A DNA stretch of 64,000 nucleotides from Platerodrilus igneus. Taxonomy: Eukaryota; Arthropoda; Insecta; Coleoptera; Lycidae. The stretch lies in contig JARFIW010000900.1 in assembly GCA_036346225.1 (NCBI GenBank), forward strand, positions 2,418,001 to 2,482,000, written 5' to 3'. A program made the position numbers and the translations under genes. The notes below the pieces were generated by a model, which was not told the origin of the DNA, did not search any database, and saw only the letters and a program-made list of their open reading frames with translations. Of this stretch, positions 1 through 64,000 are shown in pieces; within the stretch, counting starts at the first letter, position 1, and each line of letters opens with the position of its first letter.

Positions 1-640
1 AAGCGCAACTTCTTGTTGCTGACTTGAAATAATTTGCGATGCGTTTGAAACGAGATCCACGGAGGTTCTCAAAATGCAAATGAAATAATGGACATAACAT
101 ATAATGCGACAAAATTTATTTATATCAGAAAATTTGTTTAAAAAGAGATCAAGAAAATGATCCGAAATGATAATATTCAATGAGATAATTCTCTTTTCCA
201 AATCCATAGATGTTGAATGCATTTCAGAAAAATTACTCACAGACCAATCAGATTGTGGCAAAGAAAGCCAAATAGGACCGGACCACCATAAACGATGCTC
301 TACTAAGTCCATGGCTAGTAAACCTCGAGAGGCGCAATCCGCTGGATTATCTTGAGACTTGATGTGGTTCCAAGACCCAGGAGGAATTCGATCTTGAATG
401 TGTGAAATTCTATTACTAATAAAAGTTTTCCAATGGTAAGAAGGCGATCGAATCCATGATAAAGCCACTGTAGAATCTGACCACGCATAAATTGATAACT
501 TCAGTCCAAGCTTGTAAATATTGAACAAGAATTCGATCAAATCGGATAAAAGTACCGCGGCAGATAATTCTAGCCGAGGCACAGAAATGCGTTGAGTAGG
601 TGCAACCCTTGATTTTGCACATACCAATGAAACCTTGATA
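1..640 (-). pseudogene. BEL/Pao retrotransposon pol fragment (RNase H region)
   Basis: The minus strand is open from about position 640 to the window edge. It encodes the part of a BEL/Pao polyprotein after the reverse transcriptase. Recognisable blocks in order are AKSRVAPTQRISVPRLELSA, YAWSDSTVALSWIRSP (RNase H-like) and SQDNPADCASRG followed by LWWSGP, which leads towards the integrase. These blocks are characteristic of insect Pao elements. It lies directly downstream of gag sequence in the same orientation, but protease and RT are missing between them, so this is an internally deleted copy. It continues beyond the window. Family assignment rests on motif recognition only. Confidence 0.8.
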
Positions 641-1891
641 TTACCATTTGCGTCTACTACTCTGAAGTAAACTACTGCGGCGTATCCTTGTTGTGAGGTT
701 TAGCGCACTTTCTACAAACAGATTTTGAAGAACATTTCGTGACTCGATGAAGCGCCGATAAACAATTAATGCAGAAAATTTTCTGCTTAACAAACTCGTA
801 GCGCTCGTGAGGCGTCTTGTCCAAAAAATTCTGAACTGATATAAAGCATGTTTGCATTTACAATGAATGCAACTTTTGTTGTCTGATATTGTCACCAATG
901 AAGTTTGATATTGAGATTTTGTATAAATTCCAGTAGGTTTATTAAAATGTGTAGATTTACTATTTGTTTTAGACTGTTTGCTCGTACATAGACTACTAAC
1001 TTCCAAGGCTTTAGAGGCCTTTCAACAAATGTTTTTAACTGCTTATATGTGGGAATCAAATTTAAACCATTGTTTTCCAATTCGAATAATTTTAAAAATT
1101 CGTTATCCAAATTTTTAGATAATGTACGAAACTGAAACATGTCCAGAACATCTACCTTAGCTTGTTCTAAGCATGTCAAATTTTCATCAAAGCAATTTAT
1201 GAGAGCTCTAAGCTCTTGGTGAGAATTATGGTTGGCCTTTGGAGCATTTTCCAAAGTCGCAAAATGTGAGTTTGCCAAAGGTCGGTTGCTTTCATACCTT
1301 TCAACCACGGTATCGTATGCCAACTTAAAATTATCCCCTGTAATAGGTATATGTTTAATTAAACCTTTAGAATCTGAATCTAATGCGTCCAGCAAGAAAT
1401 AAAAATTCTCTACGCTTAATAAATTCTTGTTATCAACAACAAGATTTTTAAAAGCTCATTAAAATGCATAAACTCTGAAATCTTGCCAGAGAATTTTAGG
1501 ACAGATATCCGAGGAAGACCTATGTTAGACACGCTTGTCAATTGAGAAAATTCTTGTGTGTTGGCAAGAATATTTTCTTTCTTGATTTTGGATAAATCAA
1601 GCTCCATTTGTGCCGCACTATTTTATTTTTTATTGAAATGACTAATCCATTCATGCTGGTTTTTAAACCTTTAATTTCCTCCAGATTTTCTGCGTCTAGA
1701 GTGCACATTTTGTACACACTATCCATCTCATGTTTGAGATCGATAGCTGTTTGCGTTAAAATTTTAGCCAAAACTAAATTTTGCTCTGTTGAGTCCAAAT
1801 TAGACGTTTCATCAAAAAGCTAACGAAACTGTTCAATAGCCAATTTCAAATCCAGGATAAACCGTTCGATAGAACTTTTCTTGGTAGCCAT
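641..1891 (-). pseudogene. BEL/Pao gag relic with zinc knuckles
   Basis: A start codon at 1889-1891 (MATKKSS) begins a gag-like reading that breaks after about 23 codons and continues in other frames (1538-1798, 1416-1607, 892-1395, 672-857). The part at 892-1395 has the DUF1759-type gag core with YESNRPLANSHFATLENAP. The 672-857 part has a cysteine cluster (CINCL, HRVTKC, CRKC) like the gag zinc knuckles of BEL/Pao elements. At least four frame breaks are visible. Sequence then passes directly into the RNase H-like region. Inference: non-functional gag of the same element as the adjacent pol fragment. Confidence 0.75.
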
Positions 1892-2354
1892 TGTAGCTAC
1901 TGAAATGCCCAATAAGCTCTAAGGAATTGTATTGAAATAAATGCCAAAAAATCAAAGACAAAAATTTACCTGTAAAATTTAAAAATTACATAAATAATTT
2001 TTAACCAAGAACTCAATATTCACCATTAAAATATCTATAGCTATTATAGATATTTAAACACCTTGCATGAGGTATTGTTTGAAATGAATGCGAATAAACC
2101 AAAGACAAAAATTAGTCTTTAACAAATTAAATGAATTATGTAATTTAACATGTGTACGATTTCAATGAGTATTGGTGCGGAATTGTAACAGTTGTCCACA
2201 ACTTCTACGAATTAAATTGACACCAAAATAAACAATGTTTGCAAAGTTGTTTTGAATGTGCGAGCAACTTAAATTATGTCGCTAGAACTACGTTCGTTAT
2301 CAGAAACAACAGGTTCAAACTGCCGGCGTTCTGACCCCTTATAAAAACACCTCC
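1892..2354 (-). other. Possible 5' leader/LTR remnant of the BEL element
   Basis: This stretch lies upstream of the gag start in element orientation. It has no long reading frame. A TATAA-like box (TTTTTATAAGGGG on the minus strand, about 2335-2347) would suit an LTR promoter. Two imperfect copies of a GAAATRAATGC...CAAAGACAAAAATT segment lie at about 1933-1968 and 2081-2115. No paired LTR is in the window, so the LTR reading is only inferred from position. Confidence 0.3.
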
Positions 2355-2647
2355 ATCACGCACACGCACACGCACACGCACACGCACACGCACACGCACA
2401 CGCACACGCACACGCACACGTACACACACACGCAACGCACACGCACATGCACGCGCACGCAAACGCACGCGCACGCGCACGCGTACGCGTACGCGGACGC
2501 TCACTCGCACACGCACACGCACACGCACACGCACACGCACACGCACACGCACACGCACACGCACACGCACGCGCACGCGCACGCGCACACGCACACGCAC
2601 GCGCACGCGCACGCACGCACACGCGCACGCGCACGCACACGCATGCA
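2355..2647. repeat. CACACG/ACGCAC microsatellite
   Basis: About 290 bp of nearly uninterrupted hexamer-type repeat (CACACG on the plus strand), with variant blocks of CGCGCA and CGTACG near 2405-2505. It reads open in several frames only because of its composition. It does not match the TTAGG arthropod telomere repeat. Confidence 0.95.
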
Positions 2648-4906
2648 AACTGTTACGTTCAATTCTACCCTTATAAATATGTTCATTTAATATAGGATTC
2701 TTTTTTAATATTCCCACGCTACTGTTCCTATATTTTGGGAAACGTCCCGAATTACGCTTCATAATTAAATAAATCGATTTGTTTCCGTAAAGCTCATCCG
2801 AATACGATGGAAACAAGTACTATTCCAACATTCTGTAGAATGTTATCAGCGCTTTTAGTGTAAGTTAAAAGTACTTCAATCTATCTTTATTGGTTGAGAT
2901 AATACCGCAAATATACTCGGTTATCTACAAATTTTGTTTTTCGAAAAGAATATATTCGCTTTATTTATAAGTAATAAAGTTTTCACGACGTAAATTTTCT
3001 ACAATTGTATTCGTATTTGCCGGTTATCGTAATCTATTTATACATTGCAACGACTTTGGAAGTGTTTTTTTGAAATGTGTTACTCAAATATTTGAATTGC
3101 TTATCATCTCGTTTCCTAATTTCGCAGTGATAGCCTATGCTCTCTGCGTGATTATTACTATTACTGCAAAAGCGATGCACGTCTCATTTCACGAGAAGTG
3201 GATATCTTGGGTGCATCGATAAGTTCTTCCGCGCTTATCAATACTAGTAAAATTCTTTTTTTAGCTTTTAGACATAGGCCTAAGGGTTCTCCTACGTGAC
3301 GCCAAATTGTTTTTCTACGTAGGCAGTGCTCTTCTACGTAGGCAAACGTCGTTTCTTTTGATGTAGACCCAACTGCGATGAAATGTGGTCCGCTGTTGCA
3401 GTGCTGGTCGCAGTGCTCAATTTTTTGATACCATTGTGACGCTGCATTTGGACGCAATAATCCAGACGTTTAGCTGATTCACCTCCGTTGATACAAAGGA
3501 CACACAATAAGCATCTCGGCACATGGAGGTATGTTGCGATAGTTTTCATAAATATCGAGATCGCCCTTTTTTCCTACCTTTGCTGTTTGTGTGTTGCTGG
3601 TGTTCCTTAGTACCTTATTAAATTCTTACTAGACTTTGTTCTGTCGTTAATGTTTCTAATTTAACACATGCGTAGAAGTTAGTTTTATTTTTTATTTACT
3701 ACAAAAAACAAAATTTTAAAAATGTACGCTTTTTTTCCGACAAACTGTCTAACACCGTTTCTTGAATTACCGAAGAAATGGAACCCCAAAAGTTATTAAT
3801 TGTGGCGTATGCAGTTTCTCCCTTGCGAGGTAAAGCAATGTGTTTCGTTATCTACGCAACATGCAAAGTATAGTGGACTCAATAGCACAGTTTACAATTG
3901 GAGTTCAAACCCCTAAAGGAACATGGTGGGAAGGATTTGCAAGATACTTGCAGTTCTACCTACATCAGAAAAACATTTTTTTAACGTCATTATTGTTTTT
4001 AGCATACGTTGGTACAATTGAGAAGGTTTCAGCATCCGACTCCTTTCGCAGAAAAAGTATAAACGAGTGCGCGTCGTCGTTGTCATGAGCGACGTGTAAG
4101 AGTTGGAAATACCTGTCACTGGATATGCTACACATTTGCTCAGGATCCAGCACAAATCATCTACAAATCGTAATCACCCGATCAAAAAAAAACGCATTCA
4201 AAAATAGAAATGCGGCGTACCGCATCAGGAATGTTGTACTAAGGTCAGATTTGGAGTGTTTTACCAGCCAAGATGTGTTTCGCGGTTGTTGGGCAAAAAA
4301 TTGAATCCCACAACGCGCTTAAAGTCTAACTTTAAACAAAAATGAACGCAAGTCAAGGTTTTGACGACGTCAAGTTGATCAACACCAAAACCAGAGTGAT
4401 TATGCAATTTCCGGACTTTTGCAAGTTTTAAAAGTGCCTAACGCGCGTGAAGATTGTAAAGTTAGAATATGCACATTACCCAATACTTCATCCAAACGTA
4501 CTATACTGCCCAGAAAGCGAGTTCTTTTTATCTGAAAATTTAAAATGTAGTCTCTTCATTACCAACTTAAGTAAGGTAGGGATCCTTAATGCGCGCGACA
4601 ATACTCATGTGCATGACCTGCATTTAACTTCTCATCCGAACAAAGAGTTTTGTTTAAATGCTCACCCAACATTTTTTAAGTGCTCCTTGTCAAGAATCAA
4701 ACCGATGAACACGACATCTAGGAATGTGCCAGGTACGTTAACATGTCAATTGGCGCAGAAGAGGGAGGCTAGAAAATTGCATCAAATCAGGCCACTGATC
4801 GATGACAAAAACAAACTTCCATAAAGAGAATACGTGTGTTTATGTAATTGACATTGTGAGATACCAAACTTTAGATCATTGTGCAGATGTTTGTTTATTG
4901 TTAATA
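2648..4906. other. AT-rich stretch, no supportable gene
   Basis: Several short open frames occur (for example 3161-3457 minus, 3965-4153 minus, 4447-4824 plus) but none has a recognisable domain, and stops or frame changes surround them. The plus frame 4447-4824 (125 codons) is the longest. I cannot assign it and do not claim it is a gene. A small duplicated TTCTACGTAGGCA box lies near 3313-3345. Confidence 0.4.
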
Positions 4907-5078
4907 TTTTTTTTTGATAGTTATCTGAACCCGGTGGAGTGGAAAGCTTTTATAGCCAAAGTGTGGGACTCTCCTGTCGGAATACCCACTAAAACCACTC
5001 CCCCTGGCAGGTGCGTCTGCCAAACGGCTTCGCCGCACTGCAGCCTAAAAGGCTTATTGTGCTGACCCTGGTTAAATA

Positions 5079-5336
5079 TTATACCCAATCTGCAAAGCCT
5101 GCACCCCGAATTATAGAGTACAGGTCCCTTGACGAAAGGGTATTGACTTCCTTCTGGTCTAACTTTGGTCGCCCGAATAGGCAATGCCTCGTTCTACCCA
5201 ACGCCTCGGATCTGCATAGTACATGCAGTGCAGTCTCCGGTTCCTTTAAGCAGAGTCTGCATTCAAGGTCTCCGTTATATTTTTTCATCCTCTGGAGGTG
5301 AACGTTGACAGAAGTGTGTTCTGTCAGGAACCCCAC
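5079..5336 (-). pseudogene. LINE C-terminal zinc knuckle
   Basis: An 85-codon minus frame contains CRLCLKEPETALHVLC, the C-terminal cysteine/histidine knuckle seen after RNase H in many insect LINE proteins. The frame ends at GAGFADWV. About 170 bp of 3' UTR separates it from the terminal A run at 4907-4915. Confidence 0.7.
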
Positions 5337-5419
5337 AGTGATTCTAAGCTGTTCCCTGCTTAAACTCGGCAGTTTCTGGGTTCTGTTTTTGTTAAGCCCC
5401 TTTACCAGCGCCTTGTTAT

Positions 5420-5960
5420 GTGTTAGTCCTGGTCTGTTCTGTCAGTCTCTTTGGTGTTGGTTGCACATCCATTCGCTAATATAGCTACGAATGGCAGCTT
5501 TTGTGACTCCCAAGGCCGGTTCGGGACCGGGCCCTTGCGCCCCCTGTCGTGCGAGTTCATCTGCAATTTTATTTCTATTGAGACCTTGATGGCCTGGCAC
5601 CCAGTGTAATGTAACAGAATTTTGTTGTGCAAGTCCATTAAGTGCCTCAATACATTCTCATGCCAGTCTAGATGACACTTTCTGACTTGTTAGAGCCTTG
5701 GGTGCCGCCTGGCTGTCAGACACATTATAGATGTGTCTTTTAGTAATAGGCATTCCTTATACTTTCCTGCACACTTTGCGGTATGGCGTATATTTCCGTT
5801 TGAAAAACGGTAGCGTTTGCTCCTAAGGGGACGCTTAAACGTACCTCCGGTCTCTCACTGAAGAGTCCGGATCCGGACCCGATCTCGCCCTTAGAGCCAT
5901 CCGTGTACCAGACCATGCTGCCCGGAGGTAATCTATCCTTCATTTTTTCCCACTCCACAT
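5420..5960 (-). pseudogene. LINE RNase H domain remnant
   Basis: The minus frame 5958-5740 contains MVWYTDGSKGEIGSGSGLFS, where DGS carries the first RNase H aspartate, and VFQTEIYAI, with the conserved glutamate. After a frame change the 5650-5423 region has the HxTGCQ-like block (a decayed HWVPGH motif). RNase H removes the RNA strand during reverse transcription in those LINE clades that carry it. Confidence 0.75.
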
Positions 5961-6439
5961 CCTGGGTAACAGTCTTGAAGAGTGTATCCAGCGAATGCTG
6001 GGGTGTCTCGTATGCTCCGTACCTTCAATAATCCTAGACTGAAGGTTCTTAAGTCTGTATAGTCCAAGCATTTCCTCCCACCCCACCAAGTGTAGTGGGG
6101 GAAGGCCAAGGAGAGTCTCCATAGCAGCAGTGGGAGTTGAACACATCGCCCCTGTAATATTTAGACAGGCCAGTCTCTGGATCCTGCACAACTTCATTCT
6201 GGTGTTTAATTGTTCAGCCTTGGGCCACCATACTAAGGCTGCATATGTTGTTCCTGGTCTGACCACCCTAGTGTACAACCAATGTACCATGTTTGGTCTT
6301 ACCCCCTGGATTTGCCGCAAGTGCGTCTAACTATTGCTAAGAAGGTTTCCGCCTTGCGTACGATCTAATTGATCTGCAGATTCCATGTGAGTTTGGAGTC
6401 CAGAGTGACTCCCAAGTACACCACTTCGCCTGCCAGGCC

Positions 6440-7690
6440 GATTTAGTTACCGTTTAGGAAAAGGGGTGTTATGCCCGCAATCTTCCTTCTCCGGGTGAAA
6501 GGTACTAAGGTGGATTTTTGAGGGTTGACTCGAAGGCTTTCCCCCGTTGCCCACCTCTCTATTATTTTTAGGGCTTCCTGCATTCGGTCCCTGATAATAT
6601 TGTTGTATTTACCTTTCACTAGAACTGCCAAATTATCAGCATATCCCAGCAGGGCAAACCCTTCTCTGCTCAGCTCTCACAACAGTCCATCTATTACTAG
6701 GTTCCACAACAGGGGAGACAAACCTTCCCCCTGCGGGTATCCCCTTGCCACCCGGACTGCCATGGTATCATCAAGCATTTCTGTGACTGCCACCTTTCCA
6801 CGTAACATGTAGTCTATCCAGCTGCAGCAAGTTTCTTCCATCCCAACTGATCTGGTAACCGTCGAGATGGAGCTGAAGAATGTGTTGTCGAAGTCTCCCT
6901 TGATGTCCAAAAAGGCACATAGAAGGATTTCTTTGTTAGCTAGACTTTTTTCAGCCCTGGAAACCAGGTGGTGAATAGTTGACTCTGTTGAAAGTTCTGC
7001 TCTAAAAGAAACTGGTTCGTGTAATGGGTTAGTTGCTAAAACACTTCCCTTGATATGTCTGTCAAGCAGTTTTTCCATCGTCTTAAGAAAAAAGGACATA
7101 AGATCGATGGGCCTGTAGGATTTTGCCTGTGAGAGGTCCGTACGACCAGGTTTAGCAATAAATACTACCCTAGTTAGCCTCCAACTGCGCGGAATTAATT
7201 TGAATGCCAAGCTAACCCTCAAAACTCTGCAGATCCAGCTCAGCAAAAGGTTTGATCCGTTTTGTAGCATGGCTGGGAAAATCCCGTTAATGCCGGGAGA
7301 TTTATATGGTTTGAAAGTATTAATCGCCCATTCAATTTTTTTGAAAGTTAATCACCTTCTTTGCTACTGCCCAGTCTTCCTGAGATGCCCTCCTTTCGGG
7401 GGCCTCAGGTCCCTTGGCTAGCCACACAAAAGGTGATTGTTCCAGTTCCGTCGAACCAGGAAAGTGAGTTTGGAGTACAAGAGCCATCGTCTTCTTCTCA
7501 ATCCTGGTAAAATTACTGTCTCCCATGGACAGTGAGCCAATAGATCTCTGGGTGTCCTTCGAGAGAATTCTTTGAAGTCTGGCACATTCAGGATATCCTT
7601 CGATATCTTCACAGTACTTCCTCCATGATTCTCTCTTGGCCTTTCTCAGAGCTTTGTTATACTCAGTAAGAGTCCGCTTGTACACCTCCC
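6440..7690 (-). pseudogene. LINE reverse transcriptase domain, inactivated
   Basis: Frames 7685-7332, 7270-6677 and 6631-6443 together carry the RT blocks. The finger region has RVVFIAKPGR and SYRPIDLMSFFLKTMEKLLD. Motif A is CAFLDIKGDFDN, and the GYPQGEGLSPLLWNLVIDGL block follows. At 6632-6643 the catalytic box reads YADN instead of YADD, losing an aspartate normally needed for metal binding. With the frameshifts this shows the copy is inactive. Confidence 0.85.
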
Positions 7691-7699
7691 AATTTCCAG

Positions 7700-8395
7700 A
7701 TTTTTGTCTTTATTAAATAAAGTGCTTACCTGTCCCCTCAGTTATCTGAGTTTAGAGTTCCACCACGGAACCTTACTGGTAGTTCTCCTCTACAACTGAG
7801 GGCTGTTATATGCTGAAGTAACCGCATTGGTAATATTCCCCACGGCCATTTCAATATCCAGACAGCTTTGCACTGTTAAAACTTCGCTTGCAAGGTACTG
7901 ATCTAGGTCCAACTTATAGTTACCCCAGTCAGTTTTCTTGGATTGCGATAAATCTCCTTCACCTTGTTGAGCCCGGTAAATGAAAATCTGATGTATCTGT
8001 GGTCTGAGCAGCTCTCCTCATCAGACACGTGCCAGTTCTTTACTAAGTTGCTTATGCATGGCGAACATATAGTTATATCAATAACTTTTATCCTACGTCT
8101 GTTTACGAAGGTTGGAGTATTTTTTTTATTCAAAATGTCTAAATGATTTGCCATTATTAATTGCATTATTGCTACACTTCTAAGATTGTCCCATACTGTG
8201 TGGTGAGCATTTACGTCGCTACCGATGACGAGGTGAGATCTATCAGCTCTGCACCTAGCCACCAGCTCAGGTTTGGGGAGTCGAACGGAAGATAGGCCGA
8301 TCCTAGTATTATCTCGATCCAGAGCAACCTTAACCGACACAAAAAGGAGGTCCATAATATCATTAGACCACCACGTCAGGTTACAGCCTCAGCTC
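7700..8395 (-). pseudogene. LINE apurinic-like endonuclease domain, partial
   Basis: The minus frame 8355-7903 contains GSDVNAHHTVWD and, further on, DITICSP and the C-terminal SDHRYIRF block, the conserved catalytic regions of LINE AP-like endonucleases that nick the target DNA. The reading just upstream (TWWSNDI) runs into a stop at about 8392, where LINE homology ends. After 7903 the frame shifts and continues to the RT at about 7690. The N-terminal catalytic part of the endonuclease is missing. Confidence 0.8.
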
Positions 8396-11300
8396 CACAG
8401 ACTGGATTATCAGCACCTGCATCATTTGTGTGCGACATTTGTGATATGGGGTTTGGGCGTCGAGCTAATTTAACCCGGCATCAGCACGCTCTCCACGGAG
8501 ATACTATTTCTTCTACATCGATGTCAGCCAAACGTGGAGCATCACCACCACGTGCTGCACCTGCCCCAAAACGCCAGCGACAGGACATACGATATTGCAA
8601 GGATTGCAATATGGACGTTCCTTCACGCCAGTTCCCTGGACATTTACGCAGTGCAGCGCATAAGACCAAATCCAGAGACCCCGAACAATACAGCTGTTAT
8701 CGTCAGCCTTCCGCTCCCGGATCGCAACTTATCGCATCAATAATATGTCTGGTTGTAGAGACATTGGAGACTTTTTACTTGAACAAAAGCCACATTTTGT
8801 AAAGTTGATCCAGGACACCTTGGAGGTCCACACGACCCTTAAATGTAATGTGGAAGTGTTTGGTATGTACACAAAGATGGACTTGGGTGATACCGAAGCA
8901 ACTAAATCTTTCAATACCAAGAATCAAATTATAACCCGATCGAGCGACTTGAACAAAGTGTATACGGCGTTTTCTCGGGAGATGCTCGATAAATCCCAAG
9001 AATTTGAACATCACCAGTCCGGTTGGACCTTACAACGTGTCCTGCATTTAGAACTAAACATCAACAAATACCAACCACTTAGGGGATCTTCTTACATTGA
9101 CCTTCCACGCTGGATAAAAGCTAAAAAAGCGGTGGTGAATATTAAAACCGAGACGCAGCCTGTTTTGCATACTCCATTGTAGCAGCGCTGTATCCTGCTG
9201 AGCATCACCCCAACGTCTTAGCAAGTACCCCATTACTCGAGCTGCTTAAATATGGGTGGTATAGAGTTCCCTATAGCCTTTGACAAGATTGCCAAGTTCG
9301 AGGCTTTGAACGATCTGAGTATCAATGTATTCGGTGTGGAAGGAAGATCTATTGTTGGTCCTCTACATTTTACTAAACGCAGGAGAGCCCGGCACATTAA
9401 CTTGCTCTACATCCAGGATGAAGAAAAAGGTCACTTCTGTTGGATCAAGGATTTGGGACGTCTGGTCGGTAAACAGTTATCAAAAAAACGCTTACATAAA
9501 TGGATCTGCGATGGATGTTTAATCTTTTTTCCGACTGAGACTGCCTTAATTAGGCATACTAAGCAGGACTGTAACCATGTCGTAACCCAAATGCCCACCG
9601 CCTTCAACAACGTTTTAGAATTTTCAAGCATCCAAAAACAAATGCAGGTCCCATTCGTTATTTATGCGGACTTTGAGTCGCTCCTACAGCCGTACAGTTT
9701 TGCGACGCCCGACCCCTCCACATCATCTACAACACCGCTTCAGCTGCATACCCCTTATAGCTGGGCATATTACATTAAATGCTGCTATGACAACTCCCTC
9801 AATAAATTTGAGATCTACCGGGGTCCAGACGCAGCACGTAAATTTGTTACCAAACTTAGAGAGGAAGCTAGACGTCTGGGTAAGATATTGACGACGAATG
9901 TGCCCATGATTCCTTTAGATGCCCAGAATGAACTTTTGTTCCACACTACCGAAGACTGTGGGATATGCAAGAAACCGCTTGGAACAGACCGTGTGCGGGA
10001 TCACAACCACATGAATGGTGTGTACCGCTTTCCTGTACACTCAAATGTAACATCCTCTATCGGGTTCCGCAGTTTATCCCAGTGGTGTTTCACAACCTTA
10101 GTGGATATGATGCTCATTTCATCATAAAAGAACTGGGGTATGATAATGAGAAGATTAACGTTATACCGAACAATAAAGAGCGGTTCATCTCGTTTTCAAA
10201 AACTGTACGACTATACGATTCAGAAGTGGTCTTAGACGGACAAGAAAAGACTGTCGACAAGCCCTGTGTCCAACTTCGGTTTATCGACTCTCTCCGATTT
10301 ATGGCGGCCGGGTTGGATACACTAGCGAAGAATTTGCCCCAGGACCAGTTTGTAGAGGTCAGACGTCACTTTCCGAGGACTCAGGTTCCAACTGGTTACC
10401 AAGAAAGGTGTGTTTCCATACACTTACATACAAAGTATGGAAGTATTGGACGAAACAGCTCTTCCACCACAGGCTGCCTTCTACAATGATCTCGCCTCTA
10501 CATCCATTACCACCGACGAATACGACAGGGCTCAGAAGGTATGGAGGGACTTTGGTCTTAACACGCTCGGAGAATATAGCGACCTCTATTTGAAGACAGA
10601 TGTACTGTTGTTAGCAGACGTCTTTGAGAACTTTCGCCGGGTGTGCATGTCGACTTATGACCTTGATCCGTGCCAGTATGTGACAGCGCCCTCATTAACC
10701 TGGGACGCCATGTTAAAATACACCGGCGTGAAACTGGAGCTCCTCACAGATATTGACATGTACCATTTTATAAAGTCTGGGATCAGAGGAGGTTTGACCC
10801 AGTGTAGTGGCCGCTACGCTGCTGCCAACAACAAGTACATGGAAGAGTACGATCCTACGGCTCCGTCTAAGTATTTAGCATACTACGATGCCAATAACTT
10901 GTATGGCTGGGCCATGAGCCAGGCTCTCCCTCTTGGAGGATTTCGATGGTTGCCCTCTACCGATATAGCCGAACTACATGCCACCATCTTAAATGTTCCC
11001 AAGGACTCTGCGAAAGGATTCATTCTGGAGGTCGACTTGGAGTACCCTTCACATTTACATGATCTCCACAACGAGCTGCCGTTCTGCCCGGAAATGAAAA
11101 CGTCGCCTTATATCACATCTAAGGCTCCGAAGCTCCTCGCCACCTTAGAAGACAAACACCGCTACATTATCCACTACAGGAATCTACAGCAGTGTGTGCG
11201 GAATGGATTAGTGTTGACCTCCATCCATCGGGTTCTCGAGTTCGACCAGTCTCCATGGTTGAAGCCTTATATCGAGTTGAACACGGACCTTCGCACTCGT

Positions 11301-12098
11301 GGCACTAACGCTTTTGAGAAGGACTTTTTCAAACTCATGAACAATGCCATCTTTGGTAAAACCATGGAAAATATAGACAAGCGCGTCGACGTGAAGCTTG
11401 TGACTCGATGGGAGTGTAACCGGAAGACCTTGTGTGCGAGTACCCTGATTGCCCGCCCGAACTTTAATTGTATTCTGGTACTAGGCGAAAATTTAGCACT
11501 CATACAGATGGACCGCGTTAAAGTCACCTATAATAAACCTATATATGCAGGCTTTTCGATTTTAGACCTATCAAAAACTTTGATTTATGACTTTCACTAT
11601 GAGAAACTGTTGCCTCTGTATGGGTCTAAGCTTTCGCTTTTGTATACAGATACCGATTCGCTCGTGTATAGTGTCGAAACAGAAGACTTGTACAGTGATA
11701 TTCATACCCACCTGGACCTATTCGACACTAGTGACTACCACCCAGACAATAAATATAAGATCCCACTTGTAAACAAGAAAGTGCCCGGAAAGTTCAAGGA
11801 TGAGTTTGGTGGTGAGATAGTTTTAGAGTTTGTGGGTACTCGCGCCAAGAGTTACTGTATAGTTAGCGAAAGGGATGTAATAAAAAAGATTAAAGGGGTT
11901 AAGCGTAGTGTTGCGCAGGGTATAAGTGTTGACAGTTTTAAGGACGTAGCACATAACAGTAACTTCCGAGCCCTCGTGCATTCGATGCGAACTATTAGGA
12001 GCAAAAAACATGATTTGTTTACGCTGTTACTTAGCAAGGTTAGTTTATCGGGCGCCGATGATAAGCGTTTCGTCATCCCTAACACGACCTTAATGTAT
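8396..12098 (+). pseudogene. Polinton/Maverick-type family B DNA polymerase, frameshifted
   Basis: Five consecutive frames build one protein-primed DNA polymerase. The N-terminus has two C2H2-like fingers (CDICDMGF..., YCKDCNMD...). Then come the GIEFP block, exonuclease box FVIYADFESLL, an endonuclease VII-like zinc block CGICKKPLGTDRVRDHNHMN, and NLSGYDAHFI (Exo II). The largest frame, 10410-12098, holds YLKTDVLLLADVFENF (Exo III), YYDANNLYG at about 10881-10907 (Pol A), LMNNAIFGKTMEN (Pol B) and YTDTDS at about 11641-11660 (Pol C). Breaks lie near 8740, 9165, 9255, 10025 and 10420. The last codons are at 20813-20857, beyond a gypsy insertion. No Polinton integrase, capsid or ATPase gene is seen, so this is a fragment. 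A related adintovirus-like source is possible. Confidence 0.85.
12095..12098. repeat. Target-site duplication GTAT (left copy)
   Basis: GTAT immediately precedes the first LTR base TG at 12099 and recurs right after the last LTR base at 20808. Four-base duplications are usual for Ty3/gypsy integration. Confidence 0.9.
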
Positions 12099-12796
12099 TG
12101 CTACACTTCGTTTACAGTTTTACCTGGTCGGTAATGCAGTTAACAAAATGTTACGCTTAGATTCTGGTACATTGAAATGGCGATAGATGGCTCTTAAAAG
12201 CCGGTAATACAATTACCAAAGTTCATAAGATACACATGACGTCACTGATAATTTATATTGCGCCATAATTAAGAGAAGGTACATAAAATTTAAACAATAA
12301 AAATTAGATACTCTACTCACGTGAAGGATCAACTAACCGGCAGGAAATCACGTCACGGTAACCTCGGCATCGCTGCTGGTAGAGTTGGACATCCAAATTA
12401 TCTCGGGGTCATGGGATGCTCCAGGGTCATCTCCGTTCCTATATGCAGTGGAAGACGGGAATAGGGAATTAAGGAAAGATACTCAAGATAAGGAAATCTA
12501 CATAATAAGATAACACGACACCCGGCACGACTGTTCACTTCAAAGTTCGGCGTAAAAAAAGCCACGTTTCCGCGCGAGAACCGCGGAACTCCCTACTCTT
12601 TTGTAGCATTGCCTTACCCCTATGGGGATAATTCACACTTGCCAATTGCACTATTGTGACGTACCGGAAGCCCCGCCCAGTTCATTTAAAAATGTTCGCG
12701 CGTCTTGCGTATTTAAAATTATGGCGGGAAGCTTCCGCACATTAAAAAACTACTTAACATAAAATGTTAAAGTGCAAATTCAGTTTGCACGTAACA
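12099..12796 (-). repeat. Gypsy 3' LTR (left copy)
   Basis: A 698 bp direct repeat of 20112-20808, beginning TG and ending CA. Near its right end it contains the inverted repeat GTGCAAATTCAGTTTGCAC (12771-12790 region). A GC box-like GGGCGGGG lies on the minus strand. The adjacent inside sequence (12797-12840) is pyrimidine-rich on the coding strand, so I do not see a typical polypurine tract. Confidence 0.95.
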
Positions 12797-14783
12797 ATCG
12801 CGACAAAGCCACAAAAGAAAAAACTTAAAAAAGAAAAAGTCTGTTAGCACAGTAACAGCTTAAAATCTAAGTCCTTACTACCCTACATAAACCCTAACTT
12901 AAAACCTACAAAATGTTTATATAAGGCGCCACCTGGTTTTTCGACCGATAGCACGTCTACCGAAGTACCAGGAAACGGAATAGGTAGCCCGATAGTCTTT
13001 GACTACACTACTTACCGACAGCACAAATTTGTCGGGGAGCATGAAACACTGCTTAAACTAACACGGGTGCGACAAGTCGCCTAACCTATCTAAACCTATC
13101 TAAACTTATCTAACTAAAGCTAACATAAGTTGTTATGTGCAAACACACATGAGTGTTGCATCAAACTATTCTTCTTTTTTGGCAAGAAGTGCCCAAATTT
13201 AAAAAATGTTCATGAGAGTGCGTCACCTTGCACTCTGGCAAATTTTGTTTCTGGTACTTTGGTTTCTTCCGATGCACATTTAACTTGTCCATGACACAGT
13301 TGTGAATCCACAAATTTACCAAAAGTACCGCCTACTAAATCCTTATATGCTAACCTGACAAATTACATTTCTAAATCGGGTTAGCTTTTTCACTTAAATT
13401 TCAGAAAGATAATTCCCACGTCTGGTCATATATACCACACGTTAGGACGATAAAAGATAAGATAAGATCTCAAATTGATGTTAAAGATAATAGATAAGGT
13501 AAAGATATTAAGCTTAAGTTGTTATCCTCAAAGGTAATGAATAAGATAACGGTATTAAGCTTTAGTTATTATTTGAGATACTCGATAAGATAACACGATA
13601 TTAAGTTAAAGTGATTATAAGAGATAGTAGGTAACATGAATTTAAACAGAAGTTATTGCTCAAGATAACCGGTAAGATAACGCGACATAACTCGAAGTTA
13701 TTCTAACGGTAGTCGGTAAGATAACGATAAATTAAACCAAAGTTATTACTAACGGTAATCGGTAAGATAACGATACTAAACTAAGGTTATTACCAAAGGT
13801 AATCAATAAGATAACGATATTAAACCTAAAGGTATTATCGAAGATAATAAAGAAGACAAAGATATTGGCCTAGTTATTACCCAAGACAATGATAACAACA
13901 AAAGAGTGGCTCCAGTAGAGCCGTTTAAATGGGATTGACCCTATAAAACACAGCGTAGTCTGAAGGACCACCTGCGATATTAATCCGACAAGATAAGATA
14001 TACACATTTTTAAAATTCACTAGACTCCTAAGAGAACTAGTACGATAATTTTCCTAACGAGTGCTTCAACTACGATAAGAAAATCAGACAAAAGTTGACA
14101 CAACAACTTACAAGTATCATTACAGATACAAACACACAAAAACAACTGTTTTAAGGTAGTTTTTTAAAACGGTAGCACCCTAAACACACAAAAATGCCCA
14201 ATTATAAGCAGTTAAATACAGATACACTGTCCCCATATGCTAAAACAACCGAGAATTTAATAAAATAACAATAAGAAAACAATAGCACCTCACCACAAAG
14301 TTCAATAAAAAATAACGAAAAAAAAGTTTATAAGTTATGTAGATTTAGTAGAAAAAGGAAATAAAGATATAGTGTAATGATGTAGTATAATGTGGGCGAC
14401 TGCAGTAATTCAGAAGAAAAACACATGGAATAGACAATCCTAGCCTTTGCAACTGCGAATATGAACTATTTCTTTCAATGGCATAGACCGCGCATGTCCT
14501 ATGTGAGCCCAAAGAAGAAAGCATTCACTCAACATCAGCTAAAACCAGTCATAAAAATTCAATGGGTTATTTCAACCAAAGTTACGACAATTACCTTTCA
14601 ATTAAACCATATAAGAGAAATACTAAAGACCGAACAATATGTAGTAGGAAAATTTCAAGGGTTAATTAAATGAAACGACAGAGCTATATTGGGGGGTGTA
14701 GAGGATGAAGTGATATATGAGTAACGGTATGGTCGAGGAAAGTCAACGAAAAGAAAAAGATAGCTAAATTAAGGTAAGTAAAG
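12797..14783 (-). other. Gypsy non-coding 3' region
   Basis: About 2 kb of A-rich sequence between the integrase C-terminus and the 3' LTR. It contains the 44-bp repeats but no env-like signal peptide, transmembrane segment or long minus frame. The plus-strand frame 14461-14673 has no recognisable content and is on the opposite strand to the element. Confidence 0.6.
13430..13900. repeat. 44-bp degenerate tandem repeat inside the gypsy 3' region
   Basis: Successive units with a period of about 44 bp share GTTATTACTAACGGTAAT and CGGTAAGATAACGAT-type cores. The clearest are between 13690 and 13880. They lie in the 2 kb between the integrase end and the 3' LTR. No coding function is apparent. 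Confidence 0.8.
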
Positions 14784-15960
14784 TTAAACGTGTAAGAAAT
14801 TATATACTATATGAGAGAAGGAATAAGTAATTAAAGATACTAATTGAGGGTGAGAACAAAAAATATTAGGTAAATCGTGAGGAGAATGGGGCATGAAAAA
14901 CTTAATTAGCATTTGGGTCGGCAGAGAATGGCTTAAGGTCTTTAATATGCCACCTGCCTTGGCGTTTTCCTTCAGTATCCTGAAGTTCATAGATAAGGGA
15001 CTAATAACACGTGTGACTTTACAAAGAATGAATTTAGGGGCCAATTTTGAAGAAAATTTCTTAGATGCATCCGATAAGACATAGTTCTTTTTCCAAACTT
15101 GTTCGCCCAAGGCAAAGGAAATATCTCGCTTACGCAAGTTATAATGGTCCTTACTCTTTTCGTAAGCTTTTAACAAATTTTTCTAACGTCGTTAAAGATA
15201 GAAGGTAGTGACTGTTGGTCCTTGTCCCAACGTACTTTATCGTCAAATTCAATTACGTTAGTATCGTCAGGCACTAAACCATAGTAACTCCCATCGATTG
15301 GGGTATATCTTCCAAAAACAAGAAAAGACGGAGTGAATTGGGTTGCTTCGTGTTTAGATGTACGCAAAGCTTGAGCAATTTCAAAGATATGTTCATCCCA
15401 TGTAGTATGGTCTGAATCAATATAAGACGAGATAGCGGTAATTAACACTCGATTTACTCTCTCGGTAGGGTTTACTTGGGGTGATATTTTGCGTTAAACC
15501 AAATTTTTGTACTTTGTAACTTTTAACGAAATTCTGAAAATCTTTAGAGATAAATTGTGCACCATTGTCACAAAGAATAATCTGGGGACACCAAAGATAA
15601 GAAAGACATTCTGTTCTAGGAATTTAATTATTGCTGCGGAGGTAGCTTTACGTAAGGGTTGCACCATAACAAATTTAGAAAACCAATCGGTAACAACCAA
15701 AAGATATTGATTGCCTCTTTTGATCGAGGAGAGGTCCTAATAAGTCAAGCGATATTAATTGAAAGGGATAAGATACACGCTTAAAGTTACCCATTAAACC
15801 AGGGCGAGCGTCTTGTGAACTCTTATGAGAACCACAAATTTTGCAGCTTTTAATGTAGCGACAAACAGATTGCTTAAGTGTGGGCCAGTAATACAATTCA
15901 GATATTTTCGCGAGAGTTTTGTAACACCAAGGTGTGCAGCTAAGGGATCGTCGTGACATA
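14784..15960 (-). pseudogene. Gypsy integrase region, frameshifted
   Basis: Frames 15959-15675, 15700-15494, 15448-15170 and 15176-14784 follow one another. They contain the zinc-binding CKICGSHKSS block, SYPFQLISLDLLGPL with the first catalytic aspartate, VVTDWFSKFVMVQPL, and the HTTWDEHIFEIAQALRTSKH and TPSFLVFGRYTPIDGSYYG blocks after the catalytic core. The C-terminal part is basic (YNLRKRDISFALGEQVW). At least three single-base frame changes occur, one beside the T run at about 15178-15183. Integrase inserts the cDNA into chromosomal DNA. Confidence 0.85.
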
Positions 15961-16520
15961 ATTTGAGCACCTCACTGCGATTTGCAGTGGGCACAACGAG
16001 TTTCCATTCAGGTATATTCGATATTTTATGTGGGGACGAGGATACAAATTTATACAGTCTATTATTAGTTACTCGAAAGGTAGGAAATTTGTCGGGATTA
16101 TCGGAAACTTTTTTTATCATATTGAGGTACCAGGTATCCAGAATTAAATTTGGAAGGTTCAGAGAAACTACATCTCGAGATAACGCATCAGGTACGATAT
16201 TTAATTTGCCAGGCCTATGCCTAACGTCAAAAGTAAATTGAGATATACGCAAGTTCCATCTTGCCAAACGACCTGCGGGTTGTTTCAAGTTATTAAGCCA
16301 AGTGAGTGCTGCACAATCAGTGATTACGGTAAAGTGTGTACCTTCGACATATCCTCTAAATTTCTCGATGCCAAAGATAACACCCAATAGTTCTCGTTCG
16401 GTAGCAGAGTATTTTTGTTCGGCAGAAGTTAAGGCACGGCTCGCATAAGCGATTGGATGTTCTAAACCATTGTTTACCTGGAACAACATTGCACCTAACC
16501 CAGTAAGTGAGGCATCGGTT
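15794..16520 (-). pseudogene. Gypsy RNase H domain
   Basis: The minus frame ending at 15794 starts inside the RNase H domain at 16489. The preceding bases encode IQTDASLTGLGA, with the first catalytic aspartate. Then come HPIAYASRALTSAEQKYSAT, TERELLGVIFGIEKF, and VITDCAALTWLNN. The domain is followed by the RHRPGKLNIVPDALSRD tether and an HHCC-type integrase N-terminus. A frame break separates it from the RT at about 16600. Confidence 0.9.
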
Positions 16521-16611
16521 TGTATATAAAACTTATCATCGAAATTTGGAGAGATTAAGATAGGTGCTGAAGTGATTAGTGTTTTAATTTGTTCGAAAGC
16601 CTGTTGGGATT

Positions 16612-17700
16612 CTAAATTCCACTCGATAGTTTGGGATTTCTTTTATTTTTAATTAAAGCGGTAATGGGTGCAGATATAGTTGAAAGGTTAGGTAGAAAAA
16701 TGCGATAGTAGCTAATCATTCCTATCAAACGTTTGATTTCGGTAACAGTTTTTGGTGTTTTAAATTTAGTAATAGCATCAACTTTAGCAGGATCGGCTCG
16801 TAAGCCTGTCCCATCGACAATAAAACCAAGAAATGTAAGGGATGAACGACAAAATTGAGACTTTTCCCAGTTTATCTTAAAACCTGCTGCATTTAAACGT
16901 TCAGCAACTTCATCTAATGTGGCGATATGTTCATCGAAAGAACTTGAGATAACTAAGATATCATCTAAAAATACAAAGGCACGTTCTTGATGTAAGATAG
17001 GACCTAACGTTTGATCCATAGTACGTTGTAAAGTTTGTGGAGCGTTACAGAGACCAAATGGCAAAAAATTATATTCGAAAAGACCTCGGCCTGGGACACA
17101 AAAAGCAGTTTTTTGACGAGAAGATAAGTCAAGAGGTATCTGATAAAAAGCTTGTCTTAGGTCGATAGATGAGATAAATTTTGCGTTACGAAGCCTGCTC
17201 AAAATTGAGTCAGTTCTGGGTAGAGGGTAAGCGTCTGGAACAGTAACAGAATTTAGCTTCCTGCCATCAAAACAAACACGCCATTCGTCATTCTTTTTCC
17301 GAACTAGCAATACGGGAGAGGTCCACGGTGAATTTGAAGGAGAGATAACACCAGATACTAACATTTTGTCTATTTCCGCATGTAAATGCTTTTGTAAGGC
17401 AGGCGATAAGGGATATTGACGTTGCTTAAAGGGAAGGGCATCACCTGTGGAGATAACGTGTGTTGCCGTTGTAACACAACCAAGTTCAGAGGTATTAAGT
17501 TTGCGAAATTTGTCGATTGTAGCGTTAAGAGTTACATCTTGGGAGTCATTAAGAGATTTTGTTAGATATTCCTGTAGATGCACAGGAGTTCGTTTTAATA
17601 GAGGTTTGCCATGAAAAATCCTGAAAGTAAAGTGACAGATTAAAAGTTTACAGAAATCAACGCCCAGTAGAAAAGGATACGCTAATGCAGGGACAATCAA
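16612..17700 (-). CDS. Gypsy reverse transcriptase segment of pol
   Basis: A 362-codon minus frame. Residues about 90-330 form the RT: WTSPVLLVRKKNDEWRVC, ISSIDLRQAFYQIPL (motif A), FLPFGLCNAPQTLQR (motif B) and FVFLDDILV (residues 242-250, catalytic FLDD at about 16960-16971). The C-terminus enters the connection domain (GMISYYRIFLPNLS). The N-terminus (LLGVDF) belongs to the end of the protease. The full polyprotein needs other frames on both sides, so this is one open block of a broken pol, not a free-standing gene. Confidence 0.9.
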   Translation of the reverse strand: MIVPALAYPFLLGVDFCKLLICHFTFRIFHGKPLLKRTPVHLQEYLTKSLNDSQDVTLNATIDKFRKLNTSELGCVTTATHVISTGDALPFKQRQYPLSPALQKHLHAEIDKMLVSGVISPSNSPWTSPVLLVRKKNDEWRVCFDGRKLNSVTVPDAYPLPRTDSILSRLRNAKFISSIDLRQAFYQIPLDLSSRQKTAFCVPGRGLFEYNFLPFGLCNAPQTLQRTMDQTLGPILHQERAFVFLDDILVISSSFDEHIATLDEVAERLNAAGFKINWEKSQFCRSSLTFLGFIVDGTGLRADPAKVDAITKFKTPKTVTEIKRLIGMISYYRIFLPNLSTISAPITALIKNKRNPKLSSGI

Positions 17701-18220
17701 AATAAAATATCACGTTCAAGAGACTCTACACGAATTTTTAACTTAAGGGAACCGGTTACATGTATTTGATTATCGTCAGCTAAATTTATGGAAGTTTTTC
17801 AGGAATAATTTGAATTTTGATATTTTGTTGAGATAATTGATGTAAACCTTCGTTATTTATAAGAGAACATGAAGAACCTGTATCCAGTAAAGCAATTACA
17901 TTTAAGGAACCAATTGAGATAGATAAGTGTGGACGGTTATCGAAGGGTTTTTAACAAGTTGTGAAACAGCGGTAGTCTTTTATGATAAAAGGAATTGACG
18001 GTTTGTAACCACTTAGACCACTCGGCTGGAGTAGTGTAGCATAATTCCTCTAATGAAGGTAAGGTATTTTGTACATTAATAGTAGCGGTATTATTATTAG
18101 ATAAATTTAATGACGGTACAACGTTAGAAGTGGTTTTATAATTTAAATTTATTGGCGTCTGTGTCCGTTGAATGATTGGTGTTGAGGGCGATTTTGGTTT
18201 CTTGAGATATTCACACCCTG
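17690..18220 (-). pseudogene. Gypsy protease region
   Basis: The minus strand encodes VIALLDTGSS at about 17870-17900. The DTG triad at 17870-17884 is the active-site signature of retroviral-type aspartic proteases. The LLGVDF flap-end block follows in the next frame near 17660. Stops and frame changes occur on both sides, so no single open frame covers it. Confidence 0.75.
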
Positions 18221-18222
18221 AT

Positions 18223-19486
18223 TTAAAATATCTCGACGGGAGTTTCCCGATACGTTAGGATTACAGTTGGTGCAGTTAGATTTGTAGATATTTGAGCGAC
18301 CACAGCCATAACAAAAATATTTCTAGGGTAAGTGCAGACAGTATAGTTATGTCCACTTCGCTTGCAGTTCCAACAGGTAAGTGCGTTATTAGTTACGGTA
18401 GAAGGAACGTTAAGTGTAGATACTTTACGGGAAGGTCGAACTTGGCAAGCTAGATCAGGTTCGAGAAGACCAGATAATTTCTCGGGTGGTGGTCGATATT
18501 TGTCAATCCTTGACCTCACTTCTTGAAGAGAGCGACATAGGTCTTTAAAATGAGCTAGCGAAGATATGGTCTGTAATCCCAAACGTTCTGAGAAATAGGG
18601 TTCAAATTTCTAAGTAATTGATCGATAATTTCGGATTCGGAAGGTTTTTTGTCGAGTCTGCTATATAAAGCTTCTAATGAGGTAATAAAAGACACAACAT
18701 TTTCGTCGGGACCTTGAGTTCGGTTACGAATTTCGTTCCAAAGATCGTTAATGTAGCCATAAGGTAGGAAGTCTCGTTTTAAACAGGCAACTAACTCATT
18801 CCAGGTAGAAATTTGGTGTCGTATGTTTCTATACCATATTAATGCTGAGCCTGCGAACAAATCACCAGCTGAGATAAATAGGTCCTGGTCGGTACACCCG
18901 CGAGAAATTTTAAAATCGTTAATCCGGTCAAGAAAGGATGATAAAGAAACCTTCGAATCAAACCCTTCAAAGGTGAGACCCCATTTGTATACAGGTATAG
19001 GTTTTCCTAATGGTTTAGGTTCGGCAAGCGCAAGATTTGAAAAAGGTAACGATATATCTACGTCTGCGTTAGGATTAAGTCTTTCTAAAAGAATTCCTTC
19101 AAGCAATAACACCTCGGACAACAAACTTTGTTTAGCTTGAGTCACTTGGTCATCGTTATATAAAGATAATGAATCAACTCGCTGTTTGACGTGAGTTATT
19201 CTTGAAGTCAATCTCCTAATTTGATATTAGTAGCCGCAGGATCTGTTTTGTTTATTATACCCGATATATCATCTAAAGATAATTTAATTTCTGATACGTT
19301 GAGTGGCCAATCGCCAACAGGGTTCTTTAAGATAGCCACGCCTTTGGTTTCCTGTGACAAAACAGCCCTAAGTTGAGATCGCCTATCATTCTGATTGGTC
19401 GCAGCTATGATACTTCTGCACTCCAGCTCGTAGATCAATTCCAGCGATTTTAAATGTGATACGTTCATTATGAATACAATATTCAA
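18223..19486 (-). pseudogene. Gypsy gag (matrix/capsid and CCHC knuckle)
   Basis: Three overlapping minus frames (19486-19208, 19211-18555, 18582-18223) read as one gag with two single-base breaks near 19210 and 18570. The middle frame carries the Retrotrans_gag core, including FDSKVSLSSFLDRIND, ALIWYRNIRHQISTWNELV and RNRTQGPDENVVSFITSLE. The C-terminal frame has a CCHC knuckle, CWNCKRSGHNYTVC, used for RNA packaging. The start at 19486 (MNIVFIMN) is the first methionine in frame; a later one is possible. Confidence 0.85.
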
Positions 19487-19489
19487 GAC

Positions 19490-20111
19490 ACGATATAAAA
19501 ATATGCGATTTTGACGCAGGTTAGAAGGTAAAAAACACGTTACAGCTACTTTGAGGTAATACGATACGATATTTAGAGGTAAGAACTTGTTAGAACGTCA
19601 CCGATAACACCAAAGAAACACATTTAAGGTATATGGAAACGAAATCAATGTTCAGTTAAATACATATTTTATAGATAATGACAGACAAGCCTTCCAAAAT
19701 GGAAAATGGGCGCAGAGGATATGTTATTTAACCTATAAGGCAACAACGTATAGTCAAACACTTCTTAAAAAGGTATACTAGCAATTTATTTCACTCAAGT
19801 GTTTTTAAACACTTAATTTTCATGTAAAAGATAAACCATAATGCAATTTTAGAATGTAACATAAAGATGTATTTAAGTTTCAAAAACGGCCTTTCAAAGT
19901 TAAGGAAAGCAACTAAAGATATTTTAATAGGTAATTCTATAATACTGTATTTAAAGACATAAGGTAAGGTAAATACTTACATGAATAAAAGTAAAGTTCT
20001 TTAAGTGAAGAAGCTATTAATGCATTGTATCCTTATAAAGGAAATTATTCTAACCTAAAACAAAGAAGAAGCCCCTGAAGTTCATAGCCTGAACAGGTTG
20101 AAGGCGCCATC
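19490..20111 (-). other. Gypsy 5' leader
   Basis: About 620 bp between the 5' LTR and the gag start in element orientation. It is AT-rich with no long frame. It begins with the primer binding site. Confidence 0.7.
20098..20109 (-). promoter_or_regulatory. Gypsy primer binding site (TGGCGCC)
   Basis: Two bases inside the 5' LTR the minus strand reads TGGCGCCTTCAA. TGG is the complement of the CCA tail of a tRNA, and GGCGCC-A endings occur in lysine tRNAs. The match beyond the first 7-8 bases was not tested. Confidence 0.65.
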
Positions 20112-20808
20112 TGCTACACTTCGTTTACAGTTTTACCTGGTCGGTAATGCAGTTAACAAAATGTTACGCTTAGATTCTGGTACATTGAAATGGCGATAGA
20201 TGGCTCTTAAAAGCCGGTAATACAATTACCAAAGTTCATAAGATACACATGACGTCACTGATAATTTATATTGCGCCATAATTAAGAGAAGGTACATAAA
20301 ATTTAAACAATAAAATTAGATACTCTACTCACGTGAAGGATCAACTAACCGGCAGGAAATCACGTCACGGTAACCTCGGCATCGCTGCTGGTAGAGTTGG
20401 ACATCCAAATTATCTCGGGGTCATGGGATGCTCCAGGGTCATCTCCGTTCCTATATGCAGTGGAAGACGGGAATAGGGAATTAAGGAAAGATACTCAAGA
20501 TAAGGAAATCTACATAATAAGATAACACGACACCCGGCACGACTGTTCACTTCAAAGTTCGGCGTAAAAAAAGCCACGTTTCCGCGCGAGAACCGCGGAA
20601 CTCCCTACTCTTTTGTAGCATTGCCTTACCCCTATGGGGATAATTCACACTTGCCAATTGCACTATTGTGACGTACCGGAAGCCCCGCCCAGTTCATTTA
20701 AAAATGTTCGCGCGTCTTGCGTATTCAAAATTATGGCGGGAAGCTTCCGCACATTAAAAAACTACTTAACATAAAATGTTAAAGTGCAAATTCAGTTTGC
20801 ACGTAACA
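20112..20808 (-). repeat. Gypsy 5' LTR (right copy)
   Basis: 697 bp, beginning TG and ending CA in genomic orientation. It matches 12099-12796 except for one A fewer in the A run near 20310 and C for T near 20726. It should hold the element promoter; I see no clear TATA box. Confidence 0.95.
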
Positions 20809-20812
20809 GTAT
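20809..20812. repeat. Target-site duplication GTAT (right copy)
   Basis: Second copy of the 4 bp duplication flanking the gypsy insertion. Confidence 0.9.
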
Positions 20813-20857
20813 GCCTGGGGGCATAGTGAAATAGATAATAGATTTTATTTTACTTAG
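20813..20857 (+). pseudogene. C-terminal codons of the interrupted PolB
   Basis: Reading on from the GTAT at the right end of the gypsy element, in the same phase as the PolB frame at 12098, gives AWGHSEID and a TAG stop at 20855-20857. An aromatic-GH-x-x-I ending is common in Polinton-type polymerases, so the gypsy element split the gene within its last 15-20 codons. Confidence 0.75.
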
Positions 20858-22540
20858 TTTATAAGTTGTATATATTGCTCGGATTTAAGTTGTACACATT
20901 ACGTGACTGTTTTAGAGTCACAATGTATATACATGTTTAGCCTAAAAACATGTACAATGATAATATTATTGTAAATATAGATATATACAAAGAATTTATT
21001 ACTACTGTGTATAGATTGTGTAATAAATTTTTATTTCCATATACATTGCAGTTTATTTTTATTTCTGTGCTCAATCACCGATCCCAGAGAACGGAAACAA
21101 TTACCCTTTACAATTTTGATTACCCATACCTATGCCATATAATTTTGAGTGCATATGTTAGCTCGATTTAAAAATTTTTTAAAATTTTTTCTAAACCGAA
21201 AAATTCCGAATGGGGCACCCGCAAAGCCGGTAAACATAATAAAGAATTCATACGAGTCATGAGGATCGTTAAAAATTTTTTCTAGACCGCAAAATGCCGA
21301 ATGGGGCACCCGCAAAGCCGATAAACATAATATCATTTATTTTATTTATTAATAAAGTCTCCACAGACATATGTATATAAGTCCAATTATGTAGTCAACT
21401 TAATTCTAAAATTTAAGAACACACTTATACTAGTCTAATATTAAAAATGATATATGTTAAAAAGTAAAATTAAAATATTAAAATAATAGTGCTAAATAAT
21501 CCCATGTAATTTCACGATGCTAATTATATCTGCCTATCACTATCGTTAAAAATTTTCTAGCCCGCAAAATGCTGATTAGGACATCCGCAAAGCCGATAAA
21601 CATAATGAAGAATTCGAATGAGTCATGAGAATTGTCATAAGACCCCCGTCCCCCTTCAACACCCTACGACTAGTAGGCAAGCAGAAAGGGGTAGGAAGGG
21701 GGGCGGCGATCCAGTGAGAAACGATGTGCGCCAGAAGTGTCTTGAGGATCGTCAGAATTTACAAGGCACACCACCTCAACAACTGCGAAATAGAAGGCAG
21801 GGTGGGGGGATCGATCGAGTGAGGATCGAAGTGGCCCAGAAGGAACCTATTATATCTACTACTAGGAATAATGCGTTTAAAATTATATAGATGCGTTAAC
21901 AAATTATTGCAAAATTTAACTCACAAATTGTAAACAATCTTTTGTATGAGATTTTGTATAAAACATGCAAAATAAACTTGAGTGGAAAATTTATAAAATT
22001 GTGAACCTACTGTAAACAAACTTAACGTGCTTAGATATGTCAACCACTTTCCATAAGTCGCGATAACAAACCCGGGTCGTATAGACCAGATGTCTTTGAG
22101 TTTTAGCAAATGTGCTACATTAAATGCGTGAATGCAATATTCAAACTATAAATACCTTCGATAGCAGGACCATATGCATAACAACAACAATCAATATGAT
22201 ATAATGCGTAACAGAGACTTACCAATCGGTGTAGATTATCACTTCATTCAACACGCAATAATATGGAATAGAGGAAAACAGGAGTGATATTTGGAAATTG
22301 GAGTATTATACTATTACGTACGGTCACTAGTTATAACTACTGGTGAATCTTTACTATATAATCAAACATGTGATTGACACATTTCAACACATACCAAAAA
22401 TTTAATCACGTCGGTACAATTAGTAAGGTTCAACTGTCTTATAATTTTGAAAATGAATGAATTTTGTAGATAAGAACCAGTTCTATGTTGTACAATATAG
22501 ACTGGATTTACCATCATTTATTTAATAACAAATTAAATTA
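20858..22540. other. AT-rich stretch with small repeats, no gene
   Basis: No Polinton gene follows the PolB end. The plus frame 21618-21890 is Arg/Gln/Gly-rich and unrecognised. The main content is the three-copy repeat at 21175-21640. Confidence 0.5.
21175..21640 (+). repeat. Three copies of a ~95 bp repeat
   Basis: Copies at about 21178-21267, 21268-21331 and 21541-21640 share CCGAATGGGGCACCCGCAAA and GCCGATAAACATAAT blocks, preceded by AAAATTTTTTCTA. The third copy is more diverged and separated by about 210 bp. Origin unknown; possibly a MITE or satellite remnant. Confidence 0.8.
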
Positions 22541-22543
22541 CAA

Positions 22544-24080
22544 TTGGCACGAACAGCTAAAAAAAAATGCATCGACGAAAACTGCAAAAAGGTACAAACT
22601 AAGATGGAATTAGAAAAGACAGACGAATCATACAAACTAATTAGAATGAATTTTAAGGATATACAATCGTATAGCAAAAATTATATAGAACGCGGAAGGA
22701 GACATCATTATAGAAAATGTAGAGAAAGTGAGTAGATGGCAAGAATATATAGAGAATGTATATGCAGGACAGGAACTAACATCACTAGAACAAGAATCAG
22801 ACATTGAAAAGATGACTTGTGACATCCTTCTTAGAGATGAGTTTGAGTTAGCAATAAAAGGACTAAAAAATGGTAAAACACCGGGTATAAATAAGGTGCA
22901 AGCAGAAACTCTAAAAACCGCTGGACAAGCAGTAACAGAATGTCTCTTTCAACTTCTAAGCTATATGTATGAGACAGGCGAGATACCCAAAGATTTCAAA
23001 CGTAACATCATTGTCACTGTACCAAAAAAGAGAGGCGCGGATAATTGTGAAAATTTTCGAACAATAACTTTGACAGCACACGTGCAAAAATATTAACTAG
23101 AATTGTGCAAAGACGAATGGAAAAACGAGCTGAAGAAATACTGGGAGAAGATCAATTTGAGTTTAGGCGAAACAGGGGAACACGGGAGGCTATTTAAACT
23201 CTGAGGGTTATAATGGAGAAAATAATAGAGAAGGGGGAAAGCGTATATATAGGATTTGTAGATCTGGAAAAAGCATTCAACAATGGAAAATGGAACAAAA
23301 TGTTCGAAATACTCAAAAAGATTGGAATGAGTTTTAGGCATAGACGGATAGTACATAGCTTATACAAAGAGCGAACAGCTGTAATAGAATTAGAGCAGGA
23401 ACGTAGAGAAGTAGATATGAGGAAAGGGGTGAAACAGTGATGTGCTCTTTCCCCATTAATTTATAACTTGTACATCGAAGAGGCAATGAATACTGTCAAA
23501 TGCAGGAAGACATTTGGAATTATTGTGCAAGTTAAAAACTAGAATACAAATAGGTAACCAGAACTTACAAGAGGGTAGGGATTTCTGCTACTTAGGAAGC
23601 CAAATAACGCAAGATGGAAAAGCACCAAATATATAAAACAAAGATTAGCACAAGGTCGTGCCACATTTAACAAGATAAAGCAATTACTGTGTTCAAAGGC
23701 AACAAACATAGAAACAAAGAAACGATTGCTGAAAGCATATGTGTGCCGCACAGCACTGTACGGTTGTGAAACTTGAACAGTCAGAGAAGCAGACAAGAAA
23801 AAGGTAGATGCTTTTGAAATGTGGTGCTACAGACGTATGATGAAGATATCATGGACAGACAACGTTAAGAACAAAGAGGTTCTGGAAATGGTAGGGGAAG
23901 AAAGAAATATGTGGAAGACAGTAAAACGTAGGAGAGAGTAGATGTAAACCAAGGTTAAACTATTGCACGCAGATAGTCCAAGCTTTAGGCTGTGAGAATT
24001 TCAAGGAAAGTGTAGGCTAGCTCAAAATGGAAACCAATGTAGGTACTCGTCCAACCAGTTCTAACACAGTAATCGTACTT
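22544..24080 (+). mobile_element. RTE-like LINE relic with internal deletion
   Basis: Plus-strand endonuclease-reverse transcriptase-type LINE protein. The RT N-terminus (22728-23096) has RWQEYIENVYAGQ, LKNGKTPGINKVQAE and PKDFKRNIIVTVPKK. Motif A follows (GFVDLEKAFNN, about 23250-23285), then the RKGVKQ...LSPLIYNLYIEEA block after an in-frame stop. The YADD part is missing: near 23525 the reading jumps to the C-terminal domain, with CYLGSQIT, KAYVCRTALYGCETWTVREA, FEMWCYRRMMKISWTDNVKN and VGEERNMWKTVK. Stops and frame changes confirm a dead copy. Clade assignment is approximate. Confidence 0.8.
22728..23960 (+). pseudogene. RTE-like reverse transcriptase pseudogene
   Basis: The coding part of the LINE above. 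Blocks 22728-23096, 23097-23212 and 23213-23440 are nearly contiguous. After 23440 a stop interrupts the RKGVKQ.CALSPL motif. The C-terminal domain 23550-23940 is in another frame. The missing catalytic YADD segment and at least three breaks make it inactive. Confidence 0.8.
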
Positions 24081-24915
24081 TAACCTGATGATTATTATAA
24101 CCAACTATAAGTGTTGGTTTAATAATATTCTCAACTGATGTTAATTATATAAAAGAATTTACTACAAAACTATTAATTCGCCAAAAGTCTGTGTTGGGGG
24201 ATCTTGGCAGCCGCAGGCTGCTTAATCCCCTTTACATACCACTGAATATCGGCGAAATAGGGCATATATCTAAGCTCTAGGAATGTTAGGAAACTGTGTA
24301 GGCTAGCTCAGAATAGAAATCAGAGAAGGTACGCATTCAATCAGTTCCATAACGAAAAACCTAATGACGAAAAAATAATTGCACTTAAGCCTGATGAGTA
24401 CTATAAACAAATACAGATGTTGGTTTTGAATATCCTCAATTAATGCTGGCTGTGCTAAAGTATTTATTGGAAAACTACTAATTCGTCAAATGTCTAATTG
24501 TTGAGCGATCTTGGTAGCCGCAGGTTGCTTAACCCCCTTTACATACCACTGAATATCGGTGGAATAGGGTGTATATTTATAAAACAATGGAAGGGGAACT
24601 GAGCTCTATTCAGGAAGTGGAAATTTCGGGGTACTGTATTGATTAGCTGAGAATAGAAATCAATGGAGGTACGCGTCGAACCAGTTCGTAGGCGGAAAAA
24701 TAATTGCACTTAAAGCTGATTGTTATTATTAACAACTACAGTTGTTGGTTTTGCAATATTTTCAACTATCTTGATTGTGCAAAGGGATTTATTGGAAAAC
24801 TATTAATTCGGCAAATGTTCAAGTGTTGGGGAATCTTGGTAGTCACAGGCTGCTTAACCCCCTTTACATCCGCTAAATATCGGTAAAATAGGGTATATAT
24901 TTACAAAATAATTGA
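23990..24915 (+). repeat. Three direct copies of the LINE 3' tail (~300 bp each)
   Basis: Units at about 23990-24290, 24290-24590 and 24620-24915 share, in order, AGGAAANTGTRTNGGCTAGCTCA, the ACCAGTTC block, TAATTGCACTTAA, GTTGGTTTT, TTATTGGAAAACTA, GATCTTGGTAGCCGCAGG and CCCCTTTACAT...ATATCGG. They correspond to the extreme C-terminus and 3' UTR of the upstream LINE. Copies are diverged, so the duplication is old or represents repeated insertion at one site. Confidence 0.85.
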
Positions 24916-25440
24916 AGGGAAACCGAACTGTATCTAACAAGAAAGAGCAACGGCTATGTTTGAAGACAACAAACATAGAAACACGGACAAAAGTGTTGGA
25001 AGCATATGTGTGGAGCACAGCACTGTACGTCTATGAAATACGGATAGTAGGAGAAGCAGACAGCAAAAGAAAGATGTCTTTTGAAATGTTGTGCTTCAAC
25101 ATGGACAAATAAAGTTAATAACAAAGAGGTTATAGAAATAGTAGGGGAATAAAGATATCTGTCTGAAACAAAAAAAAAAATAGGAGAAATAGAAGGTCGG
25201 GATATGTTTTAAGGCATTTTTGGACAATAGTGCGGGCTATCTTACAGGCAGATATAGCAATAGATAGGTAAATGTAGACCCAGATCAGAATATTGCACGC
25301 AGATAGTGAAAGATGCAGACTGAGGGAATTTTAGGGAAATGTATCGGTTAATCCAGAATAGGGCACAATGGAGGTACGCGTTTAACCAGTTCTAGGCCTG
25401 CAGACTTGATGATGATAAAAAAGTAAAGTTGATGAAGATT
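24912..25440 (+). pseudogene. Second RTE-like LINE C-terminal fragment
   Basis: The frame 24912-25112 reads KTTNIETRTKVLEAYVWSTA and LYVYEIRIVGEADSKRKMSF, matching the C-terminal block of the LINE at 22.5-24 kb (KATNIETKKRLLKAYVCRTA). The tail motif CAATGGAGGTACGCGT is at about 25368-25383. An A run and several stops interrupt it. It extends the local cluster of fragments of this LINE family. Confidence 0.75.
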
Positions 25441-25965
25441 TCTTGGAAACAGAACGTTCTATAGAAAATTTGTAAACGCTGTCTTGTACATTTAAAATAG
25501 TTGCAATGACTAAGTGCGGTTTGTTTTTTATACCATTTCAAATAATTTCAAAAATAAAAACAAAATTGCGATATTTCGGATATTAACTATGGTCCGGGTT
25601 TACAAGTATAGTCTAACGGTGTCGCTATAAAATACACATATTTATTTCCGTTAAGAATATACCCCAATGAGCGATTCTCGCGGGAAGTACTACTTTAACG
25701 TTCCACCCCCACTTCATGCAACGCAACAGCTCGGTGGTTATTTGTATAAAACTACTACAGGAATTTGCGTGTTTGTTATAAATACTGGGTATTTTTGCCC
25801 TGTGCAAACTTTCATCTTTGCTGTTATTATGGTAAGTGCAATTATATTATCACATGCTTTTAAATATCACCAAATACGTTCTTTAGATAACACATGCATC
25901 AGAATTGAGTTAATGTGATGTTTTATTTATCTATTTGTTATCACGTGGAACGTTGCACTTGCATT
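25441..25965. other. Unassigned AT-rich stretch
   Basis: Short frames only (25667-25918 plus, 25625-25807 minus), with no domain I recognise. Confidence 0.4.
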
Positions 25966-26003
25966 CCAACATTGGTCCATGTCCATGAGCGGACCAATGT
26001 TGG
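25966..26003. repeat. Perfect 13-bp inverted repeat (hairpin)
   Basis: CCAACATTGGTCC at 25966-25978 and GGACCAATGTTGG at 25991-26003 are exact reverse complements around a 12-base spacer. It lies about 130 bp beyond the hammerhead-like motif in element orientation. Role unknown. Confidence 0.9.
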
Positions 26004-26119
26004 GTGTTACTTTTGTAAAACACGTATTTGTATTTAGATTCCCTTTAATAATCTATAGGAACACTGTGGCACGATTTAAATAAAATTAAATAAAAACCCC
26101 TAACCACAAAAAATATTTA

Positions 26120-26168
26120 AATTACTAGATACGTATTTCGACCACTATGTGGTCATCATCAGTAAGAA
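26120..26168 (-). ncRNA. Candidate type I hammerhead ribozyme of the Penelope-like element
   Basis: The minus strand carries CTGATGA (26156-26162), a hairpin formed by GACCAC and GTGGTC (26140-26154, 6 bp stem II), GAAA (26136-26139), a palindromic TACGTA (26130-26135) as minimal stem III, and a cleavage triplet ATC ending at 26128. Flanking A/T-rich arms can form a weak stem I. Hammerheads with very short, often palindromic stem III are known in Penelope-like elements. The motif lies in the 3' region of such an element here. Activity is not shown. Confidence 0.75.
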
Positions 26169-26505
26169 AAAAAAAAAATTTAGCTGTATAATTTACTATA
26201 TTGTTGCTTTAAACACTATCGAGGATATTCTCCTCACCCGCAGGCTGGTGTTCTCAACAACAAACAAGTGAATTGTGACATTATAACTTAAATCTACCTA
26301 ATTTATACTAATTCTAAATCTACTGAAGCGGAACCAGTTTAATCTTGCTTTCTCATTGGTTGTTGACCAATAGGAAAGCAAAGCAGATGACTCTATTGGC
26401 CCTTTATCGGTGTTTAAGAGGGTCCTTTATGTTTAACAATTTTAATTGATTCATAGGCATTTAAGGAGGAAAACGTTGGTACCGCTTTTAACAATTTAAC
26501 ATTTT

Positions 26506-26859
26506 CTAGTTTAACGGGTGGCTGGTTTCAAATATATGTTTGGCGACCTGAGACCTTTCATATTTACCATATTTGAAGTGAGCAATGTGTTCTTTAAATC
26601 TTGTTGTTATATTCCTCTTGGTCTGACCAATATATTTTTGAAAACACCCTGGCCCTGCACAACTAATTTCATAAATCCCCGACTTTTGCAATTTTTCCAC
26701 CTTGTCTTTTGGATTACCTAGCAAATCTTTAATTTTATTAGTATTAGTGAAAGCAATTTTGAAATTACACTGTTTGAATATTTTATCAAGACCCTTTGTG
26801 GTTTTGTGAAACGGAAGTTTAACATATTTAACATTATCGTTAGAGGTGGTTGATTGCAA
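26506..26859 (-). pseudogene. GIY-YIG endonuclease domain of the Penelope-like element
   Basis: The 117-codon minus frame has SGIYEISC with the GIY box, then KYIGQTKRNITTRFKEHI with the YIG box and the catalytic arginine region, then HIFETSH. This domain nicks target DNA in Penelope-like elements. It is separated from the RT by frame breaks. It stops at 26506, at about the usual C-terminus. Confidence 0.9.
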
Positions 26860-27246
26860 AGTCGTTGATTTACGGATGTTGATCCTATTTTTACACTTTC
26901 TAAAAATATTATCTATAATATCAGAAGAGAAACCATTGTAATTCGCTATTTGTTTAATAAGAGCAAATTCCTTATTAAATCTGTTTTATTTAAAGGAAAT
27001 TCAATAATCTATTAATTAAAAGTTAAATGAAGCCAACTTATGTTGTATGCTATGATTAGAGGAAGACAAAATAAAGCGATTTACATTGGTTTCTTTTCAA
27101 TAAATGTCAAATTCTAATTTATTACCATTTCTAATGTATCTAAAAAGGGTAATTGTCCATTATTCTCTAGTTCATACGTAAATTTTATGCTTTGAAATTT
27201 TGAATTCATTTCTTTAAGAAAATCATCAACATTTGATTTAGAAGTG

Positions 27247-27690
27247 TCAAAAATCTGCAAAAATATCATCCACGTACCTTAACCATATTCTTGGGAAGTA
27301 TTTGGAGTTTTCTTTTAACTCAGTTTCAAAACGAGACATAAATAAATTTGCTATGAAAGGTGATAAGCTATTTCCCATTGCTGTGCTTTCATGTTGTTCG
27401 TACAACTTGTTGTTGAATTGAAAACAGTTCTGGGACATGCAATGCGAAACAAGCTTGATATAGTCCTCAACTTTATCATCATCAATATCACTATCTATAA
27501 GAACATCCTTTAAATATGTTAAAGTACGTGGTATTGGAACACTAGGGAATAATGAACTGACATCAAATGAAATTAAGATTTCGTTCTCTTCTAATGTGAT
27601 ATTTTTAATTTTATTAATGAACTCTAAAGAGTTTTGTACAGACAAACTATTAAACTTTAAATTCTTAAATTCATTTGATACCTGAAACTA
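27247..27690 (-). pseudogene. Penelope-like reverse transcriptase, partial
   Basis: The 132-codon minus frame contains ILISFDVSSLFPSVPI (motif A), STAMGNSLSPFIANLFM (motif B) and LRYVDDIFA (motif C, catalytic YVDD intact). These are the Penelope-like RT signatures, related to telomerase RT. The frame breaks immediately after FADF, and the N-terminus is missing. Confidence 0.9.
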
Positions 27691-28268
27691 TTGGCTGGAG
27701 CCTAGTGCGGCAAATTTGGGGCCAACAGAAATTAAAAAGATTAATTTTTATTATTTATATATCTAAATATTATTAGGTCCACACAAACAATTCAATCTGT
27801 AATATGTTTTACCACTTAGATAAATTTTTCTACAATTTGCGTAGTCGCGTTTGAAAGTGGCGCGGGAACGAGTGACATGACCATGCGCTAAGTGTCCAAA
27901 CTGACTGCACGAGTGCGGCGCGGCCGCGGGAGCCTAAGCGGGTCGCGTTGTTTAAGACATACGCCTCATGGTGGCATTGAGTTTGAGATATAGATAATAG
28001 AGTGACGACACAAACGAAGACGCAGGAAGCCACGGTTGATTGCGTCCTGCAATTTCTAATACGTATTAATATATTTGGCAAATTTTCTTGGTTGTGTTCT
28101 GTAATTTTTCAGTGCTTCGTGTATTACTGTATTGTATTGTATATGAATAATTTCATAGCATAACATCACGTGAGTACAAACACTAACTTATAGTAGGTAA
28201 GTAATCATAATATATATGACATTTAAAATAAATCATCCGTAACGAATCAGTAAGAGTGTGTAAGACTA
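27691..28268 (+). other. Possible 5' part of the hAT element
   Basis: From about 27699 the plus strand reads TAGTGCGGCAAATTTGGGGC, resembling decayed hAT ends and faintly similar to the right end near 33032. A GC-richer patch (27850-28060) includes a NotI site-like GCGGCCGC. The 84-codon minus frame 27830-28081 is unrecognised. The assignment to the hAT element is by position only. Confidence 0.35.
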
Positions 28269-29371
28269 AAGCTAAGTTCTCACTACATCCGACATCCGAC
28301 ATCCAACGATCCGAAAGTACTGCTATTGGTTAAAAAAGTGTTGAATATTTAAATAGAAAAACGCGGGAGATGGTGATCAACTATCATCCGACATCGGATA
28401 GAGTTAAAATAGTTTAACTTTTTCCGACGATCGGATGAAATTACCATATAAACATTAAAATCTACATGACTTCCGACGACTTAATTTAATCTGACCAATT
28501 AGAATTAGTATAACTATATAAAAAAAATCTAAGACGCATGTACGCCTTACAACCAAACTTACGGAAATTTAATTTTATAAAGGGAAATTATATATTTTAA
28601 ATTAAATAACTAGTACTTAAATGTTAAACAAAATTTTAATATTATAAATATAATTTAATAAATTTTATTGTTTTAATGAAGTTTGAGTCTGACTACTTAT
28701 TGATATAAGCTCCCAGTACCACTCAAACAAACAGAAAAATAGAGAATAATTATTTAAAATTGTTAACATATATTCTGTGATTAGTCCCGGGTATTGTGAT
28801 TCCTCCAAATAAGTCAGTTTGATGTACGGTTGGAATATCTTCAGCCGAATTAGGAATGATTGCTTCATAGTGATCTCCATGTATCACATCCCTGCCATTT
28901 GAAGCGCAATGAACTATACCTAAAGAATCATTTGGATATCTATTAACGTTTATATTAGTTTGTACTGTTAACATTTCTCAAATAAATTCGAATATCCTGA
29001 AAACTAAATGAGATATCGAAAAGTGTATAGCATAGTTGTAATCAGCGTAAAAAACTAAACAAGGTACATATATATCATTTATTGTATCATTATGGGAATA
29101 TGGCAACGGACGACCTAACTTACTTCGTAAGTTTGGTTGATTTGTTAATCGCTGATTACTGTATCTACTATTACGAAATAAGGTTTAAATAAATGATACT
29201 TTAAGTATATGTTTTTATATGTTTACTAAATTGCTGGATTAAAAATTTTATTGTAAATATTTTGCAAACAACGTATTCGGATGCATGTGAACGGAGATTT
29301 TTCGTATCAGACAAATTTCATCCGATTCGAATATCGGACTTCGGATATCAGATGTCATGGGAACTTAGCTT
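28269..29371. mobile_element. Non-autonomous inverted-repeat element with ATCCGA motifs
   Basis: The ends AAGCTAAGTTCTCA at 28269 and its counterpart GGGAACTTAGCTT ending at 29371 are inverted repeats. Both continue into arrays of ATCCGA/TCGGAT motifs (28290-28450 and 29330-29360). Similarity between the ends extends about 35 bp with mismatches. The interior is AT-rich; the small minus frame 28750-28974 is unrecognised. I found no convincing target duplication, so the superfamily is open. It lies between the putative hAT 5' end and the hAT coding region. Confidence 0.7.
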
Positions 29372-29642
29372 ATGACGTAATTTTACTTGATAAATGGCTG
29401 TTTTGTTTCGGAAGCAAAGAAATTTCAACTTTTTGTTATATCATACTTAAATAAATTTCTTATACCTACTTAAGTTAGGTTTATTTAATGTCTGATATCT
29501 GAACAAAACATACTGCTGGTACCGTACGAGAAATAAAACTCTCAATGTAATCTTTTTTATTTCTGTTCTTGAATAACAAATTGTTAGAACGAGTGATGGG
29601 AGAAAGCGACTTAGTGGAGCTGAGTATAAAAAGAAGGTCAAA

Positions 29643-32114
29643 ATGGAAAAAGAACAACAAGAACAGATTATCCGTAAAACAATAAAAATTGACAGTTTCC
29701 TTAAAAGTAGAAGTGGAAGTAGTGTTGAAAGACCAGTAACTTCAACAACACTCCTTGACACAATACAATCTGGAAAATATGAAACGGATATGAAGTCTGC
29801 GACCCAACAACAACAGTCATCTATTAAAGAATCTACTTTTACTTTTCATATAACGGATGTTTATGTTTTTGACGAAGAGGTGTTAGAGGAATCATCAATA
29901 AGTACAACAATTGAAGATGCTTCTCAGAATCAAATGTTAAGCAATGACCAAGTTCAAACAACGGTAACTGTAAACAAAGATCCAGCTTTATGGGAAATCA
30001 ACGACATCTTACGGGAGATTATCGCAAGATTCGACTTCGATCAAAACATGTTTTGCGACTTCTCTAAAAGTGAAAAAATATATGTTAACCAGCATCGTTT
30101 CTTGCCAGTGAGTATCTTCCAAAGACAAATGAAAAATAATGAAGTGAATGACCGAAATTGGCTTGTTTATTCCGAAAGTAAAAGATGTGTATATTGCGGT
30201 CCCTGTTTGGCATTCGGTCCCTTGTAGAATAAGACTCAGTTTGAAAACAAAGGATTTAATAATTGGAAAAATGCAGAACATCGAGTAGCTCAGCATGAAA
30301 ACTCTGCGCATCATAAATCTAGTATCCTTTGTTTGAAAGTTAGAAGTGAGATTGATGGCCGACTCGACAATTTACTGCACGTCCAGATTGATGAAGAAAT
30401 TACTTATTGGAGACGTTCTGAAAAGAGTAGTTGCCGTAGCTAAGCGACTGTGTTCAAGAGTTCTCGCTTTCAGGGGGAAAAATAAAAAGTTTGGTGATCC
30501 GCATAACGAAAATTATTGTATGATTTTGGACTGTTAGCTGAATTCGATCCCTTTTATGGCAAGTCATTTTGAACGATTTGGGAATCCAGGATCTGGAAGT
30601 ACCAGTTACTTATCAAAACCGTTTGCAATGAGTTTTTCTAATCATGGGGTGTAAAGTCTTAAAACAGATTAGTGACGAGATAAGACGGGCGAAATATTTT
30701 TCCCTTCATCGATTCAACACCGGATATAGCACATGTGGATCAGCTTACCCTTGCCATTAGATACGTTTTGGAATCAGGCGAATCGTGTGAAAGATTTCTC
30801 AAGTTTTGCCCTCAGTGAGACATAAAGCCGAAGAAATGTGTTCTGCCATTATTTCGGAGCTCAAAACACTGGGCTATAATATTGAAGACTGTCGTGGACA
30901 ATTATATGATAATGCCGCGAACATGTCTGGTGTGTACAATGGCTTACAGGCTAAAATTCAGAGCCAGGCACTTTTAGCTTTTTTCGTTCGCTGCTTTGGC
31001 CACTCATTAAATTTAGTGGCAACTGCGTCTGCTGAATCTTGCTCAGAAGCTTGTCGCTTCTTCGTGTCGCTTTAAGAAACTCACGCTTTTTTTGTTAATT
31101 TGTTCACAACGCTGGCAAAACTTAATGACTGAAATCGGGAAAGGAAAAACTCTAAAGAGAGTAAATCTGACACGTTGGTCAGCTAGAGAGGACGCGTGTA
31201 GATGTTCAAGAGATTTTTGGCCCAAAGTCCTTAAAACTTTGGAATCAATCAAAGATGATTGTGTCGAAAAGCCTGTAACGCGAAACCAAGCGGCGGGAAT
31301 ACTTTTGAATTTAGAGAAACTGGAAACGGCGGTAATGGTTGTTGTGTGGAATGTTTTTGGAAAGAATAAACAAAGTCTATGTTAAAATTCAGGCTTCTAC
31401 CATAGATTTGAGCACTGTTGACAATCTTTATGAATCTCTTTGCAAGTTTTTCGTAGCTGAACGAGAAAATTTTAAGTATTTCGAACAAAAATCAATGGAA
31501 TTAAATGTTTTGAAGCAGTATACAAAAGACAAAGAAAAGGACAACCAAAAGGAAAAAAATTATGATGAAACACCCGATGAAGAAATGAGAATGACTGTGA
31601 CTGATACTTTCAGGGTTAACACATTTCTCTTCCTCATTGACGGGCTCGTATCCGAATTAGAAAAACGGCAGGAAGCCTACAACAGGTTGAATCAAAAGTT
31701 TTCATTTCTAACCAAAATGAGTGAATTATCATCCTCAACTCTTACGGAAAAGCCCTTTACTTGGAAAAAATGTATCCCAGTAATTTAGAAACTGACTTAG
31801 TTCAAGAATGCGTACATTTTCAATGCCACCTTTTTTCTCAAAGTATTTTGGTAAAACCAGGTTCTGAATCATTGAAAAGTCTATTTTCGTTCCTGCGAAA
31901 ACAGAATTTGCAAAACGTTTATCCAAACTTGGATATAGCTGTTCGCAAGACTCTATGTACACCAACGACAAATTGTTCTGGTGAGAGAAGCTTTTCTTGT
32001 TTAAAACGGGTCAAAAATTATTCAATATCTACCTTAAGTCAAGAAAAGCTAAACGTCTTAGCTCTATTGTGCATAGAGACAGATGTAATAAACAAGATTC
32101 GACGATATAATTGA
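29643..32114 (+). pseudogene. hAT transposase of the zinc-finger MYM-like type
   Basis: The first block (29643-30227) has a coil-like N-terminus and the start of a TTF-type zinc finger (NWLVYSESKRCVYCGPCLAF), continued after a stop by NWKNAEHRVAQHENSAHH. DUF4371-like sequence follows, including GQLYDNAANMSGVYNGLQAK (about 30895-30955). The C-terminal 31761-32114 frame has the hAT dimerisation block TTNCSGERSFSCLKRVKNY. At least six stops or frame changes lie between 30225 and 31760, including about 30540-30800. It is related to host genes such as ZMYM1-like proteins, but the decay and repeat context indicate a transposon relic. Confidence 0.85.
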
Positions 32115-32810
32115 AGATTTTGCGAATAGAAAATCGCGCAAAAAGACATTGTAAAACTTTCTTAACTTAATTAATTCAATTTTATCGTCATCAACAGCCG
32201 GTTTCTTCCCCAATAATTGAATATATTGTTTTTAAACTATAAGTAAGCGCAATAAAAATTATTTCATTACGTTTACCGAATGTACTTTATTGTGTAAGTA
32301 TACTATGTAGGCATTTAGAATCATACAAATTACAGGAAAAAGGTGGTGTAATTAAAACGAGATTGCACAATTCATAAAGTTACAATGTCCTCACAGATCA
32401 TACAAACATAAGATGCGAATCTTCCATGTTCCATATTAACTACCAAAATTGTGTTAGCAGTGCCATCAGGTTAATTGTAGCAATACTATAGTAATTCAGG
32501 TTCGGGTACAATTAAAATCTACAATTTCTGTATGACATCTATTGAAGCACATTACTAGCACACGAATAAAATGATGGGTTAGATATTGGATATGGTTGCC
32601 TCGAAAACAAAGCATTTTAGGTTTTACTCCTTGTTATGAATTGTACTGTACCAAATCAATTTCGTCCATTAGTGTTGCTATAATTGACTGGAGAGCGACA
32701 CTAACATGGTTTAAACGTCTGATTAAGTTTATAAGCCCTGAATGTCATTGTCATAAAAATTTTAATTAATATAATTGTGGACTAGGGTATCGAATTATAG
32801 AGGTCGATAG
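32115..32810. other. AT-rich 3' region of the hAT element, no gene
   Basis: No frame of note. It probably is the hAT 3' UTR if the element ends near 33032. Confidence 0.4.
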
Positions 32811-32812
32811 GG

Positions 32813-32972
32813 GCTAATAGCGTGCCCAGAAATTTTGTCGGGAGGGGGGATAAAAACACGGTGCTAAAGATGCGGTTAACTTGTGATTTTTGTATTGTTT
32901 TTGTTTTAAAACCCCAATTTTTTGGGCGTCTGGGGGGGGTTTCAACCCGGAACCCCCTGGACACGCCACTGG
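32813..32972. mobile_element. Short hAT-type MITE
   Basis: The left end AGCGTGCCCAGAAATTTTGT runs into GGGAGGGGGG. The right end CCCCCTGGACACGCCACTG (rc CAGTGGCGTGTCCAGGGGG) is an inverted counterpart with several mismatches. CAGTGGCG-type termini are typical of hAT elements. The left end has lost its first bases. Confidence 0.5.
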
Positions 32973-33032
32973 TAGGGGCGGCAAAATTTGCATAGCCTAC
33001 TGGCGGCAAATATGTAAATCCGCCACTGACTA
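32973..33032. repeat. Probable right terminus of the ZMYM-like hAT element
   Basis: Read from the right, the sequence starts CAGTGGCGGATTTAC (ending at 33032) and contains TTTGCCGCC twice. This is a plausible hAT terminus for the transposase at 29.6-32.1 kb. The flanking ACTATGGT shows a 6/8 match to ACTATTGG near 27688-27695, which is weak evidence for a target duplication. Confidence 0.4.
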
Positions 33033-33333
33033 TGGTCCACTACAAAAGATAACTACCAGTTTTGCTCTAATCAACATTTTTCCATCATTGCAATAAAAAT
33101 AGTTTTCAGATATCAACTTTGTTTGGTAACAACATTTATGTTGTAATACGTTTACTAACTTACAAGGAAATCTCAAAATTATATAAAAACTGGACCATAG
33201 TTTGGGAATTTTTCGGCATCTCCAAGTAAGCCTAATTTTGGGATTTTCTCAACAGCATATTGTTGCCACCCAAATTGCACAATTTTTTTTGTAATTTAAC
33301 CGTCTTTGTTATTTTTTACGGTTTCCGAGATCC
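33033..33333. other. No recognisable feature
   Basis: AT-rich sequence between the hAT terminus and the CCAT element. Confidence 0.4.
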
Positions 33334-33800
33334 CCATCTGCCGTCCTTAGCAAGAAAGCGGTAACTACAAAAAGTCATTTGATGAGAAAACAAGCACTGA
33401 AGTATTTGATTGATCCAATTGGTTTGCAAGTGTATTTAATAACTAATTTGTTTTATATAGTTTAGATTAAGGTCAGTTTTAGTCAATTTTACAAATTTTA
33501 CGTAATTATTATATTCGTTTATGGAAAAAAAATCATTGAAAACCTTTTTGTTCATATTCGGCCTCTGATTTATGGAAGGAATGTCTGTTAAAAGACAGTA
33601 AGTGCAACATCTCATAACAATTAATGCTGCATTTTTACTAAGAGTTGAACCTTCACATCCATATACATTATACACAAGCTGTTAGAGATATTTTATTAAA
33701 TAAACATTATTCATAAAAACTAAAAAAACATTTGGAAATATTTATATAATACAGCTTGCAAGATCTATACTAAAAGAAAGACGAATAGTAAAACGTATAT

Positions 33801-36427
33801 TCAGTCAAGCTCCGTACTTAAATTTGCCCGATCTTGTACTACTCGCAGATTTTTCCAAAATGTTTGACGATCTTTGGGTATTAATGGGCAAAGCTTGTTG
33901 ATTATAACATCTTTTTTTTCAGAGTTAATGCCCCTGTCGACATCCCTTACACGTCCTTTTCTAAAATTGCCTTTCGTAGCCTTAGCATTTAAGAATGCCA
34001 CTTCAACACTATCATGATTTTTCCAATAAATAAATATTTTTTGTCGACTTTTAAATAAAATTTTGGACATATCAGCTAGGTATGGACGAGGAACAAGTTT
34101 TTTAAGTTTAGCTTGGGAAGTTGAATCAACTCAGTCTCTGAAGTTTGCAGCTTTCATTTCATGAACATAAACTTTGCCAGAATTCGCGTTTTGAACGGCA
34201 TTCTTAAAATCAACAAAATCGTATACCTTGCTCTTATGTTTCATTGAGAGTTCCACCTGGTGGTGAAAACTATCGGCGCTCATAAAGGTGTGGCCTGTAG
34301 AAGTATTTAATTAAAATTTCGTTAGTGTTGATCTCATTGGAATTTACTGCATAAAGAAAATAACTGAACACGCACCAATTTTTATTTTGGCCTGAGCAGT
34401 TATCGAGCCATAAGCTAATGTGTTTTACATCTCTATTTTATAGCAAAAATTGATGGAAACAGCTTATTATTTCCTCTTTTTTACGGCCAGCGATAGCCTC
34501 ATGCCATATAAATGCCTGTGGCTTCAAATTGTGTTGCTTTTTGCCTATCGGGACAAAAGTTTCGTTAAAAGTAACTAACCTTTGAGTGAATAATACAGTT
34601 TTAAACTGCTCCATTCGTGGCAACATTATTATTTTCTGCAAATCTGCATAATAGCAGACCTCTACCAGACTGTCTCTGATTTTGCTGGCATCTTTTTGAT
34701 ATTCATCTCGTGACTTGTCCGCATTATCGATATGGTTTTTATAAGTTAAGCATTCTGAACAACCAGACTGCATTTCATTTTTACCATGCTAATGCATATT
34801 GAAAATTGTACATGTTTCACACTCTTCGTTACCAAGTTTAGCGAACGAGATCTTCATTTCTTTTATTGTCTTTCTATATATGTTTAAAGAACACTTTTTT
34901 TGAGGATGCTTTTCCAAATAATCCTTGTGCATAAATGTAATAGTAATGTCACTGCTCAGGTATAACCTGTTAGGAGCATGCTCCCTCCGATAGTGCGATA
35001 ATACTGGATGGAATGTTTTAATATGTTGACGAATAATTGTTTGGTCACATTTTTTTGTTGAAGCCTTCCTGCCTAAAAGGAAATATTCCTAATAAAAATT
35101 GAATCTATGCGATGTTTTGAACTTACTTCTCATATCTGGTTTTAGAATCAAGTGTTCGGTAGAATTATTCAACGCATTCTGTAAAATTCAATCATTTGAA
35201 GACTTATAACCTAACGTTGTTGGAAAGAAGGTCTTACAAATTGGAACTTCTGAACCTGCGTCATTCATAAAATGATATGAAAAAGAATTCTGCCTAGACA
35301 TCGATTCTTCCCTTGCTGTTCGTCTCTTAATCGCCAGTCTTCGTGTGTTACTTAAAATAAATCGTCTTTGTTCAATCCAATTAGTTTCCAAAATTCCTGG
35401 CTAATTTTTTCTCTATGCTTGGTACCAATTATTGAAGGGAATTTTTTTCTATAGCGGGCTGTACATGGTGCTTTACCCTTGTAATTAGGTAACTTCCTCA
35501 TTCTTTTTTCCGGCTTTGAGAGCTGTATTTTTTCTTCTTTTTTCTGAGCTTGCCTTTCTTGGTTAGTAGATGATTTTCTTCACTATAGTCAGAGATTGTA
35601 GATACATGACCAGTTTCAATGTTTTTATTTAGTTCAACGTTCTCAGAGGTTGTATTGTCAATTTCAATATTTCCAATTGTTTCAATATACTGATAAGCTA
35701 TGTTAGTTTGACAGTTTGCTAGTAGATCAACTACAAATAATACACCATCATCAATATTAGGTTCTACACTGTTATTGGAAATCGAAACAACAAATTGTAC
35801 ATTTGGAATTATATTTCCATTACTTGAAAGATAACTTTCTCTAGAATTGTCGCCTTTGTTATTAGAAAAACAGTTTGCTGCACTATCAATATTTTTGTTG
35901 CTTGTCATGTTGTGCGCCAAGTTAGTATTCTCAACACTTCTGTAATCTGTATTAGTTACACATTCAACTAAGTCCAGCAAATGAGAAGTAGTCAGATGTT
36001 GATCAAAAAATTCAGTATTAGTCATTGTAAATTCATCAATGTACATATAATCAGTAATATTATTAATATAAATATTTTCTATATTATTTGATGTGACTGA
36101 ACTAACTACAGGAGGTGTACACAGCATCTGAAGGTGTTTTTGAAATGAAATAACAACTTGTAGGTAAAAGATTTAAAACATTGCTAGAACACGTAAGGTG
36201 TGGTTGTAGTCAGTTTTTATGTTAGAAGGATGGATTGAAAAATAACAATGATAAAAAATTACATCTTACAAAATGTAAAGGTGTAGTCCAAACGCGAATG
36301 CTGGATATTACATACACATACCTTGACTTTTTGAGGAACTAGTTTGAGTACATTCTTTATTCACTTCTTGGTTGCCTGCTCTATCAGCAAGAGCCATTTT
36401 CACCAAAAGATGACCTTGGCTAGACAT
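33801..36427 (-). pseudogene. Multi-exon gene of the insect DUF7869-like repeat family (putative transposase)
   Basis: Exon 1 (36427-36322) encodes MSSQGHLLVKMALADRAG and ends CAAG/GTATGTG. Exon 2 starts after CCTGTAG at 36104, in phase. It has an Asn-rich acidic part, a Lys/Arg run, RKLPNYKGKAPC, the WIEQRRFILSNTRR and FFPTTLGYKS blocks, and ends at a GTAAGT donor (35121-35126). A 54 bp intron follows to the TTTTAG acceptor at 35073. Exon 3 has LQKIIMLPRM, WHEAIAGRKKEEI, WLDNCSGQNKNW (34375-34410), SADSFHHQVE and a C-terminus FWKNLRVVQDRANL. I see about three single-base shifts and a TAA near 34435. Domain name from memory; a DDE-like fold is inference from the D/N-rich blocks and the inverted repeats. 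Confidence 0.7.
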
Positions 36428-36654
36428 CTTTACATTTACACTCTAAAATGAATTAAATTTAACTTCTAGAAAAATGCAATATGTGTAACTGAACGCTCTG
36501 GTAAACATTGTTTAAGTAAATGGTACTTACTTTTCATATGTTTCTGTGGATTATATACGATTGTTAACCTTATACTTTATTAGCGTTTAATGAATAAAAT
36601 CCCTTGTGTACTTTACATTATTGGCTTGTAGAGCAGAATTTATTTAAGAAGAGC
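36428..36654. other. 5' flank of the transposase-like gene
   Basis: Short non-coding stretch between exon 1 and the nested hAT element. Together with 39487-40425 it should hold the promoter of the minus-strand gene. No clear TATA box was assigned. Confidence 0.35.
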
Positions 36655-36662
36655 CTGAACGT

Positions 36663-39478
36663 TAGGGATAGACTCGGGCCGGGCCGGGTCGGGCTTTTAA
36701 TAAGGCCCGGCCCGGCCCGACGCAAAAAAGTGACCGGCCCGGCCCGAACCCCGACTCGAAATGAAAACTGACGGCCCGGGCCGGCCCGAACTTTCGGGCC
36801 GGCCCGACTTTTATTCAGTTAGTGAATGAGGAGGTATTTTTTCAGTTGTTTTCAACAAGTAACTATCACTCTTTTGTTTGATTTAAGAGTATAATGATTT
36901 TGAGTTACAATCAAGATACTTGAGGAACATACCATAATATATTATTTAATTTTTAATTCTTTAAAAAATCTTAGAAATATGTTATAAAAGTACAAAATGC
37001 TTAGCAATTTTCAATGTTTATGAAATTGTTACAAACGGATTTTTATAGCCTTTTTACTTTGAGAAACTGAAACTTTGGAATTGAACTTTGATCTATAATT
37101 TGACTGTCTTTGCTCTAGTTCTTTTAATTTTTATTTGACCGACTGACAAATCGTGCCAAAGTTCAAGATTTAATACTTTTGGTGAATTACTGAATTCTAA
37201 AAATTAAATAAATTGTTTATAGGTCATAGTTTAAACGGTACCAAACTTCATCGGTTAATATCTCAGGCAATTGAAAATTGGTACCTAATGTTATTAGAAC
37301 TTAAGGAACCTGAATTTGGATTTTCAAATTGTGGTATGTAGAGGATACTTTATTCTTTAGAAATACATATTATCTGATACAATAGAAGTAAAATGAAGTA
37401 ATTGTTTTAGGTCGAAAAGTTTTTTAAAAAATTATTACAAAGGTATAAATCAGTACATAGTTCCTTTTATATACCAATAAAATTTTATTTACTTTATCCT
37501 TTTTTTATGGCATGAGTTTGATAATGGCATTATTATACATTTTCCCGCAATAAATAGAAAACTATATCTGCAGCCAAATTCTACTATTCAGCAATAAACT
37601 GAGTGATAATTATGCACGTAGCTAGGGATAGGGGACTTAGAAGGCTTTACTCTCCCCCTAGCCCCCTCAAGAAGGGTGTTCAGAAAACGCTAAAAATAAA
37701 CTTGTATTTAGAAAATGATTAATGGTTGTTTAGTGCCCCCCCCCTCTCACAAAAGGCTAGTTACGTTGCTGGTGATAATATCAAAGTATTCAAAGTATGA
37801 AATTTAAAATTTCAAGTACCCCAGAAGTGTCTGCTATATAACTATAGTCTACGAATAGACGATTAACGTATTGTTTTCGAAAGTTTTATTGAAATAGTTA
37901 TTTTAAAATACATGCAGCAGTAAAGAATCTAACGCTAATTAATATATACTACATGATAGCGTTTAAATAGTTATTTATATATCAAGGCCGCGAAATTGTT
38001 TTTTAGCGTATCGAGAGAAAGTTTATCGCATAGATCGCTTGCGACGGAAGCAATATAATCTCGAGGTCGCTAAAATAATTTCGTGGTCTAGGTGCAACCG
38101 ATAGCATGGTTTTATTACAAACTTCTTTCACTTAACTGATTACGCTATAGCTAGAATTTATATGTTTATACAGTGGCTTTATATCACACGTTGCTATTGA
38201 AATGATATATTTAAAACACCGACAGTGTTCTTAAAAATTTCTGAAAAATGTGAGCATGCGCTAGTACTACATAGTTCAATTTCCTACACTATTTCAGAGC
38301 AAGTATTTTTCCTTTACTCTTTATTTTGACATATATGTTTAGTATTCTATATCTATAGGTTATGTTTTAAAAATAAATAAAGAATTAATCTCTTTTGTGA
38401 TAAGGTGACCTATAATATATGTTTAACTATATTGGAAAATTCGATAACATTTGTATGTGTTGTCAAAGTGCTTTCACGGAATACTCTTCAAGTTTGCTTC
38501 AAGACACTGTTTTTTGCTTCTTCCCAAGCTTATAGCATATCTGTTTCCAAAAGGATTTTTACACCTTGCTTCTAGGAAAAGCATTACAAAACAGCATTCT
38601 CGTATTTAGAGCGTTGACGTTTTATATCTTTTTTGTGTTATAAACTTGGACTTTATATCTCTAAATTTAATTACGGAAACAACACTACAAGCCATTTAAT
38701 TTTATAATATTTATACAGAAGGCGGATAACTAAATGTAACTTTGTACGATAGCCATTGGGATAATTTTCAAAATTAAGCCGCTTTAAATAAAAGCATGTC
38801 TTGCCTATATTTAAATTAAATAAAGATGTCCTGTATTTTAATACATTACAAACATTAAGGGTGTGTTAATTGCGCATGTGTAAATGTCAAATAAGGGAAA
38901 ACTTTATTAAAAAATTGGTAAAATGAACGTTGCAATAACTCTGTGGTGTTTTAGGCAGTATACATAAACTATAGACGCGATTGATAATATCGACGTTCGC
39001 CGCATGATTGAAATTTGAAGTATACATAAAATAAATCGTGCAAACTTTTGAATTATGAATAAATCGCCTAGTTCGATGTTCCTGGGCATTTTTAACTTGC
39101 CTAAAGTACAACATTAGGGACATTAAATAGGACTAGAAAAAAATATTCGGGATAAGAAGTGAGTTATAATATCACGTCTCCTTTACACTAAACAAGACGA
39201 AAAACTGATTATTAATGGGTTCATGAAGACACGTGAAAATATAATTAAGAACGTTTACTTATTCAATGTGAGATAGAAGTGAAAAAACGGTGGAGTATCT
39301 ACTCATGCGTTTTTCGGGCCGACAAATTTGGGCCGGCCCGAATCGTTTGGCCCGGCCCGGCCCGAAAAAAGATAGGCTCGGCCCGGGCCCAGCCCGAATA
39401 AAGTAGTCAACGGCCCGGCCCGGATTCAAGCCAGAAATCGGGCTGGGCCGCGCCGGCCCGAGCCCGAGTCCATCCCTA
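36663..39478. mobile_element. Non-autonomous hAT with CGGGCC-rich terminal repeats
   Basis: The left end TAGGGATAGACTCGGGCC (36663) and the right end, inverted TAGGGATGGACTCGGGCT (to 39478), open into about 150 bp of CGGGCC/GGCCCG runs on each side. The 8 bp flanks CTGAACGT (36655-36662) and CTGTACGT (39479-39486) match at 7 of 8 positions, as expected for a hAT target duplication. The 2.5 kb interior is AT-rich with no transposase. It sits in the 5' non-coding part of the CCAT element, hence younger than it. Confidence 0.85.
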
Positions 39479-40429
39479 CTGTACGTCATTTGACATATGC
39501 GCAAACTTTGAAAGTCAATGGCGTAGCGGATTTAATAATTTTTGTCAAACTCCATACAGTAAATATTCTAAAATCAAGTTTTATTTTGATGGTGGTTTAA
39601 ATGCGCATGGCCAATACGCGAATAAGCAAGGCATAAAACACAAAGAAACAGAAAGAAAACCATAAATGCGTAAGAAATAGATGTATAATGTCAAAGTCAC
39701 AAATGTCAATTGACATTTAACAGCAAATTATCTACGCCACTGAAATACTGAATGAGCACGCCTTTTATAGACAATGGACTAATTTGACACCGTTTTAGCC
39801 GTGTGCGCATGGTGAGGTACAGGCTCTTCTTAAATAAATTCCACTATAAGACACTAAATAAATATTAATATTCTTATATTTATCTGGGTTAGCTTTATAT
39901 TTTTTTCCGACATACGCGATACCACAACACAAGTGATTAATTCTCTGTATTAAAAAGCGATATCTGAAGATAAACCATCAAATAGCAGTATCTACATGCT
40001 CAGTGTCAGCGTTGTCACATTGTTACAAATAAAAAACACGTTGCTGCTTTTTAGTATTTATTAGTATAAACAGATTGAGTAAAATGAAAGGCGATAAGAA
40101 TGTGTATCACCCGTTAGGGTTCTGTGACATCATTGTTTTAAAAGTTGAAAAAGCTGCAACTATCAATGATTAGTAAAAAGGCGCTAACTATATGATTTAT
40201 CAAAACAGCTGCCGTCTTTGTGTTTACAAAATGCTAGATACGGTTTTTATACTAGTGACTTTCATGACGTACGCGTAGTTACGACAATAACAATGTTTTT
40301 TTTTGGACTGATTATACCGCTTTTTTGTCTGCTGAATGCTTAAAAAATAGTCATACACATCAAATGGTAACAAAATCTCAATTTTCCAAAAAATGTTAGT
40401 TACCGCTTTCTTGCTAAGACGGCAGCCAT

Positions 40430-41529
40430 GCTGTTCATCATTATCTCGGGCACACTGTATAATATTATATGTTAATAAACGTGAAGGTAAGTAACTATGA
40501 ACAAAGAAATTTGAATTTTTCTTTTTAGAGAGAAGATTATTGCTGCTAAACCAAAATCTTTTAAAAATTTATTAAATTTAAGAATATTTATGTACAAGTG
40601 CGGAGGCTGCGTAATGAAATTCGCAGACCGGCGCGGCGGTACCTTTGAACACTCCTGCACGTTCCTTACAAAAGCTTTGGTTCTAATAAAAATTTTAGTA
40701 TAGCCGAACTTAATAGACGAAATTATAGGTGACCTTCGACTATACGCAAAAACAATTTCTAAAATTAATTCGTGGTTATATCTATTAATTATAAAATCAT
40801 TTCAAAATTTTAATCATAAAAAACTTGGATAAAAAGATATTTTACAAGAAATATTCAGGTAACAGAGGAAATTTTTATGGTGCGCTCTCTAAATCGTCAA
40901 CGAAACACATAATTGTGCCAATAAATAACATCATGCTGAGAATTCTCTACTCGTATAATTCCGTGTTATAGACCAGACCGCGTGTGGATTATTCCGTAGA
41001 AAATACTGAAAAATGTGCTTCGTACTTAGGCCTTTATGCTTTTTGCACATCCGTAAATTAAAGTTCCTTTTACATTATAAAAACATTCTTTGAAGGTCAT
41101 ATATTTAAGTAATCAAACAATTCGTTGTAATCTCATCGCCTACTGTGGATTTCTCCACGCTTTTATAATTAAAAATCATTATGTCAACAAGTACATTTAA
41201 AATACATGATAACAAACACTAATAATAACGTTATTCTATTTAAATAGGATGTAAATAAAAATTATTGAATACATGCCCAGATTTCCGAATATAACTACGA
41301 ATAAGACGTTTCCAACTTCTCTGTGTACAGCGTGTATGAATAAATCCCACTACTTCTTCTGCAACCGACCGACCTGTACATGCATACGGACCGGTAGTTT
41401 CGATGGTAACCTCGTTGCGTGCAGATGTTAATACAAGTGCATGCGGATGTATAATAAATATGAACGAAGACACGTGTTTGTATTAAGAATACTCATAAAA
41501 AAATTTGTAAGACATTTAAAAATATAACG
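40430..41529. other. Upstream region of the Methuselah-like exon
   Basis: AT-rich, no coding frame supported. It should include the promoter and 5' UTR (or an upstream intron) of the receptor gene. The 41330-41420 patch is less AT-rich (CGACCGACC, CGGACCGG) but shows no specific motif. Confidence 0.4.
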
Positions 41530-42238
41530 ATGACATACGTGAACTTAGTGATCGTTTTTTTCCTAATTATTTTCAATATAAGTGTTTTAAAAACAGCTGA
41601 TGCAAATGCAATACTTTTAAAAAATGTGACAGTACAAAAATGTTGTGCATTTGGTGAACATACAGTAAAAGATGCAATTTGTGTACCAGGTGAACAAGAA
41701 GCCTGGATCCCCAAAATCTATTCACCACGTAAGAAAAAATATTTACCTTCAGGTACAACCCCCACAAACTGGCATTTAAAACCTTCTCAACGTCCCGAAT
41801 GTCGCGACGGAAGTGCAACAACATTCTCGTTAAATCCCAGGACTTATATCGTTTTTGAAAACGGTTCTCTTTTTGTTTTAGAATATGATAAGCTTGTGCG
41901 ACCTGATAAATATTGTATTGACTACAATACCGCTTTGTTTTGTTTGGAAGAAGTGCAGGTACAAGCCTTAACACGCGTGAAAAAATGTTGTGGCGAAGGA
42001 GCTTTGTATAAGGACACAAAGAAATCTTGTATTTCAATGAAAGGGAATGACTATCAAATAAATCTAGATGAAAATAAAACGCTTGTTGCCGGTTTCCCAC
42101 CTTGTGAAGGACATATGGTTATTGCAGGAAAATTGCATGAAGCTGTTTTACAACAAAATGGTAGTTTGCTGCTGCAGGATCATAATGTTCTTTTACCGGC
42201 AGGCGAGTTTTGTATAGAACATGTATTGGAAAATGCAG
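41530..42238 (+). CDS. Methuselah-like GPCR, N-terminal ectodomain exon
   Basis: The exon starts with MTYVNLVIVFFLIIFNISVL, a good signal peptide, cleaved probably after DANA. The ectodomain shows two tandem units: KCCAFGEHTV...FENGSLFVLEYDKL...YCIDY and KCCGEGALYK...GFPPCEGHMV...QNGSLLL...FCIEH. KCC pairs, NGSL strands and C-terminal FCI are the hallmarks of the Methuselah ectodomain. The reading ends at AATGCAG/GTAATTAC, a consensus splice donor, so the exon ends at 42238 in phase 1. The seven-transmembrane exons are not found downstream. Intact frame among decayed repeats suggests a live host gene; mth-like members act in peptide signalling, stress or development. Which mthl gene it is cannot be told. 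Confidence 0.85.
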
Positions 42239-42964
42239 GTAATTACTAGACATTATTATTTTAAAATTGGTTTGGACTGCAGTAAATTGAAGGTTTGTTT
42301 GTTGTTTTTTTAATACCGGTTATGCATCGCACCTGCCTTTTTACAGAGACCCAGCTTTGGTCAGAACACGAAAGGTCATTGTTTTTAAATGTGGTTAGAC
42401 TGTACTGTATTATTTTAAAAGGAATGATGCTAATTAGCTAAACCTGAATATGGTAATTAATGCTTTATTAATTTCCGTTATACTTTTTAAAACCTCTACT
42501 GAAAAAGCGTATTTTTTAGTTACGTTAATATTGTGTCTCACCCTTGAATTGTTAATGTAATCAAAATCCTTGGTAGTTGTTTAACGATTAAAAGTCGCAG
42601 TTTCGGTACTGCATCGTAAGCGAAATATATAAATAGGCATTGAAAGTAGCTTAAAACAAATCTAGATTCAAAAGCTACGATATTTGACAAATTCTTGATC
42701 CAAAAATCCAGACGATTCAATGTAGTTCTCCGAAATTTCTAGTTAATTAGGTAGTGCATATTTGCTGAGAAACTGCCGAGCAACAATTTAAAGAATGCTG
42801 CGAATAAAATTAAAATTATTTTATAATTTTCAGCATCCAGTTATCCAATTACAAATTATCCTTTTAAGTTAACAGGACCAACTGGGCAGATTTAGTACTT
42901 ATATTGTACTCATTTGTGTACCATCGATCAAAATTTTATATCATGCGTCGTATTAAAAAAAAGT
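42239..42964 (+). other. Start of intron 1 of the receptor gene
   Basis: Begins with the donor GTAATTAC. AT-rich, without further exons that I can support. Confidence 0.5.
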
Positions 42965-43200
42965 GGCGCTACTAGTTTAAGATTTAACGAATAGAACCAC
43001 ATTAAAACAAATAAAACAAAGGTGTAGAAATTAAAATTTGTACTATTGTCACGGTAATTTTGCCTAAAAGGATGCTGACTAACAATCGTAGATTGGCGAT
43101 GGGGAGCAAAAAGAAAACCTGATAAATAATTTAAGTGAAAACCTAAGAAAAATAACTCGTACCGTTGGAATAAAAATTAAGGCAACTTTCTTTCTTAAAT
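42965..43200 (+). repeat. Fragment of the 1.6-kb non-coding repeat
   Basis: Shares GTCACGGTAATTTYGCC, AAAAGGATGCTGACTAAC and CAATCGTAGATTGG with the units at 46.1-49.7 kb, in the same orientation. It stops at about 43190, beside the pogo relic. Confidence 0.8.
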
Positions 43201-43286
43201 TTCTTTTCACTTTTGTTCTTTCTTTCTTTTTCTTAGTTTGCTGTTCAATTTTTTGTTGTTTATCTTTTTCTTTTTTCTGAAAAAAC

Positions 43287-45106
43287 CTAATAACTTAAGG
43301 TGATGTGAGTACAGCAGGAATTTTTCTTTCTTTGTCCTTTTAAATGTTTACTTTCAGACCAATATAGTACCCGTTTAAATGGAGACTGAATAGTTAGATC
43401 CATATTGGTTGTCGTATCATTTAGTTTAATAGGTGTTAGTAATTGAAATCCAGATGGTTCTGAATGTGCTTTGGGGTTATTAGATTTGCCTTTTTGGAAT
43501 AATTCCACTATCATATTTTCAGGTATTGTAAGTTCTGCTATGATGCTGTGATTTGGTTGCAATATCTTTGGATAACATTCACAATATTTTCTGTTGTACA
43601 TAAATTTGGTGCATATTTTCGAATTCTGACGATAAACTTTTTAATCTTCTTATAGTGAGAAAAATAGAAATATAAATTTATGGACAGTAGTTGAATATAA
43701 GAAAACTTAACTTCCTCCTTCTAACTCTAAGTAATTCTTTGTCTAAATTTTGTAGAGAGACTAAGTCTTCTTTAGGTCCTTTCAAATTGCCTTCATTGTG
43801 TTTAAGTCCACAATTGTTTCCTTACCAATCTCCTTTTCCAAATAACAAAGAAATGCTCTAGTTTCATTTATATTTTTCTTTTGTACTGCTGGTTGAATAT
43901 GTAGCGGCAAATTTACAGCTCGGAAATTTCAAGATAATAAACCGCACTTCTTAAATCCATTTTGTACTATTAAAAAATGAACTTCTTTTAAAGCTTTCTG
44001 GAGAAGTAGTGGAAAATCTTTCTTCTTTAGCTCTTCTCCCGTATGAGACATTGTCCAATCTTGAACGGTTTTTTTTCCATTTCGATTTCAAACTATGGAA
44101 TAGTGCAACGTCCATAGGTTGTATTAGGTGAGTTGTGTTTGGATATAATGCTAATAGTTCAATCCCAATCTTTTTGCAAAACTCTGACAAGTGTAGAGAA
44201 ATATGTGAAGAATGAATATCAAGAAAGAAAACAACTGGAAAATTGATCTTTTCTTGTAGGAGCCATGGATAGAAAATGTTAGCTATATATTCATAGAACA
44301 GCTCTTGGGTCATCCATCCATTTTCAGACCTTCCTATTGACAAATCTATTGGGATTGCTTCAGCAATATTTAAAGGTATTCTTTATTACCGGTAGACAAT
44401 CATTGGTAGACACATCTGTCCAGCAGCCTTGGCCGTAAGCAGTGAGGTCACGTTTTTCATTTCATCATTTGCTTCAGCTAAATAAACTGACTTGCTACCT
44501 CCTCTTTCAGCTAGTACTTTGCCACCTTTGGGTCCACGTAGAAAGCAGATTCATCTGCGTTAAAACACTGAATGGGTTATGTATTACATCATTTACGCCA
44601 TTTTGTAGAAACTATTGAGCTAAATTTGTCACTGGTTACATTTGCTTGGGAACAATATCCTATCTGATAGTCTAGCAATACGTGCCCGAAACAATTTATA
44701 TCTTCGCCCCCCCCCCCTTCCCGTGATTTTTCAAAACCCAGCCCATTTGCTAGGTTACCAACACTGGTCAAGAAAGCACATTTGTCATTGGAAAATTAGC
44801 TTTGGCCAAAGAAATCACTCACTCTGCTAGGATATTTTCTTGTTCAGGAGTAAAAAAACTACTTGGACCCATTCCTTTTCCCACTGGCAGGTTACCTTGG
44901 AACTTATACATTAAAGTAACTCTGGGCACTCCATATTTTTTAGTAATAGCCTTAACTGATTTGCCTTTTTTAACTTCATCTATAGCATCAAGCATGCTTT
45001 TTTGCGAGTATTTTAAAATATTTTTTCGTGCTTTGACATCTGTAAAACACAACAGGAACTTCTTCAATACAATATGAAATTCAATAGATGACACCCCAGT
45101 TACCAA
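43287..45106 (-). pseudogene. pogo/Tigger-like (DDE_1) transposase relic
   Basis: In minus order: an HTH_psq-like N-terminus (SVKAITKKYGVPRVTLMYKF, about 44880-44980), a LTSVGNLANGLG linker near 44740, NADESAFYVDPK near 44540 with the first catalytic Asp, FFLDIHSSHISLHLSEFCKK with the second (about 44180-44240), and LIQPMDVALFHSLKSKWKK with the third. The C-terminal block SPFKRVLYWSE is at about 43330-43370. This is the pogo/jerky-type DDE superfamily. At least five frame changes or stops are present. No terminal repeats with TA duplication could be assigned. Confidence 0.85.
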
Positions 45107-45140
45107 TAGGTGACACCCTGTGTCATCTATAGGTTACCTA
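45082..45140. promoter_or_regulatory. Cluster of GGTGTCATCTATTG-like boxes
   Basis: Three boxes lie at the 5' end of the pogo coding region (minus: CCTATAGATGACAC, GGTGTCACCTATTGG, GGGGTGTCATCTATTG). The last is an exact 16-base inverted match to 45625-45640. They might be transposase binding sites or a tandem duplication of coding sequence. Confidence 0.4.
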
Positions 45141-46137
45141 CCAGTATCTTAATAAAATAAAATTACTATCTTTAAACATATTTAAAGAAAACATTCGCAT
45201 AGAATAGCATTTATAGCAAATCCGGAAATTCATTGCCTGACCCATGATGTCAATTATTGGCTTAATAGGATTTTCTAAACTAATAGCTGACACTGATGCT
45301 TGCAAATGCTTCATCAAAATCAACAGCATTAATGCATAATTTACAGATCACAATCGCATTCTAACCTTTATAATGTTATTTTATTGAACATAACACAGAA
45401 ACAAAAATAAAGAACCAGCTTACCTTGTTAATGATTTTACTAAGGACAACATATAAAACACACTATAATTTACTACTTCAGTGAGGAATGCTGTTTGCTA
45501 CTCTACAGCACAAAACAAAATGAAAGATCTGATTCATCACCTCAAGTATGATGTTCAACAATGTTACCACATCGTGTATTTTAGTAGGGAATATTTCTGG
45601 ACCTTACTAATACAGGTTTATTATGGGGTGTCATCTATTGGCATTTACAATTGTCTACTATTGGTGGTCTTACCTAGTTTTACAGTAGTATATAACCCTA
45701 TATTCAATAAATAGTTACAAACTCAAACAATAGGCATACCTCTTGTTACACTTTTACCTAGGAACATTTGTTCGAGAGGGAAGAAAATTATATATACTAT
45801 AGTTAAAACTAAACAGGGTTGTTCGCTTACCTAGGACCCAAAGCTTCAAGGGTAGTGTTTAAAACCCCAGTTGAACATACAAATTGAAGAACCTACACAC
45901 CTACACTAGTGACTTGTCACATAGTTAACAAAACCAGGAGAAGGATTTTGATTATATACTCACAAATATCTAAGGTGGAATTGTCATCAGTAAACAAAAT
46001 TGGGTACAATCAAGAAAAGAGCTTTTTATTAAAGATAAGTGTAAAAAATTATATTTTGCCTAATTATATCACAGGTGTGGTAACTTACATACAGTCCAAA
46101 ATAAACTACGATGAAACAATATCAACAAAAAATTCAA
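45107..46137. other. Flank of the pogo relic, no gene
   Basis: AT-rich. Contains the plus-strand box GGGGTGTCATCTATTG at 45625-45640. The small frames 45481-45714 and 45909-46166 are unrecognised. A 5' terminal repeat of the pogo element may lie here, but I could not pair one. Confidence 0.35.
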
Positions 46138-46934
46138 AATCGCTGTGGCACACTAAAAGGATGTAGACTAACACAATCGAAGGTTAGGAGTGGAGAGCTA
46201 AACTGAACCCGAAAATAATTCAAGGGAAAACCTAAGATAATACTTAGTAGGAATCAAAATCAAAAGATCAACCAATTTAAAAAAAAGAAAAATCATCCTG
46301 TTTGAAGAACCGACACTAGTAACCTGAAAGAAAAACAATACGGAACACGAACTTAAGTAATCCCAAGGGAACTAAAACCAACGAAAGAGAAAGAGAAAAA
46401 GAAAGAGAGAAAAGGTAAGAGTGCTAATAGTATAACTTAAATGGAATGACTAAATATGGATTTAAAAGAGCACATTCACGCGGTAGAAAACACACGGAAA
46501 TAGAAAAAAAAAACCTCAAAAGGGATTGGCGTCTCACGGACAAACCAAAAAGGGTGAAAAGAAGCTAGGAAGAAAACTAGCAGTAGAAACCAAAACAAAA
46601 CATAACTGTCAAGCCACAAGTATGCCAGGGAATGAAAAAAGAGCTGGAAGAAAAAAATGTACTTCAAGCTGCGGTAACAGGAAATCGTCTCAAACGGACA
46701 GTTCAGAAAAGAATAGCTAACAGACCAAAAAGTCGATCTAGTTGTAGTTTCTAGAGAAAAGGAAAATGTCCCAAAGAGTTTGCCACCGGAAGAGGATAGC
46801 GAACCAAATTAATTCAGCACAATGACCGACAGCAAGCAAAACCATCAAAAATAAAAGGAAATTGGAATAAGGGGTTCAGAAATTGAATGGGTACGTGATC
46901 CGAGAAGAAAATAAAGAAAAATAGAGAGGAGTTA

Positions 46935-47010
46935 TGGCTGAGCATGTGCGTGTGTGTGTGTGTGCGCGCGTGCACGTGCGTGTGTGTAGAGGTGTAGGTG
47001 TATTTGCTGC
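46935..47010. repeat. GT-rich microsatellite
   Basis: GTGCGTGTGTGTGTGTG-type sequence followed by GCGCGCGTGCACGTGCG and TGTAGAGGTGTAGGTG, inside unit 1 of the array. Units 2 and 3 lack it. Confidence 0.85.
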
Positions 47011-47639
47011 GTAGAGAGCGTGTTGGATTCCTTTAGTCGCTTTCTTCGACAGACAGGAGCTATTCTGATCCGAACTCACTCGGAGACTCGAAATGCTGCA
47101 TAACAAAAGAGTAAATGAATATTAAATCTAAAGAAAAGCAATAACAATAATAAACGAAAGTAGGGAGATGTAGAAGAAATTTAGACGCCAAAAATTTCAA
47201 CTTTTATACTGAGGCACTAGGATTGTCAGTGAAAGTCCTAAGTCTGACAAGCCTGCATATACTAATGAAGATAAAGTTGAAAATGTAAAGAAATTTGTAG
47301 CGCCACGTTGATCTAGTCAAATTTATGTCACGGTAATTTCGCCGTGGCCTACTAGAAGGATGCTGACTAACCACAATCGTAGAGTGGGGGTGGGAGAATA
47401 AAACTACGATAGATATGTTAAAAACTATCCAAAAAGAAATCCTTTACAGGAGGGAACCAAAAAAAGAAAGAAAAATCATCCGGTTCGAATAACCGAAGCT
47501 ACTAATCTAACTTCAGGTGTACCAGAAAAAGAAACAGTACGGAACACTAGCTTGCGATCCCAAGGAAACTAAAAACCAAAAAAAAAGAAAAAGGACAAGA
47601 GAAAAAAAGATGAGGGTTGTTTATAGTATATCTTAAATG

Positions 47640-47690
47640 AAATGATTAAATATGGGTATAAAAGAGCACATCCGCGCATTAGAACACAAA
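47640..47690 (+). promoter_or_regulatory. TATA-like box conserved between repeat units
   Basis: GGGTATAAAAGAGCACATCC at about 47655 recurs as GGGTACAAAAAAGCACATCC near 49320 and as GGATTTAAAAGAGCACATTC near 46457. Only unit 2 keeps a perfect TATAAAAG. This could mark an RNA polymerase II promoter of an LTR-like element. Confidence 0.35.
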
Positions 47691-49745
47691 CGTAAGCGAT
47701 ATGTGTGAAATTTGCTCGTTCAGATATAATAGCAAAATCACAATTACGTTGAAAAGATGCTAGAACCGAACATAAAACAGGGTTCCAATAGTTCAAAGCG
47801 CGATTACTCATTTTATTTGTACAGATAATAATATCCAAACGAGAATAATTTATTCGATAGCTACGTTATCAAACACATGTTCCGTTAGCGAAACGCGACT
47901 TGTAATATGAAGAAAAAAAGCAGTGATGAAGTGGATATAAGAATTAAATGCCTTAACAAATAAAATAAATTCTAGCTAATAACTAATCATGGGTGTCTCG
48001 TACAATTGGGTAAATTTCAAAAAGGGATGCCCACCTGAAATCAAATAATTTAGAAAAACGAAAATAGTTTTATTTAGGGCAGCTCAGGAAAGTGTCCAAA
48101 CAGGGGAACAGACGTAACAAATCGTTCCAACAAAATTAAAAGGTTGAGGTAGGAGACAAAAGTAGTGGACGAAGCAACTTACCAAAATGACAAACCTAAG
48201 GAAATCTCTTTCCACAAGCAAGAAAAACAAAAAGTCATCCAACTTAAACCTAGTACACACTAAAACTGAAAAGAGGAGTTGGGTGAGCAACCAACAAGGA
48301 TGAAAGTGGAATGACATACACATAACAAAGGTCGTCAAGGGACAGATGTCTATAAAAAAGATACACTACAGTTTTTGAACCTCAAAAAAAGATTGACTTG
48401 CCGCGGAAAAAACAAAAAGGATGATTAGGATGATTAGGATCAAGGAATAAAACTAGCAGTAAAAGCTAAAACAAGACATAACTGTCAAGCCTCAAGTATG
48501 ACAGGAAGAAAAAGTGTACTTCAAGCTGTGGCAACAGTGAATCGTATTCAACGGACAATCCGGGAAAAAATAGCTAACAAACTGAGAAGTCGATCAAATC
48601 GCAGTTTCCAGAGAAAAAAGAAAGGCAAGAAAAGGCGTGTTTACTGTGTAGACAGCGTGATGGATCGCTTTATTCGTCTCTTACGACAGGCAGGCCGCAT
48701 CGTTGAGCTATTCTGATCTGAACTTGCTCGGGGAATTCAAACGCCGTATAACAAAAGAGTAAACGAATTAAATCTAACGAAAAGCAATAGGAATGACGGA
48801 TGAAAGTAGAGAGGAGTAGAAGGAAATTTAAGCGCCAAAGTTTTAAACCTTCTATACGGAGACACTAGGAGTATGAGTGAAAGCTCCAAGTATGATAATC
48901 CTGCATAAATTTGAAGCGCCACGTTGGTGTAGCTAAATTGTATGTCGCGGTAATTTCGCTGTGACATACTAAAAGGATGCCGATTAACACAGTCGTAGAT
49001 TGGAGGCAGGGAGTAAAGGGAACAATTTAAGGGGAAAACCCGAAAAAATATCTTGTAGGAAACAAAAGCAGAAGACCAACTATCTTAAAAACTATCCGAA
49101 AAGAAATTCCTTATAGGAGCAATCAAAAAAAAAAGAGAGAAAGATAATTCGGTTCGGAGAACCGACACTAGTAATCTAACTTCAGGTTGTCAGAAAAGAC
49201 AACAGTACGGAACACTAACTTATATGATCCCAAGGAAACTAAAACCCAAAGAAAGAGAAGGAGCAAAAGGAAAAGAGAAAAATAAGGGTTGTTTATAGCT
49301 TAGATGAAACGAGTACATATGGGTACAAAAAAGCACATCCACGCGTAGAAAACAAATGAAAACAGACAAGGTGCTATGTGTGAAATTTGCTCGTTCAGAA
49401 ATAATAGCAAATGTCACAATTACGTTGCAAAAATTTTAGTACCGAATACAAAACGGGAGTTCAGTAGTTTAAGAGCATGATTTCTCATTTTGTTCGTACA
49501 GATAATAATATCAAAACGAGAATAATTCATTCGATAGTCAAGTTATCAAATAAATATTCCTATAGCGAAACACGACGTATAAACATGAGTGAAAGCAGTG
49601 GTGAAGTGGGTATGACAATTAAAATGCCTTATCGAGTAAAATAAATTATATAATATGCCAATAACTGATCCTGAGCGTATCATACAATTAGAGAAATTTC
49701 AAAAAGGTACGTCCAACTCGAATCAAATAATTAATTGAGAAAAAT

Positions 49746-50080
49746 TGAAATATTGCTTATTTATTTAAAGGAACGCAAAAAAGTGTCCAAGCAAAATAAA
49801 ACTTGACATTATTACTGCTCGAAACAACCTCTAATTAATTTTTAATTTGCTCTGCTCAAGAGTAAAGTGTCATGCATGAACAGAATCAATATAATTTGTA
49901 CTATTAAAATATAGAATTTCAGAATTTACACCATCACAGTTTCTTCGAAATCATCCTGAACTCCTGTTAGCTACAAGATTAAAGTATTTAACGTAAAGTT
50001 AGAACTCTTCCATAGTATCTAACTTTATATTTTAACAAGTTCTGTTGTATCAATTATAGAAAAACGATTGATTCGGCGCA
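49746..50080. other. No recognisable feature
   Basis: AT-rich sequence between two repeat arrays. Confidence 0.4.
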
Positions 50081-50520
50081 CGCAAAAGGGTGCTTTAGCC
50101 TTGAGGCTAATAATAGAACAGAATAGTTTTCGAGAGAACGGCGATGGCACAAAATATGAAACTTTATATTTTAGCAGTACAAATTATGTTGTTTCTAATG
50201 TAAGAGTAGGAATTGATTCCGATTATGCAAAAAAGTATTTTAGTCTTGAGGTTAAAAGGAGTTCGCGAAAATTTTGCAAGGAACACCCCAGTGTACAAAA
50301 TCTGCAGCTATATTTTAATCATACAATTATGTTGATTCTAACGTGTAACGATTGACTGCTCATGCAATCATGCAAAGGGCTAATAGTAGTTCAAGATGGT
50401 TTCCCAGAGGACGGCGAGAGTACAAAATCTAAAACTATGTTTTACCGGTACAAATTGTGTTGTTTGTAATATGCGAGTAACGATGAATTCTATTCATACA
50501 AAAGAAAACTTTATTTTTAA
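50081..50520 (+). repeat. Three tandem copies of a ~145 bp repeat
   Basis: Units begin at about 50081, 50227 and 50364. Shared blocks are GCAAAA..GTNNTTTAGYCTTGAGG, a purine-rich AGAGAACGGCGA-like segment, GTACAAAATNTG and TACAAATTATGTTGTTTCTA. The open frame 50068-50355 crosses two units and looks fortuitous. Confidence 0.75.
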
Positions 50521-51569
50521 GTGTAACCGATTTGAATTCACTTAGATGTTGTTTTAAATAGTTTGATTGAATATTTCAAGTGCTTTAGAGTAAGGGTCGT
50601 AGACTACAAGTCTGACTTCCAAAATCGTAAATAAAACAAAACAGATTTTCATTTACATGAAACAAGTACTGAATCAACAATATTACCAACTTTTTAGGAA
50701 TAAATTAAAGCGGAATAAATACATACTCACCCCCGTGACGAATACATTACTTACCACCTGGCCCCCGTTTATTATGTGATTACATGATCGGCTAAACTTA
50801 TACTGAGTACAAGTTCTATGTACCTCAGCGGATCTGTATGCCCTATAAAAGTACATATAAGAAATAAAATAAATAAAAGATTTGGGGTTCGCCTGCGGTA
50901 TATTGCTTCTTATATTAACAAATTAACTTTATATACATTTATCTCATTACGTTTACGATTAAAATAACAAAGGCCAAGTGCATGCATTTGGGAATATTTA
51001 AACTATATATTTTGTACGATACCAAAATTATTTAAATAAGTTGAACCAACTTAATGTGAGTACATCATCCTTGGCTCAGAATCGACTTGCCAGATAATCG
51101 ATAAAATTCTACGAACGTTAAAATGGTGCCGTGTATTTTTTCTGTCCTTGCTGATAGGAAATAGGATAACTAGGATCTCTACATCAGTAGCACTTTTACT
51201 TTTTCCCAGAAGATAATTTCATACGATGATCCCAACAAGTTATTATGACCAAATTTGCTCTACAATAAACTCTAGTATGCCGAATAAAGCAATAATTTTT
51301 ATATTTTCCAACTAAAGAGAAATAACTATTTCAACCCTAAAGTAGATTCACAGTAAAAATAAGAATCGTACAAGGAATAAGGGTACCTAAAATAAATGGA
51401 ATTAGGAAATGTACATGTGGTACCGCCATACTTACAAGAATGCTCTAGCGCTAAAATGGTTATCTAAAAATCCGGAACAATTCCGTTAAATACAATAATA
51501 CATACTAATTAATGTATACTAGAAACTCGCCTAACATTATCCCGCAGTAAATGATGCCGATGAGTTAAT
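50521..51569. other. No recognisable feature
   Basis: AT-rich, no frame or repeat that I can support. Confidence 0.4.
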
Positions 51570-52085
51570 TTCCATCATCATCTTCATCAGGTATTCAGTT
51601 CTAGAACTGGTTGGACGCGTACCCTCATTGTTTCCTAGTCTGAACCAACCTACATATTTCTCTGAAATTTGCACAGTCTGCATCTATCACTATCTGCGTG
51701 CGAAAATCTGATCTCGGTTTACCTCTACCTATCTTTTCCTATCTCTGCTAGTAGTATATCCCGTACTATTTCCCAGAAATGCCTTAGAACGTATCCTGTC
51801 CTTCTATTTCTCCTATTTTTTTATTTGCCACAGATATCTTTATTTTTCTACTATTTCTACAACCTATTTGTTATTAACCTTGTCTGACCATGCTACCATC
51901 CTCATACATCTGAAGCACAACATTCCAGAATGCTGCTACCTTTTTTCCGTCTGCTTTTCCTACTGCCCTTATTTCATAGACGTACTGTGCTGTGCTCCAC
52001 AGTATGCTTTGAACAGTTTTCTTCTTATATCTATGTTCGTTGTCTTTGAACATAGCTACTGTTCTTTCTTGTTTGATGCAGTTCG
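51570..52085 (-). pseudogene. RTE-like LINE C-terminal fragment
   Basis: The minus strand reads like the C-terminal block of the LINE at 22.5-25.4 kb: ACAACGAACATAGATATAAG (TTNID), then a TGGAGCACAGCACAGTACG segment and GAAAAGCAGACGG. The tail motif AATGAGGGTACGCGTCCAAC follows near 51612-51632. Stops interrupt it. Confidence 0.75.
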
Positions 52086-53379
52086 GTCACCTTCTATTGT
52101 TTTACAGTTAATTTCCAATCAACTAATTTGAATTACTAGAAAGAACTCTAAACCATTCGCCCGCTTTTATGAACGTGTAAAATCGAAGGGAAATATATCT
52201 TGCCGAACTACTGATAACGCGATTCAAATTTGAAAACAACACCTGTCTCATAGGCGTCGTCGATTCGTATAAAACTAAACGACTAGAATTATAGTTTTAC
52301 ACGGAATATAAATATGGAACAAGCTTGTACCCCCAGAACACTATAACTAACGCCAATACTCTTTGAACGAAGTCTGAAAATACGAGATATATTTAAAAAT
52401 GTAAATTATAAGTATTAATTATTGTGGAGGAGTATTATCCGCAATTACGTATATTTGTCTTAAGTGAACTTACATAAACAATAATTTAATCTAAAAAAAA
52501 ATTTGTATTCGGCAATGACAAATTAGAGAGGTCGTCTATAAAACATGTTAAAATAACTACGGTGGTAGTTCAAAATAAATCGCTTTATACGGGACTAATC
52601 ATTAAAATAAATTATTTGTAGGTTACGTATAAAATATGACGTTTAAAAGCGTTATTGGGTATAAAATTTTCAAGTTTTTCCATCAAGTAGACAAGAAACG
52701 GTATTATTTAGATACGAAATTGAAAGATGTTTTCTCGTCTGGTAATAGAATTAAAATGTTTTTAGTTTAGATAATAGTTACAATACCAACATAAAGAATA
52801 CGTTACATGCGATTTAAATTAGTATAGCTAGCTCATGATGCAATCGAAAACAGTTTTTTTTTACATTGATACAGAGATAGGAGCCAGCTTTTGACATAAG
52901 TTAAGGTGCCAATTATTACACACACTTTATATAACATTATATTGTTATACTGTAACATGAAATTTATAAACTAAACAGAACCAAATTCGGGAAAGAAAGG
53001 AAGTTTCTTTAACTATTAGGTGAACATAATTTTAATAAATATAAAATGTTGGAACTGATTATTCAATAATTAAAAAGGCATATTACGGATTAAATAACTT
53101 AACACGTAACATGATCTTGACCCAGAACAGTAGAAGCGAATTGTAATTTGCTCGTCAGAAGAAATAAAAAAATCGGAATAAAAATTGAATACCTATTCAT
53201 GAAAGGAAAAAGTTACAATACACAACTATTCTTATTATTGTAAAAATATTTACCGTTATTGTTGTTTCTGGTGCAATAACAATTATAAACGTACTAACCT
53301 TAATAAGTTAAGGACGGGTGTCATTCGCCAATTCGTAATTCTTTTGTTTAATCTGTCTTCTTTTCTGTATTTTTTATTC
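52086..53379. other. No recognisable feature
   Basis: AT-rich, no supported gene or repeat. Confidence 0.4.
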
Positions 53380-53639
53380 GTTTCAGTCAGGGATGGGCCG
53401 AAGCGGGATATGGCCGAATAGCTGAAGCACCGAAGCATCGGTTATCAATTAGATAGAAGCTTCGGTGCTTCAGCCGTACCATGCCTAGTTAGAAACCATA
53501 TCAGCTTTTTTATTTCTTATGCATGTACATTTATGTGTTTTGAATACAAAAATAAAAAACTCCAATTCATGATTGAAAATACAATTTAATTTAATCAAAT
53601 GAAAGTTGATTAATACTCATAATTCAACTTTTTTAAATT

Positions 53640-55433
53640 GTGGTGTAAAAAGAGCAGTTTTCTGCATTTTTATGGGCGGTAATCTACTTCTGGTTTCTTC
53701 GTGATGTTTCCCATTTCTAGAAATAGTTTTTCGCTACATACACTAGTTGCTGGTGTAGACAGATATTTTCTAGCAATTTCTGATAGTATTGGAAACAATC
53801 TTTTTTTCATCCCACCACTTCAGCGGTTAATCTGCTCTTTTTAATAATGGAATATCTAAATATAACTAGGTTTTAATTTCAGCATGAATCTGCTGTTAGG
53901 ACAGTCCCACCCAAATGCTTTTTTCCTTTTGCGTTTTCCTTTATAATCCCACAGCAACTTCACCAAAGCAAACTATTACGTTTTTCTTTTTGTCCAGATT
54001 GCGCATAGGTAAAATTTGTCTTATTTCTGATAACGGAATGTCTTCATCACTCGATTCATCGCTCGATAAAGATATATCTCCTGCAAGTTCTGACTCTGGG
54101 ACATATTCTTGAATTACAGCTCGTTTAATCTTTAGGTTACTTGTTTACATAGAACCTTCTTCATTATTCCCACTCCAAAGAAAATATGTCTTCCTTGAGA
54201 TAAAACTTCATTAAAGTTGCAACTGCTGTGGGTATAACTTCAGATATTGATGTAATGTTTGAAATCAGTGCTCTTGTGATTTCTTCAAAGGGCTCTTGTA
54301 AGTTTAGTAATGGTTCGATTAAAGCCCATTGATTTGTATTTAATGAATCCACGTTATTATCAGCACTATAAATGGTGAATGCCTTTTTTGTTCAAATATA
54401 CTTCGAAGCATATAAAATGTTAGTTCTACCGGGTTTGTACATCCTGCACTAATTTCTTTTTGCAGCATTTAATTCAGCTTGAATGTATTTTAAAATTGAA
54501 CATGTCGTGGGTGAATGATTAAAGTGGCTTACCAACTTTCTAGAGGTTGCTATCAAATCAGTTATTGACCTTTGAAATTTTAAACCTTCCATTATTAACA
54601 ACTGCAACGTATGAATAAAACACGACACATTTCTAATTCCAGCATTGTTATACCCCTTAACAATATTGGCAGCATTGTCTCTAATTATTATATAGACACG
54701 TGATGAGTCTATATTCCACATTTGAAGCATCTCAAGAATTATATTTTTAATTGCCTCAACCGTATGACTCTCAGAAAAATGTTCGCAGTTAAGAAATACA
54801 TGGTTAAACTGAAAACTTTCAATTAGCCAATGTCCTGTATAGTTTATAAAACTTTCATTTGTACGTGAACAGGTCTATATTCTGACGTGAACGATAGGGA
54901 CTTGACAATTTCAACTGCGATCTTATTCTTTATAGTTTCTAAAACACCATACATTTCTGGAATAATTGTGTTACTAAAAAAGTCTTTTGGGTAACACATA
55001 ATTTGGAGCAACTGTGCTCATAAGCCTTGTAAATCCTGTATTTTGGGCAACCATAAATGGCATACTGTCCAATGCTATCATTACTGCCTCAGCATAATGC
55101 AAAACCTAGCACGTTTGTCACCTATTTTTCATTTTTAGATTTTTCTAGAATATCATATAATGTTGTTTGTCGTTGTGGCTGAATAAACCAGTTGGTTATT
55201 TTTATTAGATGTACTTGATTCGGTTAGCTTCTTTTCGTCCTTGTATTTTTTATAGTCATCGGTATGACAGAAGTATGGAAGCTTTCTTTACAATTCCGCC
55301 GCGAGGTATTTGTAAGTTGCATAACTTACACTTAGCAAACTTTTCATTTTGGCACGAATTATAAAATTTCCAAATATCACCTTTTTTACCACTCATTTCA
55401 ATAAAAATTGTAGCGGGTTCGGACTTAGACATG
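53640..55433 (-). pseudogene. hAT transposase relic (BED finger, RNase H-like, dimerisation)
   Basis: From the 5' end on minus: MSKSEPATIFIEMSGKKGDI with a BED-type finger (FAKCKLCNLQIPRGG, about 55300-55433), a broken central part, RDNAANIVKGYNNAGI and CFIHTLQLLIMEGLKFQRS (54449-54730), then QWALIEPLLNLQEPFEEITR (54164-54352). The C-terminal PLKWWDEKK and a decayed version of the hAT C-terminal block lie near 53700-53850. This is the ZBED/hobo-Activator architecture. Many stops and frame changes make it inactive. Confidence 0.85.
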
Positions 55434-55613
55434 CTAAATTATACACTATATGATAAGCTCTATATAAAAGTTGCCTTAAACTGTAAAACCACCCACTGCT
55501 GTTTGCCTAAACCCTTTAAAGAGCGACATAAAAATATTAAATAGACCTCCTACTGTGTGGTAGTACCTCTCGAGAAAATAAGTTATTGTTCCTAGTAAGG
55601 GACTGGTTTGCGG

Positions 55614-55925
55614 TTTCAGACAGTGAGGCGTCGCCGTGGATCAATGTAGTAAGCGTAAGACTACGGATCCCAAGGTCCTGGGTTCAAATCCCGACACGGC
55701 CGACTGCTTGAAAAATGGCAGGTGAGCATTTTTCACAAAAATTACGCCCTCGTTCGGATGAGAGGTTAAATGGAGGTCCCGTGTGTGAGTGTTGTCACGC
55801 ACGTTAAAGATCACTACCTTGCCTAACGGCAGGGGTTCGGCAAAATTCTAAATTTCCAGGCAACAAAAAACTCGCCTCCTGGCCAATGTAGTACCTTCGG
55901 GTGGAGTATTGGAAATGTAAATGAA
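55614..55925 (+). mobile_element. tRNA-derived SINE, copy 1
   Basis: The head is tRNA-like: an acceptor-type pairing GCCGTG/CACGGC encloses GGATCAATGTAGTAAGC (A-box region) and CCTGGGTTCAAATCCCGAC, with B box GGTTCAAATCC at 55681-55691. The body includes TTGAAAAATGGCAGGTGAGC, TTTTTCACAAAAATTACGC, AATGGAGGTCCCGTGTG and ends near GGGTGGAGTATTGGAAATG. A second copy is at 56716-57010. It is inserted in the hAT element at 53.4-56.4 kb and is probably Pol III-transcribed. Confidence 0.85.
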
Positions 55926-56429
55926 CGGTTTCAGATAATGATGCCAACATTATCCTAAAAGAATATTCCACTTGTATTTCTGTTGCGAGGTTCAGTTCTG
56001 AAACATAAAAATGAATACCCATGGCTATTGAATGACTATTTAATTTACTGGAGTTTTTCTATCTTTAAAGGTTTACTGCTAAATAATAATGAGATATAGA
56101 AATTTCAAGCATAAATACAAAATGACACATTTGGCAACATTTTAAGCAAAAATTAAATTCCTGCAATCTATGACTTGCTTTGCTGATAAATTGTGCATAT
56201 GAATGCTTGTAAATAGTATTGCTTGGGATACCTAACATAACTTTCTCTAAATACAACTGAATATTCATAAAAGACTTTAAATTCTATGAATTTACAGCTT
56301 TCACAGGTGAAGCAAAAATTTCCTTAACTACATGCTTCAACCAGCACTTCGGCCACTTTCTTCCGGAGCAGTCCGAAGTGTCCGAAAACCGTAGCGATAT
56401 CGATGCTTCGACCCATCCCTAGTTGCAAT

Positions 56430-56715
56430 AAACTTTTTCAGAGCATCTTGTATCTCAAATTGAGGTACTAGTACATCTGTAAAAATATTCGCTTAAAACG
56501 TCCATTGCATTTAATAGTCGCGTTGTTTTCTGCATTTCGCTACAGTCTATTAGGGCAAACGATTTCTGCCCGTGTTAAGTGCGGTCATTCTGATTTCTTC
56601 AAACCCCACCTGCGGAAAGTTCTGAAAGAACCGCCTGTACTTGTTTTCGTCTACAATCGTTTATTTACTTTTCGTGGCTAATCCGTCTATTTTCTTGTAG
56701 ATGCACTTGGTTGAG
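56430..56715. other. Spacer between hAT element and SINE
   Basis: No feature recognised. Confidence 0.35.
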
Positions 56716-57010
56716 TTCCGCGGCGTAGTTGGTATACGTGTGACTACTACGCCCAAGGTCCCGGGTTCAAATCCCGACACGATCCGCTTGAAAAATGTTA
56801 GGCGAGCATTTTTCACAAAAATACGCACTCGTAAGGATGACAGGTAAAATGGAGGTTCTGTGGGTGAGTGTTGTTACGCACGTTAAAGGTCCTTTCTTTG
56901 CATGGAACAGCAAAAGTTTAGCAAAATTCATAATTTTACAGGTAAAAAAACTTGCTTCCTGACCAATTTAGTACTTTCGGGTGGAGTATTGAAAAATCAA
57001 ATGTAGTGTA
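56716..57010 (+). mobile_element. tRNA-derived SINE, copy 2
   Basis: Same family as copy 1. A box-like GCGTAGTTGGTATACG at about 56723-56738, B box GGTTCAAATCC at 56764-56774. The body matches copy 1 (GAAAAATGTTAGGCGAGCAT, AATGGAGGTTCTGTGGGTG, ACGCACGTTAAAG, GGGTGGAGTATTGAAAA) with clear divergence. The tRNA heads differ more than the bodies. Confidence 0.85.
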
Positions 57011-57207
57011 ATTAAGAACATGCCAAGTATTCCGCCTGGAAAAGCTAAACTATTTTAGGCGAAATTAGGCCCCACTATCTTAAGTGGCTATTGGATAGTT
57101 TGAGTTGTAATAGATGGTTTTTGATATAGTGAATGGTGTAAAAACCTTTCTGAACAAAATAGATACCTTGACTTTCAGGGCTATCTCTTAACAAGAGTAA
57201 TAGTATA

Positions 57208-57294
57208 TTACATACCGAGCAAGGAAGTAGATCATTACAGCCGGGGGTAGCTATAAGCACGAGGCTGGAATGATCCTTCCCACGAGGTATGTAA
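57208..57294. repeat. Imperfect 87-base hairpin
   Basis: TTACATACC (57208-57216) pairs with GGTATGTAA (57286-57294), and AGATCATTACAGCC (57229-57242) with GGCTGGAATGATCC (57263-57276) at 12 of 14 positions. The apex is about 20 bases. It could be a folded RNA, a small palindromic MITE or a piece of a repeat family. Confidence 0.65.
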
Positions 57295-57454
57295 ACTATT
57301 TTACTCACAATTTATTAGCAAATACAGATAAGTTTCAAATGATTTTAATTTTTATACAATTTAGTAAATTATTTCAACAAAGACGTATGTGAGACCGTTG
57401 CTAGGGAACATGATGTTGCTTGATTTTGACATAATCTTGTATTTTATATTGTAT

Positions 57455-57522
57455 GTATCCATATATTATCTATCTATCTTATCTATCTTTTATCTATATT
57501 TATTTATTATCTATATATTATC
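57455..57522. repeat. TATC-rich microsatellite
   Basis: Degenerate TATC/TATT repeats, e.g. TATCTATCTTATCTATC. Confidence 0.85.
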
Positions 57523-58770
57523 AAAAAATGACTTACGAGTTGACCTCTTGAGTTATATACTCGTTCACACATGAACGGGCGCTGGCATGCTGACATTCTG
57601 ACGGATGATGGAACGGTTTACGTATAGAGCCTATTTCTTTTACTTCTGTCAAATGATGTATTCGCTTTTATAGACGTATGAATGTGTGTGGTCAGTGATG
57701 AATAAAATGTTTCGACGCTCTCGTTTTTCTGGTTCCACAAACAATGAAAATGCAGCTGTTTAAAGTTTCCTAAGATGCCAAACAATTTCCTGTTTATTTC
57801 CAATATTGATCTTTCAGGAATTCTACATAATCGCTCTCGGCTATGACTTGTTCCATCATTGCTGTATTTAATTTTTAGACTGCGAAAACTGTAACTTTCA
57901 TAAATTACCATTGTGTATATACAAAATATTGCACATGGCTTACGAGACTAAACAAATCACATACCTTGTTGGTGCAATATATTTATAGCGTATTACATAA
58001 ACTGTAACTGTTATAGCTGTATGAAATATATTAGTATTTGCTACTTCCGTTCTAGTTTAAAACAATCAGATTAATTTCTAATATTTTGACTCTACCCCGT
58101 GAACTATTTAATTTCGTGACATTAAATGAATGATATTAATGTATTAATATGTAATTAATTTTAAAAGATATATTTTGAAAAATGAAACTTCAAAGCCTTA
58201 TGTAAAATTACCGCGCTAGAATGACGTATTCTGGGTGCCAATTCTAGAACATCAGGAAGTAGAAATACTAAGAAAAATTGTAAAATTTTCTCTCATACTT
58301 ATTCTTCAAAGACCTTTCTACCGCCGAAGATAGAAAATACTCCCTACTAAATGCTCTTGCTTTTTACTCAGCAAAAATAAGATTTCAATAGAGAAAAGAT
58401 TAAAGTTTCATTAAAATTGGGTTAAGTTTATGTTCAAGATTTAAAGCTTTTCGTAAATTTTCCGACCATAAACTAATATTTTGATTAAAACTTACCCAAC
58501 GTTACAGAAGTTCAATGTTTGGCACGATTTTATATTCGATACAATATAATGACTGCCATATATCTTTTTATTTTCAAGAATATCGGCGCCATTTCTTTCG
58601 CTTTGTATCTTTTGAGAAAAGTTAAAGAAGTTAGTAGATTAGTTTCCGCTTTTCTCACAATATATAGAGATAAAGGGAAAACGCCGATTTTTTTAAAAGT
58701 TAGAAGGCATATAGCAACTGCTGAGGTCTATCAAATATGTAAGCATACACAATATCCTCTACGTTGAAAG
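57523..58770. other. No recognisable gene
   Basis: AT-rich. The minus frame 57618-57911 is unrecognised. Confidence 0.4.
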
Positions 58771-60440
58771 CGTGTACAAACAACCGGAAAAGATTGCGAA
58801 GACCAACAACGAATCACTGAAAATACTTTGCCAGCTGACTAATATCATGTACAGAGTTAATTGGCAAAAAATAAACAAGAGCATGAAATATAGAAAAGGA
58901 AAGAGCCACAAAACAATCAAGAACAAGTGCAAAGTACGTAACAAATGCAAGCAAGAAAGTAGGATCTTGGAAACAGAACTTGTAAGCCTCAACATGAGCG
59001 ATGCCGTCGTACCCTTGAAGAAACTGACCTGCTTGCTAAAAGAGGCAATTTTTCTATAAGTCTTAATGCAGTACCGGTGGAACTGGAACAAAACGTCTAA
59101 TTTTGACGCAGGGATTCGACACTTGTCGAAAGGGCAAGTCAACGAAATATGCATTGAAACATCAAAAATTTTACACAGAGCCAAAACACCAAAGAACAAC
59201 TTAATAACCAAGAAGTGTAAGCGACAAGGGAACTAAATACAAACACAACGGACCACAACAGAGAGATTGAGAAGCTTTCTGCACCATTGACATACAAAAA
59301 GCTTAAGAACAAGCCAACAAAAAGAATAATTAGAATAATGAACTACAAGGTCAAAAATTCAACACTACCAACAAACATAATAAGTAAAATTACGCAAATT
59401 CGAAATTCATACACATGATTTTATAGATTAACAACAAACTATAAGGAGAATGTTACATTGCGGACTATTGTAAGAGCTGCTATATCTCCCCATCTTCCTA
59501 TAACTCAATATTGGCAACGTTGATACAAATATGAAGAATTCCGCACACTAAAATTGCAAAATTGAAGATATTGACTTGACAAAAGACCGCATATTTAATA
59601 GTTTCAGCGTTGCTATACTGTTTACGAAGGTGCCGCTTAAGGATGTAACAATGGCGCACATAGATCAAGTATTTTTGGCAAATATTTTATACTTATTTCG
59701 ATTCTGTCTGGCGTCAACGTACTTGGAATGGATAGATGTACGAACTGGTAAAAGGGATGACTATAAAAAGGCCACAAGTCGATTGACCTTAAACTCTTAC
59801 GTGCAAAAACTGGAACAACAAGCACTTGATACCCCAAAATATCGATTAAATGTAATTTATTGACGACACTTTCTTAATATGGAATCATGGAACAGAAAAT
59901 CTGCAGAACTTGTTAAAACATGTAAACAACGTGAATGGTAACCGTTTGCGATAGAAGCAGGGGAAAACAAGACACTTGTGTTTCTTCTTCTTATTTGAGT
60001 CACGCAGTTTAGTGAAGTCATTCTTTTAAAAAAAATTGGAATTATAAAAAGCTAGTGGAATTTACACGAAGAATATGAGACAAAATTACGCATTACAAGA
60101 ACTAGAGCACTTAAAGAAAGCATTTATTACAAACTGGTACAAGAAAGTAGAAAAACCAGAACAATCTATTCGAGAACAAGTATAGATCTGACAACAATTA
60201 AGATTGCACAGGAACACGGAAAACCAACCTACTAATATTTCTAAAGTAATAGATAAAATCAAGCATTTACTTAGAAAATTCAACATAAAAGCGATTTACA
60301 AAGTTCTTGAGATCCACCAAGTGTAAGAAAGGGACATTTGCGGTTCCAGACATACCGCTTTCTCTGCACGTGTGATAGCGTTTGCATGGGCACTGCGTAA
60401 GGATCTATTAACACAAGAATAAAGAAACATTAACTCAACG
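58771..60440 (+). mobile_element. Second Penelope-like element relic
   Basis: Plus-strand decayed element, more degraded than the copy at 26-27.7 kb and from a different lineage. N-terminal sequence precedes an SLNAVPVELEQN-like block (about 59055-59095). RT motif A remnant: LFTKVPLKDV (about 59620-59650). A block after the (lost) YVDD reads ESWNRKSAELVKTCKQ and IEAGENKTLVFL (about 59880-59985). A decayed GIY-YIG domain ends with YRFLCTCDSVCMG and GSINTRIKKH (about 60350-60425). Stops are frequent. Assigned by order of these family-typical blocks. Confidence 0.65.
59576..59990 (+). pseudogene. Penelope-like RT core, decayed
   Basis: The frame 59576-59863 includes SVAILFTKVPLKDVTM, DQVFLANILYLFRFCLAS, YLEWIDVRTGK and YVQKLEQQALDTPKYR. 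The next block (59864-59990) follows a stop and replaces the expected YVDDTF box with an unrelated-looking sequence. RT activity is lost. Confidence 0.65.
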
Positions 60441-60539
60441 ATTGATTAGGGATATACCAATAAATTATACATGGCTGAACACAGGCACAACAAGAGGAAA
60501 CAGTACCGTGCTAGATTTTATACGAAGAATGAATTGGTA

Positions 60540-62000
60540 GCGTAACTACTATCAGCTCCAGATTCCATTCATCACTCCACAACAAGCAAAGGATACAATA
60601 TTTAGACAACGTAACCGAAAAGCACCTTGGATGGACGGAATCTGGTACATGGCATTAATAAACATTGCAAAGTACACACTATCATATAACACATGATCTT
60701 TCGGTGAAATTTTGACCCAAAGATAGCACCACAAATCCTAGAAAATGTCCATCGCGATGATGATTCAAAAGCTAGGAAAAATAAGATCCTACCCAAACCA
60801 TTAGCTGCAAATTTTGACCCAAAGATAGCACCACAAATCCTAGAAAATGTCCATCGCGATGATGATTCAAAAGCTAGGAAAAATAAGATCCTACCCAAAC
60901 CATTAGCTGCAAATGGCACTCATCAGCTGCATGTCTAAAAAATTTTAAAAGACTACTATTCCAACTATTTCTAAAGCACTGAACCACACACGAGCCGTCG
61001 ATCAGATAGCCAAGAACTACAACAACTGAGTAACCTTCACGGTGTATCTAGATTTCAAGAACGTCTGACAAAGTGTGGCATCAAGAACTGCTATGCAAAC
61101 TTCATGAACCCCATCAAGTATCAACATCGTACATTTAGCTCCTGGATAGATACCTGGAAGATCTACAACTGCAAGTCAAACTCTGCGACAAGATATCCTA
61201 CTTAGCGACGATGACGACAGGGGCCACAGTTGGCAGCTGCTTGCCAGCATTACTTTTCAACGCATACAGCTACGACACACCATCTACATAACGTACAAAA
61301 TGCTGATGACACCATCTATCTCGCAAACAGCTGCAACCCGTGATTCGCAACAGCCAGCATAAACTCTAAGTAAATACACTACCGAAGTGGTTCAACAGTT
61401 GGAGTATACACCTAAACCCAGACAAGACACAAGCCATCCTATCCTGTAATCGTAGCCAGCATCCACTACTTCATTGCCGTCTCACCTGGACTAACGACAT
61501 CGACTACTTAGGCCTCAAAATTGACAGCCGATTGACGTTCAGTGCATACATTACTCCCATATTTAAGAAGACTAAAAGAATTAAAAACTACCTGCACCCC
61601 ATGATCTCGTACAACAGACTGTTGACGGAAACGAGAATGCGGATCCACAAGACATACCTGCGACGGACAATCATATACGCATAAGTAGCACGGATGCTGT
61701 ACCTGAACCACACCAACAAACGAATGATCGAGGCATTACAAAACGTCGTTCTTCAGTTAATAATCGAAACCCCATGAATCGCCGAAACGACATCATCAGG
61801 CACGGCATGCAAATATAGACCATTCGAGAACATACAGTACTGACTGCAAAAACATAAACACCATTGACACATCTCCGCACCAGTTCATACGAGCAATAGC
61901 TCCGCTGGCGGGAATCCAACAACGAAGAAGGAGAAGACTGAAAACTCTAGTTGACGGATAATTCTCGACAAGCTCCTACACCTCCTAAAACCAAAAAGCA
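60540..62000 (+). pseudogene. Jockey-like LINE reverse transcriptase relic
   Basis: Plus-strand blocks in order: RKAPWMDGIWYMALINIAK (about 60615-60670), NHTRAVDQIAKN (about 60980-61015), VYLDFKNV (motif A, about 61040-61065), GATVGSCLPALLFNAYS (motif B-like, about 61215-61275), NADDTIYLANSC (catalytic ADD, about 61300-61335), WSIHLNPDKTQAI and DIDYLGLKIDSRLTFSAYIT (about 61395-61560), and LRRTIIYA...ALQNVVLQLIIETP (about 61650-61780). This order is Jockey/CR1-like. Many frameshifts; a 102 bp tandem duplication interrupts it. Confidence 0.7.
60707..60910. repeat. Perfect 102 bp tandem duplication
   Basis: 60707-60808 is repeated without visible change at 60809-60910. Junctions share AAAT microhomology. 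It lies within the Jockey-like relic. Confidence 0.95.
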
Positions 62001-62085
62001 GAAAATAGAAACGATTCTGAGAAAGCAGTAAGAATCCCAAGGTTATACACCGCAACAGTAAGATGATTTCTAAAGGGTCTGTTCC

Positions 62086-62125
62086 GACAACTAATGAACA
62101 AATTGTTCTTTAACCATTAGTTGTC
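62086..62125. repeat. 11-bp inverted repeat
   Basis: GACAACTAATG (62086-62096) and CATTAGTTGTC (62115-62125) are exact reverse complements. The interior has a smaller GAACAA/TTGTTC palindrome. Just after the Jockey-like relic; function unknown. Confidence 0.85.
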
Positions 62126-63475
62126 CAAAATTAAACTTTTTGATGATAACTACTCGAAACGACGCAACGTCGGGTATAAATCATTTTAATGGTCGAGAGG
62201 TTTTAGATCCGATAAAATTATTGCTTCAATGGGCGGTAATTTTTATAAATATTTAAATGTATGACAATTACTGTTGTGATTGATATCTTAACAATTTATA
62301 ACAGTCTATTGGTATCAATTAAATTTATTATTAGGTTTATATTTAGTGTAAAATGTAATTGTCACATTATTGTACATACGACCATAACACAACTGGTACA
62401 AGCTTTTTAAATAAAAGAACAAAATAATTTTTTATTACACAGGTTTTTATTATTTCTATTGTTTTAAATATGGTTTGTACGTTAAATACAACTAGGAAGC
62501 ATTAAAAATTCCATATATTATAGTATACTGTAACAGGTTATGTATAATTTTCGTGTTTTTGTTTCCGAGAACGAGAGGCTAGTTGCATTAAAGCGTAATT
62601 CCTGCCAAGTAGCATGATGATTCAATTTAACATGGGAAATAAGATATTTCTTCCTTAATGTGCAAAATGCCTACAACTAGAATAGGTACTAGCAATAAAT
62701 ATGACAATAAAATTACAACCGTTCATCAAGAACATTCTAATTGAAGTTATAATTTATGACCAACGTAAAAAACTGGTAGCTACCAACTTTACACGTCTAT
62801 GTGTATATTTCAGTTCTAGTACGACAACATAGGCGTGTCTTTTATCTACGGTTTATGAAAAGCAAATGTCCTGAACTGAAAGGCCTGTCAACTGATTTAA
62901 TAACATACGTGTTGTTATTGTTCGATTCATAAGAAAGTTGTTCAAAAATATAACTATAAGCAACTACTTTTGTAAAAAAAACCATATTGTTTTGCCATTC
63001 GAAGTATAACCAGCTTATGGAAGTCTTGGTACAAATTGAAGATCACAAGACAGTAGCTTTATGTCGAGACTAAATGTACAAAAATCTACCACTTTTTAAA
63101 ATATATATTTTTTTATTGCAACCTGACATGAAACTGATCATGGTTCTAAAGCAAAATAATATTACATAAAAGTGGTTCATGAAAATTCTTTAAATTTTTG
63201 TTTCATAAGTTTGCGGCATTATTTACTGTAAAATCATTAACCATACAAATACTTAAAGCGTACATAACATCAAAAATTATTGTTGTTTTGCTGTGTAAAC
63301 TAGTGTCCAGTATTTCAAAGAGCCGGGGGGAAAAACTACTATTTATAGCCATTGAACCTGTACCTACCAACTCAAGATTTTTTTGTTATCGGTTGCTTCA
63401 TTTCAACATACCTGGTAAACCTACATCGTGTAATTTGTGTACGATATTAACGTCTTCTACCTTCACAATTATTCC
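62126..63475. other. No recognisable feature
   Basis: AT-rich, no supported gene. The plus frame 63198-63500 has no domain. Confidence 0.4.
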
Positions 63476-63990
63476 CATCTACCTTTTCTTCTATTATTAA
63501 TGACATCAGACCTGGATGTCGTAAGTGACGGCCTACCAGACTCTCTATATTTCCCATAAATGACCATTTCTGGTATATTGGTCTTCACTTGATTTTTATT
63601 TCAACAGTTTCCTATAGCATTATATTTATAAAGCTTCGATCTTTCTCCCCTCTATTTCACCCCATATTTTATTCTTCACATCCATTAAACGCTACACTCC
63701 TTGCAAACGTTCTTATAGCTTCTTTCTTATATTTAGATTAATGTTTGATGGATTAAGTTATATTTCTGGAAGAATACTTTCTTTGCTTGCACATTGCTGC
63801 ACTTTATATCGCTTTTACTTCTGCCATACTTTATTTATTCTTCTTTGTAAATAACAAAATTTCTGTTTTGTTCTGTTTTGCACATTCAAAAAGTCAATTT
63901 TAATATATTTACTTCACATCACTCATCATCATTAGGTCTACAGTCCTGGAACTGGCTAGACGCGTACCTCCATTGTTTCCTATTCTGAGT
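63476..63990 (-). pseudogene. RTE-like LINE fragments at the window end
   Basis: The minus strand at about 63670-63720 reads RTFARSVAFNGCEE, resembling the KAYVCRTALYGCETWT block of the LINE at 23.7 kb. Separately, 63930-63985 carries the tail motif CAATGGAGGTACGCGTCTAG on the minus strand. On minus the tail lies upstream of the C-terminal block, so they come from two copies. Confidence 0.55.
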
Positions 63991-64000
63991 TAAAGTACAC

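Follow-up and report, generated by a model that had tools for sequence, protein, structure and literature searches.

A hammerhead-like motif with an additional U at the end of a broken Penelope-like element in a probable insect genome

A broken Penelope-like element and its neighbours

On the minus strand of the window (the whole 64,000-nucleotide stretch of DNA analysed here) lie the coding remnants of a Penelope-like element (PLE) and, downstream of them on the same strand, a hammerhead-like motif (Table 1). A PLE-type reverse transcriptase is present, and a C-terminal GIY-YIG region could be recognized by homology to relatives bearing PF01541; stops and frame changes separate the two coding pieces. 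Taken alone, the endonuclease-region frame matched 0 Pfam families at E<=0.01. PLE proteins match this region in tblastn, one of them being P0024, for which GIY-YIG (PF01541) is among the domains listed. A joined query identified 289 relatives among 4030 candidates; the best 120 of the 289 are listed, and among those named are three beetles, Aromia moschata, Molorchus minor and Tribolium castaneum, along with other insects. Relatives of at least 500 aa gave 99 tblastn rows at 25,000–29,500, with 26355 as the lowest end; 6 rows share the start at 27729, the highest common one, and a single row begins at 27831. Protein homology thus spans 27729 to about 26420. P0022, for example, aligned from 27729 to 26419 with 50% identity, and P0019 over 27675–26518 with 54% identity (E 5e-115). 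This adjacent reverse-transcriptase and endonuclease-region homology supports the setting in a Penelope-like element proposed by an earlier sequence-only reading of the same DNA.

Table 1. Coordinates of the motif parts and of the surrounding element within the window.
Feature	Position	Strand	Basis
Stem I 5' strand, UUCUUA, C26166 in a mismatch	26163..26168	-	sequence reading and folding
Core C3-A9, CUGAUGA (DNA CTGATGA 26162-26156)	26156..26162	-	sequence reading
Additional U separating A9 from G10.1, creating AUG	26155	-	sequence reading; compare PAc, CChMVd(+)
Stem II (6 bp, AUA loop)	26140..26154	-	sequence reading and folding
G12 A13 A14	26137..26139	-	sequence reading; GAAA spans 26139-26136
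Putative stem III palindrome AUACGUAU (DNA ATACGTAT), A15.1 to U16.1	26129..26136	-	sequence reading and folding
C17; predicted cleavage point between 26128 and 26127	26128	-	sequence reading
Stem I 3' strand, UAGUAA	26122..26127	-	sequence reading and folding
Broken, 5'-truncated Penelope-like element (PLE)	26091..27728	-	ends placed from the candidate duplication
Reverse transcriptase piece, YVDD motif	27247..27687	-	Pfam RVT_1 E 1.1e-9; relatives, 17 of 50 scored candidates
Open frame across GIY-YIG endonuclease region	26506..26985	-	PLE proteins matching in tblastn
Candidate target-site duplication TTTAATTT, 5' copy	27729..27736	-	shared 8-mer, adjoins homology limit
Candidate target-site duplication TTTAATTT, 3' copy	26083..26090	-	shared 8-mer

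The candidate target-site duplication TTTAATTT is 8 bp long and AT-rich, and the list of shared octamers in which it stands has three entries; for random 16-nt zones of the window, the probability of having an octamer in common is 0.0024, and higher if they are AT-rich. Were it a genuine duplication, the element would run from 27728 to 26091 and end 66 nt past the first base of the AUG contained in the motif. In one rotifer PLE, according to a passage of PMC3846280, the pLTR together with its tail enters the ORF by 22 codons, also 66 nt. No second pLTR was found in the window, in line with the 5' truncation of the copy. Immediately past the 3' limit proposed for the element comes a perfect 13-bp inverted repeat, CCAACATTGGTCC...GGACCAATGTTGG, with a 12-nt loop (25966–26003).

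Several other features lie elsewhere in the window. Two direct repeats, each spanning 552 bp or more and starting at 12099 and 20112, are 99.8% identical (0 mismatches, one gap) and enclose minus-strand homology to gag, RT and RNase H, so that 12099–20662 is probably a young Ty3-type LTR retrotransposon. Plus-strand open frames at 8296–12134, the last with a DNA_pol_B_2 match (E 1.1e-20), enter its left repeat at 12099 and are perhaps a Polinton-like polymerase broken by the LTR element. A minus-strand RVT_1 match (E 1.1e-11) at 6680–7351 is probably a LINE-type fragment. There is also a dispersed repeat family with members 78–88% alike in opposite orientations (25009–25427, 51569–52001 and 63925–63993), and a 102-bp exact tandem duplication at 60707–60910. 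An open frame at 41467–42246 matches the Methuselah N-terminus (E 3.9e-7), a Methuselah-type gene piece in keeping with an insect host.

Composition, rarity and predicted folding of the motif

Read on the minus strand from 26168 to 26122, the motif is UUCUUA CUGAUGA U GACCAC AUA GUGGUC GAA AUACGUAU C UAGUAA. The residues characteristic of a type I hammerhead core are in place: C3-A9, G12-A14, A15.1/U16.1 and, at H17, a base other than G. Of the three helices expected, with stem I open-ended, stem II is strong (arms GACCAC at 26154–26149 and GTGGTC at 26145–26140, loop ATA at 26148–26146). Stem III would have 2 pairs capped by a tetraloop, ACGU, in a monomer and 8 pairs between two molecules. 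Stem I is weak, with 3 pairs (one of them G-U), a C/U mismatch and 2 A-U pairs. The CTGATGA, the GACCAC/GTGGTC stem II, the GAAA and the ATC triplet that the sequence-only reading had put on the minus strand were each found in their place. That reading had also claimed hammerhead order and spacing; the order holds, and the spacing departs from it by one additional T/U at 26155, before stem II. The palindrome it described as TACGTA is real, although it is 8 nt long (ATACGTAT) and not 6.

The rarity of this arrangement was assessed with criteria chosen post hoc and modelled on the candidate: 0 or 1 added base, a minimum of 4 bp in stem II, and a minimum of 3 bp both in stem I and in a loopless stem III. 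On both strands, there was 1 match in the 64-kb window and none in 20 Mb simulated as first-order Markov sequence with the composition of the window. With these post hoc criteria, a stretch of 64 kb should hold fewer than about 0.01 chance matches (95% bound). By itself, the loose pattern CTGANGA...GAAA turns up 4 times in the window, and it is therefore the stems that distinguish the candidate.

A covariance-model search had been proposed as a check, and it came out negative: Rfam reported no hammerhead in the entire window at the gathering threshold, nor in 501 bases at E<=10. A match to an Rfam model is not in itself a defining trait of hammerheads. BLAST showed no second copy in the window, and an exact-pattern scan of viral contigs gave 0 matches. 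Protein-guided scans yielded 4 and 117 pattern matches in viral contigs and 97 in GTDB contigs, none confirmed by tblastn. The scanned collections are viral, bacterial and archaeal and therefore say little about insects. A literature search with sequence strings showed nothing on PLEs among the 15 of 242 matches listed.

In folding predictions, the monomer hammerhead scores -1.6 kcal/mol, or +0.9 kcal/mol with a 2-bp stem III. The predicted monomer optimum (-11.1 kcal/mol) is instead a hairpin, UUACUGAUG...UAUCUAGUAA, around stem II that also pairs the core; its stability is ordinary for the composition (z -1.28; equalled or bettered by 25 of 200 shuffles). The optimum of the dimer (-27.9 kcal/mol) does contain the 8-bp intermolecular stem III, but stem I has moved into C3-U4-G5, and a strict dimer hammerhead scores -14.1 kcal/mol. 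The sole control was PAc, a Poseidon element from Anolis carolinensis, for which a non-hammerhead monomer (-14.4 kcal/mol) outscores the hammerhead (-8.6 kcal/mol) and the dimer optimum is not hammerhead-like. Folding energies ignore the tertiary bonds of the core and do not settle activity. The lack of an Rfam match, the weak stem I and an alternative fold that traps the core count against activity. The suggestion that the RNA may cut as a dimer fits both the palindrome and the published PLE hammerheads, whereas the predicted energies show no clear preference for the active form. Dimer cleavage is named in the title of a 2017 paper by Lunse et al., as given in a reference list.

The additional U and comparison with known ribozymes

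The earlier statement that PLEs carry type I hammerheads with minimal stem III is backed by review passages, in which such ribozymes are reported as general in PLEs and possibly cutting as dimers. Compared by description only, and as far as the passages on them go, the minimal type I hammerheads described for PLE pLTRs (Cervera and de la Pena 2014; Lunse et al. 2017) resemble the motif in their minimal stem III, PLE location and proposed dimer action. Type I hammerheads of amphibians, including axolotl, have a very short stem III with a palindromic tetraloop and are efficient as dimers, according to passages of PMC7229834. Unlike the motif, they sit in small tandem retrozymes, and by the same passages they retain loop 1–loop 2 contacts.

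U26155 turns A9-U-G10.1 into an AUG on the minus strand, the end of which lies 26 nt from the predicted cut. In the printed PAc RNA, as given in the methods passage of PMC11167929, the ORF starts with CUCUGAGGAUGCC. Read as a hammerhead, which is our own reading of that passage, this RNA also has an additional U, and A9-U-G is the start codon. The likeness to PAc thus covers the PLE location, the additional U giving AUG, a 6-bp stem II and a 3-bp stem I, as far as the printed passages allow, and also the distance from AUG to cut (26 bp in PMC11167929). The stem III strand of PAc in these passages is the 4-nt palindrome ACGU, whereas that of the locus is the 8-nt AUACGUAU, in which ACGU is likewise central. 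The two differ further in that the PAc AUG opens a long ORF, while the frame opened by the ribozyme AUG of the locus closes after three codons. Cleavage of PAc has been demonstrated, with protein added, and that of the locus is predicted; in the assay the PAc ribozyme cut only when protein was added, and ribozyme mutants left insertion in vitro unaffected (PMC11167929).

A comparable insertion is described in passages of PMC3705267 for the CChMVd(+) hammerhead, which has one inserted residue between A9 and G10.1. There the residue is an A and the RNA that of a viroid, not of a retrotransposon; swapping this A for U raised trans-cleavage 3–4 fold over the natural A. Since PAc and CChMVd(+) show comparable insertions, the additional U alone does not point to decay. 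By analogy with these two, direct joining of the core to stem II would not be strictly defining for a hammerhead.

It is doubtful, judging by the frame that closes after three codons and by the proteins of relatives, that the ribozyme AUG ever started the ORF. An N-terminal profile was made from 22 of the 53 relatives that reach 600 aa, the other 31 being dropped for want of an initial Met or the LN motif; this motif was our choice, and of the 22, P0066 and P0096 at least seem to begin internally. The profile had no match at the ribozyme AUG, its best E (0.97) falling elsewhere. In a codon-compatibility test of 33 of the 53 relatives (20 were dropped, having no initial Met or anchor motif), the first Met was able to encode the motif in 2; shuffles averaged 3.2, and 170 of the 200 gave 2 or more. 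A conserved ORF start at the ribozyme AUG is thus unsupported by either test.

One could imagine that A9-U-G10.1 with its 26-nt AUG-to-cut distance is an old PLE trait, extending from insects to lizards, in which the start of translation competes with self-cleavage. If so, uncut RNA would serve as message and cut RNA as template minus the start codon. We regard this as unlikely: the profile and codon tests oppose an old shared AUG for the relatives examined, whose proteins may start at a later Met.

Interpretation of the locus

We consider it somewhat more likely than not that the motif is a minimal type I PLE hammerhead in the 3' terminal region (pLTR, of putative limits) of a truncated, broken copy, probably in an insect genome. 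This is supported by the core residues, 6-bp stem II, A15.1/U16.1 and C17, all in order, by the 0 chance matches in 20 Mb and the PLE homology upstream on the same strand, and by the additional U and 26-nt distance of PAc together with the intermolecular stem III of the dimer optimum. The reported generality of minimal hammerheads in PLEs and the stronger trans-cleavage of CChMVd(+) with a U in this place point the same way. It is opposed by the hairpin that outscores the monomer hammerhead, the disturbed stem I of the dimer optimum, the negative Rfam searches, the ordinary folding energy and the first Met of the relatives, which is not compatible beyond chance.

Alternatively, the motif would descend from an active PLE ribozyme that was damaged in this copy, abolishing RNA cutting, through the weakness of stem I, which adjoins a long T run, and perhaps through the additional U. 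In favour of this, the enclosing element is frameshifted and truncated, stem I is weak, and folding predictions prefer a trapping structure. Yet all core residues and the complete stem II are intact, beyond what neutral decay would suggest for an old copy, and PAc likewise has an additional U, just 3 stem I pairs and a preference for a non-hammerhead fold. We hold such damage to be a real possibility, although not the expected one. It is very unlikely, on the other hand, that UUACUGAUG...UAUCUAGUAA is a simple hairpin around stem II and the likeness to a hammerhead incidental; it is the predicted optimum, but an unexceptional one for its composition, and it leaves the GAAA, C17 and the ordered core beside a PLE unexplained. 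Even less credible is a chance match: the negative Rfam result and the post hoc choice of test criteria speak for it, whereas the contrast between 64 kb and 20 Mb, and the position at the end of an element type known to bear such a motif, speak against it.

Taking the motif as a PLE hammerhead, the most likely mechanism, by analogy with PLE hammerheads as described in published passages, would start from read-through RNA of intact tandem copies, with two motifs per transcript. Stem III would form between the palindromes of the two motifs, and cutting after C17 in both would yield unit-length RNA. The additional U would be a tolerated variant common to the locus and Anolis PAc. As the copy at hand is truncated and frameshifted, and the window holds a single motif, two-motif pairing within one transcript of the locus is not expected. 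Judged from that single motif and the broken ORF, the copy is dead, a relic, whose RNA may still be able to cut.

Minimal PLE hammerheads are already known, and what is new here is a probable insect example; the locus in itself is ordinary. It does raise a checkable detail, namely whether PLE hammerheads generally carry the additional U and whether it is linked to a start codon. This question bears on why PLEs keep the ribozyme, the reason for which is called unknown in a review passage.
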